A DNA stretch of 64,000 nt, taken from assembly GCF_017875275.1 (NCBI RefSeq), contig NZ_JAGGML010000001.1, positions 186,001 to 250,000 on the forward strand, written 5' to 3'. Shown here one piece after another: positions 1 through 64,000 of the stretch. The notes beneath the pieces were generated by a model, which did not search any database, had not been told where the DNA came from, and saw only the letters and a list, made by a program, of their open reading frames with translations. Source of the DNA: Xanthobacter flavus (GTDB taxonomy: Bacteria > Pseudomonadota > Alphaproteobacteria > Rhizobiales > Xanthobacteraceae). Every line of letters starts with the position of its first letter. The first letter of the stretch is position 1. The position numbers were made by a program, and so were the translations under genes.

Positions 1-1
1 C

Positions 2-325
2 GGCCATGCGGTGCGCGCCCCGGTGCTCAACGCCTCGCTCACCGACTGCGTGTTCGAGCTCAACCGCGAGACCACGGCGGACGAGGTGAACGCGTTGTTC
101 GCCAAGGCCGCCGCGGGTGCGCTCAACGGTATCCTCGGCTTCGAGCCGCGCCCTTTGGTGTCGGCGGACTACGCCCGCGACACCCGCTCCGCAATCGTTG
201 ATGGGCCGTCCACCCTCGTCACCGACGGCACCTTGCTCAAGGTCTATGCCTGGTACGATAACGAGATGGGCTATGCCTGCCGCATGGTGGACCTTGCCTG
301 CCACCTCGAACGCGTGGGGCTGTGA
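2..325 (+). CDS. ArsJ-associated glyceraldehyde-3-phosphate dehydrogenase, C-terminal part
   Basis: The reading frame enters from the left edge, so only about the last 107 residues are visible. They match the C-terminal catalytic domain of type I GAPDH: the WYDNEMGY block, the KVYAWYD strand and the closing [11 protein letters not shown] helix are diagnostic. The catalytic Cys lies outside the window. The stop is one base from the arsJ start, so the two genes are translationally linked. In known arsJ operons this GAPDH converts glyceraldehyde-3-phosphate and arsenate to 1-arseno-3-phosphoglycerate, which ArsJ exports. That role is inferred here from linkage; the fragment alone cannot be told from a glycolytic GAPDH. 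Confidence 0.9.
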
Positions 326-326
326 G

Positions 327-1601
327 ATGGCGGCGTCATCCTCCGCGGGCCTGCGCAACTACGCCATCGTCACCGCGGCCTATTGGGGCTTCACGCTGAC
401 CGACGGCGCCTTGCGCATGCTGGTGCTGTTCACCTTCTTCAAGCTCGGCTACTCGCCCTTCACCCTCGCCTTCCTGTTCTTGCTCTACGAGGCGGCGGGC
501 ATCGGGGCGAACTTCATCGGCGGCTGGCTCGCCGCCCGCTTCGGCATCACCCGTATGCTGACAGTCGGGCTCACGACCCAGATCGCCGGCTTCCTGCTGC
601 TCTCCGCCATGTCGCCCACCTGGGAAACGGCCGTTCTTGTTGCCTGGGTGGTGGCGGCGCAGGGCGTGTGCGGCGTGGCGAAGGACCTCACCAAGACCGC
701 CTCCAAGTCCGCCATCAAGGTGACGGAGGCCGAGGCCAAGGGTAACGCCGAGGGGCGCCTGTTTCGCTGGGTGGCGTGGTTCACCGGTTCCAAGAATGCC
801 ATGAAGGGCTTCGGCTTCTTTCTTGGCGGCGTGCTCCTGGAGGCGTTCGGCTTTCGCTTGTCGCTGTGGCTCATGGCTGCCGTGCTGGCGCTGGTGCTTC
901 TCGGCGTGCTGCTGTCCCTGCCGCCTATGATGGGCAAGGCCAAGGCGAGTAGTTCGGCAAGAGAATTGTTCGGCAAGAGCCGGGGTGTGAACCTGCTCGC
1001 TGCTGCCCGCGTCGCCTTGTTCGGCGCGCGGGACGTGTGGTTCGTGGTGGGCGTGCCGGTCTTCCTCTATGGGATGGGCTGGACCTTTCCCATGGTGGGC
1101 GGCTTCCTCGCGCTGTGGACCATCGGCTACGGCATCGTGCAGGCATCCGCGCCCGCCGTGGTGAGCCGCAGCCCGGACGGCCTGTCCAAGGAAGTGCCAG
1201 CGGCGCGCTGGTGGGCGCTCGGCCTCGCTCTGGTGCCGGTGGCCATCGCCGTGCTCCTCGCCGTGACACCCCTGCGGCCGGACATCATCGTCGTGATCGG
1301 GCTCGCCATCTTCGGCGCCGCCTTCGCCGTGAACTCCTCCCTGCATTCCTACCTGATCCTGGCCTATGCCGGATCGGAGAAGGCAGCCGAGGACGTCGGC
1401 TTCTATTATGCCGCGAACGCCGCCGGGCGCTTCGCCGGAACCCTCCTCAGCGGCCTGCTCTACCAGGTGGGGGGCATCACGACCTGCCTCGCCGGCTCCG
1501 CCGTCATGCTCGGCATCTGCTGGCTCACCACCCTGCTGCTGCCGACCCACGCCAGCGCCCTGGAGAAGGCCAGGCCCGGCAGTGCCCTGCCGAGCAGTTG
1601 A
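327..1601 (+). CDS. arsJ: ArsJ organoarsenical (1-arseno-3-phosphoglycerate) efflux transporter
   Basis: This 424-residue protein is almost entirely hydrophobic, with about 12 predicted membrane segments of MFS type. The start NYAIVTAAYWGFTLTDGALR and the loop GVAKDLTKTASKSAIK are typical of ArsJ. The ATG at 327 was chosen because it follows the GAPDH stop by one base; a longer frame opening upstream lies inside the GAPDH gene. ArsJ exports the unstable arseno-sugar phosphate made by the linked GAPDH, which breaks down outside and releases arsenate, a net arsenate resistance route that needs no reduction. The next gene (phnD) follows after 71 bases and may share the transcript. Confidence 0.93.
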   Translation: MAASSSAGLRNYAIVTAAYWGFTLTDGALRMLVLFTFFKLGYSPFTLAFLFLLYEAAGIGANFIGGWLAARFGITRMLTVGLTTQIAGFLLLSAMSPTWETAVLVAWVVAAQGVCGVAKDLTKTASKSAIKVTEAEAKGNAEGRLFRWVAWFTGSKNAMKGFGFFLGGVLLEAFGFRLSLWLMAAVLALVLLGVLLSLPPMMGKAKASSSARELFGKSRGVNLLAAARVALFGARDVWFVVGVPVFLYGMGWTFPMVGGFLALWTIGYGIVQASAPAVVSRSPDGLSKEVPAARWWALGLALVPVAIAVLLAVTPLRPDIIVVIGLAIFGAAFAVNSSLHSYLILAYAGSEKAAEDVGFYYAANAAGRFAGTLLSGLLYQVGGITTCLAGSAVMLGICWLTTLLLPTHASALEKARPGSALPSS

Positions 1602-1672
1602 GCCGGCCGCATCGTAGTCGGTGCGTCACACAACAGTCGTACTGAAGATGCGATCCAATCGGAGATGAAGCC

Positions 1673-2641
1673 ATGTCGCTCCTGCGCTCCCTGACCTGTG
1701 CCGCCATGCTCGCGGCGACCATGCTGGCGCCGTCCTTTGCCCAGGCCGAATTCAAGCTCGACCCGCGCTTTTCCGACACCAATGGCGACATGGTGGCCGA
1801 TACCCCGTCGGACCCGGCGAAGCAGCTCGACCCCGACACCCTCATCTTCGCCTATACCCCGGTGGAGGACCCCGCAGTCTATGCGAAGGTGTGGGCCGAA
1901 TTCCTCGACCATCTCGCCAAGGTGACGGGCAAGAAGGTGCAGTTCTTCCCCGTGCAGTCCAATGCCGCGCAGCTGGAAGCCATGCGCGCCGGGCGCCTGC
2001 ATGTGGCCGGCTTCAACACCGGCTCCAATCCCATCGCCGTCGCCTGCTCCGGCTTCGTGCCGTTCGCCATGATGGCCTCCAAGGACGGTGCCTACGGCTA
2101 CGAGATGGAGATCATCACCTATCCCGGCTCCGGCATCACCAAGGTCGAGGACATCAAGGGGAAGAAGATGGCCTTCACCTCGGAGACCTCCAATTCCGGC
2201 TACAAGGCGCCGTCCGCGCTGCTGCGCTCGCAGTTCGGCATGGAGGCGGGCAAGGATTACGAACCCGCCTTCTCCGGCAAGCACGACAATTCCATCATCG
2301 GCGTCGCCAACGAGGATTATCCGGCAGCGGCCGTCGCCAATTCGGTGATGAAGCGCATGATCGCCCGCGGCGTGATCAAACCCGAGCAGGTGGTGACGAT
2401 CTACAAGTCGCAGACCTTCCCCACCACCGGCTATGGCTATGCCTACAATCTGAAGCCCGAGCTCGCCGCCAAGGTGAAAGAGGCGTTCTTCAGCTTCAAT
2501 TGGGATGGCACCGGCCTGCAGAAGGAGTTCAAGTCCGCCGAGCCGCCGCAGGAGAAGTTCATCCCCATCACCTTCAAGGACACCTGGGCGGTGGTGCGGC
2601 AGATCGACGACGCCATGGGCGTCAGCTACACCTGCAAATAG
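1673..2641 (+). CDS. phnD: PhnD-type periplasmic substrate-binding protein of a phosphonate/phosphate-class ABC importer
   Basis: The 322-residue product begins with a Sec signal peptide (hydrophobic core about residues 6-22, cleavage near SFAQA). The mature part has the PhnD/PtxB fold signatures: LIFAYTPVEDP near the start, the motif FNTGSNPIAVACSGFVPFA and GSGITKVEDIKGKKMAF. The RBS GGAGATGAAGCC precedes the ATG. PhnD family proteins bind oxyanions or organophosphorus compounds (phosphonates, phosphite, phosphate). Its place between arsJ and arsC suggests a link with arsenate stress, for example selective phosphate-type uptake when ordinary phosphate import would admit arsenate. The ligand cannot be read from sequence. 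Confidence 0.88.
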   Translation: MSLLRSLTCAAMLAATMLAPSFAQAEFKLDPRFSDTNGDMVADTPSDPAKQLDPDTLIFAYTPVEDPAVYAKVWAEFLDHLAKVTGKKVQFFPVQSNAAQLEAMRAGRLHVAGFNTGSNPIAVACSGFVPFAMMASKDGAYGYEMEIITYPGSGITKVEDIKGKKMAFTSETSNSGYKAPSALLRSQFGMEAGKDYEPAFSGKHDNSIIGVANEDYPAAAVANSVMKRMIARGVIKPEQVVTIYKSQTFPTTGYGYAYNLKPELAAKVKEAFFSFNWDGTGLQKEFKSAEPPQEKFIPITFKDTWAVVRQIDDAMGVSYTCK

Positions 2642-2678
2642 GCTCCGGCGGTAGGCCCGGCATGAGTGAGACTGCGGG

Positions 2679-3533
2679 ATGCTGACCATCGCCGGCCTGT
2701 CGAAGCGTTATGCCAAGGGGGACAAGGCCCTCGACGATGTCTCGCTCGGCATCCCCGCCGGCCAGGTGGTGGGCCTGATCGGTCCGTCGGGGGCAGGCAA
2801 GTCCACCCTCATCCGCTGCATGAACCGGCTGGTGGAGCCCACGTCCGGCTCCATCCGCCTCGGCGACACCGAGATCACCCGCCTCGGAGGCATGGGCCTG
2901 CGGCGCGCGCGGCGGCGCATGGGCATGATCTTCCAGGAATATGCCCTGGTGGAGCGCCTCACGGTGATGGAGAACGTGCTCTCCGGCCGGCTCGGATACG
3001 TGGGCTTCTGGCGCGCCTTCCTGCGCCGGTTTCCCCAGGCCGACGTTGACCGGGCCTTCGCCGTGCTCGACCGCGTTGGCCTGATGGATCACGTGGACAA
3101 GAGGGCGGACGAGCTGTCCGGCGGCCAGCGCCAGCGCGTCGGCATCGCCCGCGCTCTGGTGCAGGAGCCGGACATCATGCTAGTGGACGAGCCCACCGCC
3201 AGCCTCGACCCCAAGACCTCGCGCCAGATCATGCGCCTCATCGTCGAGGTGTGCGCCGAGCGCCGGCTCGCCGCCATCGTCAACATCCACGACGTGGCGC
3301 TGGCGCAGATGTTCGTCCAGCGCATCATCGGCCTCAAGGCCGGGCGCACCGTGTTCGACGGCCCTCCGGAGGCACTCGACACCGATGTGCTCACCGCCAT
3401 CTATGGCGAGGAGGACTGGTCGCGCACCATCCGCGAGGCGGAGGATGATGCGGTGGAAGAAGCCGCCGCCGAGGATGCGGTCCGTGTCCTGCGGGTCCAG
3501 GCCACGCCATCCGCCGTGGCGAGGACGCTGTGA
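2679..3533 (+). CDS. phnC: PhnC-type ATP-binding subunit
   Basis: This 284-residue ABC ATPase shows Walker [10 protein letters not shown] (about residues 35-43), the Q-loop region [13 protein letters not shown], the signature [15 protein letters not shown], Walker [14 protein letters not shown] and the switch His in VNIHDVALA. The overall pattern, including [11 protein letters not shown] and ENVLSGRLG, is that of PhnC. The C-terminus is extended by an acidic and alanine-rich tail of about 35 residues ([16 protein letters not shown]). It follows phnD after 37 bases, and its stop overlaps the GTG start of the first permease. It energises the importer formed with the two PhnE-like permeases. Confidence 0.92.
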
Positions 3534-4336
3534 GCGCTGTGTCCGTTCCGGCGCACCGCTGGCGGCCGCCGCCGCTCGTCGCCAATCCCTGGCTGCGCTA
3601 TGCACTCATCGGCGGCGCGGCGCTCTATCTGGCGCTCGCCCTCGGCAGCGTCGAGGTCAACTGGGCACGCCTGTCGGACGGCTGGGCGCGCGGGTTGCGC
3701 TTCATCTCCGGCTTCCTGGAGCCGAACTTCTCCCGGCGCTGGGACGACATCATCCAGGGCATGATCGAGAGCCTGACCATGACGGTGACCTCCACCGTGG
3801 TGGGCATCGCCATCTCGGTTCCCATCGGCATCGGCGCCGCCCGCAACGTGGTGCCGCGCGGGGTCTATTTCGCTTGCCGGGCCATCATCGCCGTGTCGCG
3901 GTCCCTGCAGGAGATCATCGTCGCCATATTGCTGGTGGCCATGGTGGGCTTCGGGCCGTTCGCGGGCTTCCTCACCCTGTCGTTCGCCACCATCGGCTTC
4001 CTCTCCAAGCTGCTGGCCGAGGACATCGAGGACATCGACCCCGCCCCTGTGGAGGCGATCCGCGCCACCGGGGCGCCCTGGCCATCGCTGATCGCCTTTG
4101 GGGTGCTGCCGCAGGTGGCGCCGCGCCTCCTCGGGCTTTCGCTCTACCGGCTCGACATCAATTTCCGCGAATCCGCGGTGGTGGGCATCGTCGGCGCGGG
4201 CGGCATCGGTGCCACGCTCAACACCGCTATCGATCGTTACGAGTTCGACAGCGCCGCCGCCATCCTCATCCTCATCATCGCCATCGTGATGGCGAGCGAA
4301 TATGTCTCCGGCCTCGTGCGCGGGCCGGTGAAATAA
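3530..4336 (+). CDS. phnE: PhnE-type permease subunit 1
   Basis: The 268-residue inner-membrane protein has about six hydrophobic helices. The permease coupling motif [21 protein letters not shown] follows the usual EAA-loop pattern that docks the ATPase. The GTG start at 3530 overlaps the phnC stop (GTGA). [21 protein letters not shown] near the C-terminus is characteristic of PhnE. Two different permease genes in tandem imply a heterodimeric channel, as in other phnCDEE operons. Confidence 0.91.
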
Positions 4337-5154
4337 TGCCGGTCATAGCCCTCCCCGAAGGCCGCCGGTCCTGGCAACGGCGCACTTCGCGCGGCCAGAT
4401 CGCCGTGTGGTTCGGCTGGCTTCTCGCCGTGGCCTTCACCGTGTTCTGCTGGCGGGTGATGACGGAAGGCACCATCTGGGCCTTCGTCTGGGATGCCCCC
4501 ACCCAGGCCGCCGACATCGGCGCGCGCATGGTCCCGCCGCGCTGGTCCTATTTCCCGGCACTGCTCAAGCCGCTTTGGGACACGCTCAACATTGCCACCC
4601 TCGGCACGCTCATCGCCATCGTGCTGTCGGTGCCGGTGGCCTTCCTCGCGGCACGCAACACCACGCCTAGCGCCGCCTTCGTGCGGCCGCTGGCGCTGTT
4701 CGTCATCGTCGCCTCGCGCTCCATTAATTCCATCATCTGGGCGCTGCTGCTGGTGGCGATCCTGGGTCCGGGCGTGCTGGCCGGCATCATCGCCATCGCG
4801 CTCAGGTCCATCGGCTTCATCGGCAAGCTGCTCTACGAGGCCATCGAGGAAATCGACGAGAGCCAGGTGGAGGCGATCCGCGCTACCGGCGCCTCGGGCG
4901 CCCAGACCCTCGCCTACGGGATCGTGCCGCAGATCATGCCCGCCTTCGCCGGCATCAGCGTGTTTCGCTGGGACATCAACATCCGCGAATCCACGGTGCT
5001 CGGCCTGGTTGGCGCGGGCGGGATAGGACTCAACCTGGAAAGCTCGCTCAATACGCTGGCGTGGCCGCAGGTGACGCTGATCCTCATGGTGATCCTCGCC
5101 ACCGTGGTGGTGAGCGAATGGGTGTCCGCCAAGGTCCGCCACGCCATCATCTGA
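4336..5154 (+). CDS. phnE: PhnE-type permease subunit 2
   Basis: The ATG shares its first base with the previous stop (TAATG at 4334-4338), giving 272 residues. It is clearly paralogous to the upstream permease: it carries [21 protein letters not shown] in the coupling loop and FRWDINIRESTVLGLVGAGG near the end. The first about 70 residues hold an extra membrane helix and a periplasmic stretch absent from a minimal PhnE. It would pair with the first permease. The next gene, arsC, starts 17 bases downstream, so importer and arsenate reductase look co-transcribed. Confidence 0.91.
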   Translation: MPVIALPEGRRSWQRRTSRGQIAVWFGWLLAVAFTVFCWRVMTEGTIWAFVWDAPTQAADIGARMVPPRWSYFPALLKPLWDTLNIATLGTLIAIVLSVPVAFLAARNTTPSAAFVRPLALFVIVASRSINSIIWALLLVAILGPGVLAGIIAIALRSIGFIGKLLYEAIEEIDESQVEAIRATGASGAQTLAYGIVPQIMPAFAGISVFRWDINIRESTVLGLVGAGGIGLNLESSLNTLAWPQVTLILMVILATVVVSEWVSAKVRHAII

Positions 5155-5171
5155 TCTTCGGAGCCTGAACG

Positions 5172-5606
5172 ATGACTGAGCATTCCCTTGTCACCATCTG
5201 GCACAATCCGGCCTGCGGCACATCGCGCAACACGCTCGCCCTGATCCGCAACGCCGGTATCGAGCCGACGATCGTCGAATATCTCAAGACCCCGCCCGCG
5301 CGGGAAGAGGTCGCCGCCGCCATCGCCGCGGCGGGCCTCACGGTGCGCGCCGCGACCCGCCAGAAGGGCACACCCTATGCCGAACTCGGCCTCGACGATC
5401 CCGCCCTCACCGACGACACTCTGCTCGATGCCATGATGGCCCACCCCATCCTCATTAACCGGCCGTTCGTCTTCACCCCGCTCGGGGCGCGGCTGTGCCG
5501 GCCGTCGGAAAGGGTCCTGGACATCCTGCCCGCGCCGCAGAAAGGGCCGTTTACGAAGGAGGATGGAGAGGTGGTGATCGATGCCGAGGGACGGCGCGTT
5601 TGCTGA
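5172..5606 (+). CDS. arsC: ArsC arsenate reductase, glutaredoxin-coupled type
   Basis: A 144-residue protein of the normal length for the glutaredoxin-dependent ArsC family. The catalytic cysteine is Cys15 in NPACGTSRNTL, and the anion-binding block HPILINRPFV is intact. It reduces arsenate to arsenite in the cytoplasm using glutathione and glutaredoxin. Arsenite would then need an exporter: no ArsB or Acr3 is visible in the window, so the MFS protein at 7606-8904 or a gene outside must do this. The C-terminus ends in GRRVC, an extra Cys of unknown role. Confidence 0.93.
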   Translation: MTEHSLVTIWHNPACGTSRNTLALIRNAGIEPTIVEYLKTPPAREEVAAAIAAAGLTVRAATRQKGTPYAELGLDDPALTDDTLLDAMMAHPILINRPFVFTPLGARLCRPSERVLDILPAPQKGPFTKEDGEVVIDAEGRRVC

Positions 5607-5638
5607 CGCGGGGAGCGCTTTCAAGTATGCCTTGATGA

Positions 5639-5665
5639 TTGACACATTGATGATCGATGTATAGC
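5639..5665 (+). promoter_or_regulatory. Candidate promoter with dyad upstream of the PadR gene
   Basis: A TTGACA hexamer (5639-5644) and TATAGC (5660-5665) are separated by 15 bases, and those 15 bases form an imperfect palindrome, CATTGATGATCGATG (6 of 7 arm positions pair around a central G). The location directly before the PadR gene fits an autoregulated operator-promoter. If this -10 is used, transcription would start within a few bases of the ATG at 5674, giving a near-leaderless message. Confidence 0.4.
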
Positions 5666-5673
5666 CTTCCTGC

Positions 5674-6132
5674 ATGTCTCGAACCTCTCCATCGGCCACC
5701 CCATCCGTTCCGCCGTCGCCCGCCCCGGTGCCGAAGCCCGGGCCCGATTTCCTGAGCCGTGCCTACTGGAACGGCACCATCAAGATGAGCCTGTCCAAAT
5801 TCTTCATTCTGTGCGTGCTGCATCAGCGGCCCATGCACGGATACGACGTGGCAAGGGCAGTCGAGGCAACGACGAACGGCTGCTGTTCCCCTGCAGAGGG
5901 CACCATCTATCCGGTGCTGCGGGAGTTCGAGGAGGGCGGATACGTCACCGCTGCAAGCGAGGTGGTCTCGGGCCGCGAGCGCAAGGTCTACACCCTCACG
6001 GACAAGGGCCGCGCCGCCTTCAAGGTGGCGGTGGAGGCCTGGATGGACGTAACGCGCTGTCTGGTCGACGCGGAGAAGATGATCGCCGGCGCGCCGGACA
6101 AAGTCGGGAGCACTCCGGGATGCTGCCCCTGA
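5674..6132 (+). CDS. PadR-family transcriptional regulator, possible arsenic sensor
   Basis: The 152-residue protein has a proline-rich N-terminal stretch (residues 8-24), then a PadR winged helix: LSKFFILCVLHQRPMHGYDV, EGTIYPVLREFEEGGYV and RKVYTLTDKG. Unusual for PadR are vicinal cysteines at 70-71 (NGCCSP, just before the recognition helix), Cys129, and Cys150-151 at the very end. Vicinal thiols are the usual ligands of As(III) or Sb(III) in ArsR-type sensors, so this may take the place of ArsR here; no ArsR gene is visible. That is inference. The gene lies between arsC and arsO with a dyad immediately upstream. Confidence 0.82.
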   Translation: MSRTSPSATPSVPPSPAPVPKPGPDFLSRAYWNGTIKMSLSKFFILCVLHQRPMHGYDVARAVEATTNGCCSPAEGTIYPVLREFEEGGYVTAASEVVSGRERKVYTLTDKGRAAFKVAVEAWMDVTRCLVDAEKMIAGAPDKVGSTPGCCP

Positions 6133-6193
6133 CCCGCATTCATTTGCCCTTAAGCATCGCTCGTCAATGGATCGACCATCGGAGTCTCCCGTC

Positions 6194-7609
6194 ATGACCG
6201 GATCGCTACCCGTCGCTATCATCGGAGCCGGCCCCGTGGGGCTTGCCGCCGCGGCGCATCTGCTGGCCCGCGGCCTCGCGCCTCTCGTCTTCGAGCGCGG
6301 CGCCGGCGTCGGCACCTCGCTCAAGGCCTGGGGCCACGTGCGGGTGTTCTCGCCCTGGGGCTACAACATCGACGCGGCCGCCCGCACGCTGCTGGAGGAA
6401 ACCGGCTGGAGCGCGCCGAACCCCAAGGCCCTGCCGCTCGGCGGGGAGATCGTGCGGCACTATCTCGAGCCGCTGGCGGCTCATCCCGCCCTTGCGCCCC
6501 ACCTGCGGTTCGGGGCACAGGTGAGCGCCATCGCCCGCCACGGCCTCGACAAGATGTCATCCGAGGGGCGCGCGGACACGCCGTTCGCGATCTGCTGGCG
6601 CGACGCGAACGGCGCTGAGCACCGTTCGCTCGCCCGTGCCGTCATCGACGCCTCCGGCACCTGGAGCCAGCCCAACCCCATGGGCGCGGACGGCCTGCCG
6701 GTGCCCGGCGAGGAAGAGGCAGCCGCGCATGTCGCCTATGGCATTCCCGACGTGTCCGGCGCTGAGCGCGAGACCTATTCCGGCCGGCGCGTGCTGGTGG
6801 TGGGCTCCGGCCATTCGGCCATCAATGTGGTGCTCGATCTTCTCCGCCTGCAGGAGGCGGCGCCAACGACCCGCGTCACCTGGGCGCTTCGGCGCAACCG
6901 CATGGAGAAGCTGCTGGGCGGCGGCCTCAACGACGCGCTGCCCGCCCGCGGTGCCCTCGGCCTTGCGGCGACGCAGGCCATCGCCGCCGGCCGGCTCGAT
7001 GTCCTCGCGCCGTTCGCGGCGGAGCGGATTGTCGGCGGCGCGGCGGGGCTGGACGTGTCCGGCCGTCTCGGCACGGAGCCCTGGACCAGGACCGTGGACC
7101 GGATCGTGGTGGCCACCGGCTTTCGCCCCGACCTTGCCGTGCTGCGCGAGGTGCGCGTCGCCCTCGATCCCGCCGTCGAGGCACCGCCGGCCCTCGCGCC
7201 GCTGATCGACCCGAACCTGCATTCGTGCGGCACCGTCCCGCCCCATGGCGCGGCGGAGCTGGCCCACCCCGAGCCGGGCTTCTACATCGTCGGCTCCAAG
7301 TCCTACGGCCGCGCCCCCACCTTCCTGATGGCCACGGGCTATGAGCAGGTCCGCTCCATCGCGGCGGAGATCGCCGGCGATCACGACGCGGCGCGCAGTG
7401 TCCATCTGGTGCTGCCGGAGACCGGCGTCTGCAGCGCCGCACCGGCGACGGCAGGGGCATCCGGCTGTTGTGGTGGGCCTGCGCCTCGGGACGCCGATGC
7501 CTGCTGCGCGGACGATGCCCAGGCCAAGGCGGAAGGCAAGGACGGCTGCGGCTGCGATACCGCCGCGCCGCAGGCCGAGGCGCCACCCCGCCGCGGGACG
7601 GCCGCGTGA
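6194..7609 (+). CDS. arsO: ArsO-like FAD-dependent monooxygenase with Cys-rich tail
   Basis: The 471-residue product has an N-terminal FAD-binding Rossmann motif (VAIIGAGPVGLAAAAHLLA) and a second dinucleotide motif RVLVVGSGHSAINV, the layout of class B-like flavin monooxygenases found in ars operons and called ArsO. ATG 6194 is chosen over 6167 because CGGAG sits about 10 bases upstream. The last 60 residues form a Gly/Ala-rich tail with cysteines at 413, 425-426, 437-438, 452 and 454, including two CC pairs and a CGC, which looks like a metalloid-binding appendage. The substrate is unproven; a role in arsenical oxidation or arsenic sequestration is inferred from context. It overlaps the next gene by four bases. 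Confidence 0.8.
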   Translation: MTGSLPVAIIGAGPVGLAAAAHLLARGLAPLVFERGAGVGTSLKAWGHVRVFSPWGYNIDAAARTLLEETGWSAPNPKALPLGGEIVRHYLEPLAAHPALAPHLRFGAQVSAIARHGLDKMSSEGRADTPFAICWRDANGAEHRSLARAVIDASGTWSQPNPMGADGLPVPGEEEAAAHVAYGIPDVSGAERETYSGRRVLVVGSGHSAINVVLDLLRLQEAAPTTRVTWALRRNRMEKLLGGGLNDALPARGALGLAATQAIAAGRLDVLAPFAAERIVGGAAGLDVSGRLGTEPWTRTVDRIVVATGFRPDLAVLREVRVALDPAVEAPPALAPLIDPNLHSCGTVPPHGAAELAHPEPGFYIVGSKSYGRAPTFLMATGYEQVRSIAAEIAGDHDAARSVHLVLPETGVCSAAPATAGASGCCGGPAPRDADACCADDAQAKAEGKDGCGCDTAAPQAEAPPRRGTAA

Positions 7610-8904
7610 CCAGCGGCCTGAGCGGCGAACTCGCGCAACCGGCGCCAGCGCGCCCGCTTTCCGGCCGCAGCCTGTTCATCACCGGCCTCGGCATTGGCCA
7701 GATCTGCTCCTGGGGATCGCTCTACTACAGCTTTCCCCTGATAGCGGAGGCCATGGAGCGCGACCTCGGCTGGTCGAAGCCGGATCTGTTCGGCGCCGCG
7801 ACGCTCGGCCTCGCCCTCGGGGGCATGGCCGCCTTCCCCGTGGGCGCCGCCGTCGACAAAGGCCACGGCAGGTGGGTGATGGCGGCGGGAGCCGGCCTCG
7901 CCGGCCTCTGCCTCCTTGCCTGGTCGCAGGTGCAGCAGCTCTGGCTGTTCTATAGCCTGATGGCCGCCATCGGCGTCCTCCAGGCGGCAACCCTTTATGA
8001 GCCGGCGTTCGCGGTGGTGGCGCGCAGGACCGGAGCGGCCGGCGCCCGGGCCGGCATTACCGCGCTCACCCTATGGGGCGGATTTGCCTCCACGGTCTTC
8101 ATTCCGCTGATCCAGATCCTGCTGGATCTGGCGGGCTGGCGTGGCGCACTGGTGGCGCTCGGCGCCGTGAACCTCGTGGTGTGCGCGCCGCTCTATGCCG
8201 CGGTGATCCGGCCCGCGGCCGACCACGCGGCATCGCCGGTCCACGCTCTTGCACTGTCGGGAGCGGGCACCCTGCGGCAGGTCATGGGGCGCGTTGCCCG
8301 CCGGCCCACCTTCTGGGCCCTGGCGGTGGCGTTCACCGCCTATGCCGCCACCTTCTCCGCCTTCACCTTCCACCTCTATCCCCTGCTGCTGGAGCGCGGC
8401 TTCACGGCGGGCAGCGTGGTGCTGGCCATGGCCATCATCGGCCCAACCCAGGTGGCGGGTCGGATCGCCGTCTCGGTGTTCGCGCCGCGCGCTCCGGTGC
8501 GACTCATCGGCAGCTGTGCCGTGCTAGCCTTTCCGGTCGCCATACTCGCCTTGGCGTGGCTGCCACCCAGCTTTGCCCTGGTGGCGGCCATCGTGGCGCT
8601 CTACGGCAGCGCCAACGGCATCATGACCATCGTGCGTGGGCTCGCCGTGCCGGAGATGCTGACCCGGCAGGCCTATGGCGCCGTGAACGGCGCGCTGGCG
8701 GCGCCCTCGATGCTCGCCCGCGCTTTGGCACCCGCCGGTGCCGCGCTCCTCTGGGCGCAATCCCAGTCTTACGGCGCGGTCCTCTCTGCCATGGCTGCGG
8801 GAGGCGTCCTGCTGGCGGGCGCCTTCTGGGCCGCAGCAGCCTTTTCGCGGAACGAGGACATGGAGCGCCACGAGAGGGCTCCTTCTATGCCGGACCGCCG
8901 CTAA
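7606..8904 (+). CDS. MFS transporter linked to the arsenic cluster (ArsK-like candidate)
   Basis: Starting from the GTG that overlaps the arsO stop (GTGA), the protein has 432 residues and about 12 hydrophobic helices. The front GQICSWGSLYYSFPL and the loop between helices 2 and 3 are of the oxalate/formate-antiporter-like MFS branch. MFS proteins of this kind occur in alphaproteobacterial ars operons, where one group (ArsK) exports trivalent arsenicals and antimonite. No arsB or acr3 is present in the window, so this is the best candidate for the arsenite exit step, but identity with ArsK is not established from sequence. Confidence 0.75.
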   Translation: MTSGLSGELAQPAPARPLSGRSLFITGLGIGQICSWGSLYYSFPLIAEAMERDLGWSKPDLFGAATLGLALGGMAAFPVGAAVDKGHGRWVMAAGAGLAGLCLLAWSQVQQLWLFYSLMAAIGVLQAATLYEPAFAVVARRTGAAGARAGITALTLWGGFASTVFIPLIQILLDLAGWRGALVALGAVNLVVCAPLYAAVIRPAADHAASPVHALALSGAGTLRQVMGRVARRPTFWALAVAFTAYAATFSAFTFHLYPLLLERGFTAGSVVLAMAIIGPTQVAGRIAVSVFAPRAPVRLIGSCAVLAFPVAILALAWLPPSFALVAAIVALYGSANGIMTIVRGLAVPEMLTRQAYGAVNGALAAPSMLARALAPAGAALLWAQSQSYGAVLSAMAAGGVLLAGAFWAAAAFSRNEDMERHERAPSMPDRR

Positions 8905-9003
8905 GCCCCCGCCGCAACACACCCTTCCTGAAAAGAATTAAAGCGGAACAACGCATCCAACACCATCCGGCTTATCAGCGCTCGGCGGCTCACTGCATAC
9001 GCG

Positions 9004-9200
9004 CTAAAGCTGCAGGAAACTGATGTGCTCCTCATTTCCCCTGCCAGTTACAAGTTTAGGTCTGGCGGGGTTTGGGTCCTCGTGGGACTGGTTGGCGAAC
9101 GTCGACGATGGGAGGCCACCGAGGCTCATGTGAAGTCTGACGATATTGTAGTCGATTGCCCGAGCCTCGATGATCCGCCTCACCTCTACAAGTGAGGATG
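9004..9200 (-). pseudogene. IS3-family transposase OrfB, C-terminal remnant
   Basis: Read on the minus strand, this stretch gives IDYNIVRLHMSLGGLPSSTF followed by an NQSHEDPNPARP tail and a stop at 9006-9004. This is the standard C-terminus of IS3-family integrases (DYNTVRPHSSLGGL type). Nothing upstream continues the DDE domain, so only about 60 codons survive. The remnant lies exactly between the plus-strand arsenic cluster and the minus-strand metal cluster and marks an old rearrangement point. Confidence 0.75.
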
Positions 9201-9210
9201 TTTGAAGCGT

Positions 9211-10422
9211 TCAGATCTTTACGAGCATCGCGGTCACGTACATCAGGCCCGCGCCGGTGGCGAGCCCCGTCATTGCGGCTGGCGTGAAGAACGAAACATG
9301 AGTCTCGCCGCTTCTGCGCACTAGTAGCGATCCGACTTCCGCAATCACCTGAAGGATAGCCCCGGCACCGACCGCCAGCGCTAGCGCCGACCACTGCGGC
9401 GCGTAGGCAAGGCTGCCGATCCACAGACCTGCGACGGCTGGTCCGCCCGCAAGCAGCGTCAACCCGGCGAAGGTCCAAAGTGGTGGGCGTACTTTCAGTA
9501 TCGGCGCGGCAATGCCGATGCCTTCCGTGATGTTGTGCAACGTAAAGCCGAGCACCAGAAAAATACCGAGATCCGCCGCTCCGGAGGCGAAAGAAGCGCC
9601 GATGGCAAGGCCTTCGCCGAGATTGTGCAATCCTATCCCCAGCGCAATGAAGGTCGATAGGGCCAGCCCGGTCGGTGTGCCACGGCTGCGGCCGACAGCC
9701 ATCAGCAAGAGGAAACTCCCCATAGTGGTGAGGATGACCATCACCGGTCCCTGGAACAAGGCGGCGGCCTCGCCGGCAAGTTCGAGCGCTTCAGCAACTG
9801 CATCAATCACGAGGAAAGCGAGAAGCCCCACCGTCAATGCGAGTAGGAAGTCCATGCCGTTGCGGCCAACGCCACGGAGAACTGGGTAGAACATGAGGCC
9901 GATAGCGACGGGAAGGATGCCGACAAAGACGCCAAGGGCAGCCTGGGATACGAAGCTCATCGAATCCACGGTCGGTGTCGCAACCGCGACGGGGATCTCA
10001 CGCTTGAACGTGGCGCCGGTGTTGGTGAGGATTTTCACGCCGTGCGCCTCGCCGACCACCCAAGGGAACGGCAACTGAACCCAGGCGGTCGCGCCGCGGG
10101 CGATCGGACCCGGCGGTGTCTGCGTAAACTGCCAATAGGCGTCATCGACCTGGACCTGGGCGATCGTCATGGGTTGCGAGCCGCCGGCACGGACCAGTAG
10201 GCGAACTCCATCGGAACCTAGGATCGTCCGCTCGAAGGTCAGCTTCTCGACCGGCGGTGCGCCGTTGCGAAAGCTCGATAACGGATCGGTCCCAATCAAC
10301 CACGCCATCGCGAGACCAAGCACGGTAAACGGGATAGCGATCCAGAACAACGAGGCTCGACCCGGACGCCCGACTGGAAGTGTTGTCGCAGCATTGGAAG
10401 GGGGCCGCCCAGCTTGGTTCAT
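9211..10422 (-). CDS. ZIP-family metal transporter with N-terminal periplasmic domain
   Basis: The start is the ATG at 10422, which overlaps the multicopper oxidase stop (ATGA); this gives 403 residues. After one N-terminal membrane helix (about residues 20-40) there is a soluble region of about 110 residues, then a polytopic membrane domain with the ZIP signatures HNLGEGLAIG and HNITEGIGIA in helices 4 and 5, the metal-binding pair of the family. ZIP proteins move divalent metals such as Zn or Fe toward the cytoplasm. The extra N-terminal domain, predicted periplasmic, and the translational coupling to a copper oxidase are unusual for a plain zinc importer. Metal and direction remain unknown. 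Confidence 0.85.
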   Translation of the reverse strand: MNQAGRPPSNAATTLPVGRPGRASLFWIAIPFTVLGLAMAWLIGTDPLSSFRNGAPPVEKLTFERTILGSDGVRLLVRAGGSQPMTIAQVQVDDAYWQFTQTPPGPIARGATAWVQLPFPWVVGEAHGVKILTNTGATFKREIPVAVATPTVDSMSFVSQAALGVFVGILPVAIGLMFYPVLRGVGRNGMDFLLALTVGLLAFLVIDAVAEALELAGEAAALFQGPVMVILTTMGSFLLLMAVGRSRGTPTGLALSTFIALGIGLHNLGEGLAIGASFASGAADLGIFLVLGFTLHNITEGIGIAAPILKVRPPLWTFAGLTLLAGGPAVAGLWIGSLAYAPQWSALALAVGAGAILQVIAEVGSLLVRRSGETHVSFFTPAAMTGLATGAGLMYVTAMLVKI

Positions 10423-11555
10423 GATACGGTCTCCACGACATCGAACATGCCCACCCAACCGAGTTCGGTGAACTCCGACTGATGCGGGTGGAACATGTAG
10501 AGACCGGGCTCGTGCTCCGTGAAATGGAACTCAAGGATGCCGCGCTCGGCTTGGCATTGGGTGATGAGGTCGACGGTCTTCAGGGTCGGGGTCAAGGTCG
10601 TGCCTTGATTGAAGTATTCAAAGAAATTAGCATGCAAATGAAAAGAATTTATCGGATCGAACTCGATCACATTGATAAGGTAGACGCGAACCGGTTTGTC
10701 TCTAAGGATCTTGATGGGTTTTTTTGCATAGGCATGGGCTACCGTATTGACAGCATAGACCTCGTTCTTGCCGTCGAAATTGGTATCGAATGCATTCATA
10801 ACCATTACGAGTTCTTGCCACTCGGCATTCTCCGCCGTGCCGAGCAGGCGTGAGCGGGCAACTGCCTCATATTCGGGATGGCGAGTGGGATCCGGGTCGA
10901 TGACGAAGGCTCCGTACATGCCCTTGTGAATATGCCGCTTCAGCGGCAGAGCGTGACAGTGATAGAGGTGACATCCGAAAGGCAGTGCATCAAACTCGTA
11001 GACAAACTCCTCGCCCGGAGCGACTAGCCCTGCGCCTGGAACGCCATCCATCCGCGCCGCATGGATGCCATGAAAATGCATCGAATGAGGATGCGAGCCG
11101 TAGTTTTTGAAGACGATCCTCAGCCGCTCACCTTCGGTCGCGCGCAGTGACGGGCCGGGCACCCGGCCATTATAGGTCCAGGCCAGAAACATGATGCCGG
11201 GGGCGATCTCGATCTCCTTGTCCTCGGCGGTGATCTCGAAGGTTCTTAGCGTCCGCCCATCCGGAAGCTGGGACACAGTGCCTCTATCCCAGTCGGTCAG
11301 AAGCTTGGTCGGATCGAAGCCATTACGAGCTTCGTCGACCTCGCCCACCGTGATCATCGCACCATGGGGTCCGCTGTGGGCTGAGGCCAGCTTTGCTTCA
11401 GCGCCGACAGTTCCTGCATGCGAAGCGTGTCCTGACTGCGCTAGAGCACCAGTCATACCTATCGCTGCGCCGCTGGCAGCCGCTAGCCCGCCTCCCAGCA
11501 CCACGCGCCGGCTCAGCCGTTTACGTAACCAAGCTGGCACTTTGATCATATGCAT
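10419..11555 (-). CDS. Tat-exported multicopper oxidase
   Basis: From ATG 11555 the protein has 378 residues; ATG 11549, two codons later, is an equally good start. A twin-arginine signal (LSRRVVLGGG) is followed by a His-containing linker (HASHAG). Cupredoxin copper ligands are visible in HSMHFHG, in HLYHCHALPLKRHIHKGM, in FHLHANFF and in MFHPHQSEFTELGWVGMF. The protein is shorter than three-domain CopA or CueO, with two clear cupredoxin domains. It probably oxidises Cu(I) or another metal or phenolic in the periplasm. It is coupled to the ZIP gene by a four-base overlap and lies next to a decayed DUF411 gene. Confidence 0.87.
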   Translation of the reverse strand: MHMIKVPAWLRKRLSRRVVLGGGLAAASGAAIGMTGALAQSGHASHAGTVGAEAKLASAHSGPHGAMITVGEVDEARNGFDPTKLLTDWDRGTVSQLPDGRTLRTFEITAEDKEIEIAPGIMFLAWTYNGRVPGPSLRATEGERLRIVFKNYGSHPHSMHFHGIHAARMDGVPGAGLVAPGEEFVYEFDALPFGCHLYHCHALPLKRHIHKGMYGAFVIDPDPTRHPEYEAVARSRLLGTAENAEWQELVMVMNAFDTNFDGKNEVYAVNTVAHAYAKKPIKILRDKPVRVYLINVIEFDPINSFHLHANFFEYFNQGTTLTPTLKTVDLITQCQAERGILEFHFTEHEPGLYMFHPHQSEFTELGWVGMFDVVETVS

Positions 11556-11598
11556 CGCTTTCTGCAAATGCGAATTAGTCGCATATAAATAGCATAAG

Positions 11599-11827
11599 CT
11601 ACAATTGGTGGCCATTGCCAATTGACGTCGAGAAGGGCTTCCTCCTCTCCGCAACATGGGCGCCAACTTCCGCCATATCGCAGAAGATCAGGCAATCGGG
11701 GCATGCCGAGTCTAGCCTTGAGGGGCGCGAGGTTGGCTGCCTCGATCAGGTCCGGAAATCCGACTGCCCTCACATAGGCAAGCCAACCGCTACGATGGCC
11801 ACAGTTCGGATCGCGGGTCACGGTCAT
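11599..11827 (-). pseudogene. Decayed DUF411 metal-binding protein gene
   Basis: On the minus strand from ATG 11827 the sequence reads MTVTRDPNCGHRSGWLAYVR, then NLAPLKARLGMP, matching the conserved core of DUF411 proteins (K-DPNCGCC-GW...LKARLGVP). The CGCC metal motif has become CGHR. After LGMP the reading frame shifts: the expected SCHTAEVGGYV block appears only in another frame, as FCDMAEVGAHVAE, and ends at a stop near 11599. DUF411 genes commonly accompany copper oxidases, so this is probably a former partner of the multicopper oxidase, inactivated by a frameshift and loss of ligands. Confidence 0.7.
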
Positions 11828-12002
11828 CTTGTGCGATGTCTCGGCCGCCCAGAGGCGCGATAGCACGAGCATAGAAGTCGCCTATGTGGCGCCGATCACC
11901 AACTCACGGTGTGCTGCGAAAAGCTCGGCTGTCACGGCGCTTCTCCTTTCGCTGGCTGTTTCCTCGCGTCCGGCTTCCGATCGAAGCTGCGCATGACGCT
12001 CC

Positions 12003-12119
12003 TCACCGAAAGAAGACGTATTTCGTGAGGGCGGCGATCACCAGCACCAAGACGAGGATGCCGATCAGGCCGGCAAGGCCCATGCCCCATCCCATGGATC
12101 CGATCATGTCGTGCATCAT
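12003..12119 (-). CDS. 38-residue single-span membrane peptide downstream of cusA
   Basis: A short frame directly after cusA (12 bases after its stop) has a strong RBS, GAGGAGGTTCC, before ATG 12119. The product starts MMHDMIGSMGWGMG, Met- and Gly-rich with one His, then one membrane helix (LAGLIGILVLVLVIAALT) and ends KYVFFR. The size, RBS and position make it a likely real gene. Small Met/His membrane peptides accompany copper pumps in several systems, but this one is not assigned to a named family. It may modulate or stabilise CusA. Confidence 0.6.
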   Translation of the reverse strand: MMHDMIGSMGWGMGLAGLIGILVLVLVIAALTKYVFFR

Positions 12120-12131
12120 TGGAACCTCCTC

Positions 12132-15100
12132 TCATTTGGCGGCAGCCTTGAGGCCGGCTGGCCCCTGTTCGATTGCCCTCTCGTCGGCGGTGACGGTCCG
12201 CGGCAACCGCCAGCCTTTGATCAGTCCATAGACAGCGGGGATCACGACCAGCGTCAGCACCGTCGACGAGACCATGCCGCCGATCATCGGCACCGCGATG
12301 CGCTGCATCACCTCCGAACCGGTGCCGGTGCTCCACAGGATTGGGACGAGGCCGGCCGTGATGGCGATGACCGTCATCATCTTCGGCCGCACCCGCTCGA
12401 CGGCACCGAGCATGATCGCCTGGTGGAGGTCGATCCGAGTGAAAGGCCGCCCTTCCGCCTCCCGCTCGGCCTTCAGTTCCGCCATCGCCTGCTCGAGATA
12501 GATCAGCATGATGACGCCGGTCTCGGCGGCGACGCCGGCGAGCGCGATGAAGCCGACCGCCACGGCAACCGACATGTTGAAGCCAAGCCACCACATCAGC
12601 CAGATGCCGCCCACCAGTGCGAAGGGCAGCGACAGCATGACGATGAGCGTTTCCGTCAGGGCCCGGAAGTTGAGGTAGAGGAGCAGGAAAATGACCAGCA
12701 ACGTCACCGGCACGACGATCTTCAGCCGCGCTTCGGCGCGCTGCAGATATTCGAACTGGCCGCTCCACGAGACGTAGGTGCCTTGCGGCAGCTTCACCTC
12801 GTTCGCCACCGCCGCTTGAGCCTCCGCGACATAGCCGCCAAGGTCGCGGCCGGCGATGTCGACGAAGACATAGACCGCGAGCTGGCCGTTCTCGGTACGG
12901 ATCGAGGTCGCGCCGCGCGTGAGCTCGACCTTGGCGACTTCGCCGAGCGGCACCGTGCCGCCGCCCGGCAGCGGCACCTGCACGTCGCGGGCGATTGATT
13001 GCGGATCGCTCCGGAAGTCGCGCGGATAGCGGATGGTGACGCCATAGCGCTCGCGCCCCTCCACCGTGGTCGTCACCGTCTCGGCCCCGAGCGCGGTCGC
13101 GATCACGCTCTGGACGTCGCCGACGGCCAGGCCGTAGCGGCCGAGCGTTTCCCGGTCCGGCACGATGTCGAGATAGTAGCCGCCGATCACGCGCTCGGCA
13201 TAGGCGCTGGACGTGCCCGGCACGGACCGCAGCACCCGCTCGATCTCGCGGGCGCTCTGCTCCATCTGGGCGAGATCGGTGCCGAACACCTTGACCCCGA
13301 CCGGAGTGCGGATGCCGGTCGCCAGCATGTCGATGCGGGCGCGGATCGGCATGGTCCAGGCGTTCGACACGCCGGGGAATTGCAGCGCCTGGTCCATCTC
13401 GGCCTTCAGGCTGTCGATGGTGACGCCCGGCCGCCATTCGCCCTTCGGCTTCAGATTGATGATGGTCTCGAACATCTCAGTCGGCGCCGGATCGGTCGCG
13501 GTCAGTGCTCGCCCGGCCTTGCCATAGACCGAAGCCACCTCCGGGAAGCTCTTGATGATGCGGTCCTGCACCTGCAGCAGCTCGGCGGCCTTGGTGATGG
13601 AGATGCCCGGCAAGGTGGTCGGCATGTACATCAACGTGCCCTCGTCGAGGCTCGGCATGAACTCCGAACCGAGCTGGCGTGCCGGCCAGAGCGTCACCCC
13701 GAGCACGACAAGCGCGACGAGGATGGTGAGCGTCTTGGCCTTCAGGACGCCGCGGATGACCGGGCGGTAGACCCAGATCAGGAACCGGTTGATCGGGTTC
13801 CGGTGCTCCGGAATGATCCGGCCGCGCACGAAGACCACCATGAGCGCGGGCACCAGCGTCACCGATAGAAGGGCCGCGGCCGCCATGGCGAAGGTCTTGG
13901 TGAAGGCGAGCGGGCCGAACATCCGGCCTTCCTGCGATTCCAGCGTGAAGATCGGCAGGAAGGAGACGGTGATGACCAGCAGGCTGAAGAACAGCGCCGG
14001 ACCGACCTGGCTCGCCGCCTCGATCAGGATCTCGACCCGCGGCTTGTCCGGTGGCGCGCGCTCCAGATGCTTGTGGGCGTTCTCGATCATCACGATGGCG
14101 GCGTCGATCATGGCGCCCACCGCGATGGCGATGCCCCCCAGGCTCATGATGTTGGAGCCGAGCCCGATCGCCTTCATCGCCGCGAACGCCATCAGGATGC
14201 CGACCGGCAGCATCAATATGGCGACCAGCGCGCTGCGCAGATGCAGCAGGAACACCACGCAGACCAGCGCGACGATGATGCTTTCCTCGATCAGCGTGCC
14301 CTTCAGCGTCTCGATCGCCCGGCCGATCAGCTCGGATCGGTCATAGACCGGCACGATTTCGGCGCCCTTGGGGAGGCTGGAGGCGATCTCGGCAAGCCGC
14401 GCCTTGACGTTCTCGATCACGGTCAGCGCATTGGCACCGAAGCGCTGCAGCACGATGCCGCTGGTGACTTCGCCCTCGCCATTGAGCTCGGTGATGCCGC
14501 GTCGCTCATCCGGCCCGATCTCTACGCGGGCCACATCCTTTATCCGCAGCGGCACGCCACGATCGGTCTTCAGCACCACATTCTCGATGTCGGCAATGCC
14601 TCGGAGATAACCGCGGCCGCGCACCATGAACTCGAACTCGGAGAGCTCGACGGTGCGGCCGCCGACATCGTTGTTGCTCGCCTTGACGGCGTCGCGCACC
14701 CGGTCGAGCGGGATGCCCAGCGCCCGCAACCGGTTCGGATCGACCACGATCGCATACTGCTTGACGAAGCCGCCGACGCTGGCGACCTCGGCGACGCCCT
14801 CCGCCTTGGAGGCACCGAAGCGGACCACCCAGTCCTGCAGCGAGCGCAGCTCGGCGAGCGTCATCTCCTTGGCGACGACGGCGTATTGGTAGACCCAGCC
14901 GACGCCGGTCGCATCCGGCCCCAGCGTCGGCGTCACCCCCGCCGGCAGGCGCTGCGCGGCGGCATTGAGATATTCCAGCACGCGCGAGCGCGCCCAATAG
15001 GGATCGGTGCCGTCCTCGAAGATCACATAGACGAAGGAGACGCCGAAGAAGGAGAAGCCGCGCACCACCTTCGATTTCGGCACCGTCAGCATCGCCGTGG

Positions 15101-15308
15101 TGAGCGGATAGGTGACCTGGTCCTCGACCACCTGCGGCGCCTGGCCGGGATAGTCGGTGTAGACGATCACCTGCACGTCCGAGAGGTCGGGAATGGCGTC
15201 GAGCGGCAGCGTCTTCAGCGCATAAAGCCCGGCGGCGACGGCGAACACCGTACCGACAAAGACCAGCACGAGGTTGCGGGCGGACCAGCCGATGAGGCGG
15301 GCGATCAT
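12132..15308 (-). CDS. cusA: CusA-type heavy-metal efflux RND pump
   Basis: The start ATG 15308 overlaps the cusB stop (ATGA), giving 1058 residues; a longer upstream frame lies inside cusB. The protein has the RND layout of two membrane halves, each with a large periplasmic loop. IAIAVGAMIDAAIVMIENAH in helix 4 is the copper/silver (CusA) variant rather than the DFGIIIDG type of CzcA. The pore region contains RARIDMLATGIRTPVGVK with a conserved Met expected in the metal relay. It pumps Cu(I) or Ag(I) from the periplasm outward with CusB and an outer-membrane channel. No such channel gene is in this operon; the CzcC-like protein at 23331-24602 could be shared. Confidence 0.92.
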   Translation of the reverse strand: MIARLIGWSARNLVLVFVGTVFAVAAGLYALKTLPLDAIPDLSDVQVIVYTDYPGQAPQVVEDQVTYPLTTAMLTVPKSKVVRGFSFFGVSFVYVIFEDGTDPYWARSRVLEYLNAAAQRLPAGVTPTLGPDATGVGWVYQYAVVAKEMTLAELRSLQDWVVRFGASKAEGVAEVASVGGFVKQYAIVVDPNRLRALGIPLDRVRDAVKASNNDVGGRTVELSEFEFMVRGRGYLRGIADIENVVLKTDRGVPLRIKDVARVEIGPDERRGITELNGEGEVTSGIVLQRFGANALTVIENVKARLAEIASSLPKGAEIVPVYDRSELIGRAIETLKGTLIEESIIVALVCVVFLLHLRSALVAILMLPVGILMAFAAMKAIGLGSNIMSLGGIAIAVGAMIDAAIVMIENAHKHLERAPPDKPRVEILIEAASQVGPALFFSLLVITVSFLPIFTLESQEGRMFGPLAFTKTFAMAAAALLSVTLVPALMVVFVRGRIIPEHRNPINRFLIWVYRPVIRGVLKAKTLTILVALVVLGVTLWPARQLGSEFMPSLDEGTLMYMPTTLPGISITKAAELLQVQDRIIKSFPEVASVYGKAGRALTATDPAPTEMFETIINLKPKGEWRPGVTIDSLKAEMDQALQFPGVSNAWTMPIRARIDMLATGIRTPVGVKVFGTDLAQMEQSAREIERVLRSVPGTSSAYAERVIGGYYLDIVPDRETLGRYGLAVGDVQSVIATALGAETVTTTVEGRERYGVTIRYPRDFRSDPQSIARDVQVPLPGGGTVPLGEVAKVELTRGATSIRTENGQLAVYVFVDIAGRDLGGYVAEAQAAVANEVKLPQGTYVSWSGQFEYLQRAEARLKIVVPVTLLVIFLLLYLNFRALTETLIVMLSLPFALVGGIWLMWWLGFNMSVAVAVGFIALAGVAAETGVIMLIYLEQAMAELKAEREAEGRPFTRIDLHQAIMLGAVERVRPKMMTVIAITAGLVPILWSTGTGSEVMQRIAVPMIGGMVSSTVLTLVVIPAVYGLIKGWRLPRTVTADERAIEQGPAGLKAAAK

Positions 15309-16726
15309 GGCTGCACCTGCGGCGGTGTCAGGCCGCGCAATGCCGCCTTCAGATTGCTTTCGGCGTCGATCAGGAAGTTCGCCGCGACGACGACACGGTC
15401 GCCTTCCGCAATGCCCTCGCGGATCTCGGTGAAGCCTTCGCCGCACAGGCCGATCTTCACCTCGCGCGGTTCGAACCGGCCCTCTCCACGATCAATGATC
15501 ACGACCTGCCGCGTGCCGGTGTCGATCACCGCGCTATCGGGGACAGCAACCACCGGCGCGGCATCGCCTGTGCCGATCTCCACTTCGGCATACATATTGG
15601 GAAGCAGAACACCGCCGGGATTGGCGATCTCAATCCGCACTCGCGTGGCCCGCGTTGCTTCACCGACCTGCGGATAGATCAGCGACACACGTCCTTCGAA
15701 GGTGCGTCCCGGCAGGCTTCGAGCCCGGATCGTCACCGGCGCGCCGAGCCGGACGGCCCCAAGATCGAACTCCGGCACATCTGCCAGTACCCAGATGGTC
15801 GAAATGTCCGCGAGGCGGAACAGCACATCACCCGGCGCTGCCTTCATGCCGTCGACGACATTGCGTTCGAGCACGACGCCATCGCGCGGCGCACGCCACG
15901 TCATCGACAGCGGCACCTTGCGCGTCCGCTCGATCTCGGCGATCGCCTCGGGTGGCAGGCCAAGATTCTCCAGGCGCTGGCGGGCGCCTCCGAGAGCACT
16001 GTCGCGGCCGCCAATGTTGAGATCGGTGAGGAGCTGGGCGCCGGCGGTGGCAATGTCCGGCGCATAGAGCCGGAGCAGCATCTGGCCCTTCGTCACCCGG
16101 TCGCCCGTGGTGACGTTCGCCACCTCGTTGATGAAAGCGTCGCTCCGGGTGGCGACCACGGAGATGCGCCGCTCGTCGAGCTGGACGGTTCCCGGCACCC
16201 GCACCAGCCTGCCGACGACACGCTGCGCTGCCAGCTCGGATCGCACGCCGGTCCGCTGGAGTTTTCCAAGCGACACCCGCACGACCGAGCCGCCATCATC
16301 CTCGCCTTCATAGACGGGGATGTAGTCCATCCCCATCGAATCCTTCTTCGGCACCGGCGAGGTGTCCGGCAGACCCATCGGATTGCGGTAGTAGAGGATG
16401 CGTCGCGGGCCTGCCTGCCCGGTCGCCTCGGCCGTCGCCGGCGGCCTGTCCTCGAAGCTGACATCCTCGCCGGCGCGGACGGCACGGAAAGCCCGGCCAT
16501 CCCCGGTCCGGCGTGGCGTTGCCGAATAGGCGGGCTCGCGGTCGGGATCCTGATAATAGATCACCGCTCCGGTGCCGGTCGGCTCAGCCGCCGCAAGGGT
16601 CGCCTCGACACCAAGCCATTCGCGCAGGCCGGCCACCGGAAGACCCCGGATGCCAGCCCAGTAGCCTCCGGCCCCCGCCGCCACAACGGCGGCGAGGGCG
16701 AGGCCCGTAAGGGCGACCCGTTTCAC
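15305..16726 (-). CDS. cusB: CusB-type periplasmic adaptor with metal-binding N-terminus
   Basis: The 473-residue membrane-fusion protein begins with an N-terminal membrane anchor (residues 5-27). A heavy-metal-binding module follows: YYRNPMGLPDTSPVPKKDSM and GMDYIPVY. Before it is a second, degenerate copy starting IYYQDPDREPAYSATP that has lost the PM and GMD residues. The adaptor proper follows with the barrel-sandwich halves (RVPGTVQLDERRISVV and APRDGVVLERNVVDGMKAAP) and a hairpin around 200-260. It hands metal to CusA. Its start overlaps the stop of the FixH-like gene, so the three genes form one operon. Confidence 0.92.
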   Translation of the reverse strand: MKRVALTGLALAAVVAAGAGGYWAGIRGLPVAGLREWLGVEATLAAAEPTGTGAVIYYQDPDREPAYSATPRRTGDGRAFRAVRAGEDVSFEDRPPATAEATGQAGPRRILYYRNPMGLPDTSPVPKKDSMGMDYIPVYEGEDDGGSVVRVSLGKLQRTGVRSELAAQRVVGRLVRVPGTVQLDERRISVVATRSDAFINEVANVTTGDRVTKGQMLLRLYAPDIATAGAQLLTDLNIGGRDSALGGARQRLENLGLPPEAIAEIERTRKVPLSMTWRAPRDGVVLERNVVDGMKAAPGDVLFRLADISTIWVLADVPEFDLGAVRLGAPVTIRARSLPGRTFEGRVSLIYPQVGEATRATRVRIEIANPGGVLLPNMYAEVEIGTGDAAPVVAVPDSAVIDTGTRQVVIIDRGEGRFEPREVKIGLCGEGFTEIREGIAEGDRVVVAANFLIDAESNLKAALRGLTPPQVQP

Positions 16727-17130
16727 GGTACGGCCTTCAGGACCAGCTTGTTCTCGATCGTGCCGGTCTCACCCTGGATCTTGGCACCGAGCGAAAGCCG
16801 CCAGCCGCCAGCCATCATCAGATTGGTCTTGAAGCGATAGACACCCGGCTCGGTCGACGGCAGAGCCTCGATCGGCGCTGCCATCGTCTCCATGCCGTCA
16901 GGCGCCATGTCGATCCGGGTCGCGAAGATGACGGCGTCGGGGACCGCCTTGCCGGATCGCTTGTCGACGAGTCGGACTGCGACGATGGCGCCGTTGCCCT
17001 GCTTGATGTCCGTCTGAACGAGCCGGAACTCGTAGTCCGTGATGTCGGCACGCGCCGATGAGAGAGCCGCGACGGAAAGCGCGGCCACGAGCGCCGCCGC
17101 AGCGGCGCGCTTCATAGAAGAGGTCGTCAT
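16723..17130 (-). CDS. FixH/YtkA-like periplasmic protein
   Basis: The 135-residue protein has a signal peptide (about residues 6-28, cleavage near SSARA). The mature part is a single immunoglobulin-like beta domain of the FixH/YtkA type, with VRLVDKRSGKAVPDAVIFAT, the Met-rich MAPDGMETMAAP and the ending MMAGGWRLSLGAKIQGE. It is the first gene of the FixH-cusB-cusA operon. Proteins of this type are frequently encoded beside Cu and Co RND pumps and may bind copper through methionines in the periplasm; the exact role is unknown. Confidence 0.8.
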   Translation of the reverse strand: MTTSSMKRAAAAALVAALSVAALSSARADITDYEFRLVQTDIKQGNGAIVAVRLVDKRSGKAVPDAVIFATRIDMAPDGMETMAAPIEALPSTEPGVYRFKTNLMMAGGWRLSLGAKIQGETGTIENKLVLKAVP

Positions 17131-17261
17131 AGTTTGAAAATCCTAGATTCATCGGAGCGCCGTGCGCATGGCCCGGCGTTGCGCGGCCTACGGCCACGCG
17201 CTCTCGGCCGCCCGAGCCTCGCGGGGGCGGCACGAACCGGCGCGCAAACGCCGGCGATGTT

Positions 17262-17618
17262 CTAGGTTCGCGGAGGTCGGGCTGGGGGCTCTATCGCGAG
17301 CGCGTCGCCCATGACGTCACTGCCCGGGCGGAGGGCATCGCCCTCGGCCCGCAGAACGAAGGCCAGGCGTGAAAGCATTGGTGCCACCGAGAAGCACTTG
17401 GCCATGCACAATGCCATCAATGGGCAGGTCTTCTGGCAGTCGGGAATCGCCGGCGTCTCATGCGGACAACACGGCATGTCGTCCGCCATTTCGGGCATGG
17501 ACATATCAACGGCGGCCGCCATGGCGGCCCCGTTCACCGGTGCGGTGAACGATCCGGCAACAAGCCCTACGATCGCAAGGATCGGGAGCAGCCTGTGGAG
17601 CCAAGTGGCGACCTTCAT
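17262..17618 (-). CDS. Small secreted Cys/Met-rich protein
   Basis: From ATG 17618 the protein has 118 residues (ATG 17630 is an alternative). A signal peptide or membrane anchor (RLLPILAIVGLVAG) is followed by a Met/Asp stretch MSMPEMADDMPCCPHE and a cluster DCQKTCPLMALCMAKCF, seven cysteines in all with one CC pair. This looks like a periplasmic metal-binding or redox protein. It is read in the same direction as the cus operon, 131 bases upstream of it, so it may be its leader gene. No named family was recognised. Confidence 0.65.
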   Translation of the reverse strand: MKVATWLHRLLPILAIVGLVAGSFTAPVNGAAMAAAVDMSMPEMADDMPCCPHETPAIPDCQKTCPLMALCMAKCFSVAPMLSRLAFVLRAEGDALRPGSDVMGDALAIEPPARPPRT

Positions 17619-17919
17619 GCAGCGCAACATGTCATAGGCGAGGCGTTCTGGGAATGCGAGCAGCGGTACGAAGCTGTCACAGGTTCGTGGCAAATGGACG
17701 TCGCTGCCCTTCTCAGGATGAGTGAGTGCGTCGCGCACGCACGCACCCGGCGAAGGAAAGGCATCGGAACTGCCGTCGCCGGATCACATCTCGGGGATGG
17801 TCACGCGGCGCCAAGCAGGATCACCTCCAGCGGTAGCCTCAAGCGCAAAGAGACCACGCCATACGAAGAGAGCTCGGGGCGTGGCCGCTCGATGGAATCC
17901 GCGACACTTCCGGGCTCAA
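17619..17919. other. Intergenic, nothing recognised
   Basis: About 300 bases between the Cys-rich protein gene and the 3' end of the XRE-ImmA gene. Short open frames on both strands have no recognisable features. The promoter of the Cys-rich and cus genes should lie in the left part of this stretch, but no clear -35/-10 pair or dyad was found. Confidence 0.5.
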
Positions 17920-18987
17920 TCACGGAACTAGCCGGAGAGATGAACCACCGACGGATGGCGGATTCACATCGCCGGTAAGCCCGAACAGCAGATTGTCGAG
18001 TTCTGCCTCGGGGATATCCAGGCGGGCCGCAACGTGCCGGCGTGTCACGCCTTCCCGCCAAAGCTCCGTGAGGACACGGTGCCATATTGCAGATCGCTCC
18101 GACGGGAGACCGTCAGGTTCGTTTGTGCCGAACCGCTTGTTTATCTGGATGCAGAAGGTCCGGTAGTTCCAATCGGAGATCCGGCCGATCCGGTGAAGCC
18201 GGTGCGCGAGTGCCGCTACGGACACGCCCCACCGCTTCTTTGCGAGCACCAATTGATCGAGACTTCGGACGAATGGGATCGTCGCCACGACGTCGTCGTG
18301 AGGCATCAGGAACGACGATGCAAACGCATGTGCCTCGAGCTCGGCAGCGCGCCCTTGATTGGGACCGCCGTGCTTGTGCAGGACGAGGTGAGCCAGCTCA
18401 TGAGCGGCGTCGAACCGGCTGCGCTCTGTGGTCTTGAAGGTGTTGAGGAAGACATACGGCTCGCCATCATGCCAACAGGAAAAGGCATCCACATTCTTCG
18501 TGTTCTCGGCCAGCGAGAAGACGCGAACGCCCTTCGTCTCAAGCAGCTTGATCATATGCGAGATCGGCCGCTCGCCGATCGCCCAATGCTGGCGCAGCGC
18601 ACGTGCGGCTCCAGCGGGATCGCGTTCATGGCTGAGGTCGAGCAGGTCTGGCTGAGGCAGAACGAACCTTTCCCGCACCCAGGCTGACATCTCGAAGGCC
18701 AGTGAGCCGGCGGCGAGCGCCGCATCGCGCTCTCGCGCCGACATCGCCGTGAGGCTCCGGAAGCTGGCGGCATCAGCGCTGATCGGAGCCGCGTCGTCCC
18801 GGAAGAAGAACTCCCGCGGGAATCCCAGCGCGCGCACCAAGCCGTCGACCGTGTCTTCATCCGGAATCTGCTGCCCGTTGACGACACGCGACAAGGTGAC
18901 CGGCGATATGCCAGCCCGCTCGGCGAGAGCCTTGGCGGTCAACCGTTGCCGCTTTCGCGCGAGCTCCATTCTGCCAATGTTGAACAT
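17920..18987 (-). CDS. XRE regulator fused to ImmA/IrrE-type metallopeptidase
   Basis: The 355-residue protein has an N-terminal Cro/C1-type helix-turn-helix (about residues 8-60: LTAKALAERAGISPVTLSRV). A central ImmA/IrrE-like domain follows, with the zinc protease motif HELAH (in FDAAHELAHLVLHKHGG) and the downstream Glu helix EAHAFASSFLMP. A C-terminal region carries a second possible helix-turn-helix (RRHVAARLDIPEAELDNLLF). Such proteins cleave or bind partner repressors in mobile elements, stress responses and toxin-antitoxin-like pairs. It lies three bases after an unrecognised gene and is probably co-transcribed with it from the dyad-bearing promoter at 19646-19687. Confidence 0.85.
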   Translation of the reverse strand: MFNIGRMELARKRQRLTAKALAERAGISPVTLSRVVNGQQIPDEDTVDGLVRALGFPREFFFRDDAAPISADAASFRSLTAMSARERDAALAAGSLAFEMSAWVRERFVLPQPDLLDLSHERDPAGAARALRQHWAIGERPISHMIKLLETKGVRVFSLAENTKNVDAFSCWHDGEPYVFLNTFKTTERSRFDAAHELAHLVLHKHGGPNQGRAAELEAHAFASSFLMPHDDVVATIPFVRSLDQLVLAKKRWGVSVAALAHRLHRIGRISDWNYRTFCIQINKRFGTNEPDGLPSERSAIWHRVLTELWREGVTRRHVAARLDIPEAELDNLLFGLTGDVNPPSVGGSSLRLVP

Positions 18988-18990
18988 GGC

Positions 18991-19632
18991 CTAGCGACGC
19001 AAAACAGCAGGCTCGAACTCGATGCCATCCGGACGATCGCTATCAACGATGACATCCGCCGGCCATTCACCACCACCGAGGATGAAGATGCGCTCGATAA
19101 AGCCCTCGAAATTGCCGCCGGAAATGCCCGAAGGCAGCGACAGCTCGGCACGGACATCACCACCTTGAACCGACACGCAGAAGAACCATACGCCGGTCTG
19201 GAGCTCCGCGAGGCTCTGATCCCGCGCCGCTGACATCTCCTCCTCCGGGAACAGTCCCGCCTGTCCCACCGCAATGATGCGGTCAGCACCGGAACCTTTT
19301 CCGGACACTGCCTGCGGCTTGTGCAGCGTGTCGGCCGCGAGATCGACGCTCTGGTACACGACCTTCAGCGGCCGGTCGGGATGTTTGACCGATTCGACGT
19401 TGTTCTCGCGGTAGCGGACCCATTCGTGGGCCAGGAAGACCTGCCGCACATAGCGGGTGCCATAGATATACGCTAGCAGCCCTTCGGCCGAGGCGGGATC
19501 GTCCAACGTCGCGTCCGAGCGAGCAGCGACCACGCCGCGCACGACCTCAAGCAGTTCCTGACGCGTGACGCCGAACTCGGCGAGGCGAGCGTCAACTTCA
19601 GGATGATCGGCAAGCACGCGAACCGCAGCCAT
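18991..19632 (-). CDS. Unrecognised protein paired with the XRE-ImmA gene
   Basis: A 213-residue soluble protein of balanced composition, with no signal peptide or membrane segment. Its first 70 residues are helical (RVLADHPEVDARLAEFG, then VVRGVVAARSDATLDD). The middle contains YIYGTRYVRQVFLAHEWVRY, and the rest is predicted mostly beta strand, ending in a basic VLRR. GGGAGC precedes the ATG at 19632. No family was recognised. As first gene of a two-gene unit with an XRE-ImmA protein, it could be a protease target, a toxin or an effector under that regulator's control. Confidence 0.7.
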   Translation of the reverse strand: MAAVRVLADHPEVDARLAEFGVTRQELLEVVRGVVAARSDATLDDPASAEGLLAYIYGTRYVRQVFLAHEWVRYRENNVESVKHPDRPLKVVYQSVDLAADTLHKPQAVSGKGSGADRIIAVGQAGLFPEEEMSAARDQSLAELQTGVWFFCVSVQGGDVRAELSLPSGISGGNFEGFIERIFILGGGEWPADVIVDSDRPDGIEFEPAVLRR

Positions 19633-19645
19633 CGAATCGCTCCCA

Positions 19646-19687
19646 CGATAATTTTCTTACCCTCATTTGTGGAGGAAAAAATTATCG
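19646..19687. promoter_or_regulatory. Inverted repeat upstream of the XRE-ImmA operon
   Basis: Two perfect 10-base arms, CGATAATTTT (19646-19655) and AAAATTATCG (19678-19687), are separated by 22 bases. The arms are AT-rich in a GC-rich surrounding and lie 14 bases upstream of the first gene of the operon, where its promoter must be. The spacing places the half-sites about three helical turns apart, suitable for a dimer or two dimers of the XRE protein encoded in the same operon. Confidence 0.55.
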
Positions 19688-19923
19688 CGAGCAACTGTCT
19701 TGGTTGGGTGGTCGGGGGCGGCGAAGGATCGAAGAAGAGTTCTAGTGTGAAGGTATACTCCGCCATCGCCGGCCACCGAGCGCAATAGCGGGCCTGATCT
19801 TCGCGGGCAGCCTCATATTCGTAACCGCCGTGCTCAAAAAGATCTGAAGCAAGAGACTCGCGCGCGTTGAGCTATCAAGGTCTGGAATGAAGAGCCGGGC
19901 TTCGCTGCGAATTGCCCGCCCTG

Positions 19924-22173
19924 TCACCCACGCCCCCAGGAGAGGAGCCGCAGCGCGTTCAGGGTCACCAGCACGGTGGCGCCGGTGTCGGCCAAAATCG
20001 CGGGCCACAGCCCGGTGATGCCGGCAATGGTGGTGACGAGGAATACCGCCTTCAGCCCCAGCGAGATGGCGATGTTCTGGTGAATGTTGCCCATGGTGCG
20101 CCGGGACAGGGCGATCATGGAGGCAACGTCCTTCACCCGGCCATGGAGGGCGGCGGCATCCGCCGTTTCCAGCGCCACGTCGGTGCCGCCGCCCATGGCG
20201 ATGCCGATGTCGGCGGCGGCCAGCGCCGGGGCGTCGTTGATGCCGTCGCCCACCTTGGCCACCACCGCGCCTTCTTGCTGCAGCTCGCCGACGATGCGCA
20301 GCTTGTCCTGCGGCAGCAGCTCGGCACGCACCTCGATGCCCAGCTGCCGGCCGATAGCCTCCGCCGTGCGCCGGTTGTCGCCGGTGAGCATCAGCGTGCG
20401 GATGCCCTCCCGCTTCAGCGCGGCAAGGCCCTCGGGGGCGTCGGGGCGGGGCTCGTCGCGCATGGCGATGGCCCCGGCGATGGCGCCGTCGGCCACCAGC
20501 AGGGACACGGTCTTGCCGGCGTCGTTCAATGCCGCGATCCGGTCGGCCTGCTCTTGCGACAGGGCCGCGCGCGCGGCGGCGGCCTGGGGCGAGCCGAGGA
20601 ACACCTCGCGTCCTTCCACCTGCGCCGACACGCCCTTGCCGCCCAGCGCCTGCGCGGCTTCCGCCACGGGAATGGCGATGGCGTCCGCTGCCGCGCGATC
20701 AAGGATGGCCTTGGCGAGGGGGTGGCTCGAACCGGTCTCCAGCGCTGCCGCGAGGCGCAGCACCTCGGCGTCCGGCAGGGCGAAGGCGATCACGTCCGTC
20801 ACTTGCGGCTTTCCTGCGGTGAGGGTGCCGGTCTTGTCGAAGCAGACGGTGGTGACCTTGCCCGCCGTCTCCAGCACGGCGCCGCCCTTCAGCAGCAGCC
20901 CGCGCCGCGCCCCGGCGGAGAGGCCGGCTGCGATGGCGGCCGGGGTCGAGATCACCAGCGCGCAGGGGCAGCCGATGAGGAGGATGGCAAGGCCCTTGTA
21001 GATCCAGGCATCCCACGCCCCGCCGAACAGCAGCGGCGGGATGACCGCCACCAGCGCCGCCACCACCACCACGCCGGGGGTGTAGTAGCGCGAGAAGCGA
21101 TCGATGAGCCGCTCGGTGGGCGCGCGCTTTTCCTGCGCCTCCTCCACCAGCTTCACCACCCGGGCGATGGTGTTGTCCTCGGCGGTGGCGGTGACGCGCA
21201 CGCGCAGCGCCGCCTCCCCGTTCACGGTGCCGGCGAAGACGGTGGCGTCGGGCCCCTTGCGCACCGGCACGCTCTCGCCGGTCACCGGGCTCTCGTCGAT
21301 GCCGCTCTCGCCGGCGACGATGAGGCCGTCAGCGGAAATCCGGTCGCCGGGCCGCACCAGGATCACCTCGCCCACGACGAGGCTGGCGGCGGGCACCTCG
21401 ACCGTGGCGCCGTCGCGCTCCACCAATGCGGTCTTTGGCACCAGCGCGGTGAGCGCGCGGATGCTGGCGCGCGCCCGGCCGGCGGCGACGCCTTCCAGCA
21501 ATTCGCCCACCAGGAACAGGAACACCACCGCCGCCGCCTCCTCGGCCGCGCCGATGACCACGGCGCCCGCCGCTGCGATGGTCATCAGCATCTCGATGGT
21601 GAAGGGCATGCCGTTCGCGGCGGCCGCGATGGCGCGCCGGGCGATGGGCACGAGGCCCACCAGCATGGCGGCGAGGAACAGCCACGATTGCACCGCCGGG
21701 ACGAAGGTCCCGATGCCGGAGGCCGCAACCAAAGCGAGGCCGCTCAGGAGGGTGAGGCGCGCCTTGCCGGTGGACCACCATCTGCCTTCGGCGGCGGGGA
21801 CAGCACCATGGTCGTGGCCGCCGGTTTCGGCGTGGTCGTGCTTTGCGTGATCGTGGCCGGTGTGGTCGTGGCCCGCATGGTCGTGGTCGGAATGATCGTG
21901 CCCCGCGCAGCTCTCTCCATGGTCGTGTGCCTTGCGCTGCCCGCCGCCGGCCGCGAGCGGAGCGAGGGCGTAGCCCATGGGGGAAAGGCGCCCGGCGAGG
22001 GGCGCAAGGTCGGCGTCCGGGGCGTGGCGGATCACCAGCGTGCCGGCCGCCACCGAGACCTCGGCTTCCGCCACGCCGGCGATGCGCAGCGTGGTGCCCT
22101 CGATCTTCGCGGCGCAGGAGGCGCAGTCCATCCCGGTCACCCGGAACCGGCTTTGAACGAGAGGAGCGGTCAT
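19924..22173 (-). CDS. zntA: P1B-2 type Zn/Cd/Pb-exporting ATPase
   Basis: The 749-residue pump starts with a heavy-metal-associated domain (GMDCASCAAKIE, Cys17 and Cys20). A His-Asp repeat linker of about 45 residues follows (for example GHDHSDHDHAGHDHTGHDHA). Core motifs are the phosphatase loop TGES, CPC in IGCPCALVISTP, the phosphorylation site DKTGTLTAGK, the HP motif GSSHPLAKAIL and GDGINDAP. DTGATVLVTLNALRLL in the last helix carries the Asp typical of the Zn/Cd/Pb group. It exports cytoplasmic Zn, Cd or Pb. It is divergent from a MerR regulator, with a MerR-type promoter between them. Confidence 0.93.
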   Translation of the reverse strand: MTAPLVQSRFRVTGMDCASCAAKIEGTTLRIAGVAEAEVSVAAGTLVIRHAPDADLAPLAGRLSPMGYALAPLAAGGGQRKAHDHGESCAGHDHSDHDHAGHDHTGHDHAKHDHAETGGHDHGAVPAAEGRWWSTGKARLTLLSGLALVAASGIGTFVPAVQSWLFLAAMLVGLVPIARRAIAAAANGMPFTIEMLMTIAAAGAVVIGAAEEAAAVVFLFLVGELLEGVAAGRARASIRALTALVPKTALVERDGATVEVPAASLVVGEVILVRPGDRISADGLIVAGESGIDESPVTGESVPVRKGPDATVFAGTVNGEAALRVRVTATAEDNTIARVVKLVEEAQEKRAPTERLIDRFSRYYTPGVVVVAALVAVIPPLLFGGAWDAWIYKGLAILLIGCPCALVISTPAAIAAGLSAGARRGLLLKGGAVLETAGKVTTVCFDKTGTLTAGKPQVTDVIAFALPDAEVLRLAAALETGSSHPLAKAILDRAAADAIAIPVAEAAQALGGKGVSAQVEGREVFLGSPQAAAARAALSQEQADRIAALNDAGKTVSLLVADGAIAGAIAMRDEPRPDAPEGLAALKREGIRTLMLTGDNRRTAEAIGRQLGIEVRAELLPQDKLRIVGELQQEGAVVAKVGDGINDAPALAAADIGIAMGGGTDVALETADAAALHGRVKDVASMIALSRRTMGNIHQNIAISLGLKAVFLVTTIAGITGLWPAILADTGATVLVTLNALRLLSWGRG

Positions 22174-22203
22174 GATGCGGCCTTTCTTTGCGTCACGCTG
22201 CGG

Positions 22204-22234
22204 ATCCTAGATGCTCTAGTCACTAGAGGAGCAA
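22204..22234 (-). promoter_or_regulatory. MerR-type promoter of the Zn/Cd ATPase gene with palindromic operator
   Basis: On the minus strand TTGCTC (22234-22229) and TAGGAT (22209-22204) are separated by 19 bases, the over-long spacer typical of MerR-activated promoters. Inside the spacer lies a perfect dyad, CTCTAGT-C-ACTAGAG at 22214-22228 on the plus strand. The metal-bound MerR protein encoded at 22241 would distort this spacer to activate the ATPase gene. Confidence 0.75.
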
Positions 22235-22240
22235 GCCCCA

Positions 22241-22774
22241 ATGTCCGGCCCGTCGTCCGAAAATTTTCCCGACCTCCTGCCCATCGGCGCGGCGGCGCGC
22301 TTAAGCGGGGTGAAGGTGCCCACCATCCGCTTCTATGAGGAGATCGGCCTGATGCCGGCGCTGCCGCGCACCGAGGGCAACCGCCGCCTCTACAGCGCCA
22401 CCCACCTGCAGCGGCTGGCCTTCATCCGCCATGCGTGCGAGCTGGGCTTTGACATCGAGGCTATCCGCACCCTGCTGACGCTGCAGGACCGGCCCGAGCA
22501 GTCGTGCGCGGCGGCGGACGAGATCGCCAGCGCGCGGCTGATCGAGGTGCGCAGCCGCATCGCCGCGCTAAGGGCGCTGGAGGCGGAGCTTCAACGCATG
22601 GTCGACGGCTGCGCCCACGGCCACGTGGCACAGTGCAGGGTGATCGAGACGCTTTCCGATCACGGACAATGTCAATTTCATAACGGCCAGGGCGAAAACC
22701 TTGGGATCGGCCGAAATTCAAGCGATCTCCCAAGCTTTTCGGGTACGCTGACGCAGCGCTTCCGAAAGACTTGA
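22241..22774 (+). CDS. MerR-family Zn/Cd/Pb-responsive regulator
   Basis: The 177-residue protein begins with the MerR helix-turn-helix and wing (IGAAARLSGVKVPTIRFYEE and the N-RRLYS wing). A dimerisation helix follows. The metal-binding elements are a Cys after the long helix (EQSCAAADEI) and the C-terminal loop DGCAHGHVAQCRVI, the same pattern as ZntR, CadR and PbrR. A further C-terminal extension of about 40 residues (FHNGQGENLGIGRN onward) is not part of the family core and may be read-through. It is divergent from the ATPase gene and should control it through the 19-base-spacer promoter. Confidence 0.88.
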   Translation: MSGPSSENFPDLLPIGAAARLSGVKVPTIRFYEEIGLMPALPRTEGNRRLYSATHLQRLAFIRHACELGFDIEAIRTLLTLQDRPEQSCAAADEIASARLIEVRSRIAALRALEAELQRMVDGCAHGHVAQCRVIETLSDHGQCQFHNGQGENLGIGRNSSDLPSFSGTLTQRFRKT

Positions 22775-22806
22775 CACATCGCGGCTCTTGGGGTCTCTCA
22801 TGGTCC

Positions 22807-23265
22807 ATGCTTCGCGTCTTGGCAAAAGTCCTCATGTCGATCACCGGTCCGGCGTTCCGCCGCGCCGTGTCGGTCGTCGTGGTGGCATGCCTTGTGGCCG
22901 GGCCGTTCGCAAGCGCACTGGCAGCGCATCACATCTTTGATGTGGACGGCGCTCTGGGAGAGTTGGCTGGGACCTCAGTTACGCTGACGGGCGTCGGTGT
23001 GTCGAGCACCGACCTGTCGCCCGTCGAGGCATCCGTTGCGGACCCCTCCCTCGCCGCTACGGATGCCAAGGTGTTCGGCGCCGCGCATGACCCGGCCCAG
23101 CCCCAGCCTGCCTCGGACCATGACTGCCATGGCTGCTCCATGGTGGTGCCATATACTCCGGCAGCAAGCGAGGCCCTGCGTCTGCCATCCACGTCGGAGG
23201 TAGCGCCCACGCGCCTGAGCGCCGGCCGCTCCGTTCCCGCAGACATCCGCCCCCCGCGCGCCTGA
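22807..23265 (+). CDS. Small exported His/Cys protein preceding czc genes
   Basis: From ATG 22807 the product has 152 residues. A strong signal sequence (VSVVVVACLVAGPFASALA) precedes an exported domain with the metal-like motif DHDCHGCSMVVP near the middle and a Pro-rich end terminating in PPRA. The layout resembles the small periplasmic regulators or binders found at the head of czc and cnr operons, and the protein at 29871-30209 shares it (clustered Cys, then a proline-rich end). It probably binds metal or signals in the periplasm; no family name is certain. TTGACA at 22771-22776 could be part of its promoter. Confidence 0.65.
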   Translation: MLRVLAKVLMSITGPAFRRAVSVVVVACLVAGPFASALAAHHIFDVDGALGELAGTSVTLTGVGVSSTDLSPVEASVADPSLAATDAKVFGAAHDPAQPQPASDHDCHGCSMVVPYTPAASEALRLPSTSEVAPTRLSAGRSVPADIRPPRA

Positions 23266-23330
23266 TCCGACTTCTGCTCGCGCGCTGACGCCCCGCGTCG
23301 GCGATCCGCCATCAGACTTTGGATCAGATC

Positions 23331-24602
23331 ATGTCGCCTCGTGCCCTCGCGCTTGCGCTTGGGGCAGCGCTCGCGCTGCTTCACGCGTCGCAGACGCGCG
23401 CCGAAACCGCCCGTCCGCTGACCCTCACAAGCGCCCTCGCCAGCGCCCTTGCCGCCAATCCGCGCCTCACGGCGGCGGAACGCGACATCGGCATCGCAGC
23501 CGGCCGCAATACCCAGGCCGGGGCCCTGCCCAACCCCAACCTCTCCCTAGAGGTGGACAATGCGGCGGGCTCGGGCTCCTACCAGGGGCTGGACCTTGCC
23601 GAGCAGACGATCCAGATCAGCCAACTGGTAGAGCTGGGCGGCAAGCGCGAGGCGCGGCTGGCGGCCGCCGGCGCCGGGGTCGGCGTGGCGCGCTGGGAGC
23701 GGGAGGCGATCCGCCTGCAGGTGCTGGCGGATACCGCCGCCGCCTTCGCCGCCGTGCTCGGGGCGCAGCAGCGCGCCCAGATTCTTGAGACGCAGGTGGC
23801 GGCGATCCAGCGGCTCGCTCCCTTGCTGCAGAACCGCGTCCAGGCCGGCGCTTCCTCCCCGGCCGAGATTTCCCGCGCCCGTGTCGCCGCCGATTTCGCC
23901 CGGGTGGAGCTGGACCGAGCCCGCGCTGCGCTCGGCACCGCGCGGCGGGAACTCGCGCTGCTCATGGGCCTTCAGGAGGCAAGGTTCGGGCGGGCGACCG
24001 GCAACCTGCTGAAGGTCAGCGCCCCCCCGCCACTGCCGGGGCTTGTCAAGCAGGCGCTGGGCAATCCGCAGCTCACCCGCTTCACCGCCCTGCGCGCCCA
24101 GCGGCAGGCGGACCTGCGCTCGGCACAGGCCAAGTCGGTGCCGGACGTGACCCTGGGGGTCGGCTACCGGCATTACAACGAGACCGCTGACAGCGGCATG
24201 CGCTTCTCATTGTCCATGCCGATCCCCCTGTTCGACCGCAATGACGGCGGCATCGCCGAGGCGAACGAACAGATGCTGCGGGCCGAAGCGGAGGAAGCCA
24301 TCGCCCGCAATGCCCTCATCTCCCAGCTTGGCCGGGCCCATGACGGGATGAGGGCGGCCTTCGACGAAATAGCGCTATTGCGCGGCAGCACCATTCCAGG
24401 CGCGCGGACTGCCTTCGAGGGGGTAGAGACCGGCTATTCCGAAGGCCGCTACACGCTCCTGGAACTGCTTGACGCCCAGTCCACCCTCACCGACGCCGCC
24501 CTGCGCGAGCTCGATGCGCTGGTTTCGTTCCACACCGCACTCGCCACCCTCGAAGGGCTGACGGGTCGGCCGGTGAATCTCAACAAAGGAAAAGCCAAAT
24601 GA
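23331..24602 (+). CDS. czcC: CzcC-type outer-membrane channel of an RND pump
   Basis: The product has 423 residues from ATG 23331; a TTG four codons upstream is less likely. It carries a signal peptide (ALALGAALALLHASQTRA) and the two repeated TolC-family halves, recognisable by LTSALASALAANPRLTAAER, QTIQISQLVELGGKREAR and GYSEGRYTLLELLDAQSTL. It forms the outer-membrane exit for the CzcBA pump. Its stop overlaps the czcB start (ATGA). As the only such channel gene in the window it could also serve CusBA. Confidence 0.92.
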   Translation: MSPRALALALGAALALLHASQTRAETARPLTLTSALASALAANPRLTAAERDIGIAAGRNTQAGALPNPNLSLEVDNAAGSGSYQGLDLAEQTIQISQLVELGGKREARLAAAGAGVGVARWEREAIRLQVLADTAAAFAAVLGAQQRAQILETQVAAIQRLAPLLQNRVQAGASSPAEISRARVAADFARVELDRARAALGTARRELALLMGLQEARFGRATGNLLKVSAPPPLPGLVKQALGNPQLTRFTALRAQRQADLRSAQAKSVPDVTLGVGYRHYNETADSGMRFSLSMPIPLFDRNDGGIAEANEQMLRAEAEEAIARNALISQLGRAHDGMRAAFDEIALLRGSTIPGARTAFEGVETGYSEGRYTLLELLDAQSTLTDAALRELDALVSFHTALATLEGLTGRPVNLNKGKAK

Positions 24603-25577
24603 GCCGCACGGCGCGACGCGACGTGGCGATGCTCCTCATCGGCCTGCTGGCCGGCGCGGGGGCGCTGTACGCATTCCAGGACCGCAACGCTCCCGTTTCG
24701 GGCAGCCTAGCCGCTGAGCGCGGACATGGTGCGGAGGGTGGGCATGGAGAAGAGGGAGGCGGACATGCCGAGGGCGGGGTGGAACTGGACGACACCAGGC
24801 TTGCTGCTGCCGGCATCGGCCTGGAGACGGCCAGCCCCGGGACGCTTCGCCAGAAGCTACGCCTAAATGGCTTGGTCCAGCCCAATCAGGAAAACGTGGT
24901 CCAGGTAACCCCGCGCTTTCCCGGCATCGTCCGGGAGATCCGCAAGCGGATCGGCGACAAGGTGGCCAAGGGCGACGTTCTCGCGGTCGTCGAAAGCAAC
25001 CAGAGCCTCACCACCTACGACATGAAGGCGCCGATCTCCGGCACGGTGGTGGACCGGCAAGTCGGGCTTGGCGAATACGCCTCCGAACAGAAGCCGGCTT
25101 TCGTGGTGGCCGACCTTTCGACTCTATGGGTGGATCTCTCCGTCTATCGCCGCGATTTTCCACGGGTGCGTGCCGGCGATAAGGTCGCCATCGATCCGGA
25201 GGACGGTGGGCAGGTCATCGACGGCCGAGTGGCTTATGTCTCGCCCATCGGATCAGCCGACACCCAGACCGCGCTGGCGCGGGCGGTCATTCCCAACGAC
25301 GGCATGCGGCTGCGGCCCGGCCTGTTCGCCGTGGGCACCATCACCCTGACTGAGAAGCCGGTGGATCTCGCGGTCCGAACCAGCGCGCTTCAGACCATCG
25401 ACAACCGCACCGTCGTGTTCGTGCGCGACGGTGACGCGTTCGCCCCCCGCGATGTGGAGATCGGTGATCGCGATGCGGAATGGGCCGAGGTGCTGTTCGG
25501 GCTCATGCCCGGTGATGTCTACGCCGCGCGAAACAGCTTCGTGGTGAAGGCGGAACTCGCCAAAGGGAGCGCTAGCC

Positions 25578-25588
<11 letters not shown>
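24599..25588 (+). CDS. czcB: CzcB-type periplasmic adaptor
   Basis: A 329-residue membrane-fusion protein. An N-terminal hydrophobic anchor (DVAMLLIGLLAGAGALYAF) is followed by a His/Glu/Gly-rich segment (HGAEGGHGEEGGGHAEGG), a plausible Zn or Co buffer. The lipoyl halves (VQVTPRFPGIVREIRKRIGD and TYDMKAPISGTVVDR) and the beta-barrel end (LRPGLFAVGTITL) follow. It overlaps both neighbours. It connects the inner-membrane pump CzcA with the CzcC channel and may deliver periplasmic metal. Confidence 0.92.
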
Positions 25589-29173
<3,585 letters not shown>

Positions 29174-29195
29174 CCCCAAAATCGGAGAAAGACCC

Positions 29196-29573
29196 GTGCT
29201 TAAGAGCCTGATCGTCGCTTTCAGCCTGCTTGCCGCTGGGCCCGCCCTCGCCCAGCATGCCCATGGTGCGCAGAAGGGTCCCAATGGCGGCCCCTTGGAA
29301 GACGTCGCCGGCGTCCATGCCGAACTTGTCGTCTCGGGCGAGACCTTGACCTTCCACGTAGTCGATGAGGCAGGCAAGCCGGTCGATACCGCCGGCTTTA
29401 CCGGTTCTGCCATGCTGGCCTCCGGCGCCGATCGCAAGACTATCCAGCTTACCGCAGGCGGTCAGACCCTGGCCGGCAAGGCGCCCTCAACCATCGTCAA
29501 GGGCACGGCGGTCACGCTGCTCATTAAAACCCCGGCCGGCAAGTCCGGTCAGGCCAAGTTCACCACCCCATAA
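29196..29573 (+). CDS. Periplasmic protein with His-rich start, end of czc operon
   Basis: A 125-residue exported protein. The signal peptide ends near PALAQ, and the mature N-terminus begins HAHGAQKGPNGGPLED, a motif also seen at the N-terminus of some czc adaptors. The remainder is predicted beta sandwich (VHAELVVSGETLTFHVVDEA). It sits 22 bases after czcA and is probably co-transcribed. A periplasmic metal-carrier role is inferred; no gene name is certain. Confidence 0.72.
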   Translation: MLKSLIVAFSLLAAGPALAQHAHGAQKGPNGGPLEDVAGVHAELVVSGETLTFHVVDEAGKPVDTAGFTGSAMLASGADRKTIQLTAGGQTLAGKAPSTIVKGTAVTLLIKTPAGKSGQAKFTTP

Positions 29574-29584
29574 GGAAGTGTGTC

Positions 29585-29830
29585 ATGAAAAGTACTGTGT
29601 GGAACTACGTTGCCCGCGGCACCTTGTGCGTGCTCGTGTTCGGCATCGCGTCGCCGGCACTGGCACTCGATCCGCGACCGAAGACATATCGTGAGAAGCA
29701 GAGGCACGATTTTCGAGACGTCCAACTCGGGGTTACTCACCCGTTGCCCCATGGTCGCAGCACATCTATCCGTTCCGGCCAGACGCGCGATGTTCCGTCC
29801 GAGCAACGCACTATGGAATCCAGCCGGTGA
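29585..29830 (+). CDS. Small exported protein with RHDFRDVQ motif
   Basis: An 81-residue product with a signal peptide (LCVLVFGIASPALA) and a short basic mature part, KTYREKQRHDFRDVQLG, followed by an unstructured Ser/Arg tail. It has an AAGGA ribosome site and begins 11 bases after the preceding gene. The motif QRHDFRDVQ recurs as ERHEFLDVQ in the small exported protein at 30247-30507, so the two are probably distant paralogues. Function unknown. Confidence 0.55.
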   Translation: MKSTVWNYVARGTLCVLVFGIASPALALDPRPKTYREKQRHDFRDVQLGVTHPLPHGRSTSIRSGQTRDVPSEQRTMESSR

Positions 29831-29870
29831 ATTCAATATTCGGTCGTTTCGATCAAGAGGGAGAGGCGGT

Positions 29871-30209
29871 GTGAGAGGCTTTCTCCGAAGCATTTTGCTA
29901 AGTCTCATGCTGATCGTAGTCTTGTGTATTCCGGGGTATTCCTGGAACGCGAGCGCGATGTCATTAGAAGCGAGCGCATTAACGGATGAAAACCACCATC
30001 AGAGTGACGAAGACACCCGCAATCCGGCCTGCGCTGCGGTGCGGTGCGAGTGCCACGCTTGCCCGCACGTCTCCCCCTTCGATGAAGGTGCGTCGTCGGG
30101 GCCCCCAGGGTGGAGAGTGTGCGGGCAATGGGCGAACGAGACCCGTAGTGGTGTCGGCCTAGGCGTAGAAATCCCCCCTCCTCGCTACGCGAATGTTGAA
30201 AACAAATGA
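29871..30209 (+). CDS. Small exported Cys-rich protein
   Basis: A GTG at 29871 is preceded by AGGGAGAGG and gives 112 residues. A signal sequence (LSLMLIVVLCIPGYSWNASA) is followed by an acidic His segment (DENHHQSDED) and a compact cluster CAAVRCECHACPH. The end is Pro-rich (EIPPPR). The layout parallels the exported protein at 22807-23265 (His/Cys cluster, then a PPR end), so the czc genes appear flanked by two related metal-binding proteins. Family not named with certainty. Confidence 0.58.
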   Translation: MRGFLRSILLSLMLIVVLCIPGYSWNASAMSLEASALTDENHHQSDEDTRNPACAAVRCECHACPHVSPFDEGASSGPPGWRVCGQWANETRSGVGLGVEIPPPRYANVENK

Positions 30210-30246
30210 AATAAATCAAGTTTAATTCGACATTCGAGGTTAAATC

Positions 30247-30507
30247 ATGAAGATTTATGTCGTTGCTCTTAGTTTCATCCTCCCTCCGCTTACGGCTTTC
30301 GCAGAGCCGTATCCGTCGACGCTCGGCGTGGAGGAGCAAGAGCGACATGAATTCCTTGACGTGCAGCAGGAAAGTTATCCCGGCGGCCGTCTTTCTGGGA
30401 CAACGAGCGGCTCGCCTAAGGTGCAGATGAGCCGCCCTCAGGCGCCTACCCCAGGGACCTTCATTCCCTCGCCCTCGCCGTGGCTTAACGATCGCGCGGT
30501 GCGCTAA
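30247..30507 (+). CDS. Small exported protein with RHEFLDVQ motif
   Basis: An 86-residue product: signal peptide VVALSFILPPLTAFA, then the motif QERHEFLDVQQESYPGGR and a Pro/Ser tail ending WLNDRAVR. GAGG precedes the ATG, and the leader GAGGTTAAATCATGAA closely resembles that of the gene at 30587. It shares the RH-(D/E)-F-x-DVQ core with the protein at 29585-29830. Function unknown. A strong hairpin follows the stop. Confidence 0.58.
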   Translation: MKIYVVALSFILPPLTAFAEPYPSTLGVEEQERHEFLDVQQESYPGGRLSGTTSGSPKVQMSRPQAPTPGTFIPSPSPWLNDRAVR

Positions 30508-30524
30508 GCCGAGTCATTAAGAAG

Positions 30525-30552
30525 GAAGAGGGACGAATATTCGCCCCTCTTC
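30525..30552 (+). terminator. Hairpin between small exported-protein genes
   Basis: GAAGAGGG (30525-30532) pairs with CCCTCTTC (30545-30552), enclosing a second self-complementary block CGAATATTCG with one A-C mismatch between. The stem is stable and lies 18 bases after a stop codon, but the following bases (ATCCATTTAAATT) are only mildly T-rich, so it may terminate, attenuate or protect the message. Confidence 0.5.
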
Positions 30553-30586
30553 ATCCATTTAAATTCCAATTTTTGGAGGTAAAATC

Positions 30587-30865
30587 ATGAATAAGGCGAT
30601 TTTTACAGCGTGCATTTGCATCGCGTTAAATAGCATTTGCATCGGAGCGGCTTTCGCCGCGGGCACGCAATTCACCCCATTTTATCTGCCTGCGCAAACT
30701 TCACAAACGTCGGCAATAGGCTGTGAACATTCAAATGTCGGAGAGCATAAATTGTTTTGTGCAAAGAATAAATCTTCATGTTACGACAAAAATAGGTCTT
30801 TCAGGCCGCACGAGCTTACTCATTGCAAAATTCAATATGATCAATGCATGCGAGCTTGGGACTAA
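30587..30865 (+). CDS. Small exported protein with six cysteines, AT-rich gene
   Basis: GGAGG precedes ATG 30587. The 92-residue product has a signal peptide (ALNSICIGAAFAA), then IGCEHSNVGEHKLFCAKNK, SSCYDKN and HCKIQYDQCMRAWD, five Cys in the mature part of about 68 residues, suggestive of disulfides or metal binding. The gene is much richer in A+T than the surrounding pumps, which indicates separate origin. The next gene begins five bases after the stop. No family recognised. Confidence 0.55.
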   Translation: MNKAIFTACICIALNSICIGAAFAAGTQFTPFYLPAQTSQTSAIGCEHSNVGEHKLFCAKNKSSCYDKNRSFRPHELTHCKIQYDQCMRAWD

Positions 30866-30869
30866 CGCA

Positions 30870-31379
30870 ATGATACAAATAGTGAAAGAAAAATTATCTA
30901 TATGTGCATTTGTCGCATGTATTTATATGTTATGCATCGATATCAGATTCGCTAATGGAAACGAAATATTGGAAACAATATTGACTAGATCTTTTTTTAT
31001 ACAGAATATTACAATATATTGCTCTCAGTTTATACCAGATGTAACCGAGAGGTCGTCAGGAAAATATGGTGATATATCTCGATTGACCTATCATATACGC
31101 CAAGAGGTGGTTGGTGAGTTGCCCGCTGACCAATCGATCTTTGTAGTCCGCCGTTCAGCTGACATGGCGCGAGCGGGTGCGCTGCAGGCAATTCGGCAAC
31201 TTTATGAATTCGACCGAGATCGTGAGCAAGCACGTATCGTAGAGTGGTGCGAACAGTCCGCGGCAGTCGAGATTGCCGAATACGTCCGCGACCATGATGG
31301 AAGACACGATGAATTCGTTGCAATCATTGCTGCAGCCAAGAAGGGCGGCGATAGATCCAAGTCAGAATTAAAACCCTAA
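30870..31379 (+). CDS. Exported protein of unknown function
   Basis: From ATG 30870 the protein has 169 residues; a longer upstream frame overlaps the preceding gene and is rejected. A signal sequence (LSICAFVACIYMLCIDIRFA) is followed by a helical domain with QSIFVVRRSADMARAGALQA, IRQLYEFDRDREQARIVEWC and EIAEYVRDHDG. Two mature cysteines (IYCSQF and EWCEQS) could form a disulfide. The 5' half is AT-rich, the 3' half GC-rich. Not assigned to a family. Confidence 0.55.
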   Translation: MIQIVKEKLSICAFVACIYMLCIDIRFANGNEILETILTRSFFIQNITIYCSQFIPDVTERSSGKYGDISRLTYHIRQEVVGELPADQSIFVVRRSADMARAGALQAIRQLYEFDRDREQARIVEWCEQSAAVEIAEYVRDHDGRHDEFVAIIAAAKKGGDRSKSELKP

Positions 31380-31440
31380 GGTGTCTTTATTGTCAGATGT
31401 CGGGTTGGGCGATGCTGGTGAATCTGGGGAGCTTACAAAG

Positions 31441-31923
31441 ATGATCGAGAAGCTTCGACTGGACATTCCAATCCTTCTGCCAAACGTGCCCGACGCTGTA
31501 GACTCCTGTGTGAGTCGGCTCGTTTCGGAGCTTCAGGAGCGCGCGGGCATTGAGTATGTGCACGTCGCTGGCGGCGAGTCGGCGCAGCTCTGCCTCCACT
31601 ATGACCCGACGGTAATCGGCTTACCTCGCATCCGGGAACTTGCCCAAAGCGTTGGCGCGCAGATTACCGAGCGGTTCGGTCACGCGATTTGGCAGGTGGA
31701 AGGGATCACCCATGAACGGCGTGCGCGCACCGTTGCCGAGAAACTGCGTAAGCTTTCCGGGGTATTGGAGGCCGAAGCCAGTGCATCTGGTCTCGTACGC
31801 GTCGAATTCGACCGCGAGGCGGTAACAGAGCAGGAAATCCGAAACGCCCTCGTTCAAATGGGGGCTATCGCCGCGAGGGATGCGGCCGCGCTACGGCTGG
31901 ATAGGCTGCCCTCTCACGCTTGA
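31441..31923 (+). CDS. Stand-alone HMA-like protein preceding a P1B-4 ATPase
   Basis: ATG 31441 has GGGGAG nine bases upstream and gives 160 residues; a GTG at 31381 would add 20. Two tandem ferredoxin-like domains can be outlined: PNVPDAVDSCVSRLVSELQE to about residue 80, and GITHERRARTVAEKLRKLSG to the end with VRVEFDREAVTEQEIRNAL. These look like heavy-metal-associated domains in which the CxxC is reduced to a single Cys or replaced by HERR. The stop is 18 bases before the ATPase gene. It probably acts as a separate metal-binding or regulatory subunit of that pump. Confidence 0.62.
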   Translation: MIEKLRLDIPILLPNVPDAVDSCVSRLVSELQERAGIEYVHVAGGESAQLCLHYDPTVIGLPRIRELAQSVGAQITERFGHAIWQVEGITHERRARTVAEKLRKLSGVLEAEASASGLVRVEFDREAVTEQEIRNALVQMGAIAARDAAALRLDRLPSHA

Positions 31924-31941
31924 TATGATCATCGGTCAGTC

Positions 31942-33945
31942 ATGTTTACGCATGCCAGGTCAGAACATAAGGACGGAAAAGGGGAGCACGATCATGCCCA
32001 TGGCAGGATCCTCGGACCGAACACTGAGCTAATCTTCTCTCTTGCCTGCGGCGCGCTGCTCGTCGTCGGTTTTGCCATCGAGAAGCTATTACCGGCCGCA
32101 CCCGGCTGGCTGCCTATCGTGTGTTTCGTTGGAGCATATTTCTTTGGCGGCTTCTACACGGTCCGCGAAGCGATAGACAATCTGCGCCTGCGCAGGTTCG
32201 AGATCGATACGCTGATGCTGGTAGCGGCTGCGGGCGCGGCTTCGCTTGGCGCATGGGCGGAAGGCGCGCTGCTGCTCTTCCTGTTCAGCCTAGGCCACGC
32301 ATTGGAACACTATGCCATGGGCCGCGCCAAGCAGGCGATCGAGGCCCTGGCCAAGCTCGCTCCACGCACGGCCACGGTGCGCCGCGCTGATGGCACCTTG
32401 GAGGTTCCCGTGGAGGAACTTGTGATCGGCGACGTGGTGCTGGTCCGCCCTAACGAGCGTCTACCTGCCGACGGCTTCCTGGTGAAGGGCTCCTCCGCCA
32501 TCGATCAGGCTCCTGTCACCGGCGAGAGTATCCCGGTGGACAAGCGCCCGGTTGACGACGTTGCTGAGGCACGGGCGCGGCCCGACACGGTTGGCTCTGC
32601 CTCGCGGGTCTTTGCGGGAACAATCAACGGTGCCGGCGCCATTGAGGTGGAGGCGACGCGCTTGTCGAGCGACACGGCGCTGGCAAAGGTCGTGAAAATG
32701 GTGAGCGAGGCGGAAACGCAGAAATCACCGACCCAGCGGTTCACTGAGACGTTCGAACGTATCTTCGTGCCCGTGGTACTGGCGCTCGCGATCCTCCTTC
32801 TGTTCGCCTGGGTGGTGGTGGACGAGCCATTCAGCTCAAGCTTCTATCGCGCCATGGCGGTACTGGTCGCCGCAAGCCCGTGCGCTTTAGCCATCGCTAC
32901 ACCGAGCGCGGTGTTGTCAGGCGTCGCGCGAGCGGCACGTGGCGGCGTGCTGGTGAAGGGCGGCGCGCCACTGGAGAATCTGGGCTCGCTGAGCGCTATC
33001 GCATTCGACAAGACGGGAACGCTGACGGAGGGCAAACCGCGTATCACCGACGTCTTGCCGGCCGACGGGGTTCCGGAACATGAGCTCCTCTCAGTAGCGG
33101 TTGCGGTAGAGGCGCTCAGCGATCACCCGCTAGCCGCCGCAATCGTTCGCGACGGGCGAGCCCGGCTGGGAGGACGAGAAATAGAGGAGGCGACTGAACT
33201 CAAAAGCCTCACCGGGCGAGGCGTGGTCGCTACATTTGCCGGGCAGCCGGTCTGGCTCGGGAAGGCCGAGATGTTTGGGCAAGACGGCATTACCCAGCTG
33301 AATCCAGCTGTGAAGGCGTCGATCGCGAAGCTGCGGGACGCCGGGCGCACTACGATGGCTGTGCGGATTGGTGAGCGAGATCTCGGAGCCATCGGCCTTA
33401 TGGACACTCCGCGGGCTGCCGCTCGCGACGCGCTCAAGCGGCTGCGCGATCTTGGCATCACTCGGATGCTCATGATCTCGGGCGATCACCAGAAGGTGGC
33501 CGACGCCATCGCCAAAGATTTAGGACTAGACGAAGCTTGGGGCGACCTGCTCCCCGAGGACAAAGTTGCGGCGATTCAAAAGCTGAGGAAGGAAGCCAAG
33601 GTTGCGATGGTCGGCGATGGGGTCAATGATGCGCCGGCCATGGCGAACGCCACGGTCGGCATCGCTATGGGAGCCGCGGGTTCCGATGTGGCGCTAGAGA
33701 CCGCAGACGTCGCACTCATGGCGGATGACCTGCGACATTTGCCGTTCGCGGTCGGACTAAGCCGCCGCACGCGCTTCATCATCCTTCAGAACGTGTTCAT
33801 AAGCTTGGGTGTGGTGGCGTTGCTGGTTCCGGCGACGATATTTGGCCTCGGCATCGGCCCGGCCGTGGCGGCGCACGAGGGGTCCACGCTGGTGGTAGTG
33901 TTCAATGCACTACGTTTGCTTGGCTACCGCGATGGGCAGGCATGA
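31942..33945 (+). CDS. P1B-4 type metal-exporting ATPase (CzcP/CtpD-like)
   Basis: This 667-residue P-type ATPase begins with a short His-rich tail (HKDGKGEHDHAHG) and has no N-terminal HMA domain. TGES, DKTGTLTEGKP and GDGVNDAP are intact. The transport site reads SPC (LVAASPCALAIATP) instead of CPC, and the last helix contains HEGSTLVVVFNAL. SPC plus HEG(S/G)T defines the P1B-4 group, which exports Zn, Co, Ni, Cd or Fe. It complements the CPC-type pump at 19924-22173. The separate HMA-like gene directly upstream may supply the missing N-terminal domain. Confidence 0.9.
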   Translation: MFTHARSEHKDGKGEHDHAHGRILGPNTELIFSLACGALLVVGFAIEKLLPAAPGWLPIVCFVGAYFFGGFYTVREAIDNLRLRRFEIDTLMLVAAAGAASLGAWAEGALLLFLFSLGHALEHYAMGRAKQAIEALAKLAPRTATVRRADGTLEVPVEELVIGDVVLVRPNERLPADGFLVKGSSAIDQAPVTGESIPVDKRPVDDVAEARARPDTVGSASRVFAGTINGAGAIEVEATRLSSDTALAKVVKMVSEAETQKSPTQRFTETFERIFVPVVLALAILLLFAWVVVDEPFSSSFYRAMAVLVAASPCALAIATPSAVLSGVARAARGGVLVKGGAPLENLGSLSAIAFDKTGTLTEGKPRITDVLPADGVPEHELLSVAVAVEALSDHPLAAAIVRDGRARLGGREIEEATELKSLTGRGVVATFAGQPVWLGKAEMFGQDGITQLNPAVKASIAKLRDAGRTTMAVRIGERDLGAIGLMDTPRAAARDALKRLRDLGITRMLMISGDHQKVADAIAKDLGLDEAWGDLLPEDKVAAIQKLRKEAKVAMVGDGVNDAPAMANATVGIAMGAAGSDVALETADVALMADDLRHLPFAVGLSRRTRFIILQNVFISLGVVALLVPATIFGLGIGPAVAAHEGSTLVVVFNALRLLGYRDGQA

Positions 33946-34003
33946 CGTGATAGTGAATGTAGAATCGCAACCTATCAAAAACAGCTCGGTGCGGGAATAT
34001 GAC

Positions 34004-34480
34004 ATGAAGAAAACGTCAATTGCAATATTTGCTTGGATTATAATTTGTGTGTCTTTTACAGACTCTGCCTTTTCAGAGGTTGAACAGTCAACTAATTCTA
34101 CTATTTCCGATTTGAGAGGGCAAGCCGTTAGTCATTTGAAGTTTATGTATGGTATGTATTTCGCGATTAGGGGATGTTTAGAAGCATATAATGATCAATC
34201 TGAACCTAATTTCAAGCCGACAGTTACTTTATCCGAGGCGCAGCAGGTTCTGCGTGCGGCGGATGCTGCTGCTAGATCAGTCGGCATCGATGTTGACAAG
34301 GCATGGCTTGAAATGAGCTCCATTGGACAAGCAGCGGGAGAAGCGCTTAAAATTAAGACAGACGATAATTTTAAAAAATGTCAACAAAGTGGAATGTTTT
34401 TCCGCACAGTTACATCTCGCCTTCAGATGACAATTCGTAAATTAGATGGAAATATTCCTATAATAAGAAAGGATTTTTGA
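34004..34480 (+). CDS. AT-rich gene for an exported helical protein
   Basis: From ATG 34004 the product has 158 residues. The signal peptide is SIAIFAWIIICVSFTDSAFS; the mature part is predicted helical (MYGMYFAIRGCLEAYNDQ, LSEAQQVLRAADAAARSVGI) with two cysteines (RGCLEA and KKCQQS). Codon and base use are strongly AT-biased against the ATPase gene just upstream, so it was probably acquired separately. Function unknown. Confidence 0.55.
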   Translation: MKKTSIAIFAWIIICVSFTDSAFSEVEQSTNSTISDLRGQAVSHLKFMYGMYFAIRGCLEAYNDQSEPNFKPTVTLSEAQQVLRAADAAARSVGIDVDKAWLEMSSIGQAAGEALKIKTDDNFKKCQQSGMFFRTVTSRLQMTIRKLDGNIPIIRKDF

Positions 34481-35062
34481 TATGTATAATTCTTCATAAA
34501 TAACATAAATTTATCTGATTTGTTGAAATATATAGCTAATTTTAGTGATAACAAATTCGACTTGGCGCAGCAGATGGCACAAATCACGGTTCCTAAATTT
34601 TCATTCCTATGTCGTTTATATTATCAAAAATTATACTATCAATTTCTATCTAACATTTCATAAGTGTGGCATGAAATTTGAGGCGGGCGATGTGAATCCA
34701 GCTTAATGGTGACAATTCCGTCGCTTGGAATAGCGGAAGAAGGTCGTTGGGCGCGAACAGACAACGAGCTTACTTAGAAGGAGACTTTCATTAGCATGGT
34801 TTGGTCTAAATCATCTATTTTATGAAATGGCCGCGCCCTCTCTCGATCTAATCTCTAATGTCCAAGTTACTGATGGTAAAATATCTCAAAAATATGATGT
34901 ATTATGTAAAAGTTATGCATTAATGTACGTTATAATCCGACGATATAATTTTAATATTTCGCATACTTGCACATAAAATACAAACATTTGATGCGTAATA
35001 TTTGTGATATCATGTAATTCATACTGAATTATATGCCGTTATTGAAATGGAGAACGTTTCCA
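34481..35062. other. AT-rich intergenic stretch, no gene seen
   Basis: Nearly 600 bases of AT-rich DNA between the exported protein gene and the LysR gene. No frame longer than a few codons has both a ribosome site and sensible composition; an ATG at 34797 after AGAAGGAGA opens only an eight-codon frame. The stretch probably contains the LysR promoter and marks the change from metal cargo to transfer region. Confidence 0.5.
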
Positions 35063-36043
35063 ATGTCGAATAACAGTACGGAAATTGAAATCCGCTACCT
35101 CAGGTATTTAATCGCTGCTTCCGAATATGGAAGCTTTCGGAAGGCAGCAGCGGCACTCGGTGTGCAGGAGTCCTCCGTTAGTCGGCGGATCCGGGACATC
35201 GAGGATCAGGTCGGGGCCTCCCTGTTCTTGCGACACCCCGGGGGGATCAACCTGACCATAGCCGGACAACGCTTCCTGCATCGGGTCCGCCATGCGTTGG
35301 ACCACATTCGCGACGCGGCGGCGGAGGTGGCCGCCATTGGTCGTGCCGAGGACGGATACGTCAAAGTGGGACTATTTTCTTCACTTTCATCGGGTTTTTT
35401 GTCGGACTTATTTCGAGAATATGACGCAAAATATGGATCTGTTCATATCGATTTCGTCGACGGCGAAGCACACGATCACATCAACTCCATTCGGAAATTT
35501 CAGCTTGATATTGCTTTTGTCATCGGATTGGGCGATTGGCCGGAATGCGATACAACTTATCTTTGGTCGGAACAGGTTCTTGTGGCATTGCCCGAAGGCC
35601 ATCCGCTTTCCACCGAGGACGCGTTGACATGGCGAGATCTCAGTTCTGAAAAAATTCTTATCCGAGACACTGCGGCTGGGATGAGAATCCAAGACTATGT
35701 CATTCGCAAAATCCGGGAAGTCGAATGCGAGCCCCGTGTCGAGGCTCAGCGGGTTGGGCGATATAAGCTTCTCAATCTCGTCGCGTCCGGCCGCGGAATA
35801 ACGTTGGTCATAGAATCCGAAAATTTGGTCAAGGTCCCCGGCGTTATCTATCGTTCTCTGCGCGGCGAGGTGCTCCAGTTCTATGCTGCATGGTCGCCGA
35901 AAAACGACAATCCCGCGTTTCGGACATTGCTCAGCCTTGCTCGATCGATGGCTCGCTCTTCAGCACCCCAGACGTCATCCCCCGTGCAGGATCTGGATGG
36001 GGTGCTTGCCGAGCCTTCGCGAAAACGCGATCTGTCGCGATGA
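35063..36043 (+). CDS. LysR-family regulator with an atypical C-terminus
   Basis: ATG 35063 follows GGAGAACG and gives 326 residues. The N-terminal helix-turn-helix is typical (LIAASEYGSFRKAAAALGVQ, ESSVSRRIRDIE). The effector domain begins at YVKVGLFSSLSSG and runs to FRTLLSLARSMA, where a LysR protein normally ends. About 30 further residues (Ser/Pro-rich, ending KRDLSR) are encoded antisense to the end of the DUF2274 gene. This suggests that the original stop was lost at an insertion junction. The 5' half is moderately AT-rich. Target genes unknown. Confidence 0.82.
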   Translation: MSNNSTEIEIRYLRYLIAASEYGSFRKAAAALGVQESSVSRRIRDIEDQVGASLFLRHPGGINLTIAGQRFLHRVRHALDHIRDAAAEVAAIGRAEDGYVKVGLFSSLSSGFLSDLFREYDAKYGSVHIDFVDGEAHDHINSIRKFQLDIAFVIGLGDWPECDTTYLWSEQVLVALPEGHPLSTEDALTWRDLSSEKILIRDTAAGMRIQDYVIRKIREVECEPRVEAQRVGRYKLLNLVASGRGITLVIESENLVKVPGVIYRSLRGEVLQFYAAWSPKNDNPAFRTLLSLARSMARSSAPQTSSPVQDLDGVLAEPSRKRDLSR

Positions 36044-36215
36044 AGCGCTCCAGCATGGGCGCGATCAGCCTGACGGGATCGGTGATCGGATTCCCCGTCT
36101 CGCCACCCAGCACCTGCGCATAGGCGACAAGATCGCGGTGCAGCTTCGCTGGCAGTTCCACGGTCACCTTCACCGGCTTGTCGTCGAGGATCTCGCTGAG
36201 CTTCAGCTTCGGCAT
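35931..36215 (-). CDS. DUF2274 protein at the end of the trb operon
   Basis: ATG 36215 is preceded by GGAGGTTGA and lies one base after the trbI stop. The 94-residue product begins PKLKLSEILDDKPVKVTVEL and contains AKLHRDLVAYAQVLGGETGN, a ribbon-helix-helix-like region standard for DUF2274 proteins, which follow trbI in Tn4371-like and rhizobial elements. The last about 15 residues (MTSGVLKSEPSIEQG) look non-homologous and overlap the LysR gene on the other strand. The function is unknown; association with the mating-pair operon is conserved. Confidence 0.82.
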   Translation of the reverse strand: MPKLKLSEILDDKPVKVTVELPAKLHRDLVAYAQVLGGETGNPITDPVRLIAPMLERFIATDRVFAKARQAPHPDPARGMTSGVLKSEPSIEQG

Positions 36216-36216
36216 T

Positions 36217-37461
36217 TCAACCTCCATAGGATTCAAGAACGAGGTCGCGCGTGACGATGATCCGCACCGGGAATCCCGGCCGGATCGTGAGGGTCGGCGC
36301 AATGTTGAGCTGGCGCTGGACGAGCTGCCGGCCGGTCTGGCTGATGCTGTCGGATGCGCCTTCCCGCAAAGCACTCACGAGGTCGCTATCGCTGCCGGAC
36401 GTTCCTGCGCTCGCCCCGACGCTGAGGATGGTCGAGAGCACCGCCGCCTTGAACAGCTCGCCCCAATGGTAGTCGATGCCATCCTCAAGGCCAGCGTAGC
36501 CTTCCGCGTCGGCTCCGGTCTGGCGCTCCAGCACGATGGACCGGCCATTGGGGAAGATCAGGCGGTTCCAGACGAGGAGCACCCGGCGCTGCCCGAAGCC
36601 GACGCCATTGTCATACTGGCCAATGATGCGGGTGCCCTGGGGGATCAGGAGGATCCGCCCGGTCGGGCTATCGTGGACATTCTCGGTCACCTGGGCGGTG
36701 ATCTGGCCCGGCAGGTCCGAGCGGATGCCGGTGATCAGCGCCGCGGGGATGACGGCGCCGGCCTGCAGGATGTTGGCGGAGGCAGGAGCCGCCACGCGGT
36801 CGGGCGACACGGTGCGCCGGTCCACGGCCTGGCTCAGGAAGGCAAGCTGGCGCTCCTGGGCCGTCGGCGTCGCCGCCTGCGGCGCAAGGCCGAGGCTGGT
36901 GAGATCGGCGGCCGGCGCCGCTGACGCTGAAGTGACTCCCGCCTGCTGGGTCACCGCCGGGCTTGCCGACCGGGTATTGGTCTGAGCGAACAGCCGTCCG
37001 GTCCGGGCGTCTTCGCTTTCCCGCTGCTGGCGTTGCTCCTCGGGGCTCAAGGCGGGATTTGGCATGCCTCCCATTGTCGGCACCGTCGGCTGCACTGCCG
37101 TCTGCGCATTGAGGATCGGCCGGCCGAGGTCGCCGGGCAGCGGAGGCCCGAGCTTGGGGATGCCGGTGTAATCCTTGGGTAGGCCGGCGAGCCCGTCCGG
37201 CGTCGCATTGACGTCGGTGGCGTAGAGTTCCTGGCCGTGTCCGTGGTCCTTTCGCGCTTGCAGGGCGTAGATCAGCGCCCCGCCGATCCCAAGGCCGGCA
37301 ACGAGCCCCAGCCCGGCTAATACCTTTCGGGACAGGCGGGTCACCCGCGGCGGTTCCGGCCGCAGCCGCATGGCCGACACAGTCTCCCCCGTCAGTGGCC
37401 GAGCGCCGTCATCACCGCTCAGCTCCGGCCCTGTCTCCTTCCCGGGTTCGATGCCGCTCAT
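36217..37461 (-). CDS. trbI: TrbI, mating-pair formation protein (VirB10-like)
   Basis: A 414-residue protein: cytoplasmic N-terminus, one membrane helix (VLAGLGLVAGLGIGGALIYA), a Pro/Gln-rich periplasmic linker (LSPEEQRQQRESED), and the conserved VirB10/TrbI beta-barrel domain with QITAQVTENVHDSPTGRILL, IPQGTRIIGQYDNGVGFGQR and RPGFPVRIIVTRDLVL. It spans both membranes and forms the outer core of the type IV secretion channel. Its ATG overlaps the trbG stop. Confidence 0.94.
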   Translation of the reverse strand: MSGIEPGKETGPELSGDDGARPLTGETVSAMRLRPEPPRVTRLSRKVLAGLGLVAGLGIGGALIYALQARKDHGHGQELYATDVNATPDGLAGLPKDYTGIPKLGPPLPGDLGRPILNAQTAVQPTVPTMGGMPNPALSPEEQRQQRESEDARTGRLFAQTNTRSASPAVTQQAGVTSASAAPAADLTSLGLAPQAATPTAQERQLAFLSQAVDRRTVSPDRVAAPASANILQAGAVIPAALITGIRSDLPGQITAQVTENVHDSPTGRILLIPQGTRIIGQYDNGVGFGQRRVLLVWNRLIFPNGRSIVLERQTGADAEGYAGLEDGIDYHWGELFKAAVLSTILSVGASAGTSGSDSDLVSALREGASDSISQTGRQLVQRQLNIAPTLTIRPGFPVRIIVTRDLVLESYGG

Positions 37462-38510
37462 AGGACCGGCCTCCCGTCGGTGCGGGAGATGCGCACGCGC
37501 TTCTGGTCCTTGTCGGCGCCGAAGCGCAGCTCGGCGGCTGCGAAGAGCCGGTCCACGATCATATAGGTGCCGCGCACGCGATAGTTCACGAGTTCGGAGG
37601 TGTCGCCTTGCGGCCCGACCACGAACAGCGGCGGCATCTCGCCATGGGCGATCCCGCGGGGAAACTCGATGAAGACCTGCTGCCCATCATCGAAGGCGCG
37701 CAGCGGCCGCCACGGTGCCCGGTCGCCGCTCACCTCGTAGCGGAAGTTCACCTTTGCCAGGTCGATGCCCGTGGCGACGGGCTGCACCGCCTGCGCTTCC
37801 GCGTTCTGGCGCCTGAGGGCGATGAGCTGGTCTTGGGGATATTGCCAGGAGACCGAGGCCATGTAGGTCTTCTCGGTGGAGCGCAGCTCCATGTGGTAGG
37901 TGCGCAAATTGGTGTTGATGACGAGGTTGGTGGTGAGGTCCGGCCGTGTCGGTTTCACCAGGATGTGGACTTGCTTTGCCCCGCCCGCCCCGCTCTCGGT
38001 GTCGCCGATGATCCAGCGCACCGTGTCGCCGGCAGCGACCGGCCCCGTGCCCACCAGTTGCTCGCCGGGTTGCAGGGCGACGTCGGTGATCTGACCGGGC
38101 GAAGCGTAGACCTGATAGAGCGCGCCATCCACGAAGGGATAGACCTGCATGGAGTTGATGAAGCCGTTGCGCACCGGCTGAACGCGCGCGGCAGCATTGG
38201 CCTGGTTCACTCGGGCCGTCGGGTCCGCGGACTCGGGCTCGGCCTTGCCGTCCTTGCCCACCGGCTTCAGCTGGCCGGGCAGCGGCAAGGGCTTCGGCAG
38301 CTCAACGATGCGCACCGGCCCCGGCGGCTCAGCCTTGAAGACGGCGGGCGGGGCATCGTCATATTCGATCTCCGGGGGCTTCTCGAAGGTGGCGCAGCCC
38401 GCCAGGGCCGATGTGCAAAGCAGGAGAAGCGGCAAGCCGGACTTCCGGAAAGACGGAAAGGAGAGGACGCGGAAAGCCGGCCTCCCGGATGTGCGGATGG
38501 CAGGCATCAT
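37458..38510 (-). CDS. trbG: TrbG, mating-pair formation lipoprotein (VirB9-like)
   Basis: The 350-residue protein has a lipoprotein signal with lipobox (LLLLCTSALAGC). The VirB9/CagX domain follows: ALYQVYASPGQITDVALQPG, RTYHMELRSTEKTYMASVSW and the C-terminal YMIVDRLFAAAELRFGADK. It contacts TrbI and the outer membrane in the core complex. Both ends overlap neighbouring genes by four bases. Confidence 0.94.
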   Translation of the reverse strand: MMPAIRTSGRPAFRVLSFPSFRKSGLPLLLLCTSALAGCATFEKPPEIEYDDAPPAVFKAEPPGPVRIVELPKPLPLPGQLKPVGKDGKAEPESADPTARVNQANAAARVQPVRNGFINSMQVYPFVDGALYQVYASPGQITDVALQPGEQLVGTGPVAAGDTVRWIIGDTESGAGGAKQVHILVKPTRPDLTTNLVINTNLRTYHMELRSTEKTYMASVSWQYPQDQLIALRRQNAEAQAVQPVATGIDLAKVNFRYEVSGDRAPWRPLRAFDDGQQVFIEFPRGIAHGEMPPLFVVGPQGDTSELVNYRVRGTYMIVDRLFAAAELRFGADKDQKRVRISRTDGRPVL

Positions 38511-39196
38511 TGTGCGAGTTCCTTCGACCAGTTGATGGCGTTGACGTAGATCCCCAGCGGATTGGCCCGGAGCCGATCCGCATCCCGCGGCGCCTGCACC
38601 GCGACGGTGAGGATGGCGCTCCAGCGGGAGGTGTCGGCGAGGCTGCCGTCCTGGAAGCGGCGCTCGGTCCAGGCGATGCGGAAGGAGTCCGGCGAGGCCC
38701 GGATCACGCTGGAGACCTCCACCGCCACCTGCTGCTTGCCGACCCGGGCGAAAGGATCATTGGCGCGGGCATAGTCGTTGAGGGCGATTGCTCCGGCCAG
38801 GGTCGTGTAGGCGTAGGCCCTGAGCCAGTTCTGGCGGACGATCACGGGATCGGCAGAGATGCTGCGGACCTCTTCAATGAAGCGGGCGAGGTGGAAGGCG
38901 ATCTGGGGATCGGAGGGGCGATAGTCCGAGGCGGCCGGCGCGACCGCCTGCGCCTGACCGAGCTTGTCCACCTGAACCACCCACGGAACCACCGAGCCGC
39001 TCAGGGCCTGCCACGCCAGGGCGCAGGAGAGGCCGGCCGACAGGGCGAGGCAGCCGAAGGCCATGAGGCGCCAGTTCTTCGCCTGGACCCGGGCCGAGCC
39101 GATGCGGTCATCCCAGACCTGGGCCGCGCGCTGATACGGCGTCTCAGGCTCGGGGGAGCGGCCGTAATGGACCGACGGGCGCTTGAAGGGGGTCAT
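38507..39196 (-). CDS. trbF: TrbF, mating-pair formation protein (VirB8-like)
   Basis: Beginning at ATG 39196 (overlapping the trbL stop), the protein has 229 residues. It has a short cytoplasmic start (ETPYQRAAQVWDDRIGSAR), one membrane helix (MAFGCLALSAGLSCALAW) and the VirB8/TrbF periplasmic domain (ARFIEEVRSISADPVIVRQN and AYTTLAGAIALNDYAR). VirB8-like proteins nucleate the inner-membrane part of the channel. Confidence 0.93.
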   Translation of the reverse strand: MTPFKRPSVHYGRSPEPETPYQRAAQVWDDRIGSARVQAKNWRLMAFGCLALSAGLSCALAWQALSGSVVPWVVQVDKLGQAQAVAPAASDYRPSDPQIAFHLARFIEEVRSISADPVIVRQNWLRAYAYTTLAGAIALNDYARANDPFARVGKQQVAVEVSSVIRASPDSFRIAWTERRFQDGSLADTSRWSAILTVAVQAPRDADRLRANPLGIYVNAINWSKELAQ

Positions 39197-40482
39197 GGGC
39201 GATCGCTTTCGGAGAGGGAGATGGACGACCCGCCGCCATGGCTGTCGCCGGATCGGACGGCATGGGTCGCGGTCTGGATGCCGTGGGCGACCTGCTGGGA
39301 GCGGCGCATGCGCCGGGCCCAATCGGGGGCATCGCCGGAGGAGGCCGGGTTGCTCGACGGGGCTGGGCCGGAGCTGCTGGCCGCCGCTTCGCCTGATGTG
39401 TCGGCCGAGCGCTGCAAGGGAGATGTCGCGGCCGCGCCGGCTGCTCTCGCCACGCCACCCAAACCGCTCCCGACACCGGAAAGGCCGGACTGGCCAGCGG
39501 CTCCCGCGCTGTAGGCGGATGCAGCACCCCCGGCGAGGCTCGCGCCCGCACGCGCCGCAGCGGCGGCTCCCGAGAACACGGCACCGGCTCCACGCACGGC
39601 AAGGCCCGCGGCGCCGGCTCCGGCGAGTGCCATGCCGCCGGCGGCAAGGCCCGTACCCACGGCGGCTCCGGCGCCGAGCTGCGGCGCGCCCGTGATCAGT
39701 CCCGTGGCGATTCCCGGCCCGAAGATGCCGAGCCCGAGGAGCGCGAGCGCGGCCAGCACCGCGGCTAGCGCCTGGCTGATGGTGGGCTGGGCATCGCCGT
39801 AGGAGGTGGTGAACTGGGAGAAGAGCCCCGAGCCGATGCCGATGATGACAGCGAGCACCATCACCTTCACGCCCGACGCCACGATGTTGCCGAGCACCTT
39901 CTCGGCGAGGAACGCGGTCTTGCCGAAGAAAGCGAAGGGGATGAGCACAAAGCCGGCGAGCGTCGTCAGCTTGAACTCGATGAGGGTGACGAAGAGCTGC
40001 ACCGCCAGGATGAAGAAGGCGATCAGGATCAGCAGCCAGGAGACCAGCAGCACGGCGATCTGCACGGCATTGACGAAGATCGCCACCGGCCCGGCGAGCT
40101 GGCTTGCGGCGTCGAGCAGCGGCTGGGCGGCGGTGAGCCCCACTTCCGCAAGTCGCCCCGGCCGCAGGAATTCCGCCGTGCTGATGGCGGAGCCGCCGGC
40201 CTTGAGGCCGAGCCCGGCGAAGCTCTCGAACACGATCTTCGAGAGCGAGTTGAAGTTGCCGATGATCCAGGCGAAGAAGCCGATGGCGAGGGTTTTGCGC
40301 ACCAGCCGGCGCATCACGTCCTCGTCGGCGCCCCAGGCCCAGAACAGGCCGGCGAGCGTGATGTCGAGTGCGATCAGGATGGAGGAGAGGCCCGTCACCT
40401 CGCCCTTGATCAGGCCGAAGCCGGAATCGATGTAGCTGGTGAAGGTGTTGAGGAAGGTGTCGATGACGCCCACGTCGTTCAT
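39193..40482 (-). CDS. trbL: TrbL, polytopic mating-channel protein (VirB6-like)
   Basis: From ATG 40482 the protein has 429 residues. The first about 300 are membrane helices (LIALDITLAGLFWAWGA; LKLTTLAGFV-type segments). The C-terminal about 130 residues are Ala/Gly/Ser-rich, low-complexity and without helices (AGASLAGGAASAYSAGAAGQ). This is the usual TrbL layout. It forms the inner-membrane channel of the transfer system. Confidence 0.93.
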   Translation of the reverse strand: MNDVGVIDTFLNTFTSYIDSGFGLIKGEVTGLSSILIALDITLAGLFWAWGADEDVMRRLVRKTLAIGFFAWIIGNFNSLSKIVFESFAGLGLKAGGSAISTAEFLRPGRLAEVGLTAAQPLLDAASQLAGPVAIFVNAVQIAVLLVSWLLILIAFFILAVQLFVTLIEFKLTTLAGFVLIPFAFFGKTAFLAEKVLGNIVASGVKVMVLAVIIGIGSGLFSQFTTSYGDAQPTISQALAAVLAALALLGLGIFGPGIATGLITGAPQLGAGAAVGTGLAAGGMALAGAGAAGLAVRGAGAVFSGAAAAARAGASLAGGAASAYSAGAAGQSGLSGVGSGLGGVARAAGAAATSPLQRSADTSGEAAASSSGPAPSSNPASSGDAPDWARRMRRSQQVAHGIQTATHAVRSGDSHGGGSSISLSESDRP

Positions 40483-40742
40483 GGCGTTGCTCCTTCCACG
40501 GGCTTGCCGAAGAAGCGGCGGCGGTTCGCCTCCCAGAGCGCGGCGCAGCGCGGATCGATGGGATTGGCCATCTCCAGCGTGGCGCAGCTCTTGAGGTCGG
40601 CCGAGGAGACGTTCCCTGCCTTCACGCTGCTGATAGTGACAGTCGGCTCGTGAGGCCTGCCTGAGGCGATGGCGAGGGCTGCGATCACCGCGCCCACAAG
40701 GCCGGCGACGACGAGGGTCCTGAGTGCAGTGCCCTGATCCAT
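40479..40742 (-). CDS. trbK: TrbK-like entry-exclusion protein (TrbK-alt)
   Basis: An 87-residue protein between trbJ and trbL with one N-terminal membrane helix (LVVAGLVGAVIAALAIASG) and a small periplasmic part containing two cysteines (LKSCATLEMANPIDPRCAAL) and the ending RRRFFGKPVEGATP. The position and pattern match the putative entry-exclusion protein of Tn4371-like and rhizobial trb operons, which blocks redundant transfer into cells already carrying the element. Confidence 0.85.
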   Translation of the reverse strand: MDQGTALRTLVVAGLVGAVIAALAIASGRPHEPTVTISSVKAGNVSSADLKSCATLEMANPIDPRCAALWEANRRRFFGKPVEGATP

Positions 40743-40751
40743 GGCCGCCCC

Positions 40752-41486
40752 TCAATTGCCGCGGAACATGGTGACGGCGGAGGACTGGTAGCTCGACCGG
40801 GTGGAGAAGCGCCGGTAGTGCTCCTGCCCCTCAGACACCGCCGTGGCACGCTCAGCTTCGGACAGCGCCTGCGCCCGGCCATTGGCGACCACCACCGCGG
40901 TGAGATCGGAGAGCTGCTGCGCCTGGAGCGCCTGGAGCTGGTTCCCTGCCTGCATGGCCTGCAACGCGCCGGTCGCCGCCTGGCTCTGGCCGACCAGTGT
41001 TGAGGCCTGGGTCCGGCCAATGTCGAGATTGCCGACGACGCCCGCCTGCACCCGCAGCGCATCCTGAAGACCGGCGACCGTGGTCTCCCAGCGGGTCTTA
41101 GCCTGGGTGACAAGAGCAGCGTCCGAGGTGCTCAGGGAAACCGAGCCGTACTGACCTTGGAACGCCCGGTCGATGGCGCCGACGTCATAAGCGATCTTCT
41201 GCGCCTGCCCGAGCAACTGCTGGGTCTGCTGGGCGGATTGCTGGAGCGCGCTGAGGGAGGAATACGGCAGGCTTGCGAGGTTGCGGGCCTGGTTGATCAG
41301 CATCTGTGCTTCATTCTGAAGCGAGGTGATCTGGTTGGTGACCTGCTGCAAGGCCCGCGCCGCCTGGAGGACGTTCTGGGCATAGTTGGAGGGGTCAAAG
41401 ACCACGGCCTGTGCCGCGGCCGGCGCGAGAGGGCACATGAGGAGCGGCGCAGCGACGAGCGCCGCCCGCAGCATCAGGCGGATCAT
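40752..41486 (-). CDS. trbJ: TrbJ, periplasmic mating protein (VirB5-like)
   Basis: ATG 41486 overlaps the trbE stop and gives 244 residues with a signal peptide (APLLMCPLAPAAAQA). The mature protein starts VVFDPSNYAQNVLQAARALQ, a TrbJ hallmark, and is mainly long helices rich in Gln and Ala. VirB5/TrbJ proteins sit at the pilus tip or in the channel and contact recipients. Confidence 0.92.
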   Translation of the reverse strand: MIRLMLRAALVAAPLLMCPLAPAAAQAVVFDPSNYAQNVLQAARALQQVTNQITSLQNEAQMLINQARNLASLPYSSLSALQQSAQQTQQLLGQAQKIAYDVGAIDRAFQGQYGSVSLSTSDAALVTQAKTRWETTVAGLQDALRVQAGVVGNLDIGRTQASTLVGQSQAATGALQAMQAGNQLQALQAQQLSDLTAVVVANGRAQALSEAERATAVSEGQEHYRRFSTRSSYQSSAVTMFRGN

Positions 41487-43918
41487 GAGCGTGTCTCCAG
41501 AAGGTCGAGGGTGGGGATGAGGTCGGCGGCCCAGCCGAGGCCCCGATGCCGTAGCCAGGCGGCGAGGAAACCATCGCGCCCATGCTCGGCGAGGATCAGC
41601 GAGAGCGCAGCCTGATCGGTCTTGGACCCGGCGGCGCACAAGGCGAGCGCCACCTGCGACAGCCCGAGCTCGAACAGGCGGCTGCCGCGTCGGGACTGGC
41701 AGTAATAGTCCCGCTTCGGGGTGGCCCGTGCGAGGATCTCGATCTGCCGGTCGTTGAGGCCGAAGCGCCGGTAGATGGCGGTGATCTGGGGCTCGACGGC
41801 CCGCTCGTTGGGGAGCAGCAGCCGCGTCTGGCAGCTCTCGATGATGGCCGGGGCGATGGCCGAGCCGTCGATGTCGGAGAGGGACTGCGTGGCGAAGACG
41901 ACGCTGGCGTTCTTCTTCCGCAGCGTCTTAAGCCACTCGCGGAGCTGGCCGGCAAAGCCCTGGTCATCAAGGGCGAGCCATCCCTCATCGATGATGATGA
42001 GGGTCGGAGACCCGTTGAGCCGGTCCTCGATGCGGTGGAACAGATAGGACAGCACGGCCGGTGCCGCGGTGGTGCCGATCAGCCCTTCGGTCTCGAAGGC
42101 CTGGACGAAGGCCTGCCCCAGGTGCTCCGCCTCGGCATCGAGCAGCCGGCCATGGGCGCCACCGATACAATAGGGGCGTAGCGCCTGTTTGAGATCGTTG
42201 GACTGGAGCAGGACGGCGAGGCCGGTGAGGGTCCGTTCCTCGACGGGAGCGGAGGCAAGGGAGGTGAGGGTCGACCAGATGTGCTCCTTCACCTCCGGGG
42301 CGATGGAAACGCCCTCGCGGGAGAGGATCGCCGTGATCCAGTCGGCGGCCCATGAGCGTTCGGCGAGATCATCCACACGGGAAAGAGGCTGGAGCGCGAC
42401 GCTGTCCTCGCTCCCATCGGACAGGCTCCCGCCGAGGTCGTGCCAGTCGCCGCCCATGGCGAGGGCGGCCGCCCGGATGCTGCCGCCGAAGTCGAAAGCG
42501 AACACCTGGGATCCAGCGTAGCGCCGGAACTGCAATGCCATCAGCGCCAGCAGCACCGACTTGCCGGCGCCCGTCGGCCCGATCACGAGGGTGTGGCCCA
42601 CATCGCCAACGTGGAGGGAAAAACGGAACGGGGTCGCCCCCTCGGTCTTGCCGTAGAACAACGGCGGCCCGCCGAAATGCGCGTCCTGTGCCTCGCCCGC
42701 CCACACCGCCGACAGCGGGATCATATGGGCGAGGTTGAGGGTGGAAATGGGCGGTTGGCGGACATTGGCGTAGACGTGCCCCGGCAAGCTGCCGAGCCAG
42801 GCATCCACGGCATTGATCGTCTCGACCATGGCCGTGAAGTCCCGGCCCTGGATTGCCTTCTCCACCAGCCGGAGCTTCTCGTCAGCGATGCGGGGATCGG
42901 CGTCCCAGACGGTCACCGTCGCGGTAAGATAGGCGATGCCGGCATGGTCGGCGCCGAGCTCCTGCAAAGCGAGGTCGGCATCCACCGCCTTGTTGGCGGC
43001 ATCTGAATCCACCAGTACCGAGGCCTCGTTGGTCATCACCTCCTTCAGGATGGCGGCGATGGACTTGCGCTTGGCGAACCACTGCCGGCGGATCCTGGTG
43101 AGGAGCCGGGTGGCGTCGGTTTTGTCGAGGAGAATGGCGCGGGTGGACCAGCGATAGGGAAAGGCGAGCCGGTTGAGGTCGTCGAGGATCCCCGGCGTCG
43201 TCGCCGTCGGGAAGCCGACGATGGTGAGGACGCGTAGATGCTCGGACCCCAGCATCGGCTCGAGCCCGCCGGTGAGCGGCTGGTCTGCCAGCAGGGCGTC
43301 GAGATACATGGGCGTCTCGGGAACGCGGACCCGCTGGCGCTTGGTCGAGACGCAACCGTGCAGATATGTGAGGGTCTCGGCATCGTCGAGCCAGCGGCAC
43401 TCGGGCATGAAGGCCTCGACGAGCCGCAGGACTCGGTCCGTGCGGTCGACGAAGGCGCCGAGCGCCTCATAGGGATCGACGCCACCACGCGCGCGGCCTT
43501 CATAGAGCCAGCTCTCCGCCCGTGCAGCGTCCTCCGCCGGCGGCAGCCAGGTGAAGGTGAGGAAATAGCTGGATTCGAAATGGCTGCCGGCTTCCGCGAA
43601 GTCGGCCTTGCGCTCGGCTTCGACCAGCGCGGAGGCGGGATCGGGAAAGACACTCGCCGGATAGGCACCCGCCGGGTGTCGCTGGGCCTCCACAAAGAGT
43701 GCCCAGCCGGAGCCGAGGCGGCGAAAGGCGCTGTTGAGGCGACCCGCCGCCGCCACCAGTTCGGCCGGCACCGCGGAATCAAGGTCCGGCCCACGGAAGC
43801 GTGCCGTCCGCTGGACGCTGCCATCCTTGTTGAGGACGACGCCAGAGCCGACCAGTGCCGCCCAGGGCAGGTAGTCGGCGAGCCGGCTGGCGTGACGCCG
43901 GTATTCCGCGAGGTTCAT
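41483..43918 (-). CDS. trbE: TrbE, mating-pair ATPase (VirB4-like)
   Basis: Starting from ATG 43918 (43921 is an adjacent alternative) the protein has 811 residues. It begins with the CagE/VirB4 N-terminal domain (LAEYRRHASRLADYLPWAAL). The ATPase has Walker A GPTGAGKSVLLALMALQFRR and Walker B LIIIDEGWLALDDQGF. KKNASVVFATQSLSDIDGSA is the usual downstream motif. It powers pilus assembly and transfer. The length is normal for the family. Confidence 0.94.
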   Translation of the reverse strand: MNLAEYRRHASRLADYLPWAALVGSGVVLNKDGSVQRTARFRGPDLDSAVPAELVAAAGRLNSAFRRLGSGWALFVEAQRHPAGAYPASVFPDPASALVEAERKADFAEAGSHFESSYFLTFTWLPPAEDAARAESWLYEGRARGGVDPYEALGAFVDRTDRVLRLVEAFMPECRWLDDAETLTYLHGCVSTKRQRVRVPETPMYLDALLADQPLTGGLEPMLGSEHLRVLTIVGFPTATTPGILDDLNRLAFPYRWSTRAILLDKTDATRLLTRIRRQWFAKRKSIAAILKEVMTNEASVLVDSDAANKAVDADLALQELGADHAGIAYLTATVTVWDADPRIADEKLRLVEKAIQGRDFTAMVETINAVDAWLGSLPGHVYANVRQPPISTLNLAHMIPLSAVWAGEAQDAHFGGPPLFYGKTEGATPFRFSLHVGDVGHTLVIGPTGAGKSVLLALMALQFRRYAGSQVFAFDFGGSIRAAALAMGGDWHDLGGSLSDGSEDSVALQPLSRVDDLAERSWAADWITAILSREGVSIAPEVKEHIWSTLTSLASAPVEERTLTGLAVLLQSNDLKQALRPYCIGGAHGRLLDAEAEHLGQAFVQAFETEGLIGTTAAPAVLSYLFHRIEDRLNGSPTLIIIDEGWLALDDQGFAGQLREWLKTLRKKNASVVFATQSLSDIDGSAIAPAIIESCQTRLLLPNERAVEPQITAIYRRFGLNDRQIEILARATPKRDYYCQSRRGSRLFELGLSQVALALCAAGSKTDQAALSLILAEHGRDGFLAAWLRHRGLGWAADLIPTLDLLETRS

Positions 43919-43931
43919 CATGGTGCGCCCC

Positions 43932-44204
43932 TCAGACCGACAGATGACCGGGGATGCGCAGATGGCGGCGCACCACATCGACGAAGAGCGGATCGCGCTT
44001 GGCGGCCCAGACGGCGGCGAGATGGCCCACGGCCCCGACCGCGAGCCCCACAAGCCAGAGCCTCAGCCCCAGCCCGACAGCACCGGCGAGGGTACCGTTG
44101 AAGATGGCGATTGCCCGCGGCGCGCCGCCGAGCAGGATCGGCTCGCTCAAGGCCCGATGGACCGGGACGGAGAAGCCCGGCACCCCGCCAATATCGCCCG
44201 GCAT
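43932..44204 (-). CDS. trbD: TrbD, small membrane mating protein (VirB3-like)
   Basis: A 90-residue protein beginning MPGDIGGVPGFSVPVHRALS and PILLGGAPR, typical of TrbD, with two hydrophobic segments (AIAIFNGTLAGAVGLGLRLW and VGLAVGAVGHLAAVWAA) and the end DVVRRHLRIPGHL. Its ATG shares one base with the trbC stop. VirB3-like proteins work with VirB4/TrbE in the inner membrane. Confidence 0.92.
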   Translation of the reverse strand: MPGDIGGVPGFSVPVHRALSEPILLGGAPRAIAIFNGTLAGAVGLGLRLWLVGLAVGAVGHLAAVWAAKRDPLFVDVVRRHLRIPGHLSV

Positions 44205-44536
44205 CAGACCAGCGCTCCGCCGCTGAAGGAGAAGAAGGAGAGGAAGAAGCTCGAAGCGGCGAAGGCGATGGAGAGGCCGAATACGATCTGGATCAGCCGC
44301 CGGAATCCGCCAGAGGTGTCGCCGAAGGCGAGCGCGAGGCCGGTGGAGATAATGACGATCACCGCGATGATCTTGGCGACTGGCCCCTGGATCGAATCCA
44401 GGATCGACTGCAGCGGCGTTTCCCACGGCATGGAGGAGCCGGAGGCGTGGGCCGCGGAGACAACACACACGCAGGCGGTGGCACCGGCCACGGCCTGCAG
44501 CAATCGGCGGTAGAATGGAGGGAGCGTGAAAGTCAC
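44204..44536 (-). CDS. trbC: TrbC, prepilin (VirB2-like)
   Basis: A 110-residue propilin. The signal region (LLQAVAGATACVCVVSAAHA) is followed by the mature pilin with two hydrophobic helices (AKIIAVIVIISTGLALAFGD and IVFGLSIAFAASSFFLSFFS) around a basic turn FRRL. The TraF-type peptidase at 57646-58191 is the likely maturation enzyme. The start overlaps trbB by four bases. Confidence 0.92.
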   Translation of the reverse strand: MTFTLPPFYRRLLQAVAGATACVCVVSAAHASGSSMPWETPLQSILDSIQGPVAKIIAVIVIISTGLALAFGDTSGGFRRLIQIVFGLSIAFAASSFFLSFFSFSGGALV

Positions 44537-45519
44537 AGGGAGGTTCCTTCTTCGGATGGAGCGGTGATGGGGATGACGCGGTAGTCGCCGTCGGGCCCGA
44601 GACCTTCGACGTGAGAGAGCTCGGAAAGGCGGGGCGCGGAGCCGCGGCCCGACAGCACGGCGATGAGGTCGATGGTCTCGGCGATCAGGGCCCGAGGTAC
44701 GGTGACGACGGCTTCCTGGATGAGTTGCTCGAGACGCCTCAAGGCCCCGATGGCGCTGCCGGCGTGGATGGTGCCGATGCCCCCAGGGTGGCCTGTGCCC
44801 CAGGCCTTCAGGAGGTCAAGGGCTTCGGCACCTCGGACCTCGCCGATGGGGATGCGATCCGGCCGCAGGCGCAGCGATGAGCGGACGAGGTCCGAGAGCG
44901 AGGCGACGCCGTCCTTGGTGCGCATCGCTACAAGGTTGGGGGCTGCGCATTGGAGTTCTCGTGTGTCCTCGATGAGGACGACGCGTTCGGAGGTCTTGGT
45001 CACCTCGGCGAGCAGCGCGTTGGTGAGCGTGGTCTTGCCGGTGGAGGTGCCGCCGGCGACCAGGATGTTGGCGCGGGAGGCGACGCCATGGCGCAGGGCT
45101 TCGGCCTGCGGCGCAGACATGATGCCGGCGGCGACATAGTCGTCGAGCGTGAAGACGGCGGCGGCCGGTTTGCGGATGGCGAAGGTCGGGGAGGCCACGA
45201 CGGGCGGGAGCAGGCCTTCGAACCGCTCTCCCGTTCCCGGCAGTTCGGCTGACACCCGCGGGGCGCCGGCATGGACCTCGGCGCCGATATGGTGCGCAAC
45301 GAGGCGGACGATGCGTTCGCCATCGGCGGCGGCTAATCGCTCGCCTGTATCGCGAAGCCCCTCGGACAGCCGGTCGACCCACAGGCGCCCGTCCGGATTG
45401 AGCATGACCTCGACGACGGCCGGGTCTTCAAGAAGGCGGGTGATCATCGGGCCAAGCGCGGTGCGCAACATGCGTTCGCCGCGTGTCAGGCCTTCCGAAC
45501 TGTGAGGTGAAGTCGCCAT
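44533..45519 (-). CDS. trbB: TrbB, mating-pair ATPase (VirB11-like)
   Basis: ATG 45519 follows GGGGATGAG and gives 328 residues (ATG 45534 is possible). The hexameric secretion ATPase motifs are present: Walker [16 protein letters not shown], the Asp box [31 protein letters not shown] and the His box GIGTIHAGS. It is the first gene of the trb operon. Upstream, where copG normally abuts it, there is a 5.3-kb insertion, so the operon may now need its own promoter. Confidence 0.94.
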
Positions 45520-45999
45520 CTCATCCCCGCCCATGCCGGGGATGATTAAAAGAGCCGGAAATTGGGAGGTTTCAACAAGCCAATGCGGCCGTCGCGGTCT
45601 GGCGTGCAGATACTTAAGAACGGCGGGATGCTGCTATTGTACCTGAGGACCGAAGACTCGGAGCAGAGGACATCGCAGACGACGAGAGCGCAGCATGCTG
45701 CTGTTGGAGCCTAATCGGCATTCACGTGGAGCGGTTCAAAATGCCCCCCGCCAGTTTCTAGCCGGGGGTCGGAATTGACCTGTCGCACATGTCCGCTCGC
45801 AGGGATTCTGGTAAGTCATCCGGGTTGCTAAATGCTGCCCATTGTCTCCAATAGCCGGAACGCTTCGCGTAACATTGCAGGGAGCCTGGCTCGCGCATTC
45901 TCCAAGTTTATAGCAACCAATTCGCCTGGGCGAGGCGTGGACGTGAAGGTTGGCTGGCATCTAACGTATGATTATTGCACTTATAAATCATGAACTTGA
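45520..45999. other. Non-coding stretch upstream of trbB
   Basis: About 480 bases between trbB and the plus-strand CoiA-like gene. No convincing gene is present. A C-rich block at 45740-45770 (around CCCCCCGCC and CCGGGGG) looks like part of an insertion-sequence end, but no transposase or matching terminal repeat was found. A promoter for trbB and one for the CoiA-like gene must both lie here. Confidence 0.45.
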
Positions 46000-47298
46000 A
46001 TGAGATGGTCCCGTGCGATGGGGAAGATCGAACCGAAGAGAACGCTTAGAAATGTCGTCGATCTGGACTCGATGCAAACGATCTCGAGTGATCAGCTCTT
46101 GAGCCTGCATCCGGACGACTATCAGGTCATCCGGAGATCGGCGACCCGGGCACGTTTGGATCGAAAGTCCCGATATGTGTGCGGGCAATGCGGATATGCG
46201 GTCTATGCGCCGAGGGAAGGGCGTACCGGCCAGCCATACTGGAAGCATCATCCCGGCGCCCCTGAGGATTGTCCGTGGTGGACTGGCACCCCATTGGGAG
46301 TGGACGAAGTCAGTCGCAGGCAGTTTCAGGGTGCGCAGGAGAGCCCGCTCCAGGTCGCGATAAAAACCGTTGTCGGAGAACTGCTGCGTCTGGATATCCG
46401 CACCGCGCCCGACAGCGTGGTCATCGATGAATATTTAATCATGAAGGACGGGAAACGTCGTCCCGACATTCGAGCCATTTATGGCGGTGTACCACTTGTC
46501 GTGGAGGTGCAACTCGCGGCCACCCAGATTCCAATCATCGTTCAGCGCGAAGATTTCTACGATGAACTAGCCTATCGGCTATTGTGGCTGACGTGGAATT
46601 TCCAGCCTCCGTTGACTGAGGGGCGCCTTCTAAGTTCGTTCGAGGATATTTTCTACTCGCACAATAAGAATCTGTTTTCGATGGATGACGAGACCGTCAG
46701 TTTGTCGCGACAGATAGGCGAGGTAATCCTTCGAGTGTTTTGGAAAGGCGGCGACGGATGGCTTTCCAGGCTCGTCAAGCTGTCGGAGCTAAACTGGCTA
46801 TCTAGCGGCCGGGCATTCGCGGTCGCGCCAGTGCCACACTGGAACGAGGATTTTCTCGTGAGATGGCGCGCGGCGACCGGCGGGCATGGAACCCAATGGC
46901 CCGAGCGCGGGGTGCTTCTTGCCGAACTCGCCGCCCAACTGACGTCCCCGGATATAGATAGCCGTGAGCTTAAGGACACTGACGATCTGATCAACTGCCT
47001 TCTTTCGTTGCTGGACGGCCGGCCAGTGGGATCTCAGCAGAAGAACATCGTCGAGTTGCTGAACACGTTCCTCGGTGTCGAGCCCCGGTATCGTTTCGCC
47101 CGCGTTGTCCGGCGGTTCGCCGAGCTTTGCGGACGACAAGAGGCACTCAGCACTAGGAGTGTCCAGACCAAACTTAGAACGGCGTTGGCAGCCCCTCAGG
47201 ACGATCCGGCAAGTCTCACCGGCCGTATCGTGCTGAGGCTGTTTCCCGACATTTTTGCGCGACGCGCCATCGACGCGGACAACGCGTCGGCGTCTTGA
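46000..47298 (+). CDS. CoiA-like (DUF6035-type) nuclease-domain protein
   Basis: A 432-residue soluble protein (ATG 46018 is an alternative start). Residues about 55-90 hold a zinc-ribbon-like module: YVCGQCGYAVYAPREG, then YWKHHPGAPEDCPWW. A PD-(D/E)XK-like core follows: KRRPDIRAIYGGVPLVVEVQ with a Gln-rich strand and the helix QREDFYDELAYRLLWL. This combination resembles competence protein CoiA and the DUF6035 family. The C-terminal half is helical and unrecognised. It lies in cargo inserted between copG and trbB, opposite to the transfer genes and next to an HNH nuclease; a defence role is inferred only from this context. Confidence 0.65.
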   Translation: MRWSRAMGKIEPKRTLRNVVDLDSMQTISSDQLLSLHPDDYQVIRRSATRARLDRKSRYVCGQCGYAVYAPREGRTGQPYWKHHPGAPEDCPWWTGTPLGVDEVSRRQFQGAQESPLQVAIKTVVGELLRLDIRTAPDSVVIDEYLIMKDGKRRPDIRAIYGGVPLVVEVQLAATQIPIIVQREDFYDELAYRLLWLTWNFQPPLTEGRLLSSFEDIFYSHNKNLFSMDDETVSLSRQIGEVILRVFWKGGDGWLSRLVKLSELNWLSSGRAFAVAPVPHWNEDFLVRWRAATGGHGTQWPERGVLLAELAAQLTSPDIDSRELKDTDDLINCLLSLLDGRPVGSQQKNIVELLNTFLGVEPRYRFARVVRRFAELCGRQEALSTRSVQTKLRTALAAPQDDPASLTGRIVLRLFPDIFARRAIDADNASAS

Positions 47299-47322
47299 AC
47301 ACAGCATGAATGGGAGAGCATA

Positions 47323-48111
47323 TTGCCGGGACCATCAGAGAAGACGATCCGACGACTGTTCGCAATGTCGGGAAACATGTGCACATTTCCGGGATGCTCA
47401 TCCCGAATATTCGAAGCGACGGGAACAGTGACCGGCGAGGTCTGCCATATTCGGGCTCAAAGCTCAGGTGGCCCTCGGTTTGATAGCACGCAGACAGAGG
47501 ACGCACGGCACGCCTTCGCGAATTTGATCCTGCTATGCCGCCGGCACCATAAGATCATTGACGCGGAGCCCGGACTCTATTCGGTCGACACTTTGGAGGA
47601 GATCAAGACGATCCAGGAAGAACATCTCGGCCGCCCCAAGCAGGAAACGGATGGTTTCTTTGCCAAGGTTCTGCTTAATGCGATGTCGCGTATTGAGACC
47701 AGAAACAATACGGGCAATGTGGTCATCGGTAGCCTTGGCGCAATCGTGGCCGGAACCCTGAATTTCAAGGGTTCGGGAAAAGCTCCTAGGTTCCAGACCG
47801 CGGCCGGGACAATCGGTGCCGATCAGGAAGCAAGCCGATATGTCCAATATCTGATCAGGCAATACAATCAATTCGCCTCGGCCGACACCTCGCGGGCGAC
47901 GAAATTCAACCATGCCGTGATTTCGAAGAATATCGAGTCCAGGTTCCGCTCCTCCTGGCGGGACACGGCGATGGAGAGGTTCGCCGAGGTCTGCGTGTAT
48001 CTCCAGGAGCGGATCAGGAAGACTCGAGTCGCCAAGTCAAACTCGGTGAAAGGGCACCGATCATTCTCAACATTCGAAGATTACACACGAGAGACCAAGC
48101 GCGCGCCATAG
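47323..48111 (+). CDS. HNH endonuclease-domain protein
   Basis: The start is TTG 47323, supported by GGGAGA six bases upstream; the product has 262 residues. The N-terminal HNH module is clear: MCTFPGCSSRIF gives the first zinc Cys pair, GEVCHIRAQSSGGPR the core His, and ANLILLCRRHHKIID the final N-C-HH. The remaining about 150 residues are soluble, helical and basic toward the end, with no family recognised. It follows the CoiA-like gene by 24 bases on the same strand, so the pair is probably one transcript. An IS3-family element begins 22 bases after its stop. Confidence 0.75.
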   Translation: MPGPSEKTIRRLFAMSGNMCTFPGCSSRIFEATGTVTGEVCHIRAQSSGGPRFDSTQTEDARHAFANLILLCRRHHKIIDAEPGLYSVDTLEEIKTIQEEHLGRPKQETDGFFAKVLLNAMSRIETRNNTGNVVIGSLGAIVAGTLNFKGSGKAPRFQTAAGTIGADQEASRYVQYLIRQYNQFASADTSRATKFNHAVISKNIESRFRSSWRDTAMERFAEVCVYLQERIRKTRVAKSNSVKGHRSFSTFEDYTRETKRAP

Positions 48112-48314
48112 GAGGGCTTTCCAAGCTTGGCTCTGACCTGAGCCCCAGAACCTCCTCCAGATTTGGGTAGAGTCCGTCGATCACGGAGACGGACGATGCG
48201 AGCCTCACGGTTCACAGAGGAGATGGGGTATTCGGTCCTGATCTCTTGAGCCGTTTGCGGCGTTCGGCGGCGAAGAGGACGATCGGGGCCTGAACCCAGC
48301 GCCGGGAGGTCCCC

Positions 48315-49337
48315 ATGGTGTACGTCGGCCTTGATGTCTCTTTGAACTCCGTAGCCGTCTGTGTCATCGACCGGGAAGGTCAAATCCTGAAGGAGGCGAG
48401 CGTGGCGTCGGAGGCGTCCGCCATCTCGCAGTGTCTCCAGCCTTGGCGGGATCGGATTGCGAAGATTGGGCTTGAGGCTGGGCCGATGTCGGAATGGCTG
48501 ACTGCGGGTTTGGCGGAGCTTGGTTTTCCCGCCATCAGCCTGGAGGCGCGGCAGGTGAAGGCGGCGTTGTCGGCAATGCCCGTCAAGACCGATCGGAACG
48601 ACGCGCGCGGCATTGCCCAGGTGGTCAGGGCTGGTTGGTACAAGGTCGTGCACGTGAAGAGCATCGGCAGCCAGCACGCGCGAACGTTGGTGGCGGCGCG
48701 CAAGCACCTGATCCGCTCCATTGCCGCGTCGGAGCAGACACTTCGCGGATTGCTCCGTCCCTTCGGCTTGAAGGTCGGCATCGTGTCGCGGGCCGGATTT
48801 GCCTCTCGTGTCCGAGATCTGGTTGGCAACAACGCCATCCTGGCTGAGGTGATGGCTCCCCTATTGGCAGCCCGGGACGCACTGATGCAGGAGTACCAGC
48901 GCCTTCATCGCCTGGTCGTCCAGGCTGTCCGGAATGATCCGGTCTGCCGCCTGTTGACGACCATGCCCGGAATCGGGCCGGTTTCCGCTCTGACGTTCAG
49001 AGCAACGATCGATGCGCCCGAGCGTTTCGCCCGCTCCCGGTCCGTCGGGGCTTATCTCGGGCTCACACCTCGGCGGTATCAATCGGGCGAGATCGATCGG
49101 ACCGGACGGATCACCAAAGTGGGCGACGGGGAGACGCGAACTGCGCTGTTCGAGGCCGCCAACGTCATCCTGCGACCGAGCACACGCTGGTCACCGATGA
49201 AGGCCTGGGCGGTGCGCATTGCTCAGCGTCAGGGAAGTAAGCGGGCGAAGGTCGCTCTGGCTCGCAAGATGGCGGTCGTTCTTCACAGCATGTGGCGGAA
49301 CGGCACGGAATTCCGATGGACTGCGGCCGCGGCGTGA
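48315..49337 (+). CDS. IS110-family transposase, copy 1
   Basis: A 340-residue DEDD transposase. The N-terminal RuvC-like part starts YVGLDVSLNSVAVCVIDREG and contains EARQVKAALSAMPVKTDRND. The C-terminal transposase-20 part has LLTTMPGIGPVSALTFRATI, YLGLTPRRYQSGEIDRTGRI and SKRAKVALARKMAVVLHSMW. It looks complete. It sits inside an IS3-family element. It is only distantly similar to the IS110 copy at 55536-56624. Exact IS110 ends could not be set. Confidence 0.92.
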   Translation: MVYVGLDVSLNSVAVCVIDREGQILKEASVASEASAISQCLQPWRDRIAKIGLEAGPMSEWLTAGLAELGFPAISLEARQVKAALSAMPVKTDRNDARGIAQVVRAGWYKVVHVKSIGSQHARTLVAARKHLIRSIAASEQTLRGLLRPFGLKVGIVSRAGFASRVRDLVGNNAILAEVMAPLLAARDALMQEYQRLHRLVVQAVRNDPVCRLLTTMPGIGPVSALTFRATIDAPERFARSRSVGAYLGLTPRRYQSGEIDRTGRITKVGDGETRTALFEAANVILRPSTRWSPMKAWAVRIAQRQGSKRAKVALARKMAVVLHSMWRNGTEFRWTAAAA

Positions 49338-49473
49338 TCGACCCGGCTGTGGTTCCCTGAACGCCCGTCGCGGGGCGCGGGATGATTGAGTTCGCATGAT
49401 CTGTCGTCGCAGCCGCTGACGCGGCCGAGCACGCCGAAGAGCTTGAACCGGTCATTCCATCGAACACCATCAT

Positions 49474-49983
49474 GTGGCGATCCTCGACCACGGACAGAAG
49501 CAAAGAACCCGCGACGTGCCATCATCGGGGTTGACGACACCGGACCGAATACAGAAACAGATCATCGGGATGCTGAAGGAGCAGGAGGCGGGCGCGAAGA
49601 CCGCTGACGTCTGCCGCAAGCACGGCATCTCCTCGGCGACCTTTTACAAGTTCAAGGCCAAGTACGGCGGCATGGACGTGTCCGATGCCCGGCGGCTGAA
49701 GGCGCTTGAGGAGGAGAATACGCGGCTGAAGAAGCTGCTGGCCGAGCAAATGCTCGACAACGCGATCCTGAGGGATGTCAGCTCAAAAAATGGTGACGCC
49801 CGATGCGAGGCGCAAAGCCGTGGCTCATGCCTGTGCGGCGCACGGGGTGAGCCAGCGTCGGGCGTGCCAGGCGCTGGGCGTCGATCGCACCAGCGTGCGC
49901 TACCGAAGTGTGCGTCCCGACGATGCACCCCTGAGGGAGGCCATGCGGGCCGTGGCCGGCGAACGCCGCCGCTTCGGCTATAG
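49474..49983 (+). pseudogene. IS3-family OrfA with altered start and shifted end
   Basis: Residues encoded from about 49555 are typical OrfA: QIIGMLKEQEAGAKTADVCR, ISSATFYKFKAKYGGMDVSD and the leucine-zipper EENTRLKKLLAEQMLDNAIL. The normal beginning (a short RFTEEQ-type segment) is missing; the frame reads back instead into the interrupted left part, to a GTG at 49474. At the end, the run CTCAAAAAATGG has six A residues. A seventh would give the usual KKW stop and put OrfB in the -1 frame; as it stands OrfA reads on for about 65 unrelated codons. This copy is probably inactive or needs slippage. Confidence 0.75.
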
Positions 49984-50629
49984 GCGCATCCACATCATGC
50001 TGAGGCGCCAGGGCATCGTCATGAACCAGAAGAAGCTGCGCCGGCTGTATCGGGAAGAGAAGCTTCAGGTTCGCCGGCGTGGGGGACGCAAGCGAGCGCT
50101 CGGCACGAGGCGTCCCATCCTGGTGCCGGATCGGGTCAACGTCCGCTGGAGCCTCGATTTCGTGTCGGATGCCTTCACGGACGGTCGGCGCTTCCGGGTG
50201 CTGGCCGTCGTCGACGACTTCAGCCGGGAGTGTCTGGCGCTGGTGGCCGACACCTCGCTCTCGGGCCTTCGGGTGACGCGCGAGCTCGACGCGCTGCTCG
50301 CCATTCGAGGCAGGCCTGCAACCATCGTTTCCGACAACGGCACGGAGCTGACTTCGATGGCAATTCTCAAATGGTGCCAGCAGACCGGCGTCGAATGGCA
50401 CTACATCGCTCCCGGCAAGCCCATGCAGAACGGCTTCGTCGAGAGCTTCAACGGCCGCTTCCGGGACGAATGCCTGAACGAGACCCTGTTCTCGAGCCTG
50501 GCGCAGGCCCGTGCCGCCATCGCCGCATGGAAGGAGGACTACAATATGAACAGGCCCCATTCCGCCCTCGGCCATCGATCCCCTGCCGAGTTCGCCGCAA
50601 CAATCGCACTGGAAATCCAGGCCGCCTGA
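49775..50629 (+). CDS. IS3-family OrfB (DDE integrase)
   Basis: A 284-residue OrfB with an N-terminal helix-turn-helix ([20 protein letters not shown]), the HTH_21 region [16 protein letters not shown], and an intact rve catalytic core: Asp in [11 protein letters not shown], Asp in [12 protein letters not shown] and Glu in [19 protein letters not shown]. The end [17 protein letters not shown] is standard. The frame relative to OrfA is disturbed at the A-run near 49785. Confidence 0.9.
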
Positions 50630-50796
50630 GGCCAAAAATGAAACCTAGGACTCTCTCCTAAGCCGGAGGAGAAAAGGGGCTCAGGTCAGCTCCTGTAACA
50701 TAATACCGTATGGCTTTGGCGGATTCCGCGTAGTGGCGGGATAGCAAAGGGGCAGGAATATGTAGAACCATGCGGCCAGCTTCTGGCGCACTGTGC

Positions 50797-51240
50797 TCAT
50801 AGTCGCGGTGTGGGAGCGGCCTTGTCCTCCGTGACCTCTTGAATGAGCTTCGGTCCCTTCGCGAGCCGCCGTCCCAGTGCCGCGACAAACGCTTCATACC
50901 GCTCCCCCGCTTTTGCCCTGGCTGCCTGGGCCGCGGGTTCGGGCAGGGCCGGCGTCGTGGTGAGCCAGAAACGGATGAACACGGCCAACGTCTCGACCGA
51001 GATGCCGACGTCGCGCTCCATCCGCGTCATCCGTCTGTCCAGTAGATCCAGGCGCTTGGCGATCGCGGCCTCGCGTCGTTCGGTGGCGTCCGGGGACAGG
51101 AACGACGCGATGGCAGCCTCGGCGACCAGCGACTGAGGCTGGTCCCGGCGCGCAGCGTAATCTGCGAGCAACGCCATGGTGTCCGGATCGAGATAGACAG
51201 TGATCTGCGCCTTCTTCTTGCGTGGGGCCATCGCCGTCAC
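50797..51240 (-). CDS. CopG-like ribbon-helix-helix protein of the transfer operon
   Basis: A 147-residue protein starting with a basic patch and ribbon-helix-helix (KKKAQITVYLDPDTMALLAD, then SLVAEAAIASFL), a coiled middle (ERREAAIAKRLDLLDRRMTR) and a hydrophobic helix (ETLAVFIRFWLTTTPALP). Its ATG overlaps the traG stop. The gene normally lies between traG and trbB in this element family; here the cargo insertion separates it from trbB. It may regulate the transfer genes. Confidence 0.85.
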   Translation of the reverse strand: MTAMAPRKKKAQITVYLDPDTMALLADYAARRDQPQSLVAEAAIASFLSPDATERREAAIAKRLDLLDRRMTRMERDVGISVETLAVFIRFWLTTTPALPEPAAQAARAKAGERYEAFVAALGRRLAKGPKLIQEVTEDKAAPTPRL

Positions 51241-53216
51241 AGCTCCATGCCGTCGCGGGGGTCGAGCGAGACCTGACGTGCCACCCCCTGCATGACGCGC
51301 GTCATGCGGCTGTTTCGGGCGACGTCGTCCTCACCCTCGTCCGCGAGATCGATCTCGAACTCGTTTCGGGGTTGCGCAGGGGTCTCGACCGGCGCCACCC
51401 GCGCCAGCTCCGGCTGGCGCCGACGCTCTGACCCGGTGGTGTCATCATCGTCAGTCCCCTCAACCATGAGGCTCAGTTGCGAGGGCACCGGCAGCGGCAG
51501 GATCGTCCAGTCGTCGGCCCTCCGCTCCCTTGGTTCCGAAAACTCCGGCGGCGGGAGGATCCGCTCCTTGAACCGCTCATCCTCATAGTACCGCGCCTTC
51601 TTTGCCCGGATCGGGGGCGTGCCTGCGACCATGACGATCTCGTCGGAGGGCGGAAGCTGCATCACCTCGCCCGGCGTGAGGAGCGGGCGTGCCGTCTCCG
51701 AGCGCGACACCATGAGGTGACCGAGCCAGGGCGACAGCCGGTGGCCGGCATAGTTCTTCATGGCCTTCATCTCGGTGGCGGTGCCGAGGGCGTCGGAGAC
51801 GCGCTTGGCGGTGCGCTCGTCATTGGTGGCAAAGCTCACCCGCACATGGCAGTTGTCGAGGATGGAGTTGTTCGGGCCATAGGCCTTCTCGATCTGGTTC
51901 AGCGACTGAGCGATCAGGAAGCTCTTGAGCTCGTAGCCCGCCATGAACGCGAGGGCGCTCTCGAAGAAGTCGAGCCGCCCCAGCGCCGGAAACTCGTCCA
52001 GCATCAGGAGGAGCCTGTGGCGACCGGCTTTGGCCTGAAGGTCCTCGGTGAGGCGGCGCCCGACCTGGTTGAGGATCAGGCGAATGAGCGGCTTGGTGCG
52101 GTTGATGTCCGAGGGCGGCACGACGAGATAAAGGGTGGTCGGCTGCCGGCGTGCTACGAGGTCGGTGATGCGCCAGTCGCAGCGCCGGGTCACCTCGGCG
52201 ACCACGGGATCGCGGTAGAGCCCGAGGAAGGACATGGCGGTGGAGAGCACGCCGGAGCGCTCATTCTCGGACTTGTTGAGAAGCTCCCGTGCCGCGCTGG
52301 CGATCACCGGATGGGGACCCGCCTCGCCGAGGTGCGGCGTCGTCATCATGGCGGCGAGCGTCGCCTCGATGGGGCGCCTGGGGTCGGAGAGGAAGACGGC
52401 GACGCCGGCGAGGGTCTTGTCGCGCTCGGCATAGAGCACATGGAGAATGGCGCCGACGAGCAGAGCGTGGCTGGTCTTTTCCCAGTGGTTGCGCTTTTCC
52501 AGTGAGCCCTCGGGGTCCACCAGGATATCGGCGATGTTCTGGACGTCGCGGACCTCCCACTCCCCGCGACGAACCTCCAGCAGCGGATTGTAAGCGGCCG
52601 ATTTCACATTGGTGGGGTCGAACAGCAACACGCGCCCGTGCCGTGCCCGGAAGCCGGCGGTGAGCTGCCAGTTCTCGCCCTTGATGTCGTGGACGATGGC
52701 AGAGCCTGGCCAGGTGAGGAGCGATGGGACGACGAGGCCCACGCCCTTGCCCGACCGGGTGGGCGCGAAGCACAGGACGTGCTCGGGCCCGTCATGGCGC
52801 AGATAGTCCCCTCCATGGCGGCCGAGCACTACCCCGTCGGATCCGAGAAGACCGGCTGAACGGATCTCGTCCGGCTCGGCCCAGCGGGCGGAACCGTAGG
52901 TCTCGACCCGCTTCGCCTCCCGGGCCCGCCAGACCGACAGGCCGATGGCGATCGCAATGGACAGGAACCCGCCCGAGGCCGCGATGAAGGCGCCTTCTGT
53001 GAAAATCTCCGGCGCATAGGCATCGTAGAAATACCACCACCAGAAGAAGGCCGGCGGGTGATAGACGGGCCAGTACCCCAGCACGAACCAGGGTGAGCCG
53101 AGTTGGTCCTGGAAGCCCAGCCGCCAGGCGACATATTCCGTCGCCCCCCAGGTGGTGGCGAGCACGATGGAGAAGACTGCGAGGATCTGGCCCCAGAGGA
53201 TCTTGGTCGCGGACAT
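51237..53216 (-). CDS. traG: TraG, type IV coupling protein (VirD4-like)
   Basis: The 659-residue protein starts with N-terminal membrane helices (LWGQILAVFSIVLATTWGAT and another near residue 85), then the coupling ATPase: Walker A APTRSGKGVGLVVPSLLTWP, IVHDIKGENW and Walker B RLLLMLDEFPALGRLDFFE. The C-terminal part (after RYYEDERFKERILPPP) is a variable tail. It brings the relaxosome to the Trb channel. It overlaps copG; the relaxase gene lies immediately upstream. Confidence 0.95.
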   Translation of the reverse strand: MSATKILWGQILAVFSIVLATTWGATEYVAWRLGFQDQLGSPWFVLGYWPVYHPPAFFWWWYFYDAYAPEIFTEGAFIAASGGFLSIAIAIGLSVWRAREAKRVETYGSARWAEPDEIRSAGLLGSDGVVLGRHGGDYLRHDGPEHVLCFAPTRSGKGVGLVVPSLLTWPGSAIVHDIKGENWQLTAGFRARHGRVLLFDPTNVKSAAYNPLLEVRRGEWEVRDVQNIADILVDPEGSLEKRNHWEKTSHALLVGAILHVLYAERDKTLAGVAVFLSDPRRPIEATLAAMMTTPHLGEAGPHPVIASAARELLNKSENERSGVLSTAMSFLGLYRDPVVAEVTRRCDWRITDLVARRQPTTLYLVVPPSDINRTKPLIRLILNQVGRRLTEDLQAKAGRHRLLLMLDEFPALGRLDFFESALAFMAGYELKSFLIAQSLNQIEKAYGPNNSILDNCHVRVSFATNDERTAKRVSDALGTATEMKAMKNYAGHRLSPWLGHLMVSRSETARPLLTPGEVMQLPPSDEIVMVAGTPPIRAKKARYYEDERFKERILPPPEFSEPRERRADDWTILPLPVPSQLSLMVEGTDDDDTTGSERRRQPELARVAPVETPAQPRNEFEIDLADEGEDDVARNSRMTRVMQGVARQVSLDPRDGMEL

Positions 53217-53240
53217 CCGGCGGTCCTTTTGCGCTTGAGG

Positions 53241-54980
53241 TCAGAGGCCGAGGCCGCGCTTGCGGCCGAAGGACCAGTCGATGCCACCATCGGACCGGGC
53301 GACACCGGAGACGTGCTTGCCGAGCTGCTTCTCGAGCGAGGGCGTCCAGGGCACGAGCTGGAAGCCGAGGCCGTCGTCGATCATGGCGAAGCGGCCTGAG
53401 GCCAGGGCGAAGCGCTGGCGATAGGTGCCGGTGACGTACTCACCAGTCCCGGCACGTTTGAAAGGCTGCCCGTTCCCGGCGGCGAGCCGCTCGCCCAGTG
53501 CGCTTATCTCCTGCCGGCGCAACGTCTCGATGAGGTCGCGAGCGAAGACGATGTGTTGGCCCTGACGCTGGGCGAGGCCTTCGGCGACCAGATGTACGGC
53601 ACGGCGGTCCATGGCATCCCGCACATCGCCGCCGAAGCCGTTGTCGGAGAGGGAGGCGGGCTCGCGGGCGAGCGCCTGCCGGTCGAGCCAGGTCGCGCCC
53701 GCCGCCGTGACCTGTCGCTCGATGTCGAGGTCCGAGCGGACCGCGAGCGCGGCCCGTTGTTGGCCGTGGGCATCCTCGAACCTCCTCAGCTCGACGATGG
53801 AGCCGGGAGCGCCATCGCCTGCCGCATCGAGGTCGGGCAGCCTGATGTGGTGGGTGCGCCCGTCGACGCCGTCGACCACGGCATAGGCCGTGCCCTTCAG
53901 CTCGTCGTCGAGGCCGCGGTCGACCAGGCGGCCGATGATGGGTGCATCGAGGTGCTCACCAGAAAGCACATAGCTTGCGGTACCGCGCTCGATGCCCTGC
54001 GAGGTCAGAGCCCGGTGCATACGCTTGATGATGTCGCCGCGCTCGCCCAGCGCGCGGAGCGTGGCCTCGGCCTTCTCGTCGATCACCCACTGGCCGGGGC
54101 CGACCTGATCGGCGAGTCCGATGGTTTCGAGCTTGCGCAGTCGTCCGACCTTCAGGGCATGGAACGCGTCCGGCTGGCGATCGGCATGGGGCGCGACGTC
54201 GATCACGCCGGTCTCGTGCTGGTCCCGGACCAGTTGACGGTCGAGCTGCGTCCACCTCTCCGCCTCCACTTGCCGCTCGATGGCGCGGCGGATGTCGAGG
54301 TCGGTGTGCGGCCCCAGCTCCTGGGTGACCAGATCCTGTGCGCGGGCGCGCATGCCCTCCTTGATGTAATCGCGGGAGATGACGAGGTCCTGGCCGTCGT
54401 CGGTCTGGCCACGCACCAGGATGTGCAGGTGGGGGTTGTCCGTGTTCCAGTGGTCGACGCCGACCCAATCCAGCTTCGTGCCGAGGTCCGTCTCCATCTG
54501 GCCCACGAGGTCGCGGGCGAAGGACCTCAGGTCGGCCATATCCGCCGCGTCCTCGGGCGACACGATCAAGCGGAAATGGTGCCGGTCGTCAGCGCATCGC
54601 TCCGCAAAGGCGCGGCCATCTTCCTCCTCGGCGCCCGGCCCGAACAGGCGGGCCTTCTCCCCGTCCTGGGTCGCGCCCTCCCGGCGCAGGTAGGAGAGAT
54701 GCGCGATCAGCGGTGTGGCGCGGGCGGTGTGGCGCACCACGCGGGTCTTGATGACGACGACGCGCGAGCGACCCGTGAGCAGGCGGTTGGCCTGGATGCT
54801 CGCCGTCCGCCCGCGGCCGAAGTGCGAGCGGGTGCCGGAGGTGAGGCGGCCGGATCGGGAGACGTGGCCACCGGCCTTCTGGGCCGCGGCGAGGGCCTGG
54901 GCGATGAAGGGACGGGCCCTCTGGGCACGGGACGAGCGGATGCGGCCGGGCCGGACGCGGAATTCCCGGTCATCGGTCAT
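53241..54980 (-). CDS. rlxS: Relaxase of VirD2/DUF3363 type
   Basis: From ATG 54980 the protein has 579 residues (54995 is an alternative). The N-terminus is basic. The relaxase core has an Arg/Tyr-bearing LIAHLSYLRREG, RHHFRLIVSPEDAADMAD and the metal-binding His motif WVGVDHWNTDNPHLHILVRG. The C-terminal half is the DUF3363 region (for example LERGTASYVL-type and VTAAGATWLDRQAL). It nicks the origin of transfer and leads the strand into the recipient. The origin itself probably lies in the 555 bases upstream. Confidence 0.92.
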   Translation of the reverse strand: MTDDREFRVRPGRIRSSRAQRARPFIAQALAAAQKAGGHVSRSGRLTSGTRSHFGRGRTASIQANRLLTGRSRVVVIKTRVVRHTARATPLIAHLSYLRREGATQDGEKARLFGPGAEEEDGRAFAERCADDRHHFRLIVSPEDAADMADLRSFARDLVGQMETDLGTKLDWVGVDHWNTDNPHLHILVRGQTDDGQDLVISRDYIKEGMRARAQDLVTQELGPHTDLDIRRAIERQVEAERWTQLDRQLVRDQHETGVIDVAPHADRQPDAFHALKVGRLRKLETIGLADQVGPGQWVIDEKAEATLRALGERGDIIKRMHRALTSQGIERGTASYVLSGEHLDAPIIGRLVDRGLDDELKGTAYAVVDGVDGRTHHIRLPDLDAAGDGAPGSIVELRRFEDAHGQQRAALAVRSDLDIERQVTAAGATWLDRQALAREPASLSDNGFGGDVRDAMDRRAVHLVAEGLAQRQGQHIVFARDLIETLRRQEISALGERLAAGNGQPFKRAGTGEYVTGTYRQRFALASGRFAMIDDGLGFQLVPWTPSLEKQLGKHVSGVARSDGGIDWSFGRKRGLGL

Positions 54981-55535
54981 GACGCGCCCCTGCAAGGTGG
55001 GGGAAGGCCAACAGGATCAGTGACTTGAGTACTCGATGCACATTGTCGAGCAGCAGCGCAATGTGCGTTTGGCTCAAAATTCCCAAGCAAAAACAACCGC
55101 CCGACCTCAGCGCACCTTGCGCCCTTTTATCTCGCCCTCCTAATCGGTCGTATTTCCACTGCTCTTGCGGACATCGTCGTTCATCCTTCCCGATGCGAGA
55201 ATATACTATGCTGTTCGCCACGGCACGCCTCCGCTCGCGGGCTTCGAGTTCCGATGCGCCTTGCACTCCTCCGCGCTCTGCGACGGGGTGTTCCGGCTGC
55301 ACGTCGGCAGCGCTCGAACCGTCGCGGCGCACTTTTCCATCGGATTGACGGAGCATCGTCACAGGCAATCGAGCGCGGTCCGGCCGTCTTCCGATCGGCA
55401 CAGCCGCAGGCAAGATAACGTGCGTTCCGTCGGTCCTGGTCTGCATCGGTCCTCATCCGCCGAGGGCGGATCTCCATGTTCAGAATGGCGTCCGTCAGTT
55501 GCGGGCGCGCTGCATGTCTCGTGTCAGCAAGTTGC
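54981..55535. other. Non-coding region between relaxase and IS110, candidate oriT location
   Basis: About 555 bases without a credible gene. In related elements the origin of transfer lies upstream of the relaxase gene, which is here. A small perfect hairpin, TCCGCC-GAG-GGCGGA, occurs near 55457-55471. No known nic consensus was recognised, so the placement is only suggested. Part of the right side probably belongs to the IS110 element. Confidence 0.4.
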
Positions 55536-56624
55536 TCATCGGTGGGCTCCCAGGAGCTTGCGATCCTTGGTGTGCGCCCGCTGCGCGGCGTCGGCAGTGC
55601 TCGCTGCCGGATCGCCGAGATAGAAGGTGCCGTCGCTCCACATGGCGTGCATGATGACGGCCAGTTTGCGGGCCACGGCGACGCACGCCTTGCGATGGCA
55701 GGAGCGCTTGGCGATCTCCTGGCCCCAGGCCTTCACCTTGTCCTTGCCCTTGAAGCGGGTCAGCAGTCCCGATGCCGCCTCGTAGAGCGCGCGGCGCACA
55801 TCAGAGTCCCCAGCCTTTGAGATACGCCCCTGCACGTCGATCGATGTGCCCGACTGCCATCGCCTGGACGTCAGCCCGAAATAGGCGGCAACGTCGCGCG
55901 AGCGGCGGAAGCGGGACGGGTCGTCGATCGCCGTCATGAAGCTGAGCGCCGTCACCGGCCCGACGCCTGGGATCGCCATGAAGCGCCGGCACAGCTCGCT
56001 TTGCGCCACCAGCTTCACGACGAGATCGTGCAGCCGGCAATACTCCTTCCACAGCGCGGCGCGCGCCGACAGCATGGCGTCCATGAGCTCGCAGGACAGC
56101 GGATCGTCGGCCACCGCCTCCCGCACCGCCTGGTCGAACTTGCCGCGCGAGGTGCCACCGAGCTTGATCCCGAAGCTCTTCAGCGAGTGGCGGATGGCGT
56201 TCTCGAGATCGAGGAACTTGCGCTTCAGGTTGCGTCGATGCGTCAGCAGCAGGCGCATCCGGTAGCAGCTTTCCGTCTTCACGTGCGCCTGGCGGAACCA
56301 GCCTGTGCGCATGATGTGGGCGATCCCGAGGGCGTCCGCTGCGTCGGTCTTGTTGCGCTGGGCCGACATCGCGGCCCGCACATGCTGCGTCTCCAGGCAG
56401 ATCGCCGGCAGGCCGAGCTTCTTGAGCTCGGGATGGAGCCAGGGCGACAGCGAGCCGGCCTCGTGGCCGACACGCTTCAATCGCCCAACGAAGGGCTTCA
56501 GCACCGCCAGCAACGCCTCCGGCTCGGTCGCCACCTTCACCGTCAGATGTACTTCACCGCGATCATCGACGACGCACACCGCCGTCTCCTCGATGGCCAC
56601 GTCCAGCCCGCAAAAGAAGTCCAT
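55536..56624 (-). mobile_element. IS110-family element, transposase copy 2
   Basis: The transposase starts at ATG 56624 (362 residues). It has the RuvC-like start FFCGLDVAIEETAVCVVDDR, the block TQHVRAAMSAQRNKTDAADA and the C-terminal FMAIPGVGPVTALSFMTAID, YFGLTSRRWQSGTSIDVQGR and CVAVARKLAVIMHAMW. It looks intact. It separates the relaxase from the lytic transglycosylase, which are adjacent in related elements. A longer frame reading upstream is not part of the gene. The outer ends of the element were not identified. Confidence 0.92.
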
Positions 56625-56814
56625 CACCCGCCTCCTGCGTTGCGTAACGCGGGAGATTTTACCGGGCGGCGAAGCTGTTGGTGGCGCGCTCTTCGGCGGG
56701 GAACCGTCCTGCCGATTACGGGCGGCAATCGGACGGTTGTGTCCTGCGTCTCCCATCCCGCCCCTCGCCTGAACACGAGAGGCCCCGCCAATCTGCGAAT
56801 GAGCCCGGTCGTGG

Positions 56815-57549
56815 TCATTGCACGCCTCCAGAGCCGCCACGGGCGACGAACAGGCCAGCAGACTGCGGAACGATGGCCGAGATATCGCGCACGTCAGGTG
56901 TCGGCTGAGCATGATCCGTTGACATTGGATCTGCCGCTGACGTGCGCACTGGCTGCACGGCGAAGATCGGAGCTTGAGCCCAGGAGGGTGTCTCGACCGC
57001 CGGCGGAGAGGGTGATTTCGGCGCGGAAGGTTCGGCTTCGCCGCGCGCGATGTCCGGCGCCAACTTGTCGACGTAAGCGCGCGTCTCCGGGGGCAGCGGG
57101 CGTCCCTTCCGAGAGGCCTCGTAGCGGCCCGGCCCCGCATTGTAGGCGGCGAGGAAGCCAGGATTGCCGTAGCGATCGAACAACTCCCGCAGGTAGGCCG
57201 CACCCGCCATGATGTTGTCGTGCGGGTCGTAGGGGTCGTCGCCGAGGCCATAGTGGACACGCAGTTCAGCCCAGGTCTGCGGCATGATCTGCATCAGCCC
57301 CATGGCGCCTTTTGGCGAGGTAGAGCGCGCGTCGCCGTCGCTTTCGGCGCGCATGACGGCCCGGATCCAGGCTGCGGGAATGTCGAAACGCTCCACCGCT
57401 TCCGCGATGAAGTCGGCGTAGCGATCGCTTGACGACGGCGGGTTTTGTGGCCCTCGTGTTTCCGCCGCCATGGCTGTCATTGACCAGCCGCAGAGCACTC
57501 CGGAAAGGAGAAGAAGGACCAGCGCACGAGGGCAAATGAGCACGCGCAT
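56815..57549 (-). CDS. Lytic transglycosylase of the transfer region
   Basis: From ATG 57549 the product has 244 residues with a signal peptide (ALVLLLLSGVLCGWSMTAMA). The SLT domain is complete: catalytic Glu in VMRAESDGDARS, then PKGAMGLMQIMPQTW, ENIMAGAAYL-type DNIMAGAAYLRELFDRYG and FLAAYNAGPGRYE. The C-terminal about 80 residues are Pro/Ser-rich. It opens peptidoglycan for the conjugation channel. The gene belongs with traF upstream. Confidence 0.9.
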   Translation of the reverse strand: MRVLICPRALVLLLLSGVLCGWSMTAMAAETRGPQNPPSSSDRYADFIAEAVERFDIPAAWIRAVMRAESDGDARSTSPKGAMGLMQIMPQTWAELRVHYGLGDDPYDPHDNIMAGAAYLRELFDRYGNPGFLAAYNAGPGRYEASRKGRPLPPETRAYVDKLAPDIARGEAEPSAPKSPSPPAVETPSWAQAPIFAVQPVRTSAADPMSTDHAQPTPDVRDISAIVPQSAGLFVARGGSGGVQ

Positions 57550-57645
57550 CGGTCCGCACGCGCCATCACAGGCGCGCAAAAACAGTCTCGTCCGCGGCAT
57601 GACGGCCTCTCGACGTGTGATGAAGGTGAAGATGGTCGGTCGCCC

Positions 57646-58191
57646 TCAGCGCGTCGGCGCACGCCAGACGAAGTGCCCATCGCCGGCCTCATCGGTGTAG
57701 AGCGGCACGGCGCGGCCGATCACGGTGCTGGCGGGCAGTGGCCCGAAATACCGCCCATCGAGACTGTCGGGCACATCGAAGTTCATGAGGAAGAGCTCGC
57801 CGTGGGCGATGCGACGGCATCCGCGCCAGACCGGCAGGGGACGTCCCATGCGGTCGCGCTCCAGCGCCTCACCGTAAGCCACGCCATCGACGGTGATGGT
57901 GCCGTCTTTGCGGCAGACCTCCTGCCCGGGAAGCGCCGCCACGCGCTTCATCAATGGGACGCCGGCGCCCACATAGGCGCGCTCCACCAGGAAGCGGGCG
58001 AGCGCTGCCGGCGGCGTGATGGCGAGGAGGTCCATGACATCGAGCCTGCGCGCGGGCTCGATTTCGTAGAGCCCGACGGGCGCGCTGGCGGAGACGTTCC
58101 ACACCAGCTTGAGCGGTGTCGGAACAAAGGCGGCCGCCGCCGCCCCCATCACCGAGAAATACGTCACCATGACATAGCCGAAGCGGGTCAT
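57646..58191 (-). CDS. traF: TraF, S26-family peptidase for conjugative pilin
   Basis: A 181-residue inner-membrane protease starting with one membrane helix (YVMVTYFSVMGAAAAAFV). The catalytic Ser is in NVSASAPVGLYEI, the catalytic Lys in LMKRVAALPGQEV, and the end includes YFGPLPASTVIGRAVPLYT. TraF enzymes mature and cyclise TrbC pilin. ATG 58191 overlaps the DUF2840 stop. Confidence 0.92.
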   Translation of the reverse strand: MTRFGYVMVTYFSVMGAAAAAFVPTPLKLVWNVSASAPVGLYEIEPARRLDVMDLLAITPPAALARFLVERAYVGAGVPLMKRVAALPGQEVCRKDGTITVDGVAYGEALERDRMGRPLPVWRGCRRIAHGELFLMNFDVPDSLDGRYFGPLPASTVIGRAVPLYTDEAGDGHFVWRAPTR

Positions 58192-58718
58192 TCTTCGCAC
58201 TCCCGCCGCTTGAGCCACGCGTGATGGCGCTCAGTCGTGTAGGCGCGGGGCATGTGGCCGGCGATCAGGCGGTTGTGGACGTGCCGCCAGTGGTCGGGGG
58301 CGACATCCGCGCCGTTGACGCCGATGGCCTCGACGGCATCCACGTGCTGGAGCACTTTCTCGACCTTCGGCCAGCCGTCGGCGCGCAGCAGGATCTCTCC
58401 GCCGGGACGCACGAAGGGCAGCGTCTGGTAGGCCTCGCCGGGTGCGACGGCGCGCACGATGTCGATGCGCGACACCACGGTGCCGAAGTCGTTTGCAGCC
58501 CAGCGGACGAAGGCGAAGATGGAGTTCGGCGCAAACGATACGATGCGGCGGCTACGGTCGAGAGTTTGTGCCTGCGCAGGCCGGCCGAAGCGGATCCAGT
58601 TCTCGATCCGCTTCTCGATCCAGGTCAGCTCCACATGGGTGAGCGGGTCTGGGGTCGGCGCGGCGGGTGATGGGGCGATGGGTTTGGGAACAGAGGATGG
58701 CACCGGCGGGCTCATCAT
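58188..58718 (-). CDS. DUF2840 protein
   Basis: A 176-residue soluble protein after a Pro-rich start, with LTHVELTWIEKRIENWIRFG, FAPNSIFAFVRWAANDFGTV and DILRAV-like segments typical of DUF2840, a family found almost only between parA and traF in these mobile elements. It contains no catalytic signature. It overlaps both neighbours by four bases. Function unknown. Confidence 0.85.
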   Translation of the reverse strand: MMSPPVPSSVPKPIAPSPAAPTPDPLTHVELTWIEKRIENWIRFGRPAQAQTLDRSRRIVSFAPNSIFAFVRWAANDFGTVVSRIDIVRAVAPGEAYQTLPFVRPGGEILLRADGWPKVEKVLQHVDAVEAIGVNGADVAPDHWRHVHNRLIAGHMPRAYTTERHHAWLKRRECEE

Positions 58719-58966
58719 GAGGCCTCTCCTGATGTCGGGGGAAATTCTCGGGCGAGGAGATCGCGGAGCATGTCCGCGACGGTCTGGCCGCGACCGAAGG
58801 CGGCGATCTTGATGCGCCCGCGCAGGTCGGGCGTGACGTCGATGGTGAGCCGCGCGGTAAAGCCGCCGGTGACGTCATTTGACGTCTTCGCCTCCGCAGC
58901 CTTGATCCACTGCTCCGGATCAGCCGGCCGCGCGGCGAAGCCCTTGCGGGTCGGCGGTGCGCTCAT
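58715..58966 (-). CDS. Ribbon-helix-helix partition-type protein
   Basis: An 83-residue protein with a flexible N-terminus (PTRKGFAARPADPEQWIKAA) and a C-terminal ribbon-helix-helix: FTARLTIDVTPDLRGRIKIA and FGRGQTVADMLRDLLAREF. It follows parA with a four-base overlap, as ParG-type centromere binders or regulators do. A partner role for ParA is likely. Confidence 0.78.
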   Translation of the reverse strand: MSAPPTRKGFAARPADPEQWIKAAEAKTSNDVTGGFTARLTIDVTPDLRGRIKIAAFGRGQTVADMLRDLLAREFPPTSGEAS

Positions 58967-59616
58967 GGTAGGCGTCCATAACCGGCGAGACCGACGATCT
59001 CCGCCGCCAGCGCCGTGATCTCGCGCGCAGCCGGGCCACGTTCGTCCAGCTCGCTGACGAGCCGCCCGGACTGTGCCGACATGGCGAAGGCGACGCGCTG
59101 GCCAATGGTGGTCGCGAGCACGGGCGGATCGTGATCCGCCAGCGTCTCGGCCGTCTCACGGGCGAGCACGGTGCGGGCACCGCAGCGGTTCAGCACGAAC
59201 CGCGCAGCAAGCGCCGGTCGGTAAATGCGCGCCTCATTGAGGAGCGCGAGCATCTCCGCGGAGGCCCAGCCATCGAGCGGCGATGGCTGCGCCGGGATCA
59301 GCACGAGGTCGGCGGCGAGGAGCGCCGAGCGCATGAGGCCGGCGACGCGGGGCGGCCCGTCGATGACCACATGGTCGGCATCCCGCGCCAGCTCGGGGGC
59401 CTCCCGGTGCAGCGTGTCACGGGCGAGGCCGACGACGCCGAACAGGCGCGGCAAGCCCTCGCGGCTGCGCTGCTGCGACCAGTCGAGGGCCGAGCCCTGA
59501 GGGTCCGCATCGATGAGGGTCACGCGCCGGCCGCGGCTCGCCCAGGCGCCGGCAAGGTGCAGGGCAAGCGTCGTCTTGCCGACTCCGCCCTTCTGATTGA
59601 GCAGCGCGACGATCAT
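58963..59616 (-). CDS. parA: ParA-family partition ATPase
   Basis: The 217-residue protein has the deviant Walker A LNQKGGVGKTTLALHLAGAW, Walker A' VTLIDADPQGSALDW and the motif ADHVVIDGPPRVAGLMRSAL. It lacks an N-terminal helix-turn-helix, as in type Ib ParA. It probably stabilises the excised, replicating form of the element together with the RHH protein. It overlaps repA by four bases. Confidence 0.92.
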   Translation of the reverse strand: MIVALLNQKGGVGKTTLALHLAGAWASRGRRVTLIDADPQGSALDWSQQRSREGLPRLFGVVGLARDTLHREAPELARDADHVVIDGPPRVAGLMRSALLAADLVLIPAQPSPLDGWASAEMLALLNEARIYRPALAARFVLNRCGARTVLARETAETLADHDPPVLATTIGQRVAFAMSAQSGRLVSELDERGPAAREITALAAEIVGLAGYGRLP

Positions 59617-60767
59617 CGACGGCCTCCCGATGCGTTCGCGGGAGGCAGATCGGCTACGGGAAGAGGTTCTGGCGCCTGAAATCCGTCTTTACGGAAAGAC
59701 GGAAGACCCTCATCCTTAGAGGTGCGCAGATGGGCAGCTTTTTGGGCCGGCTGAGCGCGGTTATCCACATCGCCCGCGCGCCTTTTAAAGTTAGACTCTA
59801 TGTTAGAGTCTAAGTTAAGAGCGCGATTTTGCGTTTTCGGGCTTAGGGTTAACCCCTGTTTCGGTTCCTGAAAGCACGAGGGGCCGGTTCCTGATGGCAC
59901 GTGGCACCGGGTTCCCGATGGCACGAAGGGATTCACAGGTTGTCCACAGGCCGGCTCGAAGGCGAGCAGCGTGCGCGCACCCGCGTCACACTCCAGAAAC
60001 AGGGTGTAGCCGGGCAGCGGCTGGCGGCGGATGATGTCCCGCAGCTCGAAGGCGAAGCGCTTGAACGGCGAGAGGCTACCGGACTTGAGGTGCAGGTGGC
60101 GGAAGTCGAAGCGCCAGCCGTTGTGCTGGCGGCCGCCGTGCTTGCGCACCAGCCGGTAGAGCCAGCGGTCGAGCCCGCCCGTCAGGTCGAAATAGGCCCG
60201 GTCGATGGTGAGAACGAGGGCATCTTCGAGAATGGCGCAATAGAACCAGTCAGGAACGATGAGCTCGATTCCCGCGGGTCTGCCATCCCGGTCGGTGCGC
60301 TCCTTCCACTCGTTGATCCAGGAGAAGCGATGGCGCCGTCCCTCGGCCCGCTGGCGGATCGAGGTGGACACGGTTGTGGATTGCAGCCGGTCGAGCGCCG
60401 CCTTCAGGCGCTGGTAGTCCCGCAGCGAGGTGCCGCGCCCCACGAACCTGAGGATCTCATAGGGGGTGGCGACCATGAAGCGCGACGTGCGCAGGCCAGC
60501 GTCGCGGGCCTCCACGATCTGGCTCGCCGCCCAGATCAGGATGTCGGCGTCCCAGATGGTCGCCATGCCGTGGTCAGGCACGGCCTCGACCCGGATGGAG
60601 ACATCGCCGGCGGCAAAATCGATGGGCGCGATACGATGGGTCTTGGAGAGGGAGAAGAAGGGATAGGCCATGAGATCCTGCGCATCCCGTGGCGCGAACG
60701 CGCCGGGAAGCGCGCGGAACAGATCGAGCTGTCCGCGCTCCGGCTGGGAGCGATGCCGCGCCGCCAT
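59613..60767 (-). CDS. repA: RepA-type replication initiator
   Basis: A 384-residue protein with the RepA replication-initiator pattern: DLMAYPFFSLSKTHRIAPID, ATIWDADILIWAASQIVEAR, ATPYEILRFVGRGTSLRDYQ and GGLDRWLYRLVRKHGGRQHN. The last about 90 residues are low-complexity and not conserved. Presence of repA-parA in Tn4371-like elements is known and implies autonomous replication after excision. No iterons were identified nearby. Confidence 0.88.
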   Translation of the reverse strand: MAARHRSQPERGQLDLFRALPGAFAPRDAQDLMAYPFFSLSKTHRIAPIDFAAGDVSIRVEAVPDHGMATIWDADILIWAASQIVEARDAGLRTSRFMVATPYEILRFVGRGTSLRDYQRLKAALDRLQSTTVSTSIRQRAEGRRHRFSWINEWKERTDRDGRPAGIELIVPDWFYCAILEDALVLTIDRAYFDLTGGLDRWLYRLVRKHGGRQHNGWRFDFRHLHLKSGSLSPFKRFAFELRDIIRRQPLPGYTLFLECDAGARTLLAFEPACGQPVNPFVPSGTRCHVPSGTGPSCFQEPKQGLTLSPKTQNRALNLDSNIESNFKRRAGDVDNRAQPAQKAAHLRTSKDEGLPSFRKDGFQAPEPLPVADLPPANASGGRR

Positions 60768-60782
60768 GGAGAAGGGTTCCGA

Positions 60783-61064
60783 TCAGCGTGCGAAACGGTG
60801 GGGCTCGACAACGCCGGGCAGGGCGTGGCGCTTGGCCGGCAGCACGCAGCCGCGCGGATCGGAGGTGGAGGTGACGGCGCCACGGGCGACCCAGGCCTGC
60901 AGGTCCTCGATGGCATAGACGACGCGTCCGCCGAGCTTGCGATAGCCGGGTCCGGTTCCGTAGGTGCGGTGCTTCTCGAGCGTGCGGGGCGAGAGGCTGA
61001 GGAAGACGGCGGCTTCCTTGGTGCGCAAGTAGCGTGGCGGCAGCGGGACAGCGTCGGGTCGCAT
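60783..61064 (-). CDS. rdfS: Excisionase-type helix-turn-helix protein (RdfS/AlpA-like)
   Basis: From ATG 61064 the product has 93 residues. A MerR-like helix-turn-helix of the AlpA/excisionase group fills residues 13-58 (RYLRTKEAAVFLSLSPRTLE and RKLGGRVVYAIEDLQAWV), with a basic end. Its place at the head of the repA-parA-traF-relaxase genes and beside the FseA-like activator matches rdfS, the recombination directionality factor of the Mesorhizobium symbiosis island. It should bias the integrase toward excision. Confidence 0.68.
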   Translation of the reverse strand: MRPDAVPLPPRYLRTKEAAVFLSLSPRTLEKHRTYGTGPGYRKLGGRVVYAIEDLQAWVARGAVTSTSDPRGCVLPAKRHALPGVVEPHRFAR

Positions 61065-61160
61065 GGATCGAACCTCCGTGGGCGATCTCGGGCCGCTGGT
61101 CATCAGCGGCGGATGGCGATCACGGTGGCGAAGGGCAGCCGTCGAGGGGGATGGGGAAGT

Positions 61161-61187
61161 TGAGGGGGGCGAAAATCCCCACCCTCA
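61161..61187 (-). promoter_or_regulatory. Hairpin between the fseA-like and rdfS-like genes
   Basis: TGAGGG (61161-61166) pairs with CCCTCA (61182-61187); GGG and CCC extend the stem inward around a CGAAAAT loop, with one G-A mismatch. It has no T-run on either strand. It may be a weak terminator or an attenuator between excision activator and excisionase. Confidence 0.3.
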
Positions 61188-61204
61188 GGATGCCGACGAT
61201 GCGG

Positions 61205-61973
61205 CTATGGTCTTCTGCGATGACGCAGGAGCCTGAGATAGCCGCCGCCGATCATGGCGAGGCCGCCTTTGACGAGGCCGATGACCTTGTCGCGCAGCGC
61301 CGAGGTTTTCCAGGGCTCGGATGCCACGCGCTTGTGGCTGTAAAGGAAGATGGCGATGTCGCGATAGCTGGCGCCGTTCGCCCGACCATCGGCCGCCAGC
61401 ATCATGGTGCGCAGCCGGCCACGCTGCTGCGCGGTGATGCGGGTGTCGGGGATCGCCGGCCGACCCTCGACAGCACGCCAGAAGCGGGTCAGCGCTTCCA
61501 TCCGCCCTATCGTGTCCGCATCCAGCGGAACCAATGCCGCCAGCGGCGCATCGGGGCGAGTCCCAGCTAGCAGCAGCACCTGCGCGGCGTGGCGTGCCGG
61601 ACCATGGACCCAGTATCGTCCCTCGGTGCTATCGCGCGGCGCAACCATGCCATCGAACGACATGCTGGGCGCGCCCGGAAGAAACGCGGGCTGCTGGGCC
61701 AGAAGCACGATGGCCGGATCGACAACCGGCGACCACGGGACGTTCTGTTCCACAGCGGAGAGAGATGGCCGCGCGGCGAAATCGCAGCCCCCAGCGCTGC
61801 TCCACCTCCCGGGGGAGCGGGTCGGCGTCTGAGCCGGCCTCTACGAGGGAGTGGTAGTGGTCCTGGTAGGTCTCGTCTCGGCGTAGGCATTCCCAGGCGA
61901 GGCCCTCCACCGATAGCGTGTCGAAATAGACGTAGCTGGCATCCTCTCGCCAGCGCGATGTATCGGGCTTCAT
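61205..61973 (-). CDS. fseA: FseA-like excision activator, encoded in two frames joined by a +1 shift
   Basis: The first part (61973-61779, 65 codons) is a DUF6499 domain beginning KPDTSRWREDASYVYFDTLS and ending EQRWGLRF. The second part (61777-61205, 190 codons) continues AARPSLSAVEQNVPWSPVVD and contains the DUF2285 helix-turn-helix (RITAQQRGRLRTMMLAADGR, ASYRDIAIFLYSHKRV). At CGA-TTT-CGC (61784-61776) a one-base forward slip of the Phe tRNA from TTT to TTC joins the frames into 255 residues. FseA of ICEMlSymR7A is made by programmed +1 shifting between DUF6499 and DUF2285 frames, so this is probably regulation, not damage. Without slipping, a 120-residue product results. It would activate rdfS. 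Confidence 0.75.
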
Positions 61974-62100
61974 CACTCGTCTCCGCATCAAGGGTGCGTG
62001 TCGAGTGAGGACAATCAGGGATTGAGGGTATTGGGGGAAGCCGGCTGGGGAGCATCGCGTGATGCGGCCGCGGCATCACCCCTGCGAACGGGCCGCAACG

Positions 62101-62361
62101 TCAGACAGCACGGCTGAGGAGGTCCTTGTAGCCGCTGGAGGCCACCCATCGGGCCCGGGCCAGATGGCTGTCATGGACATGACGGGCGCGTTCGGGCTCC
62201 CGAGCCGCGTCGATGCCGAACAGCACCGAGGCGATCTCCTCCCAGCCGGCGCCATCCGCCGTGGCGTCCAAAAGGCGCGCATAGAGCTTGATGTGCGCCC
62301 GGTCGTAGTCGGTGAGCTCGGGAGCGATTGGGACGGTGTCTGCAAACGCGTCGGTCACCAT
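62101..62361 (-). CDS. qseM: Small DUF2285-like protein (QseM-like antiactivator)
   Basis: An 86-residue protein: YDRAHIKLYARLLDATADGA, WEEIASVLFGIDAAREPERA and the end ASSGYKDLLSRAV. This is a stand-alone DUF2285-type helix-turn-helix, as in QseM, which binds and blocks TraR and FseA in the Mesorhizobium island. Its position, upstream of the fseA-like gene and divergent from a small XRE gene, is the same as qseM/qseC. The antiactivator role is inferred from this match. Confidence 0.65.
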   Translation of the reverse strand: MVTDAFADTVPIAPELTDYDRAHIKLYARLLDATADGAGWEEIASVLFGIDAAREPERARHVHDSHLARARWVASSGYKDLLSRAV

Positions 62362-62450
62362 GTCTTCCTGCTGCCCTTCCCGATATCAGGTTCTTTCCCC
62401 AACCCTACACGCCTTTCAATGACGCCGCTGCTGCGCCAGTTTTTGTCGAG

Positions 62451-62472
62451 AATACTCCGTGGTCAAATACTC
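62451..62472. promoter_or_regulatory. Direct repeats between the qseM-like and qseC-like genes
   Basis: AATACTC occurs at 62451-62457 and again at 62466-62472, 15 bases apart, in the 134-base divergent intergenic region. They could be half-sites for the XRE protein, which in the Mesorhizobium island controls both divergent promoters. No clear -10 or -35 was fixed. Confidence 0.3.
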
Positions 62473-62495
62473 ATCAAGGCGATGCTCTCTCGATC

Positions 62496-62744
62496 ATGGA
62501 GATCAGAGAGGTGTTCGCCCGGAATTTGAGGGCTGCAAGGCGCGCCAAAGGCCTGTCGCAGGAAGAGCTCGCCCACCGCGCCGGGATCGATCGCACCTAC
62601 ATCAGTTCGTTGGAGCGCTGCGTGTATCACGCCAGCATTGACGTCTTGGACCGGCTGGCCTCTGCCCTCGATCTCGATGCTGCTGAACTGCTGAAGAGAC
62701 CCGCGGCTGAATCGCCTGCCGATCTGGAAGATCCGGAAGTGTGA
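62496..62744 (+). CDS. qseC: Small XRE-family regulator (QseC-like)
   Basis: From ATG 62496 the product has 82 residues and is almost entirely a Cro/C1 helix-turn-helix: FARNLRAARRAKGLSQEELA, HRAGIDRTYISSLERCVYHA and VLDRLASALDLDAAELLK. It is divergent from the DUF2285-like antiactivator gene. In ICEMlSymR7A the XRE protein QseC holds the decision between repressing and allowing qseM expression, and the same job is inferred here. A perfect GC-rich hairpin follows the stop. Confidence 0.68.
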   Translation: MEIREVFARNLRAARRAKGLSQEELAHRAGIDRTYISSLERCVYHASIDVLDRLASALDLDAAELLKRPAAESPADLEDPEV

Positions 62745-62781
62745 AGCACCCTCGATCGAGCTGATCCACCTGGGTGTGGAA

Positions 62782-62805
62782 GCCCCGGCCGGAACCGGCC
62801 GGGGC
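62782..62805. terminator. Bidirectional terminator-like hairpin
   Basis: GCCCCGGCCGG (62782-62792) and CCGGCCGGGGC (62795-62805) form a perfect 11-base stem with a very short loop, between the convergent qseC-like gene and the truncated DUF736 gene. T residues follow only weakly (CTTGT). The position between convergent stops supports a terminator. Confidence 0.6.
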
Positions 62806-62815
62806 CTTGTGCGGC

Positions 62816-62990
62816 TCACTCGCCGCGGCGCCCGCTCGGGCGAGACCAGATCAGCGAGAAGGTGTCGCTATCCTCGTCGTCGAAGAGGTTGGCGTAGATC
62901 GGGGCGTTGAAGCTCGGATCGTCGAGCTTGAGGCCCAGATAGTCGCGGCCTTTGCCGGAGCGCTTGGACCAGGCGGCGCCGATCTCGATC
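62816..62990 (-). pseudogene. DUF736 gene lacking its 5' half
   Basis: The minus strand reads [20 protein letters not shown], then [19 protein letters not shown] and a stop at 62818-62816. This is the C-terminal half of a DUF736 protein, clearly related to the intact copy at 63154-63453 ([16 protein letters not shown]). The expected N-terminal half is absent: the coding sequence ends exactly at the palindrome TTATGTGGAGCTCCACATAA. It was evidently cut by a recombination event there. Confidence 0.82.
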
Positions 62991-63101
62991 TTATGTGGAG
63001 CTCCACATAACGTCGATTATGCGGAGAGCGGGATTATGCGGAGCGCTGGCCTGTGAGGTCTGTGTTGCCGCCGGTTTCGGCGGGGGTTCTGCTCCGCATA
63101 A
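62991..63101. repeat. Cluster of TTATG(C/T)GGAG sites in both orientations
   Basis: Five copies of a 10-base unit lie within 111 bases: TTATGTGGAG at 62991-63000 directly joined to its complement CTCCACATAA at 63001-63010 (a perfect 20-base palindrome), TTATGCGGAG at 63017-63026 and 63034-63043, and CTCCGCATAA at 63092-63101. The array sits at the breakpoint of the truncated DUF736 gene and near a tyrosine-recombinase gene. It looks like recombinase arm or core sites or the joined ends of a lost element. Confidence 0.75.
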
Positions 63102-63153
63102 TTGCGAGGGTGGAAGGCGGGCGCCCCGCGGGAAGCGGAGCGCCCGTGGCCGG

Positions 63154-63453
63154 TCATCGCGACCAGATGAGCTTGTGCTCGCCCTTGTCGCCCTGGACCA
63201 GGGAGGCGTAGACCGGCGCCGTGAAGGACGGATCGTCGAGCTTGAGCGAGAGGTATTCGGTGCCCGTCTCGCGGGCGGTCCGGCTCCAGCCGGCGCCGAA
63301 CTCGACGCCGTTGGCGGTGACGCGATAGTCGGGCGCCTTGTCGGTGTCGCGGTCGCAGGGCTTGATGGTGGCCTTGACGTTGAGGGTGAGGGTCTTGATC
63401 GTCCCGGCATAGGCGCCGTTCTCGTCGCGGGTGAAGGTGCCGATCTGAGCCAT
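63154..63453 (-). CDS. DUF736 protein
   Basis: ATG 63453 has GGAG eight bases upstream; the product has 99 residues. It matches the whole DUF736 family: AQIGTFTRDENGAYAGTIKT, NVKATIKPCDRDTDKAPDYR, GAGWSRTARETGTEYLSLKL and the end EHKLIWSR. The family is very common in proteobacterial conjugative elements and plasmids, near the replication or regulation genes, but its function is unknown. A truncated second copy lies just downstream. Confidence 0.9.
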   Translation of the reverse strand: MAQIGTFTRDENGAYAGTIKTLTLNVKATIKPCDRDTDKAPDYRVTANGVEFGAGWSRTARETGTEYLSLKLDDPSFTAPVYASLVQGDKGEHKLIWSR

Positions 63454-63839
63454 TGTCATATCTCCTGAGAGTTGCCCGAAGCCGCCCGATGAGGCCTCGA
63501 TGGCGGTCGAGAGGCGACGGACCGGACGGCTGCACCCCTTGTGGGCCGCAGCGGCAGCGGAGGACGGTGGCAGCCGAGCTTGTTGTCCCGCGAGGAATGA
63601 CCGCTTGCGGTCAGGGGAAGAAGGTCGGCGGAGCCGTTGCAGGCCAAGGCCGAACCGGCGCCAGACCAGCCCGGAAGAGAGGCCGCCTGGGGGCTTCGCC
63701 GCATGATCGGCAGAGATCGACGCAGGCGGTCGGCACCTCATCAGCACGTCGGCGACGCCAGCGCGTCATCCTCCCGCGGTCACCGACGCCAGCCTCCGAG
63801 CCAACGACACATGCCCCGCCCGATACGGCACAGACCGTG
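63454..63839. other. Non-coding region upstream of DUF736
   Basis: Almost 400 bases with no credible gene on either strand. It should carry the DUF736 promoter and, on the right, the junction with the recombinase fragment. No dyad, -35/-10 pair or further copy of the TTATG(C/T)GGAG unit was seen. Confidence 0.45.
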
Positions 63840-64000
63840 GCCGCGTTCGGACCGGCCATCCTGCTCCTGGCCCGACTGGGCCTCAGGGCCAGCGAAGTCG
63901 CCAACCTCGACTTCGATGAGATCGACTGGGTGACAGGCCGCATAACCCTTGCTGGCAAGGCGCGGCGTGAGGAGCGCCTGCCGCTGACCCAGGAGATCGG
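63840..64000 (+). CDS. Tyrosine recombinase/integrase, partial (window edge)
   Basis: The last 160 bases encode AILLLARLGLRASEVANLDF followed by DEIDWVTGRITLAGKARREE and RLPLTQEIG, the start of the catalytic domain of tyrosine recombinases with the first catalytic Arg in LGLRASEV. The frame upstream lacks stop codons for a distance but has no recognisable core-binding domain and no ATG with a ribosome site, so the gene is either 5'-truncated or rearranged. The remainder lies beyond the window. Confidence 0.75.

What the first reader, a model, noticed from the sequence alone, without database searches (positions are those of the whole stretch)
61205..61973. Candidate programmed +1 ribosomal frameshift in an FseA-like excision activator
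DUF6499 and DUF2285 halves lie in two frames, and a single forward slip at CGA-TTT-C (61784-61778) restores continuous homology (…WGLRF|AARPSLS…). FseA of ICEMlSymR7A uses programmed +1 shifting at the junction of the same two domains, so the split is probably a conserved brake on excision carried into a heavy-metal element.
Basis: partly seen in the sequence, partly recalled or inferred. Interest (0 to 1): 0.75.

Follow-up and report, generated by a model that had tools for sequence, protein, structure and literature searches.

The report
Conserved frameshift in mobile-element excision activator
A gene that probably switches on the departure of a metal-resistance mobile element in the soil bacterium Xanthobacter is split into two reading frames that ribosomes must join by slipping one base, a brake already known from relatives and found here to be widely kept among them.

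Summary
All 11 loci found in genome contigs and all three copies in this genome are split alike at CGA-TTT-C. In a wider sample of 158 non-redundant clusters, 132 are split by +1, 25 are in one frame and 1 is broken. The junction reads TTT-C/T in 128 of the 132. TTT, CGA and GGG are far commoner there than elsewhere in the same genes, and GGG is rare in single-frame relatives. This is an FseA-type excision activator, probably made by +1 programmed frameshifting. That mechanism and its spread are already published. Neighbours fit the known module: QseM-like and QseC-like genes, and an RdfS-like gene behind an FseA-box-like repeat. It is a new member of a known kind. One lead may be new. A closely related clade has TGT in place of TTT, yet keeps the split and purifying selection on both halves (FseA-box-like repeat in the three members checked), so the shift may not need re-pairing at UUU. 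No frameshift was measured.

The parts
61779..61973 (-). First half of the fseA-like gene: DUF6499 (PF20109), zero frame, ATG at 61973; the zero frame would run on to a stop at 61629
61778..61784 (-). Shift site CGA-TTT-C (0-frame codons CGA TTT; +1 codon TTC)
61788..61793 (-). Internal Shine-Dalgarno-like UGGGGG; 3 nt before CGA, 6 nt before TTT; predicted anti-SD duplex -7.7 kcal/mol
   Evidence: same motif described for FseA genes in PMC10359603 (passage)
61205..61777 (-). Second half: middle region and DUF2285 (PF10074) in the +1 frame, 190 aa
61153..61180 (-). FseA-box-like inverted repeat GGGGAT-16 nt-TTCCCC (5 of 6 positions match) upstream of the rdfS-like gene
60783..61064 (-). RdfS-like small HTH_17 protein (probable recombination directionality factor and target of FseA)
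   Evidence: PF12728, 1.2e-8, on 60783-61070; identity with RdfS inferred from position and box; no NCBIfam match
62101..62361 (-). QseM-like lone DUF2285 protein (86 aa, no DUF6499 found), probable anti-activator
   Evidence: PF10074, 1.1e-6
62496..62744 (+). QseC-like HTH_3 repressor, divergent from the qseM-like gene
   Evidence: PF01381, 9.3e-15, on 62499-62741
57646..60767 (-). Genes downstream of rdfS: RepA-like (59613-60767), ParA-like (58963-59616), RHH-like, weak match under the Pfam cut-off (58715-58966), DUF2840 (58188-58718), TraF-like S26 peptidase (57646-58218)
51237..54995 (-). RlxS-like relaxase (53241-54995; below the NCBIfam cut-off) and TraG-type coupling protein (51237-53216)
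36217..45534 (-). Mating-pair genes: TrbI (36217-37461), CagX/TrbG type (37458-38510), TrbL (39193-40755), TrbE type (41483-44053), T2SSE/TrbB-type ATPase (44533-45534)

Best explanation
[quoted passage not shown] Most ribosomes would end a short DUF6499 product in the zero frame. A minority would move forward one base at GGGGG-CTG-CGA-TTT-C and make the 255-residue DUF6499-DUF2285 activator. The activator would bind the inverted repeat in front of the rdfS-like gene and start excision and transfer. The QseM-like and QseC-like neighbours would be a further lock. Shown here: the split, its conservation, the codon-level constraint and the gene context. Inferred from the published R7A system: frameshifting itself, its low rate, DNA binding and the role in excision.
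For: The same +1 split at CGA-TTT-C is in 11 of 11 genome-contig loci and 3 of 3 own-genome copies. 132 of 158 clusters are +1 split and 128 of those 132 have TTT-C/T at the junction (126, two more by eye). A codon-blind reading anchored on Trp-Gly (126 of 132 clusters) finds TTT in 121 of 121 Phe codons, never TTC; 3 are TGT and 2 have TTT one codon later. Against the same genes: TTT is 220 of 861 Phe; CGA is 69 of 86 Arg at the site vs 388 of 3860 (p 1e-50); GGG is 95 of 124 Gly vs 261 of 1989, and 3 of 20 in single-frame relatives (p 1.8e-7). Anti-SD duplex median -7.9 (130 split) vs -5.15 (20 single-frame), p 6.7e-7. dN < dS for both halves in 21 of 21 pairs. No conserved start codon would serve the second frame alone in the six genes looked at. 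The FseA-box-like repeat matches in 5 or 6 of 6 positions in 39 of 96 regions, vs 76 of 1920 shuffles. The FseA frameshift is published.
Against: No protein or reporter data. The sequences are related, so the p-values overstate independence. Single-frame relatives exist, so the shift is not essential for the family, and one of them (L215) has an in-frame TTT-C without a split, so TTT-C alone is no proof of a shift. The published R7A site could not be fetched for alignment. No downstream RNA structure was found (mean z 0.05). 57 of 96 upstream regions have a weaker FseA-box match or none; 20 of these have no anchored pair at all. The repeat ends 88 nt before the rdfS-like start, whereas the legend places the near hexamer at 62-67.
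Confidence: 0.93

Rival explanations
1. The split is an inactivating single-base insertion; the gene is a pseudogene.
For: Single-frame relatives exist (25 of 158 clusters); L229 resembles the split junction but reads TTC. Two copies elsewhere look decayed (L056, L157).
Against: The same split is in 132 of 158 clusters over several families, with purifying selection in both halves and a codon choice that a decoding signal explains and coding does not.
Confidence: 0.02
2. The two halves are made as two separate proteins, DUF2285 from an internal start, which would act as a QseM-like anti-activator.
For: The second frame has a GTG at 61753; a lone DUF2285 protein is a known anti-activator (PMC10359603, passages) and public annotation lists two CDS in Sphingopyxis pMC4.
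Against: The GTG has no purine-rich site before it. Start codons in the second frame are not shared among the six genes looked at: L034 has none from -101 to +220 around the junction, L040 has only a TTG at +100. This reading does not explain why TTT-C is kept.
Confidence: 0.05
3. The shift is real, but the P-site codon is CGA rather than TTT: an SD-like element 3 nt upstream, as in prfB, loosens the weak I-A wobble pair of tRNA-Arg on CGA, and the next tRNA enters in the +1 frame without re-pairing, as proposed for yeast Ty3. The protein made is the same.
For: GGGGG lies 3 nt before CGA and 6 nt before TTT; prfB's slippery sequence lies 3 nt after its SD-like element (PMC12421855, passages). 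CGA is 69 of 86 Arg codons at the site vs 10% elsewhere. Natural TGT variants keep CGA and the split. A passage of the Atkins review says CGA is among the few codons that can replace GCG at the Ty3 site (PMC5009743).
Against: 61 of 130 sites have another codon than CGA, and of 59 anchored sites without CGA 57 have TTT and 2 have TTT one codon later. The base that model would skip is T in 124 of 126 anchored sites, which slippage at UUU explains better. TTT-T variants also allow perfect re-pairing. That bacterial CGA is read by an inosine tRNA is recalled, not tested.
Confidence: 0.3

Closest known systems
FseA (msi172-msi171) of ICEMlSymR7A, Mesorhizobium japonicum R7A
   Same: Two overlapping frames, +1 fusion next to the WGL sequence, SD-like UGGGGG; the same kinds of partner genes (QseM, QseC, RdfS, TraF, RlxS) as named in the passages
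   Different: Here the rdfS-like gene lies directly downstream and repA/parA-like genes follow it; no TraR/TraI was identified among the window proteins scanned; cargo is metal efflux. The R7A sequence was not aligned here.
prfB (release factor 2) +1 frameshift
   Same: Internal SD-like GGGGG and a short pyrimidine slip site
   Different: No stop codon in the A site, except in one relative seen (L214, TTT-TGA); the SD-like element lies 6 nt, not 3 nt, before the pyrimidine codon; the role is inferred to be a brake on excision, not feedback on a release factor
RovC of Yersinia (PF10074 namesake)
   Same: DUF2285-type DNA-binding domain
   Different: Called distantly related in PMC10359603 (passage); not compared here
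Sphingopyxis indica plasmid pMC4 locus
   Same: Gene order HTH, lone DUF2285, DUF6499, DUF2285, HTH, RepA, ParA
   Different: On a plasmid; the first HTH gene points the same way as the others, not divergent; annotated as two separate proteins

Membership tests
FseA-type frameshifted excision activator | DUF6499 domain with AWEFLRRN-like motif in the first frame | tested here: met
   PF20109 5.6e-21; motif reads AWECLRRD
FseA-type frameshifted excision activator | DUF2285 domain in the +1 frame | tested here: met
   PF10074 1.6e-35
FseA-type frameshifted excision activator | Conserved +1 shift site at the domain junction | tested here: met
   11 of 11 genome-contig loci; 132 of 158 clusters; compared with relatives, not with the R7A sequence itself
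FseA-type frameshifted excision activator | Frameshifted protein is actually made | not testable with these tools
   needs reporter or mass spectrometry
FseA-type frameshifted excision activator | Inverted hexamers 15-16 bp apart upstream of rdfS | tested here: met
   GGGGAT-16-TTCCCC at 61180-61153, 5 of 6 positions matching; further from the start codon than in the published logo
FseA-type frameshifted excision activator | Activates rdfS and excision | not testable with these tools
   gene order only
QseM/QseC switch | Lone DUF2285 gene adjacent to an HTH repressor gene (here divergent) | tested here: met
   62101-62361 (-) and 62496-62744 (+)
QseM/QseC switch | QseC operators between the two genes | not tested
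   intergenic sequence printed, no motif search made
ICEMlSymR7A-like ICE | rlxS, traF, traG and trb genes | tested here: met
   RlxS score 575.6 is under the NCBIfam cut-off of 850, TraF_Ti 93.5 under 100.25
ICEMlSymR7A-like ICE | Integrase and attachment sites | not tested
   no integrase among the proteins scanned, which are only part of the element; ends not mapped
prfB-type +1 shift | SD-like element 3 nt before the slippery codon, stop codon in A site | tested here: not met
   6 nt before TTT, sense codon CGC in the A site

The most novel reading that the evidence does not exclude
In a closely related clade (13 loci in 10 Xanthobacteraceae genomes) the slippery TTT has become TGT, on which tRNA-Cys could not re-pair at +1, yet the genes keep the split, the CGA codon and the G-run, with purifying selection (8 loci tested) and the FseA-box-like repeat (3 loci checked). 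These would be bacterial +1 frameshifts that work without P-site re-pairing, like yeast Ty3 (GCG-AGU-U to Ala-Val): CGA-UGU-Y read as Arg-Val, aided by an SD-like element at prfB spacing. If so, CGA may also be the true P-site codon in those ordinary TTT-C members that have it, including the window gene.
Probability: 0.3. Interest if true: 0.65.

Novelty: new member of a known kind. Interest (0 to 1): 0.33.

Why it matters
It adds a metal-resistance element to those whose excision activator appears to be made only by a rare ribosomal slip, and it shows codon-level conservation of the slip site across the relatives sampled. Annotation can report such genes as two fragments. The TGT clade and the 3-nt distance from the G-run to CGA give a natural experiment on what a bacterial +1 shift needs.

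Tried and rejected
Pseudogene or single-base insertion: rejected by relatives. Independent start for DUF2285: no shared start codon in six genes. Downstream RNA structure as stimulator: mean z 0.05 for +6..+66 over 130 sites, against -0.10 for a control stretch; the shuffles kept single-base composition only. A substitute CCC-C slip site in the TGT clade: looked at by eye; L049 has none in the stretch shown, so none is common to the clade. Two '+1, no site' clusters (L217, L219) have TTT-C a little downstream by eye. NCBIfam gave no family for the two halves, the RdfS-like or the QseM-like protein. A pattern search for TGT variants (391 genomes) listed 42 places in 38 genomes. Of the 30 made into loci, 8 show the DUF6499 motif, two of them new (L244, L247), and 22 do not. 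Of the other 12, 5 were already known fseA-like loci and 7 were not examined.

Rows dropped and limits: 9 DUF6499 matches with no DUF2285 partner and duplicates were removed before clustering. Five frame-0 clusters without a W-G junction were left out of the Gly count; these and L157 (and L056, had it stood for a cluster) were left out of the tree. The site finder looked only for TTT, then TGT, within 12 nt of the DUF6499 end, so the base counts at the site are partly by construction; one search repeats the reading with a codon-blind anchor and is the fairer count. For dN/dS I used 8 of 11 TGT loci then held and 7 chosen TTT loci. The FseA-box test used 138 of 208 genes with an RdfS-like motif within 900 nt, cut to 96 clusters; the shuffle moved blocks of two bases, and the scan began at position 40, so some boxes were missed. 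Not every match listed by the genome searches was fetched.

Full report
What is there. On the minus strand, DUF6499 (61973-61779) and DUF2285 (61777-61205) are in frames that differ by +1; the junction is CAG CGC TGG GGG CTG CGA TTT C|GCC GCG CGG. Pfam gives PF20109 at 5.6e-21 and PF10074 at 1.6e-35. The +1 frame opens 59 nt before TTT and the zero frame stops 150 nt after it, so the shift must fall within 209 nt. The window lies in a one-contig 5.35-Mb genome. The named loci nearest to it are Xanthobacter.

Conservation. In genome contigs 11 loci were found (a search that reaches close relatives only) and 11 of 11 have the +1 relation with CGATTTC. The window's genome has two more fseA-like genes (L002, L003), both split at CGATTTC. 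Searches of 198 genomes of the family, 289 of the class, 297 of the order and 398 of the phylum (overlapping draws), with stretches taken, brought the total to 239 loci, those included. After duplicates were removed, 180 are +1, 27 in one frame, 1 in the third frame and 9 without a DUF2285 partner. At 85% identity there are 158 clusters: 132, 25 and 1. The junction reads TTT-C in 121, TTT-T in 5 and TGT in 4; the two unassigned ones have TTT-C on inspection, so TTT-C/T is 128 of 132. I did not fetch every match that those searches listed. The split share is above the 61% in print, as my sample is centred on one family.

Codon-level signal. The finder looked for TTT and TGT only. A codon-blind reading anchored on Trp-Gly covers 126 of the 132 clusters: TTT 121, TGT 3, and two with another codon that have TTT one codon later; no TTC. 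Elsewhere in the same genes TTT is 220 of 861 Phe codons. CGA before the site is 69 of 86 Arg codons (388 of 3860 elsewhere). GGG after TGG is 95 of 124 Gly codons (261 of 1989), but 3 of 20 in single-frame relatives, Fisher p 1.8e-7. Predicted pairing with the anti-SD is stronger in split genes (median -7.9, n 130) than in single-frame ones (-5.15, n 20). The sequences are related, so these p-values are too small; the direction is clear. The tree (FastTree, 152 rows) needs at least 8 changes between split and single frame, 4 forced by well-supported branches. Among 20 single-frame clusters, TTC stands at the Phe position in L229, L230 and L233, and TTT in L215 and L218; L215 even has TTT-C in frame, so TTT-C alone does not prove a shift. 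L229 keeps GGG-CTG-CGG before TTC and resembles the split junction most.

Context. Upstream lies a lone DUF2285 gene (62101-62361, -) and, divergent from it, an HTH_3 gene (62496-62744, +), like qseM and qseC. Downstream lies a small HTH_17 gene (60783-61064, -) preceded by GGGGAT-16 nt-TTCCCC (61180-61153). An RdfS-like motif follows in 138 of 208 genes. In 96 non-redundant upstream regions, 39 have an anchored pair matching in 5 or 6 of 6 positions, against 76 of 1920 shuffles; 20 of 96 have no anchored pair. RepA-, ParA-, DUF2840-, TraF-, RlxS-, TraG- and Trb-like genes follow. Sphingopyxis plasmid pMC4 has a similar order, with the first HTH gene in the other orientation, and is annotated as two proteins. 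Metal-type genes are present: RND pump 25964-29173, P-type ATPases 19924-22173 and 31942-33945, and more beyond the window end.

What is known. Passages of PMC10359603 (with section 18) state that FseA is made by a low-frequency +1 frameshift of msi172-msi171, that 4709 homologues were found, about 61% split, and that WGL is encoded by an SD-like UGGGGG. PMC11963761, PMC8627217 and PMC5009743 were read as passages only, as were PMC12421855 and PMC6321510. The 2015 PNAS paper is not held, so I could not check which P-site codon it proposes. Searches for Xanthobacter with FseA and for DUF6499 listed one paper each (the first, PMC9601964, seen as a listing only), so I saw no paper on this Xanthobacter element; that covers only the open library.

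Mechanism (inferred). Zero-frame translation ends after a short product; a minority of ribosomes shift. The simplest reading is slippage of tRNA-Phe from UUU to UUC. Two facts make CGA worth testing as the P-site codon. The G-run is 3 nt before CGA, the prfB distance, and 6 nt before TTT. And a clade of 13 loci in 10 genomes has CGA-TGT-C/T; in the tree it shares a fork (support 92, order unresolved) with the window gene's clade. In 28 of 28 pairs of 8 chosen loci of that clade dN < dS in both halves. L034 has no start codon in the second frame from -101 to +220, and the FseA-box-like repeat is kept in L034, L040 and L050. Against it: 61 of 130 sites lack CGA, and the base to be skipped is T in 124 of 126 anchored sites, which UUU slippage explains better. 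A fourth TGT cluster, L163, has CGG-TGT and a changed W-R-L motif and may be decaying.

Verdict. Observation confirmed, interpretation supported, phenomenon already known. The gene is a well-supported new member; the TGT clade is the part that deserves an experiment.

Noticed in passing
L031, L033, L034, L035, L038, L040, L041, L049-L052, L244, L247: fseA-like genes with CGA-TGT-C/T in place of CGA-TTT-C that still keep the +1 split; purifying selection in the 8 tested and the FseA-box-like repeat in the 3 checked
   Followed up: partly
L214 (G573:C3:70939-72170, minus strand): A relative whose junction is GGG-TTT-TGA: a stop codon in the A site, resembling the prfB frameshift
   Followed up: no
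L229 (G1056:C2:1798473-1799695): Single-frame homologue with TGG GGG CTG CGG TTC, a natural uninterrupted version that falls within the mostly split part of the tree (long branch, moderate support)
   Followed up: partly
L215 (G558:C2:144218-145512): Single-frame homologue that has an in-frame TTT-C at the junction without a split
   Followed up: no
L002 and L003 (own genome, C1:2595995 and C1:318094): Two further split fseA-like genes, suggesting three related elements in one chromosome
   Followed up: partly
L056 (G050:C3) and L064 (G050:C1): Two copies with the same junction, but L056 has a second frame change further downstream, probably decay
   Followed up: no
window 48315-49337 (+) and within 55536-57260 (-): IS110-type transposases: the first by Pfam; the second recognised by eye from its translation, lying between the lytic transglycosylase and rlxS-like genes
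   Followed up: no
L240 (G000:C1:249001-268000): Metal-type genes continue beyond the window: NicO, RND pump with HlyD partner, two-component pair, P-type ATPase with YHS domain
   Followed up: no
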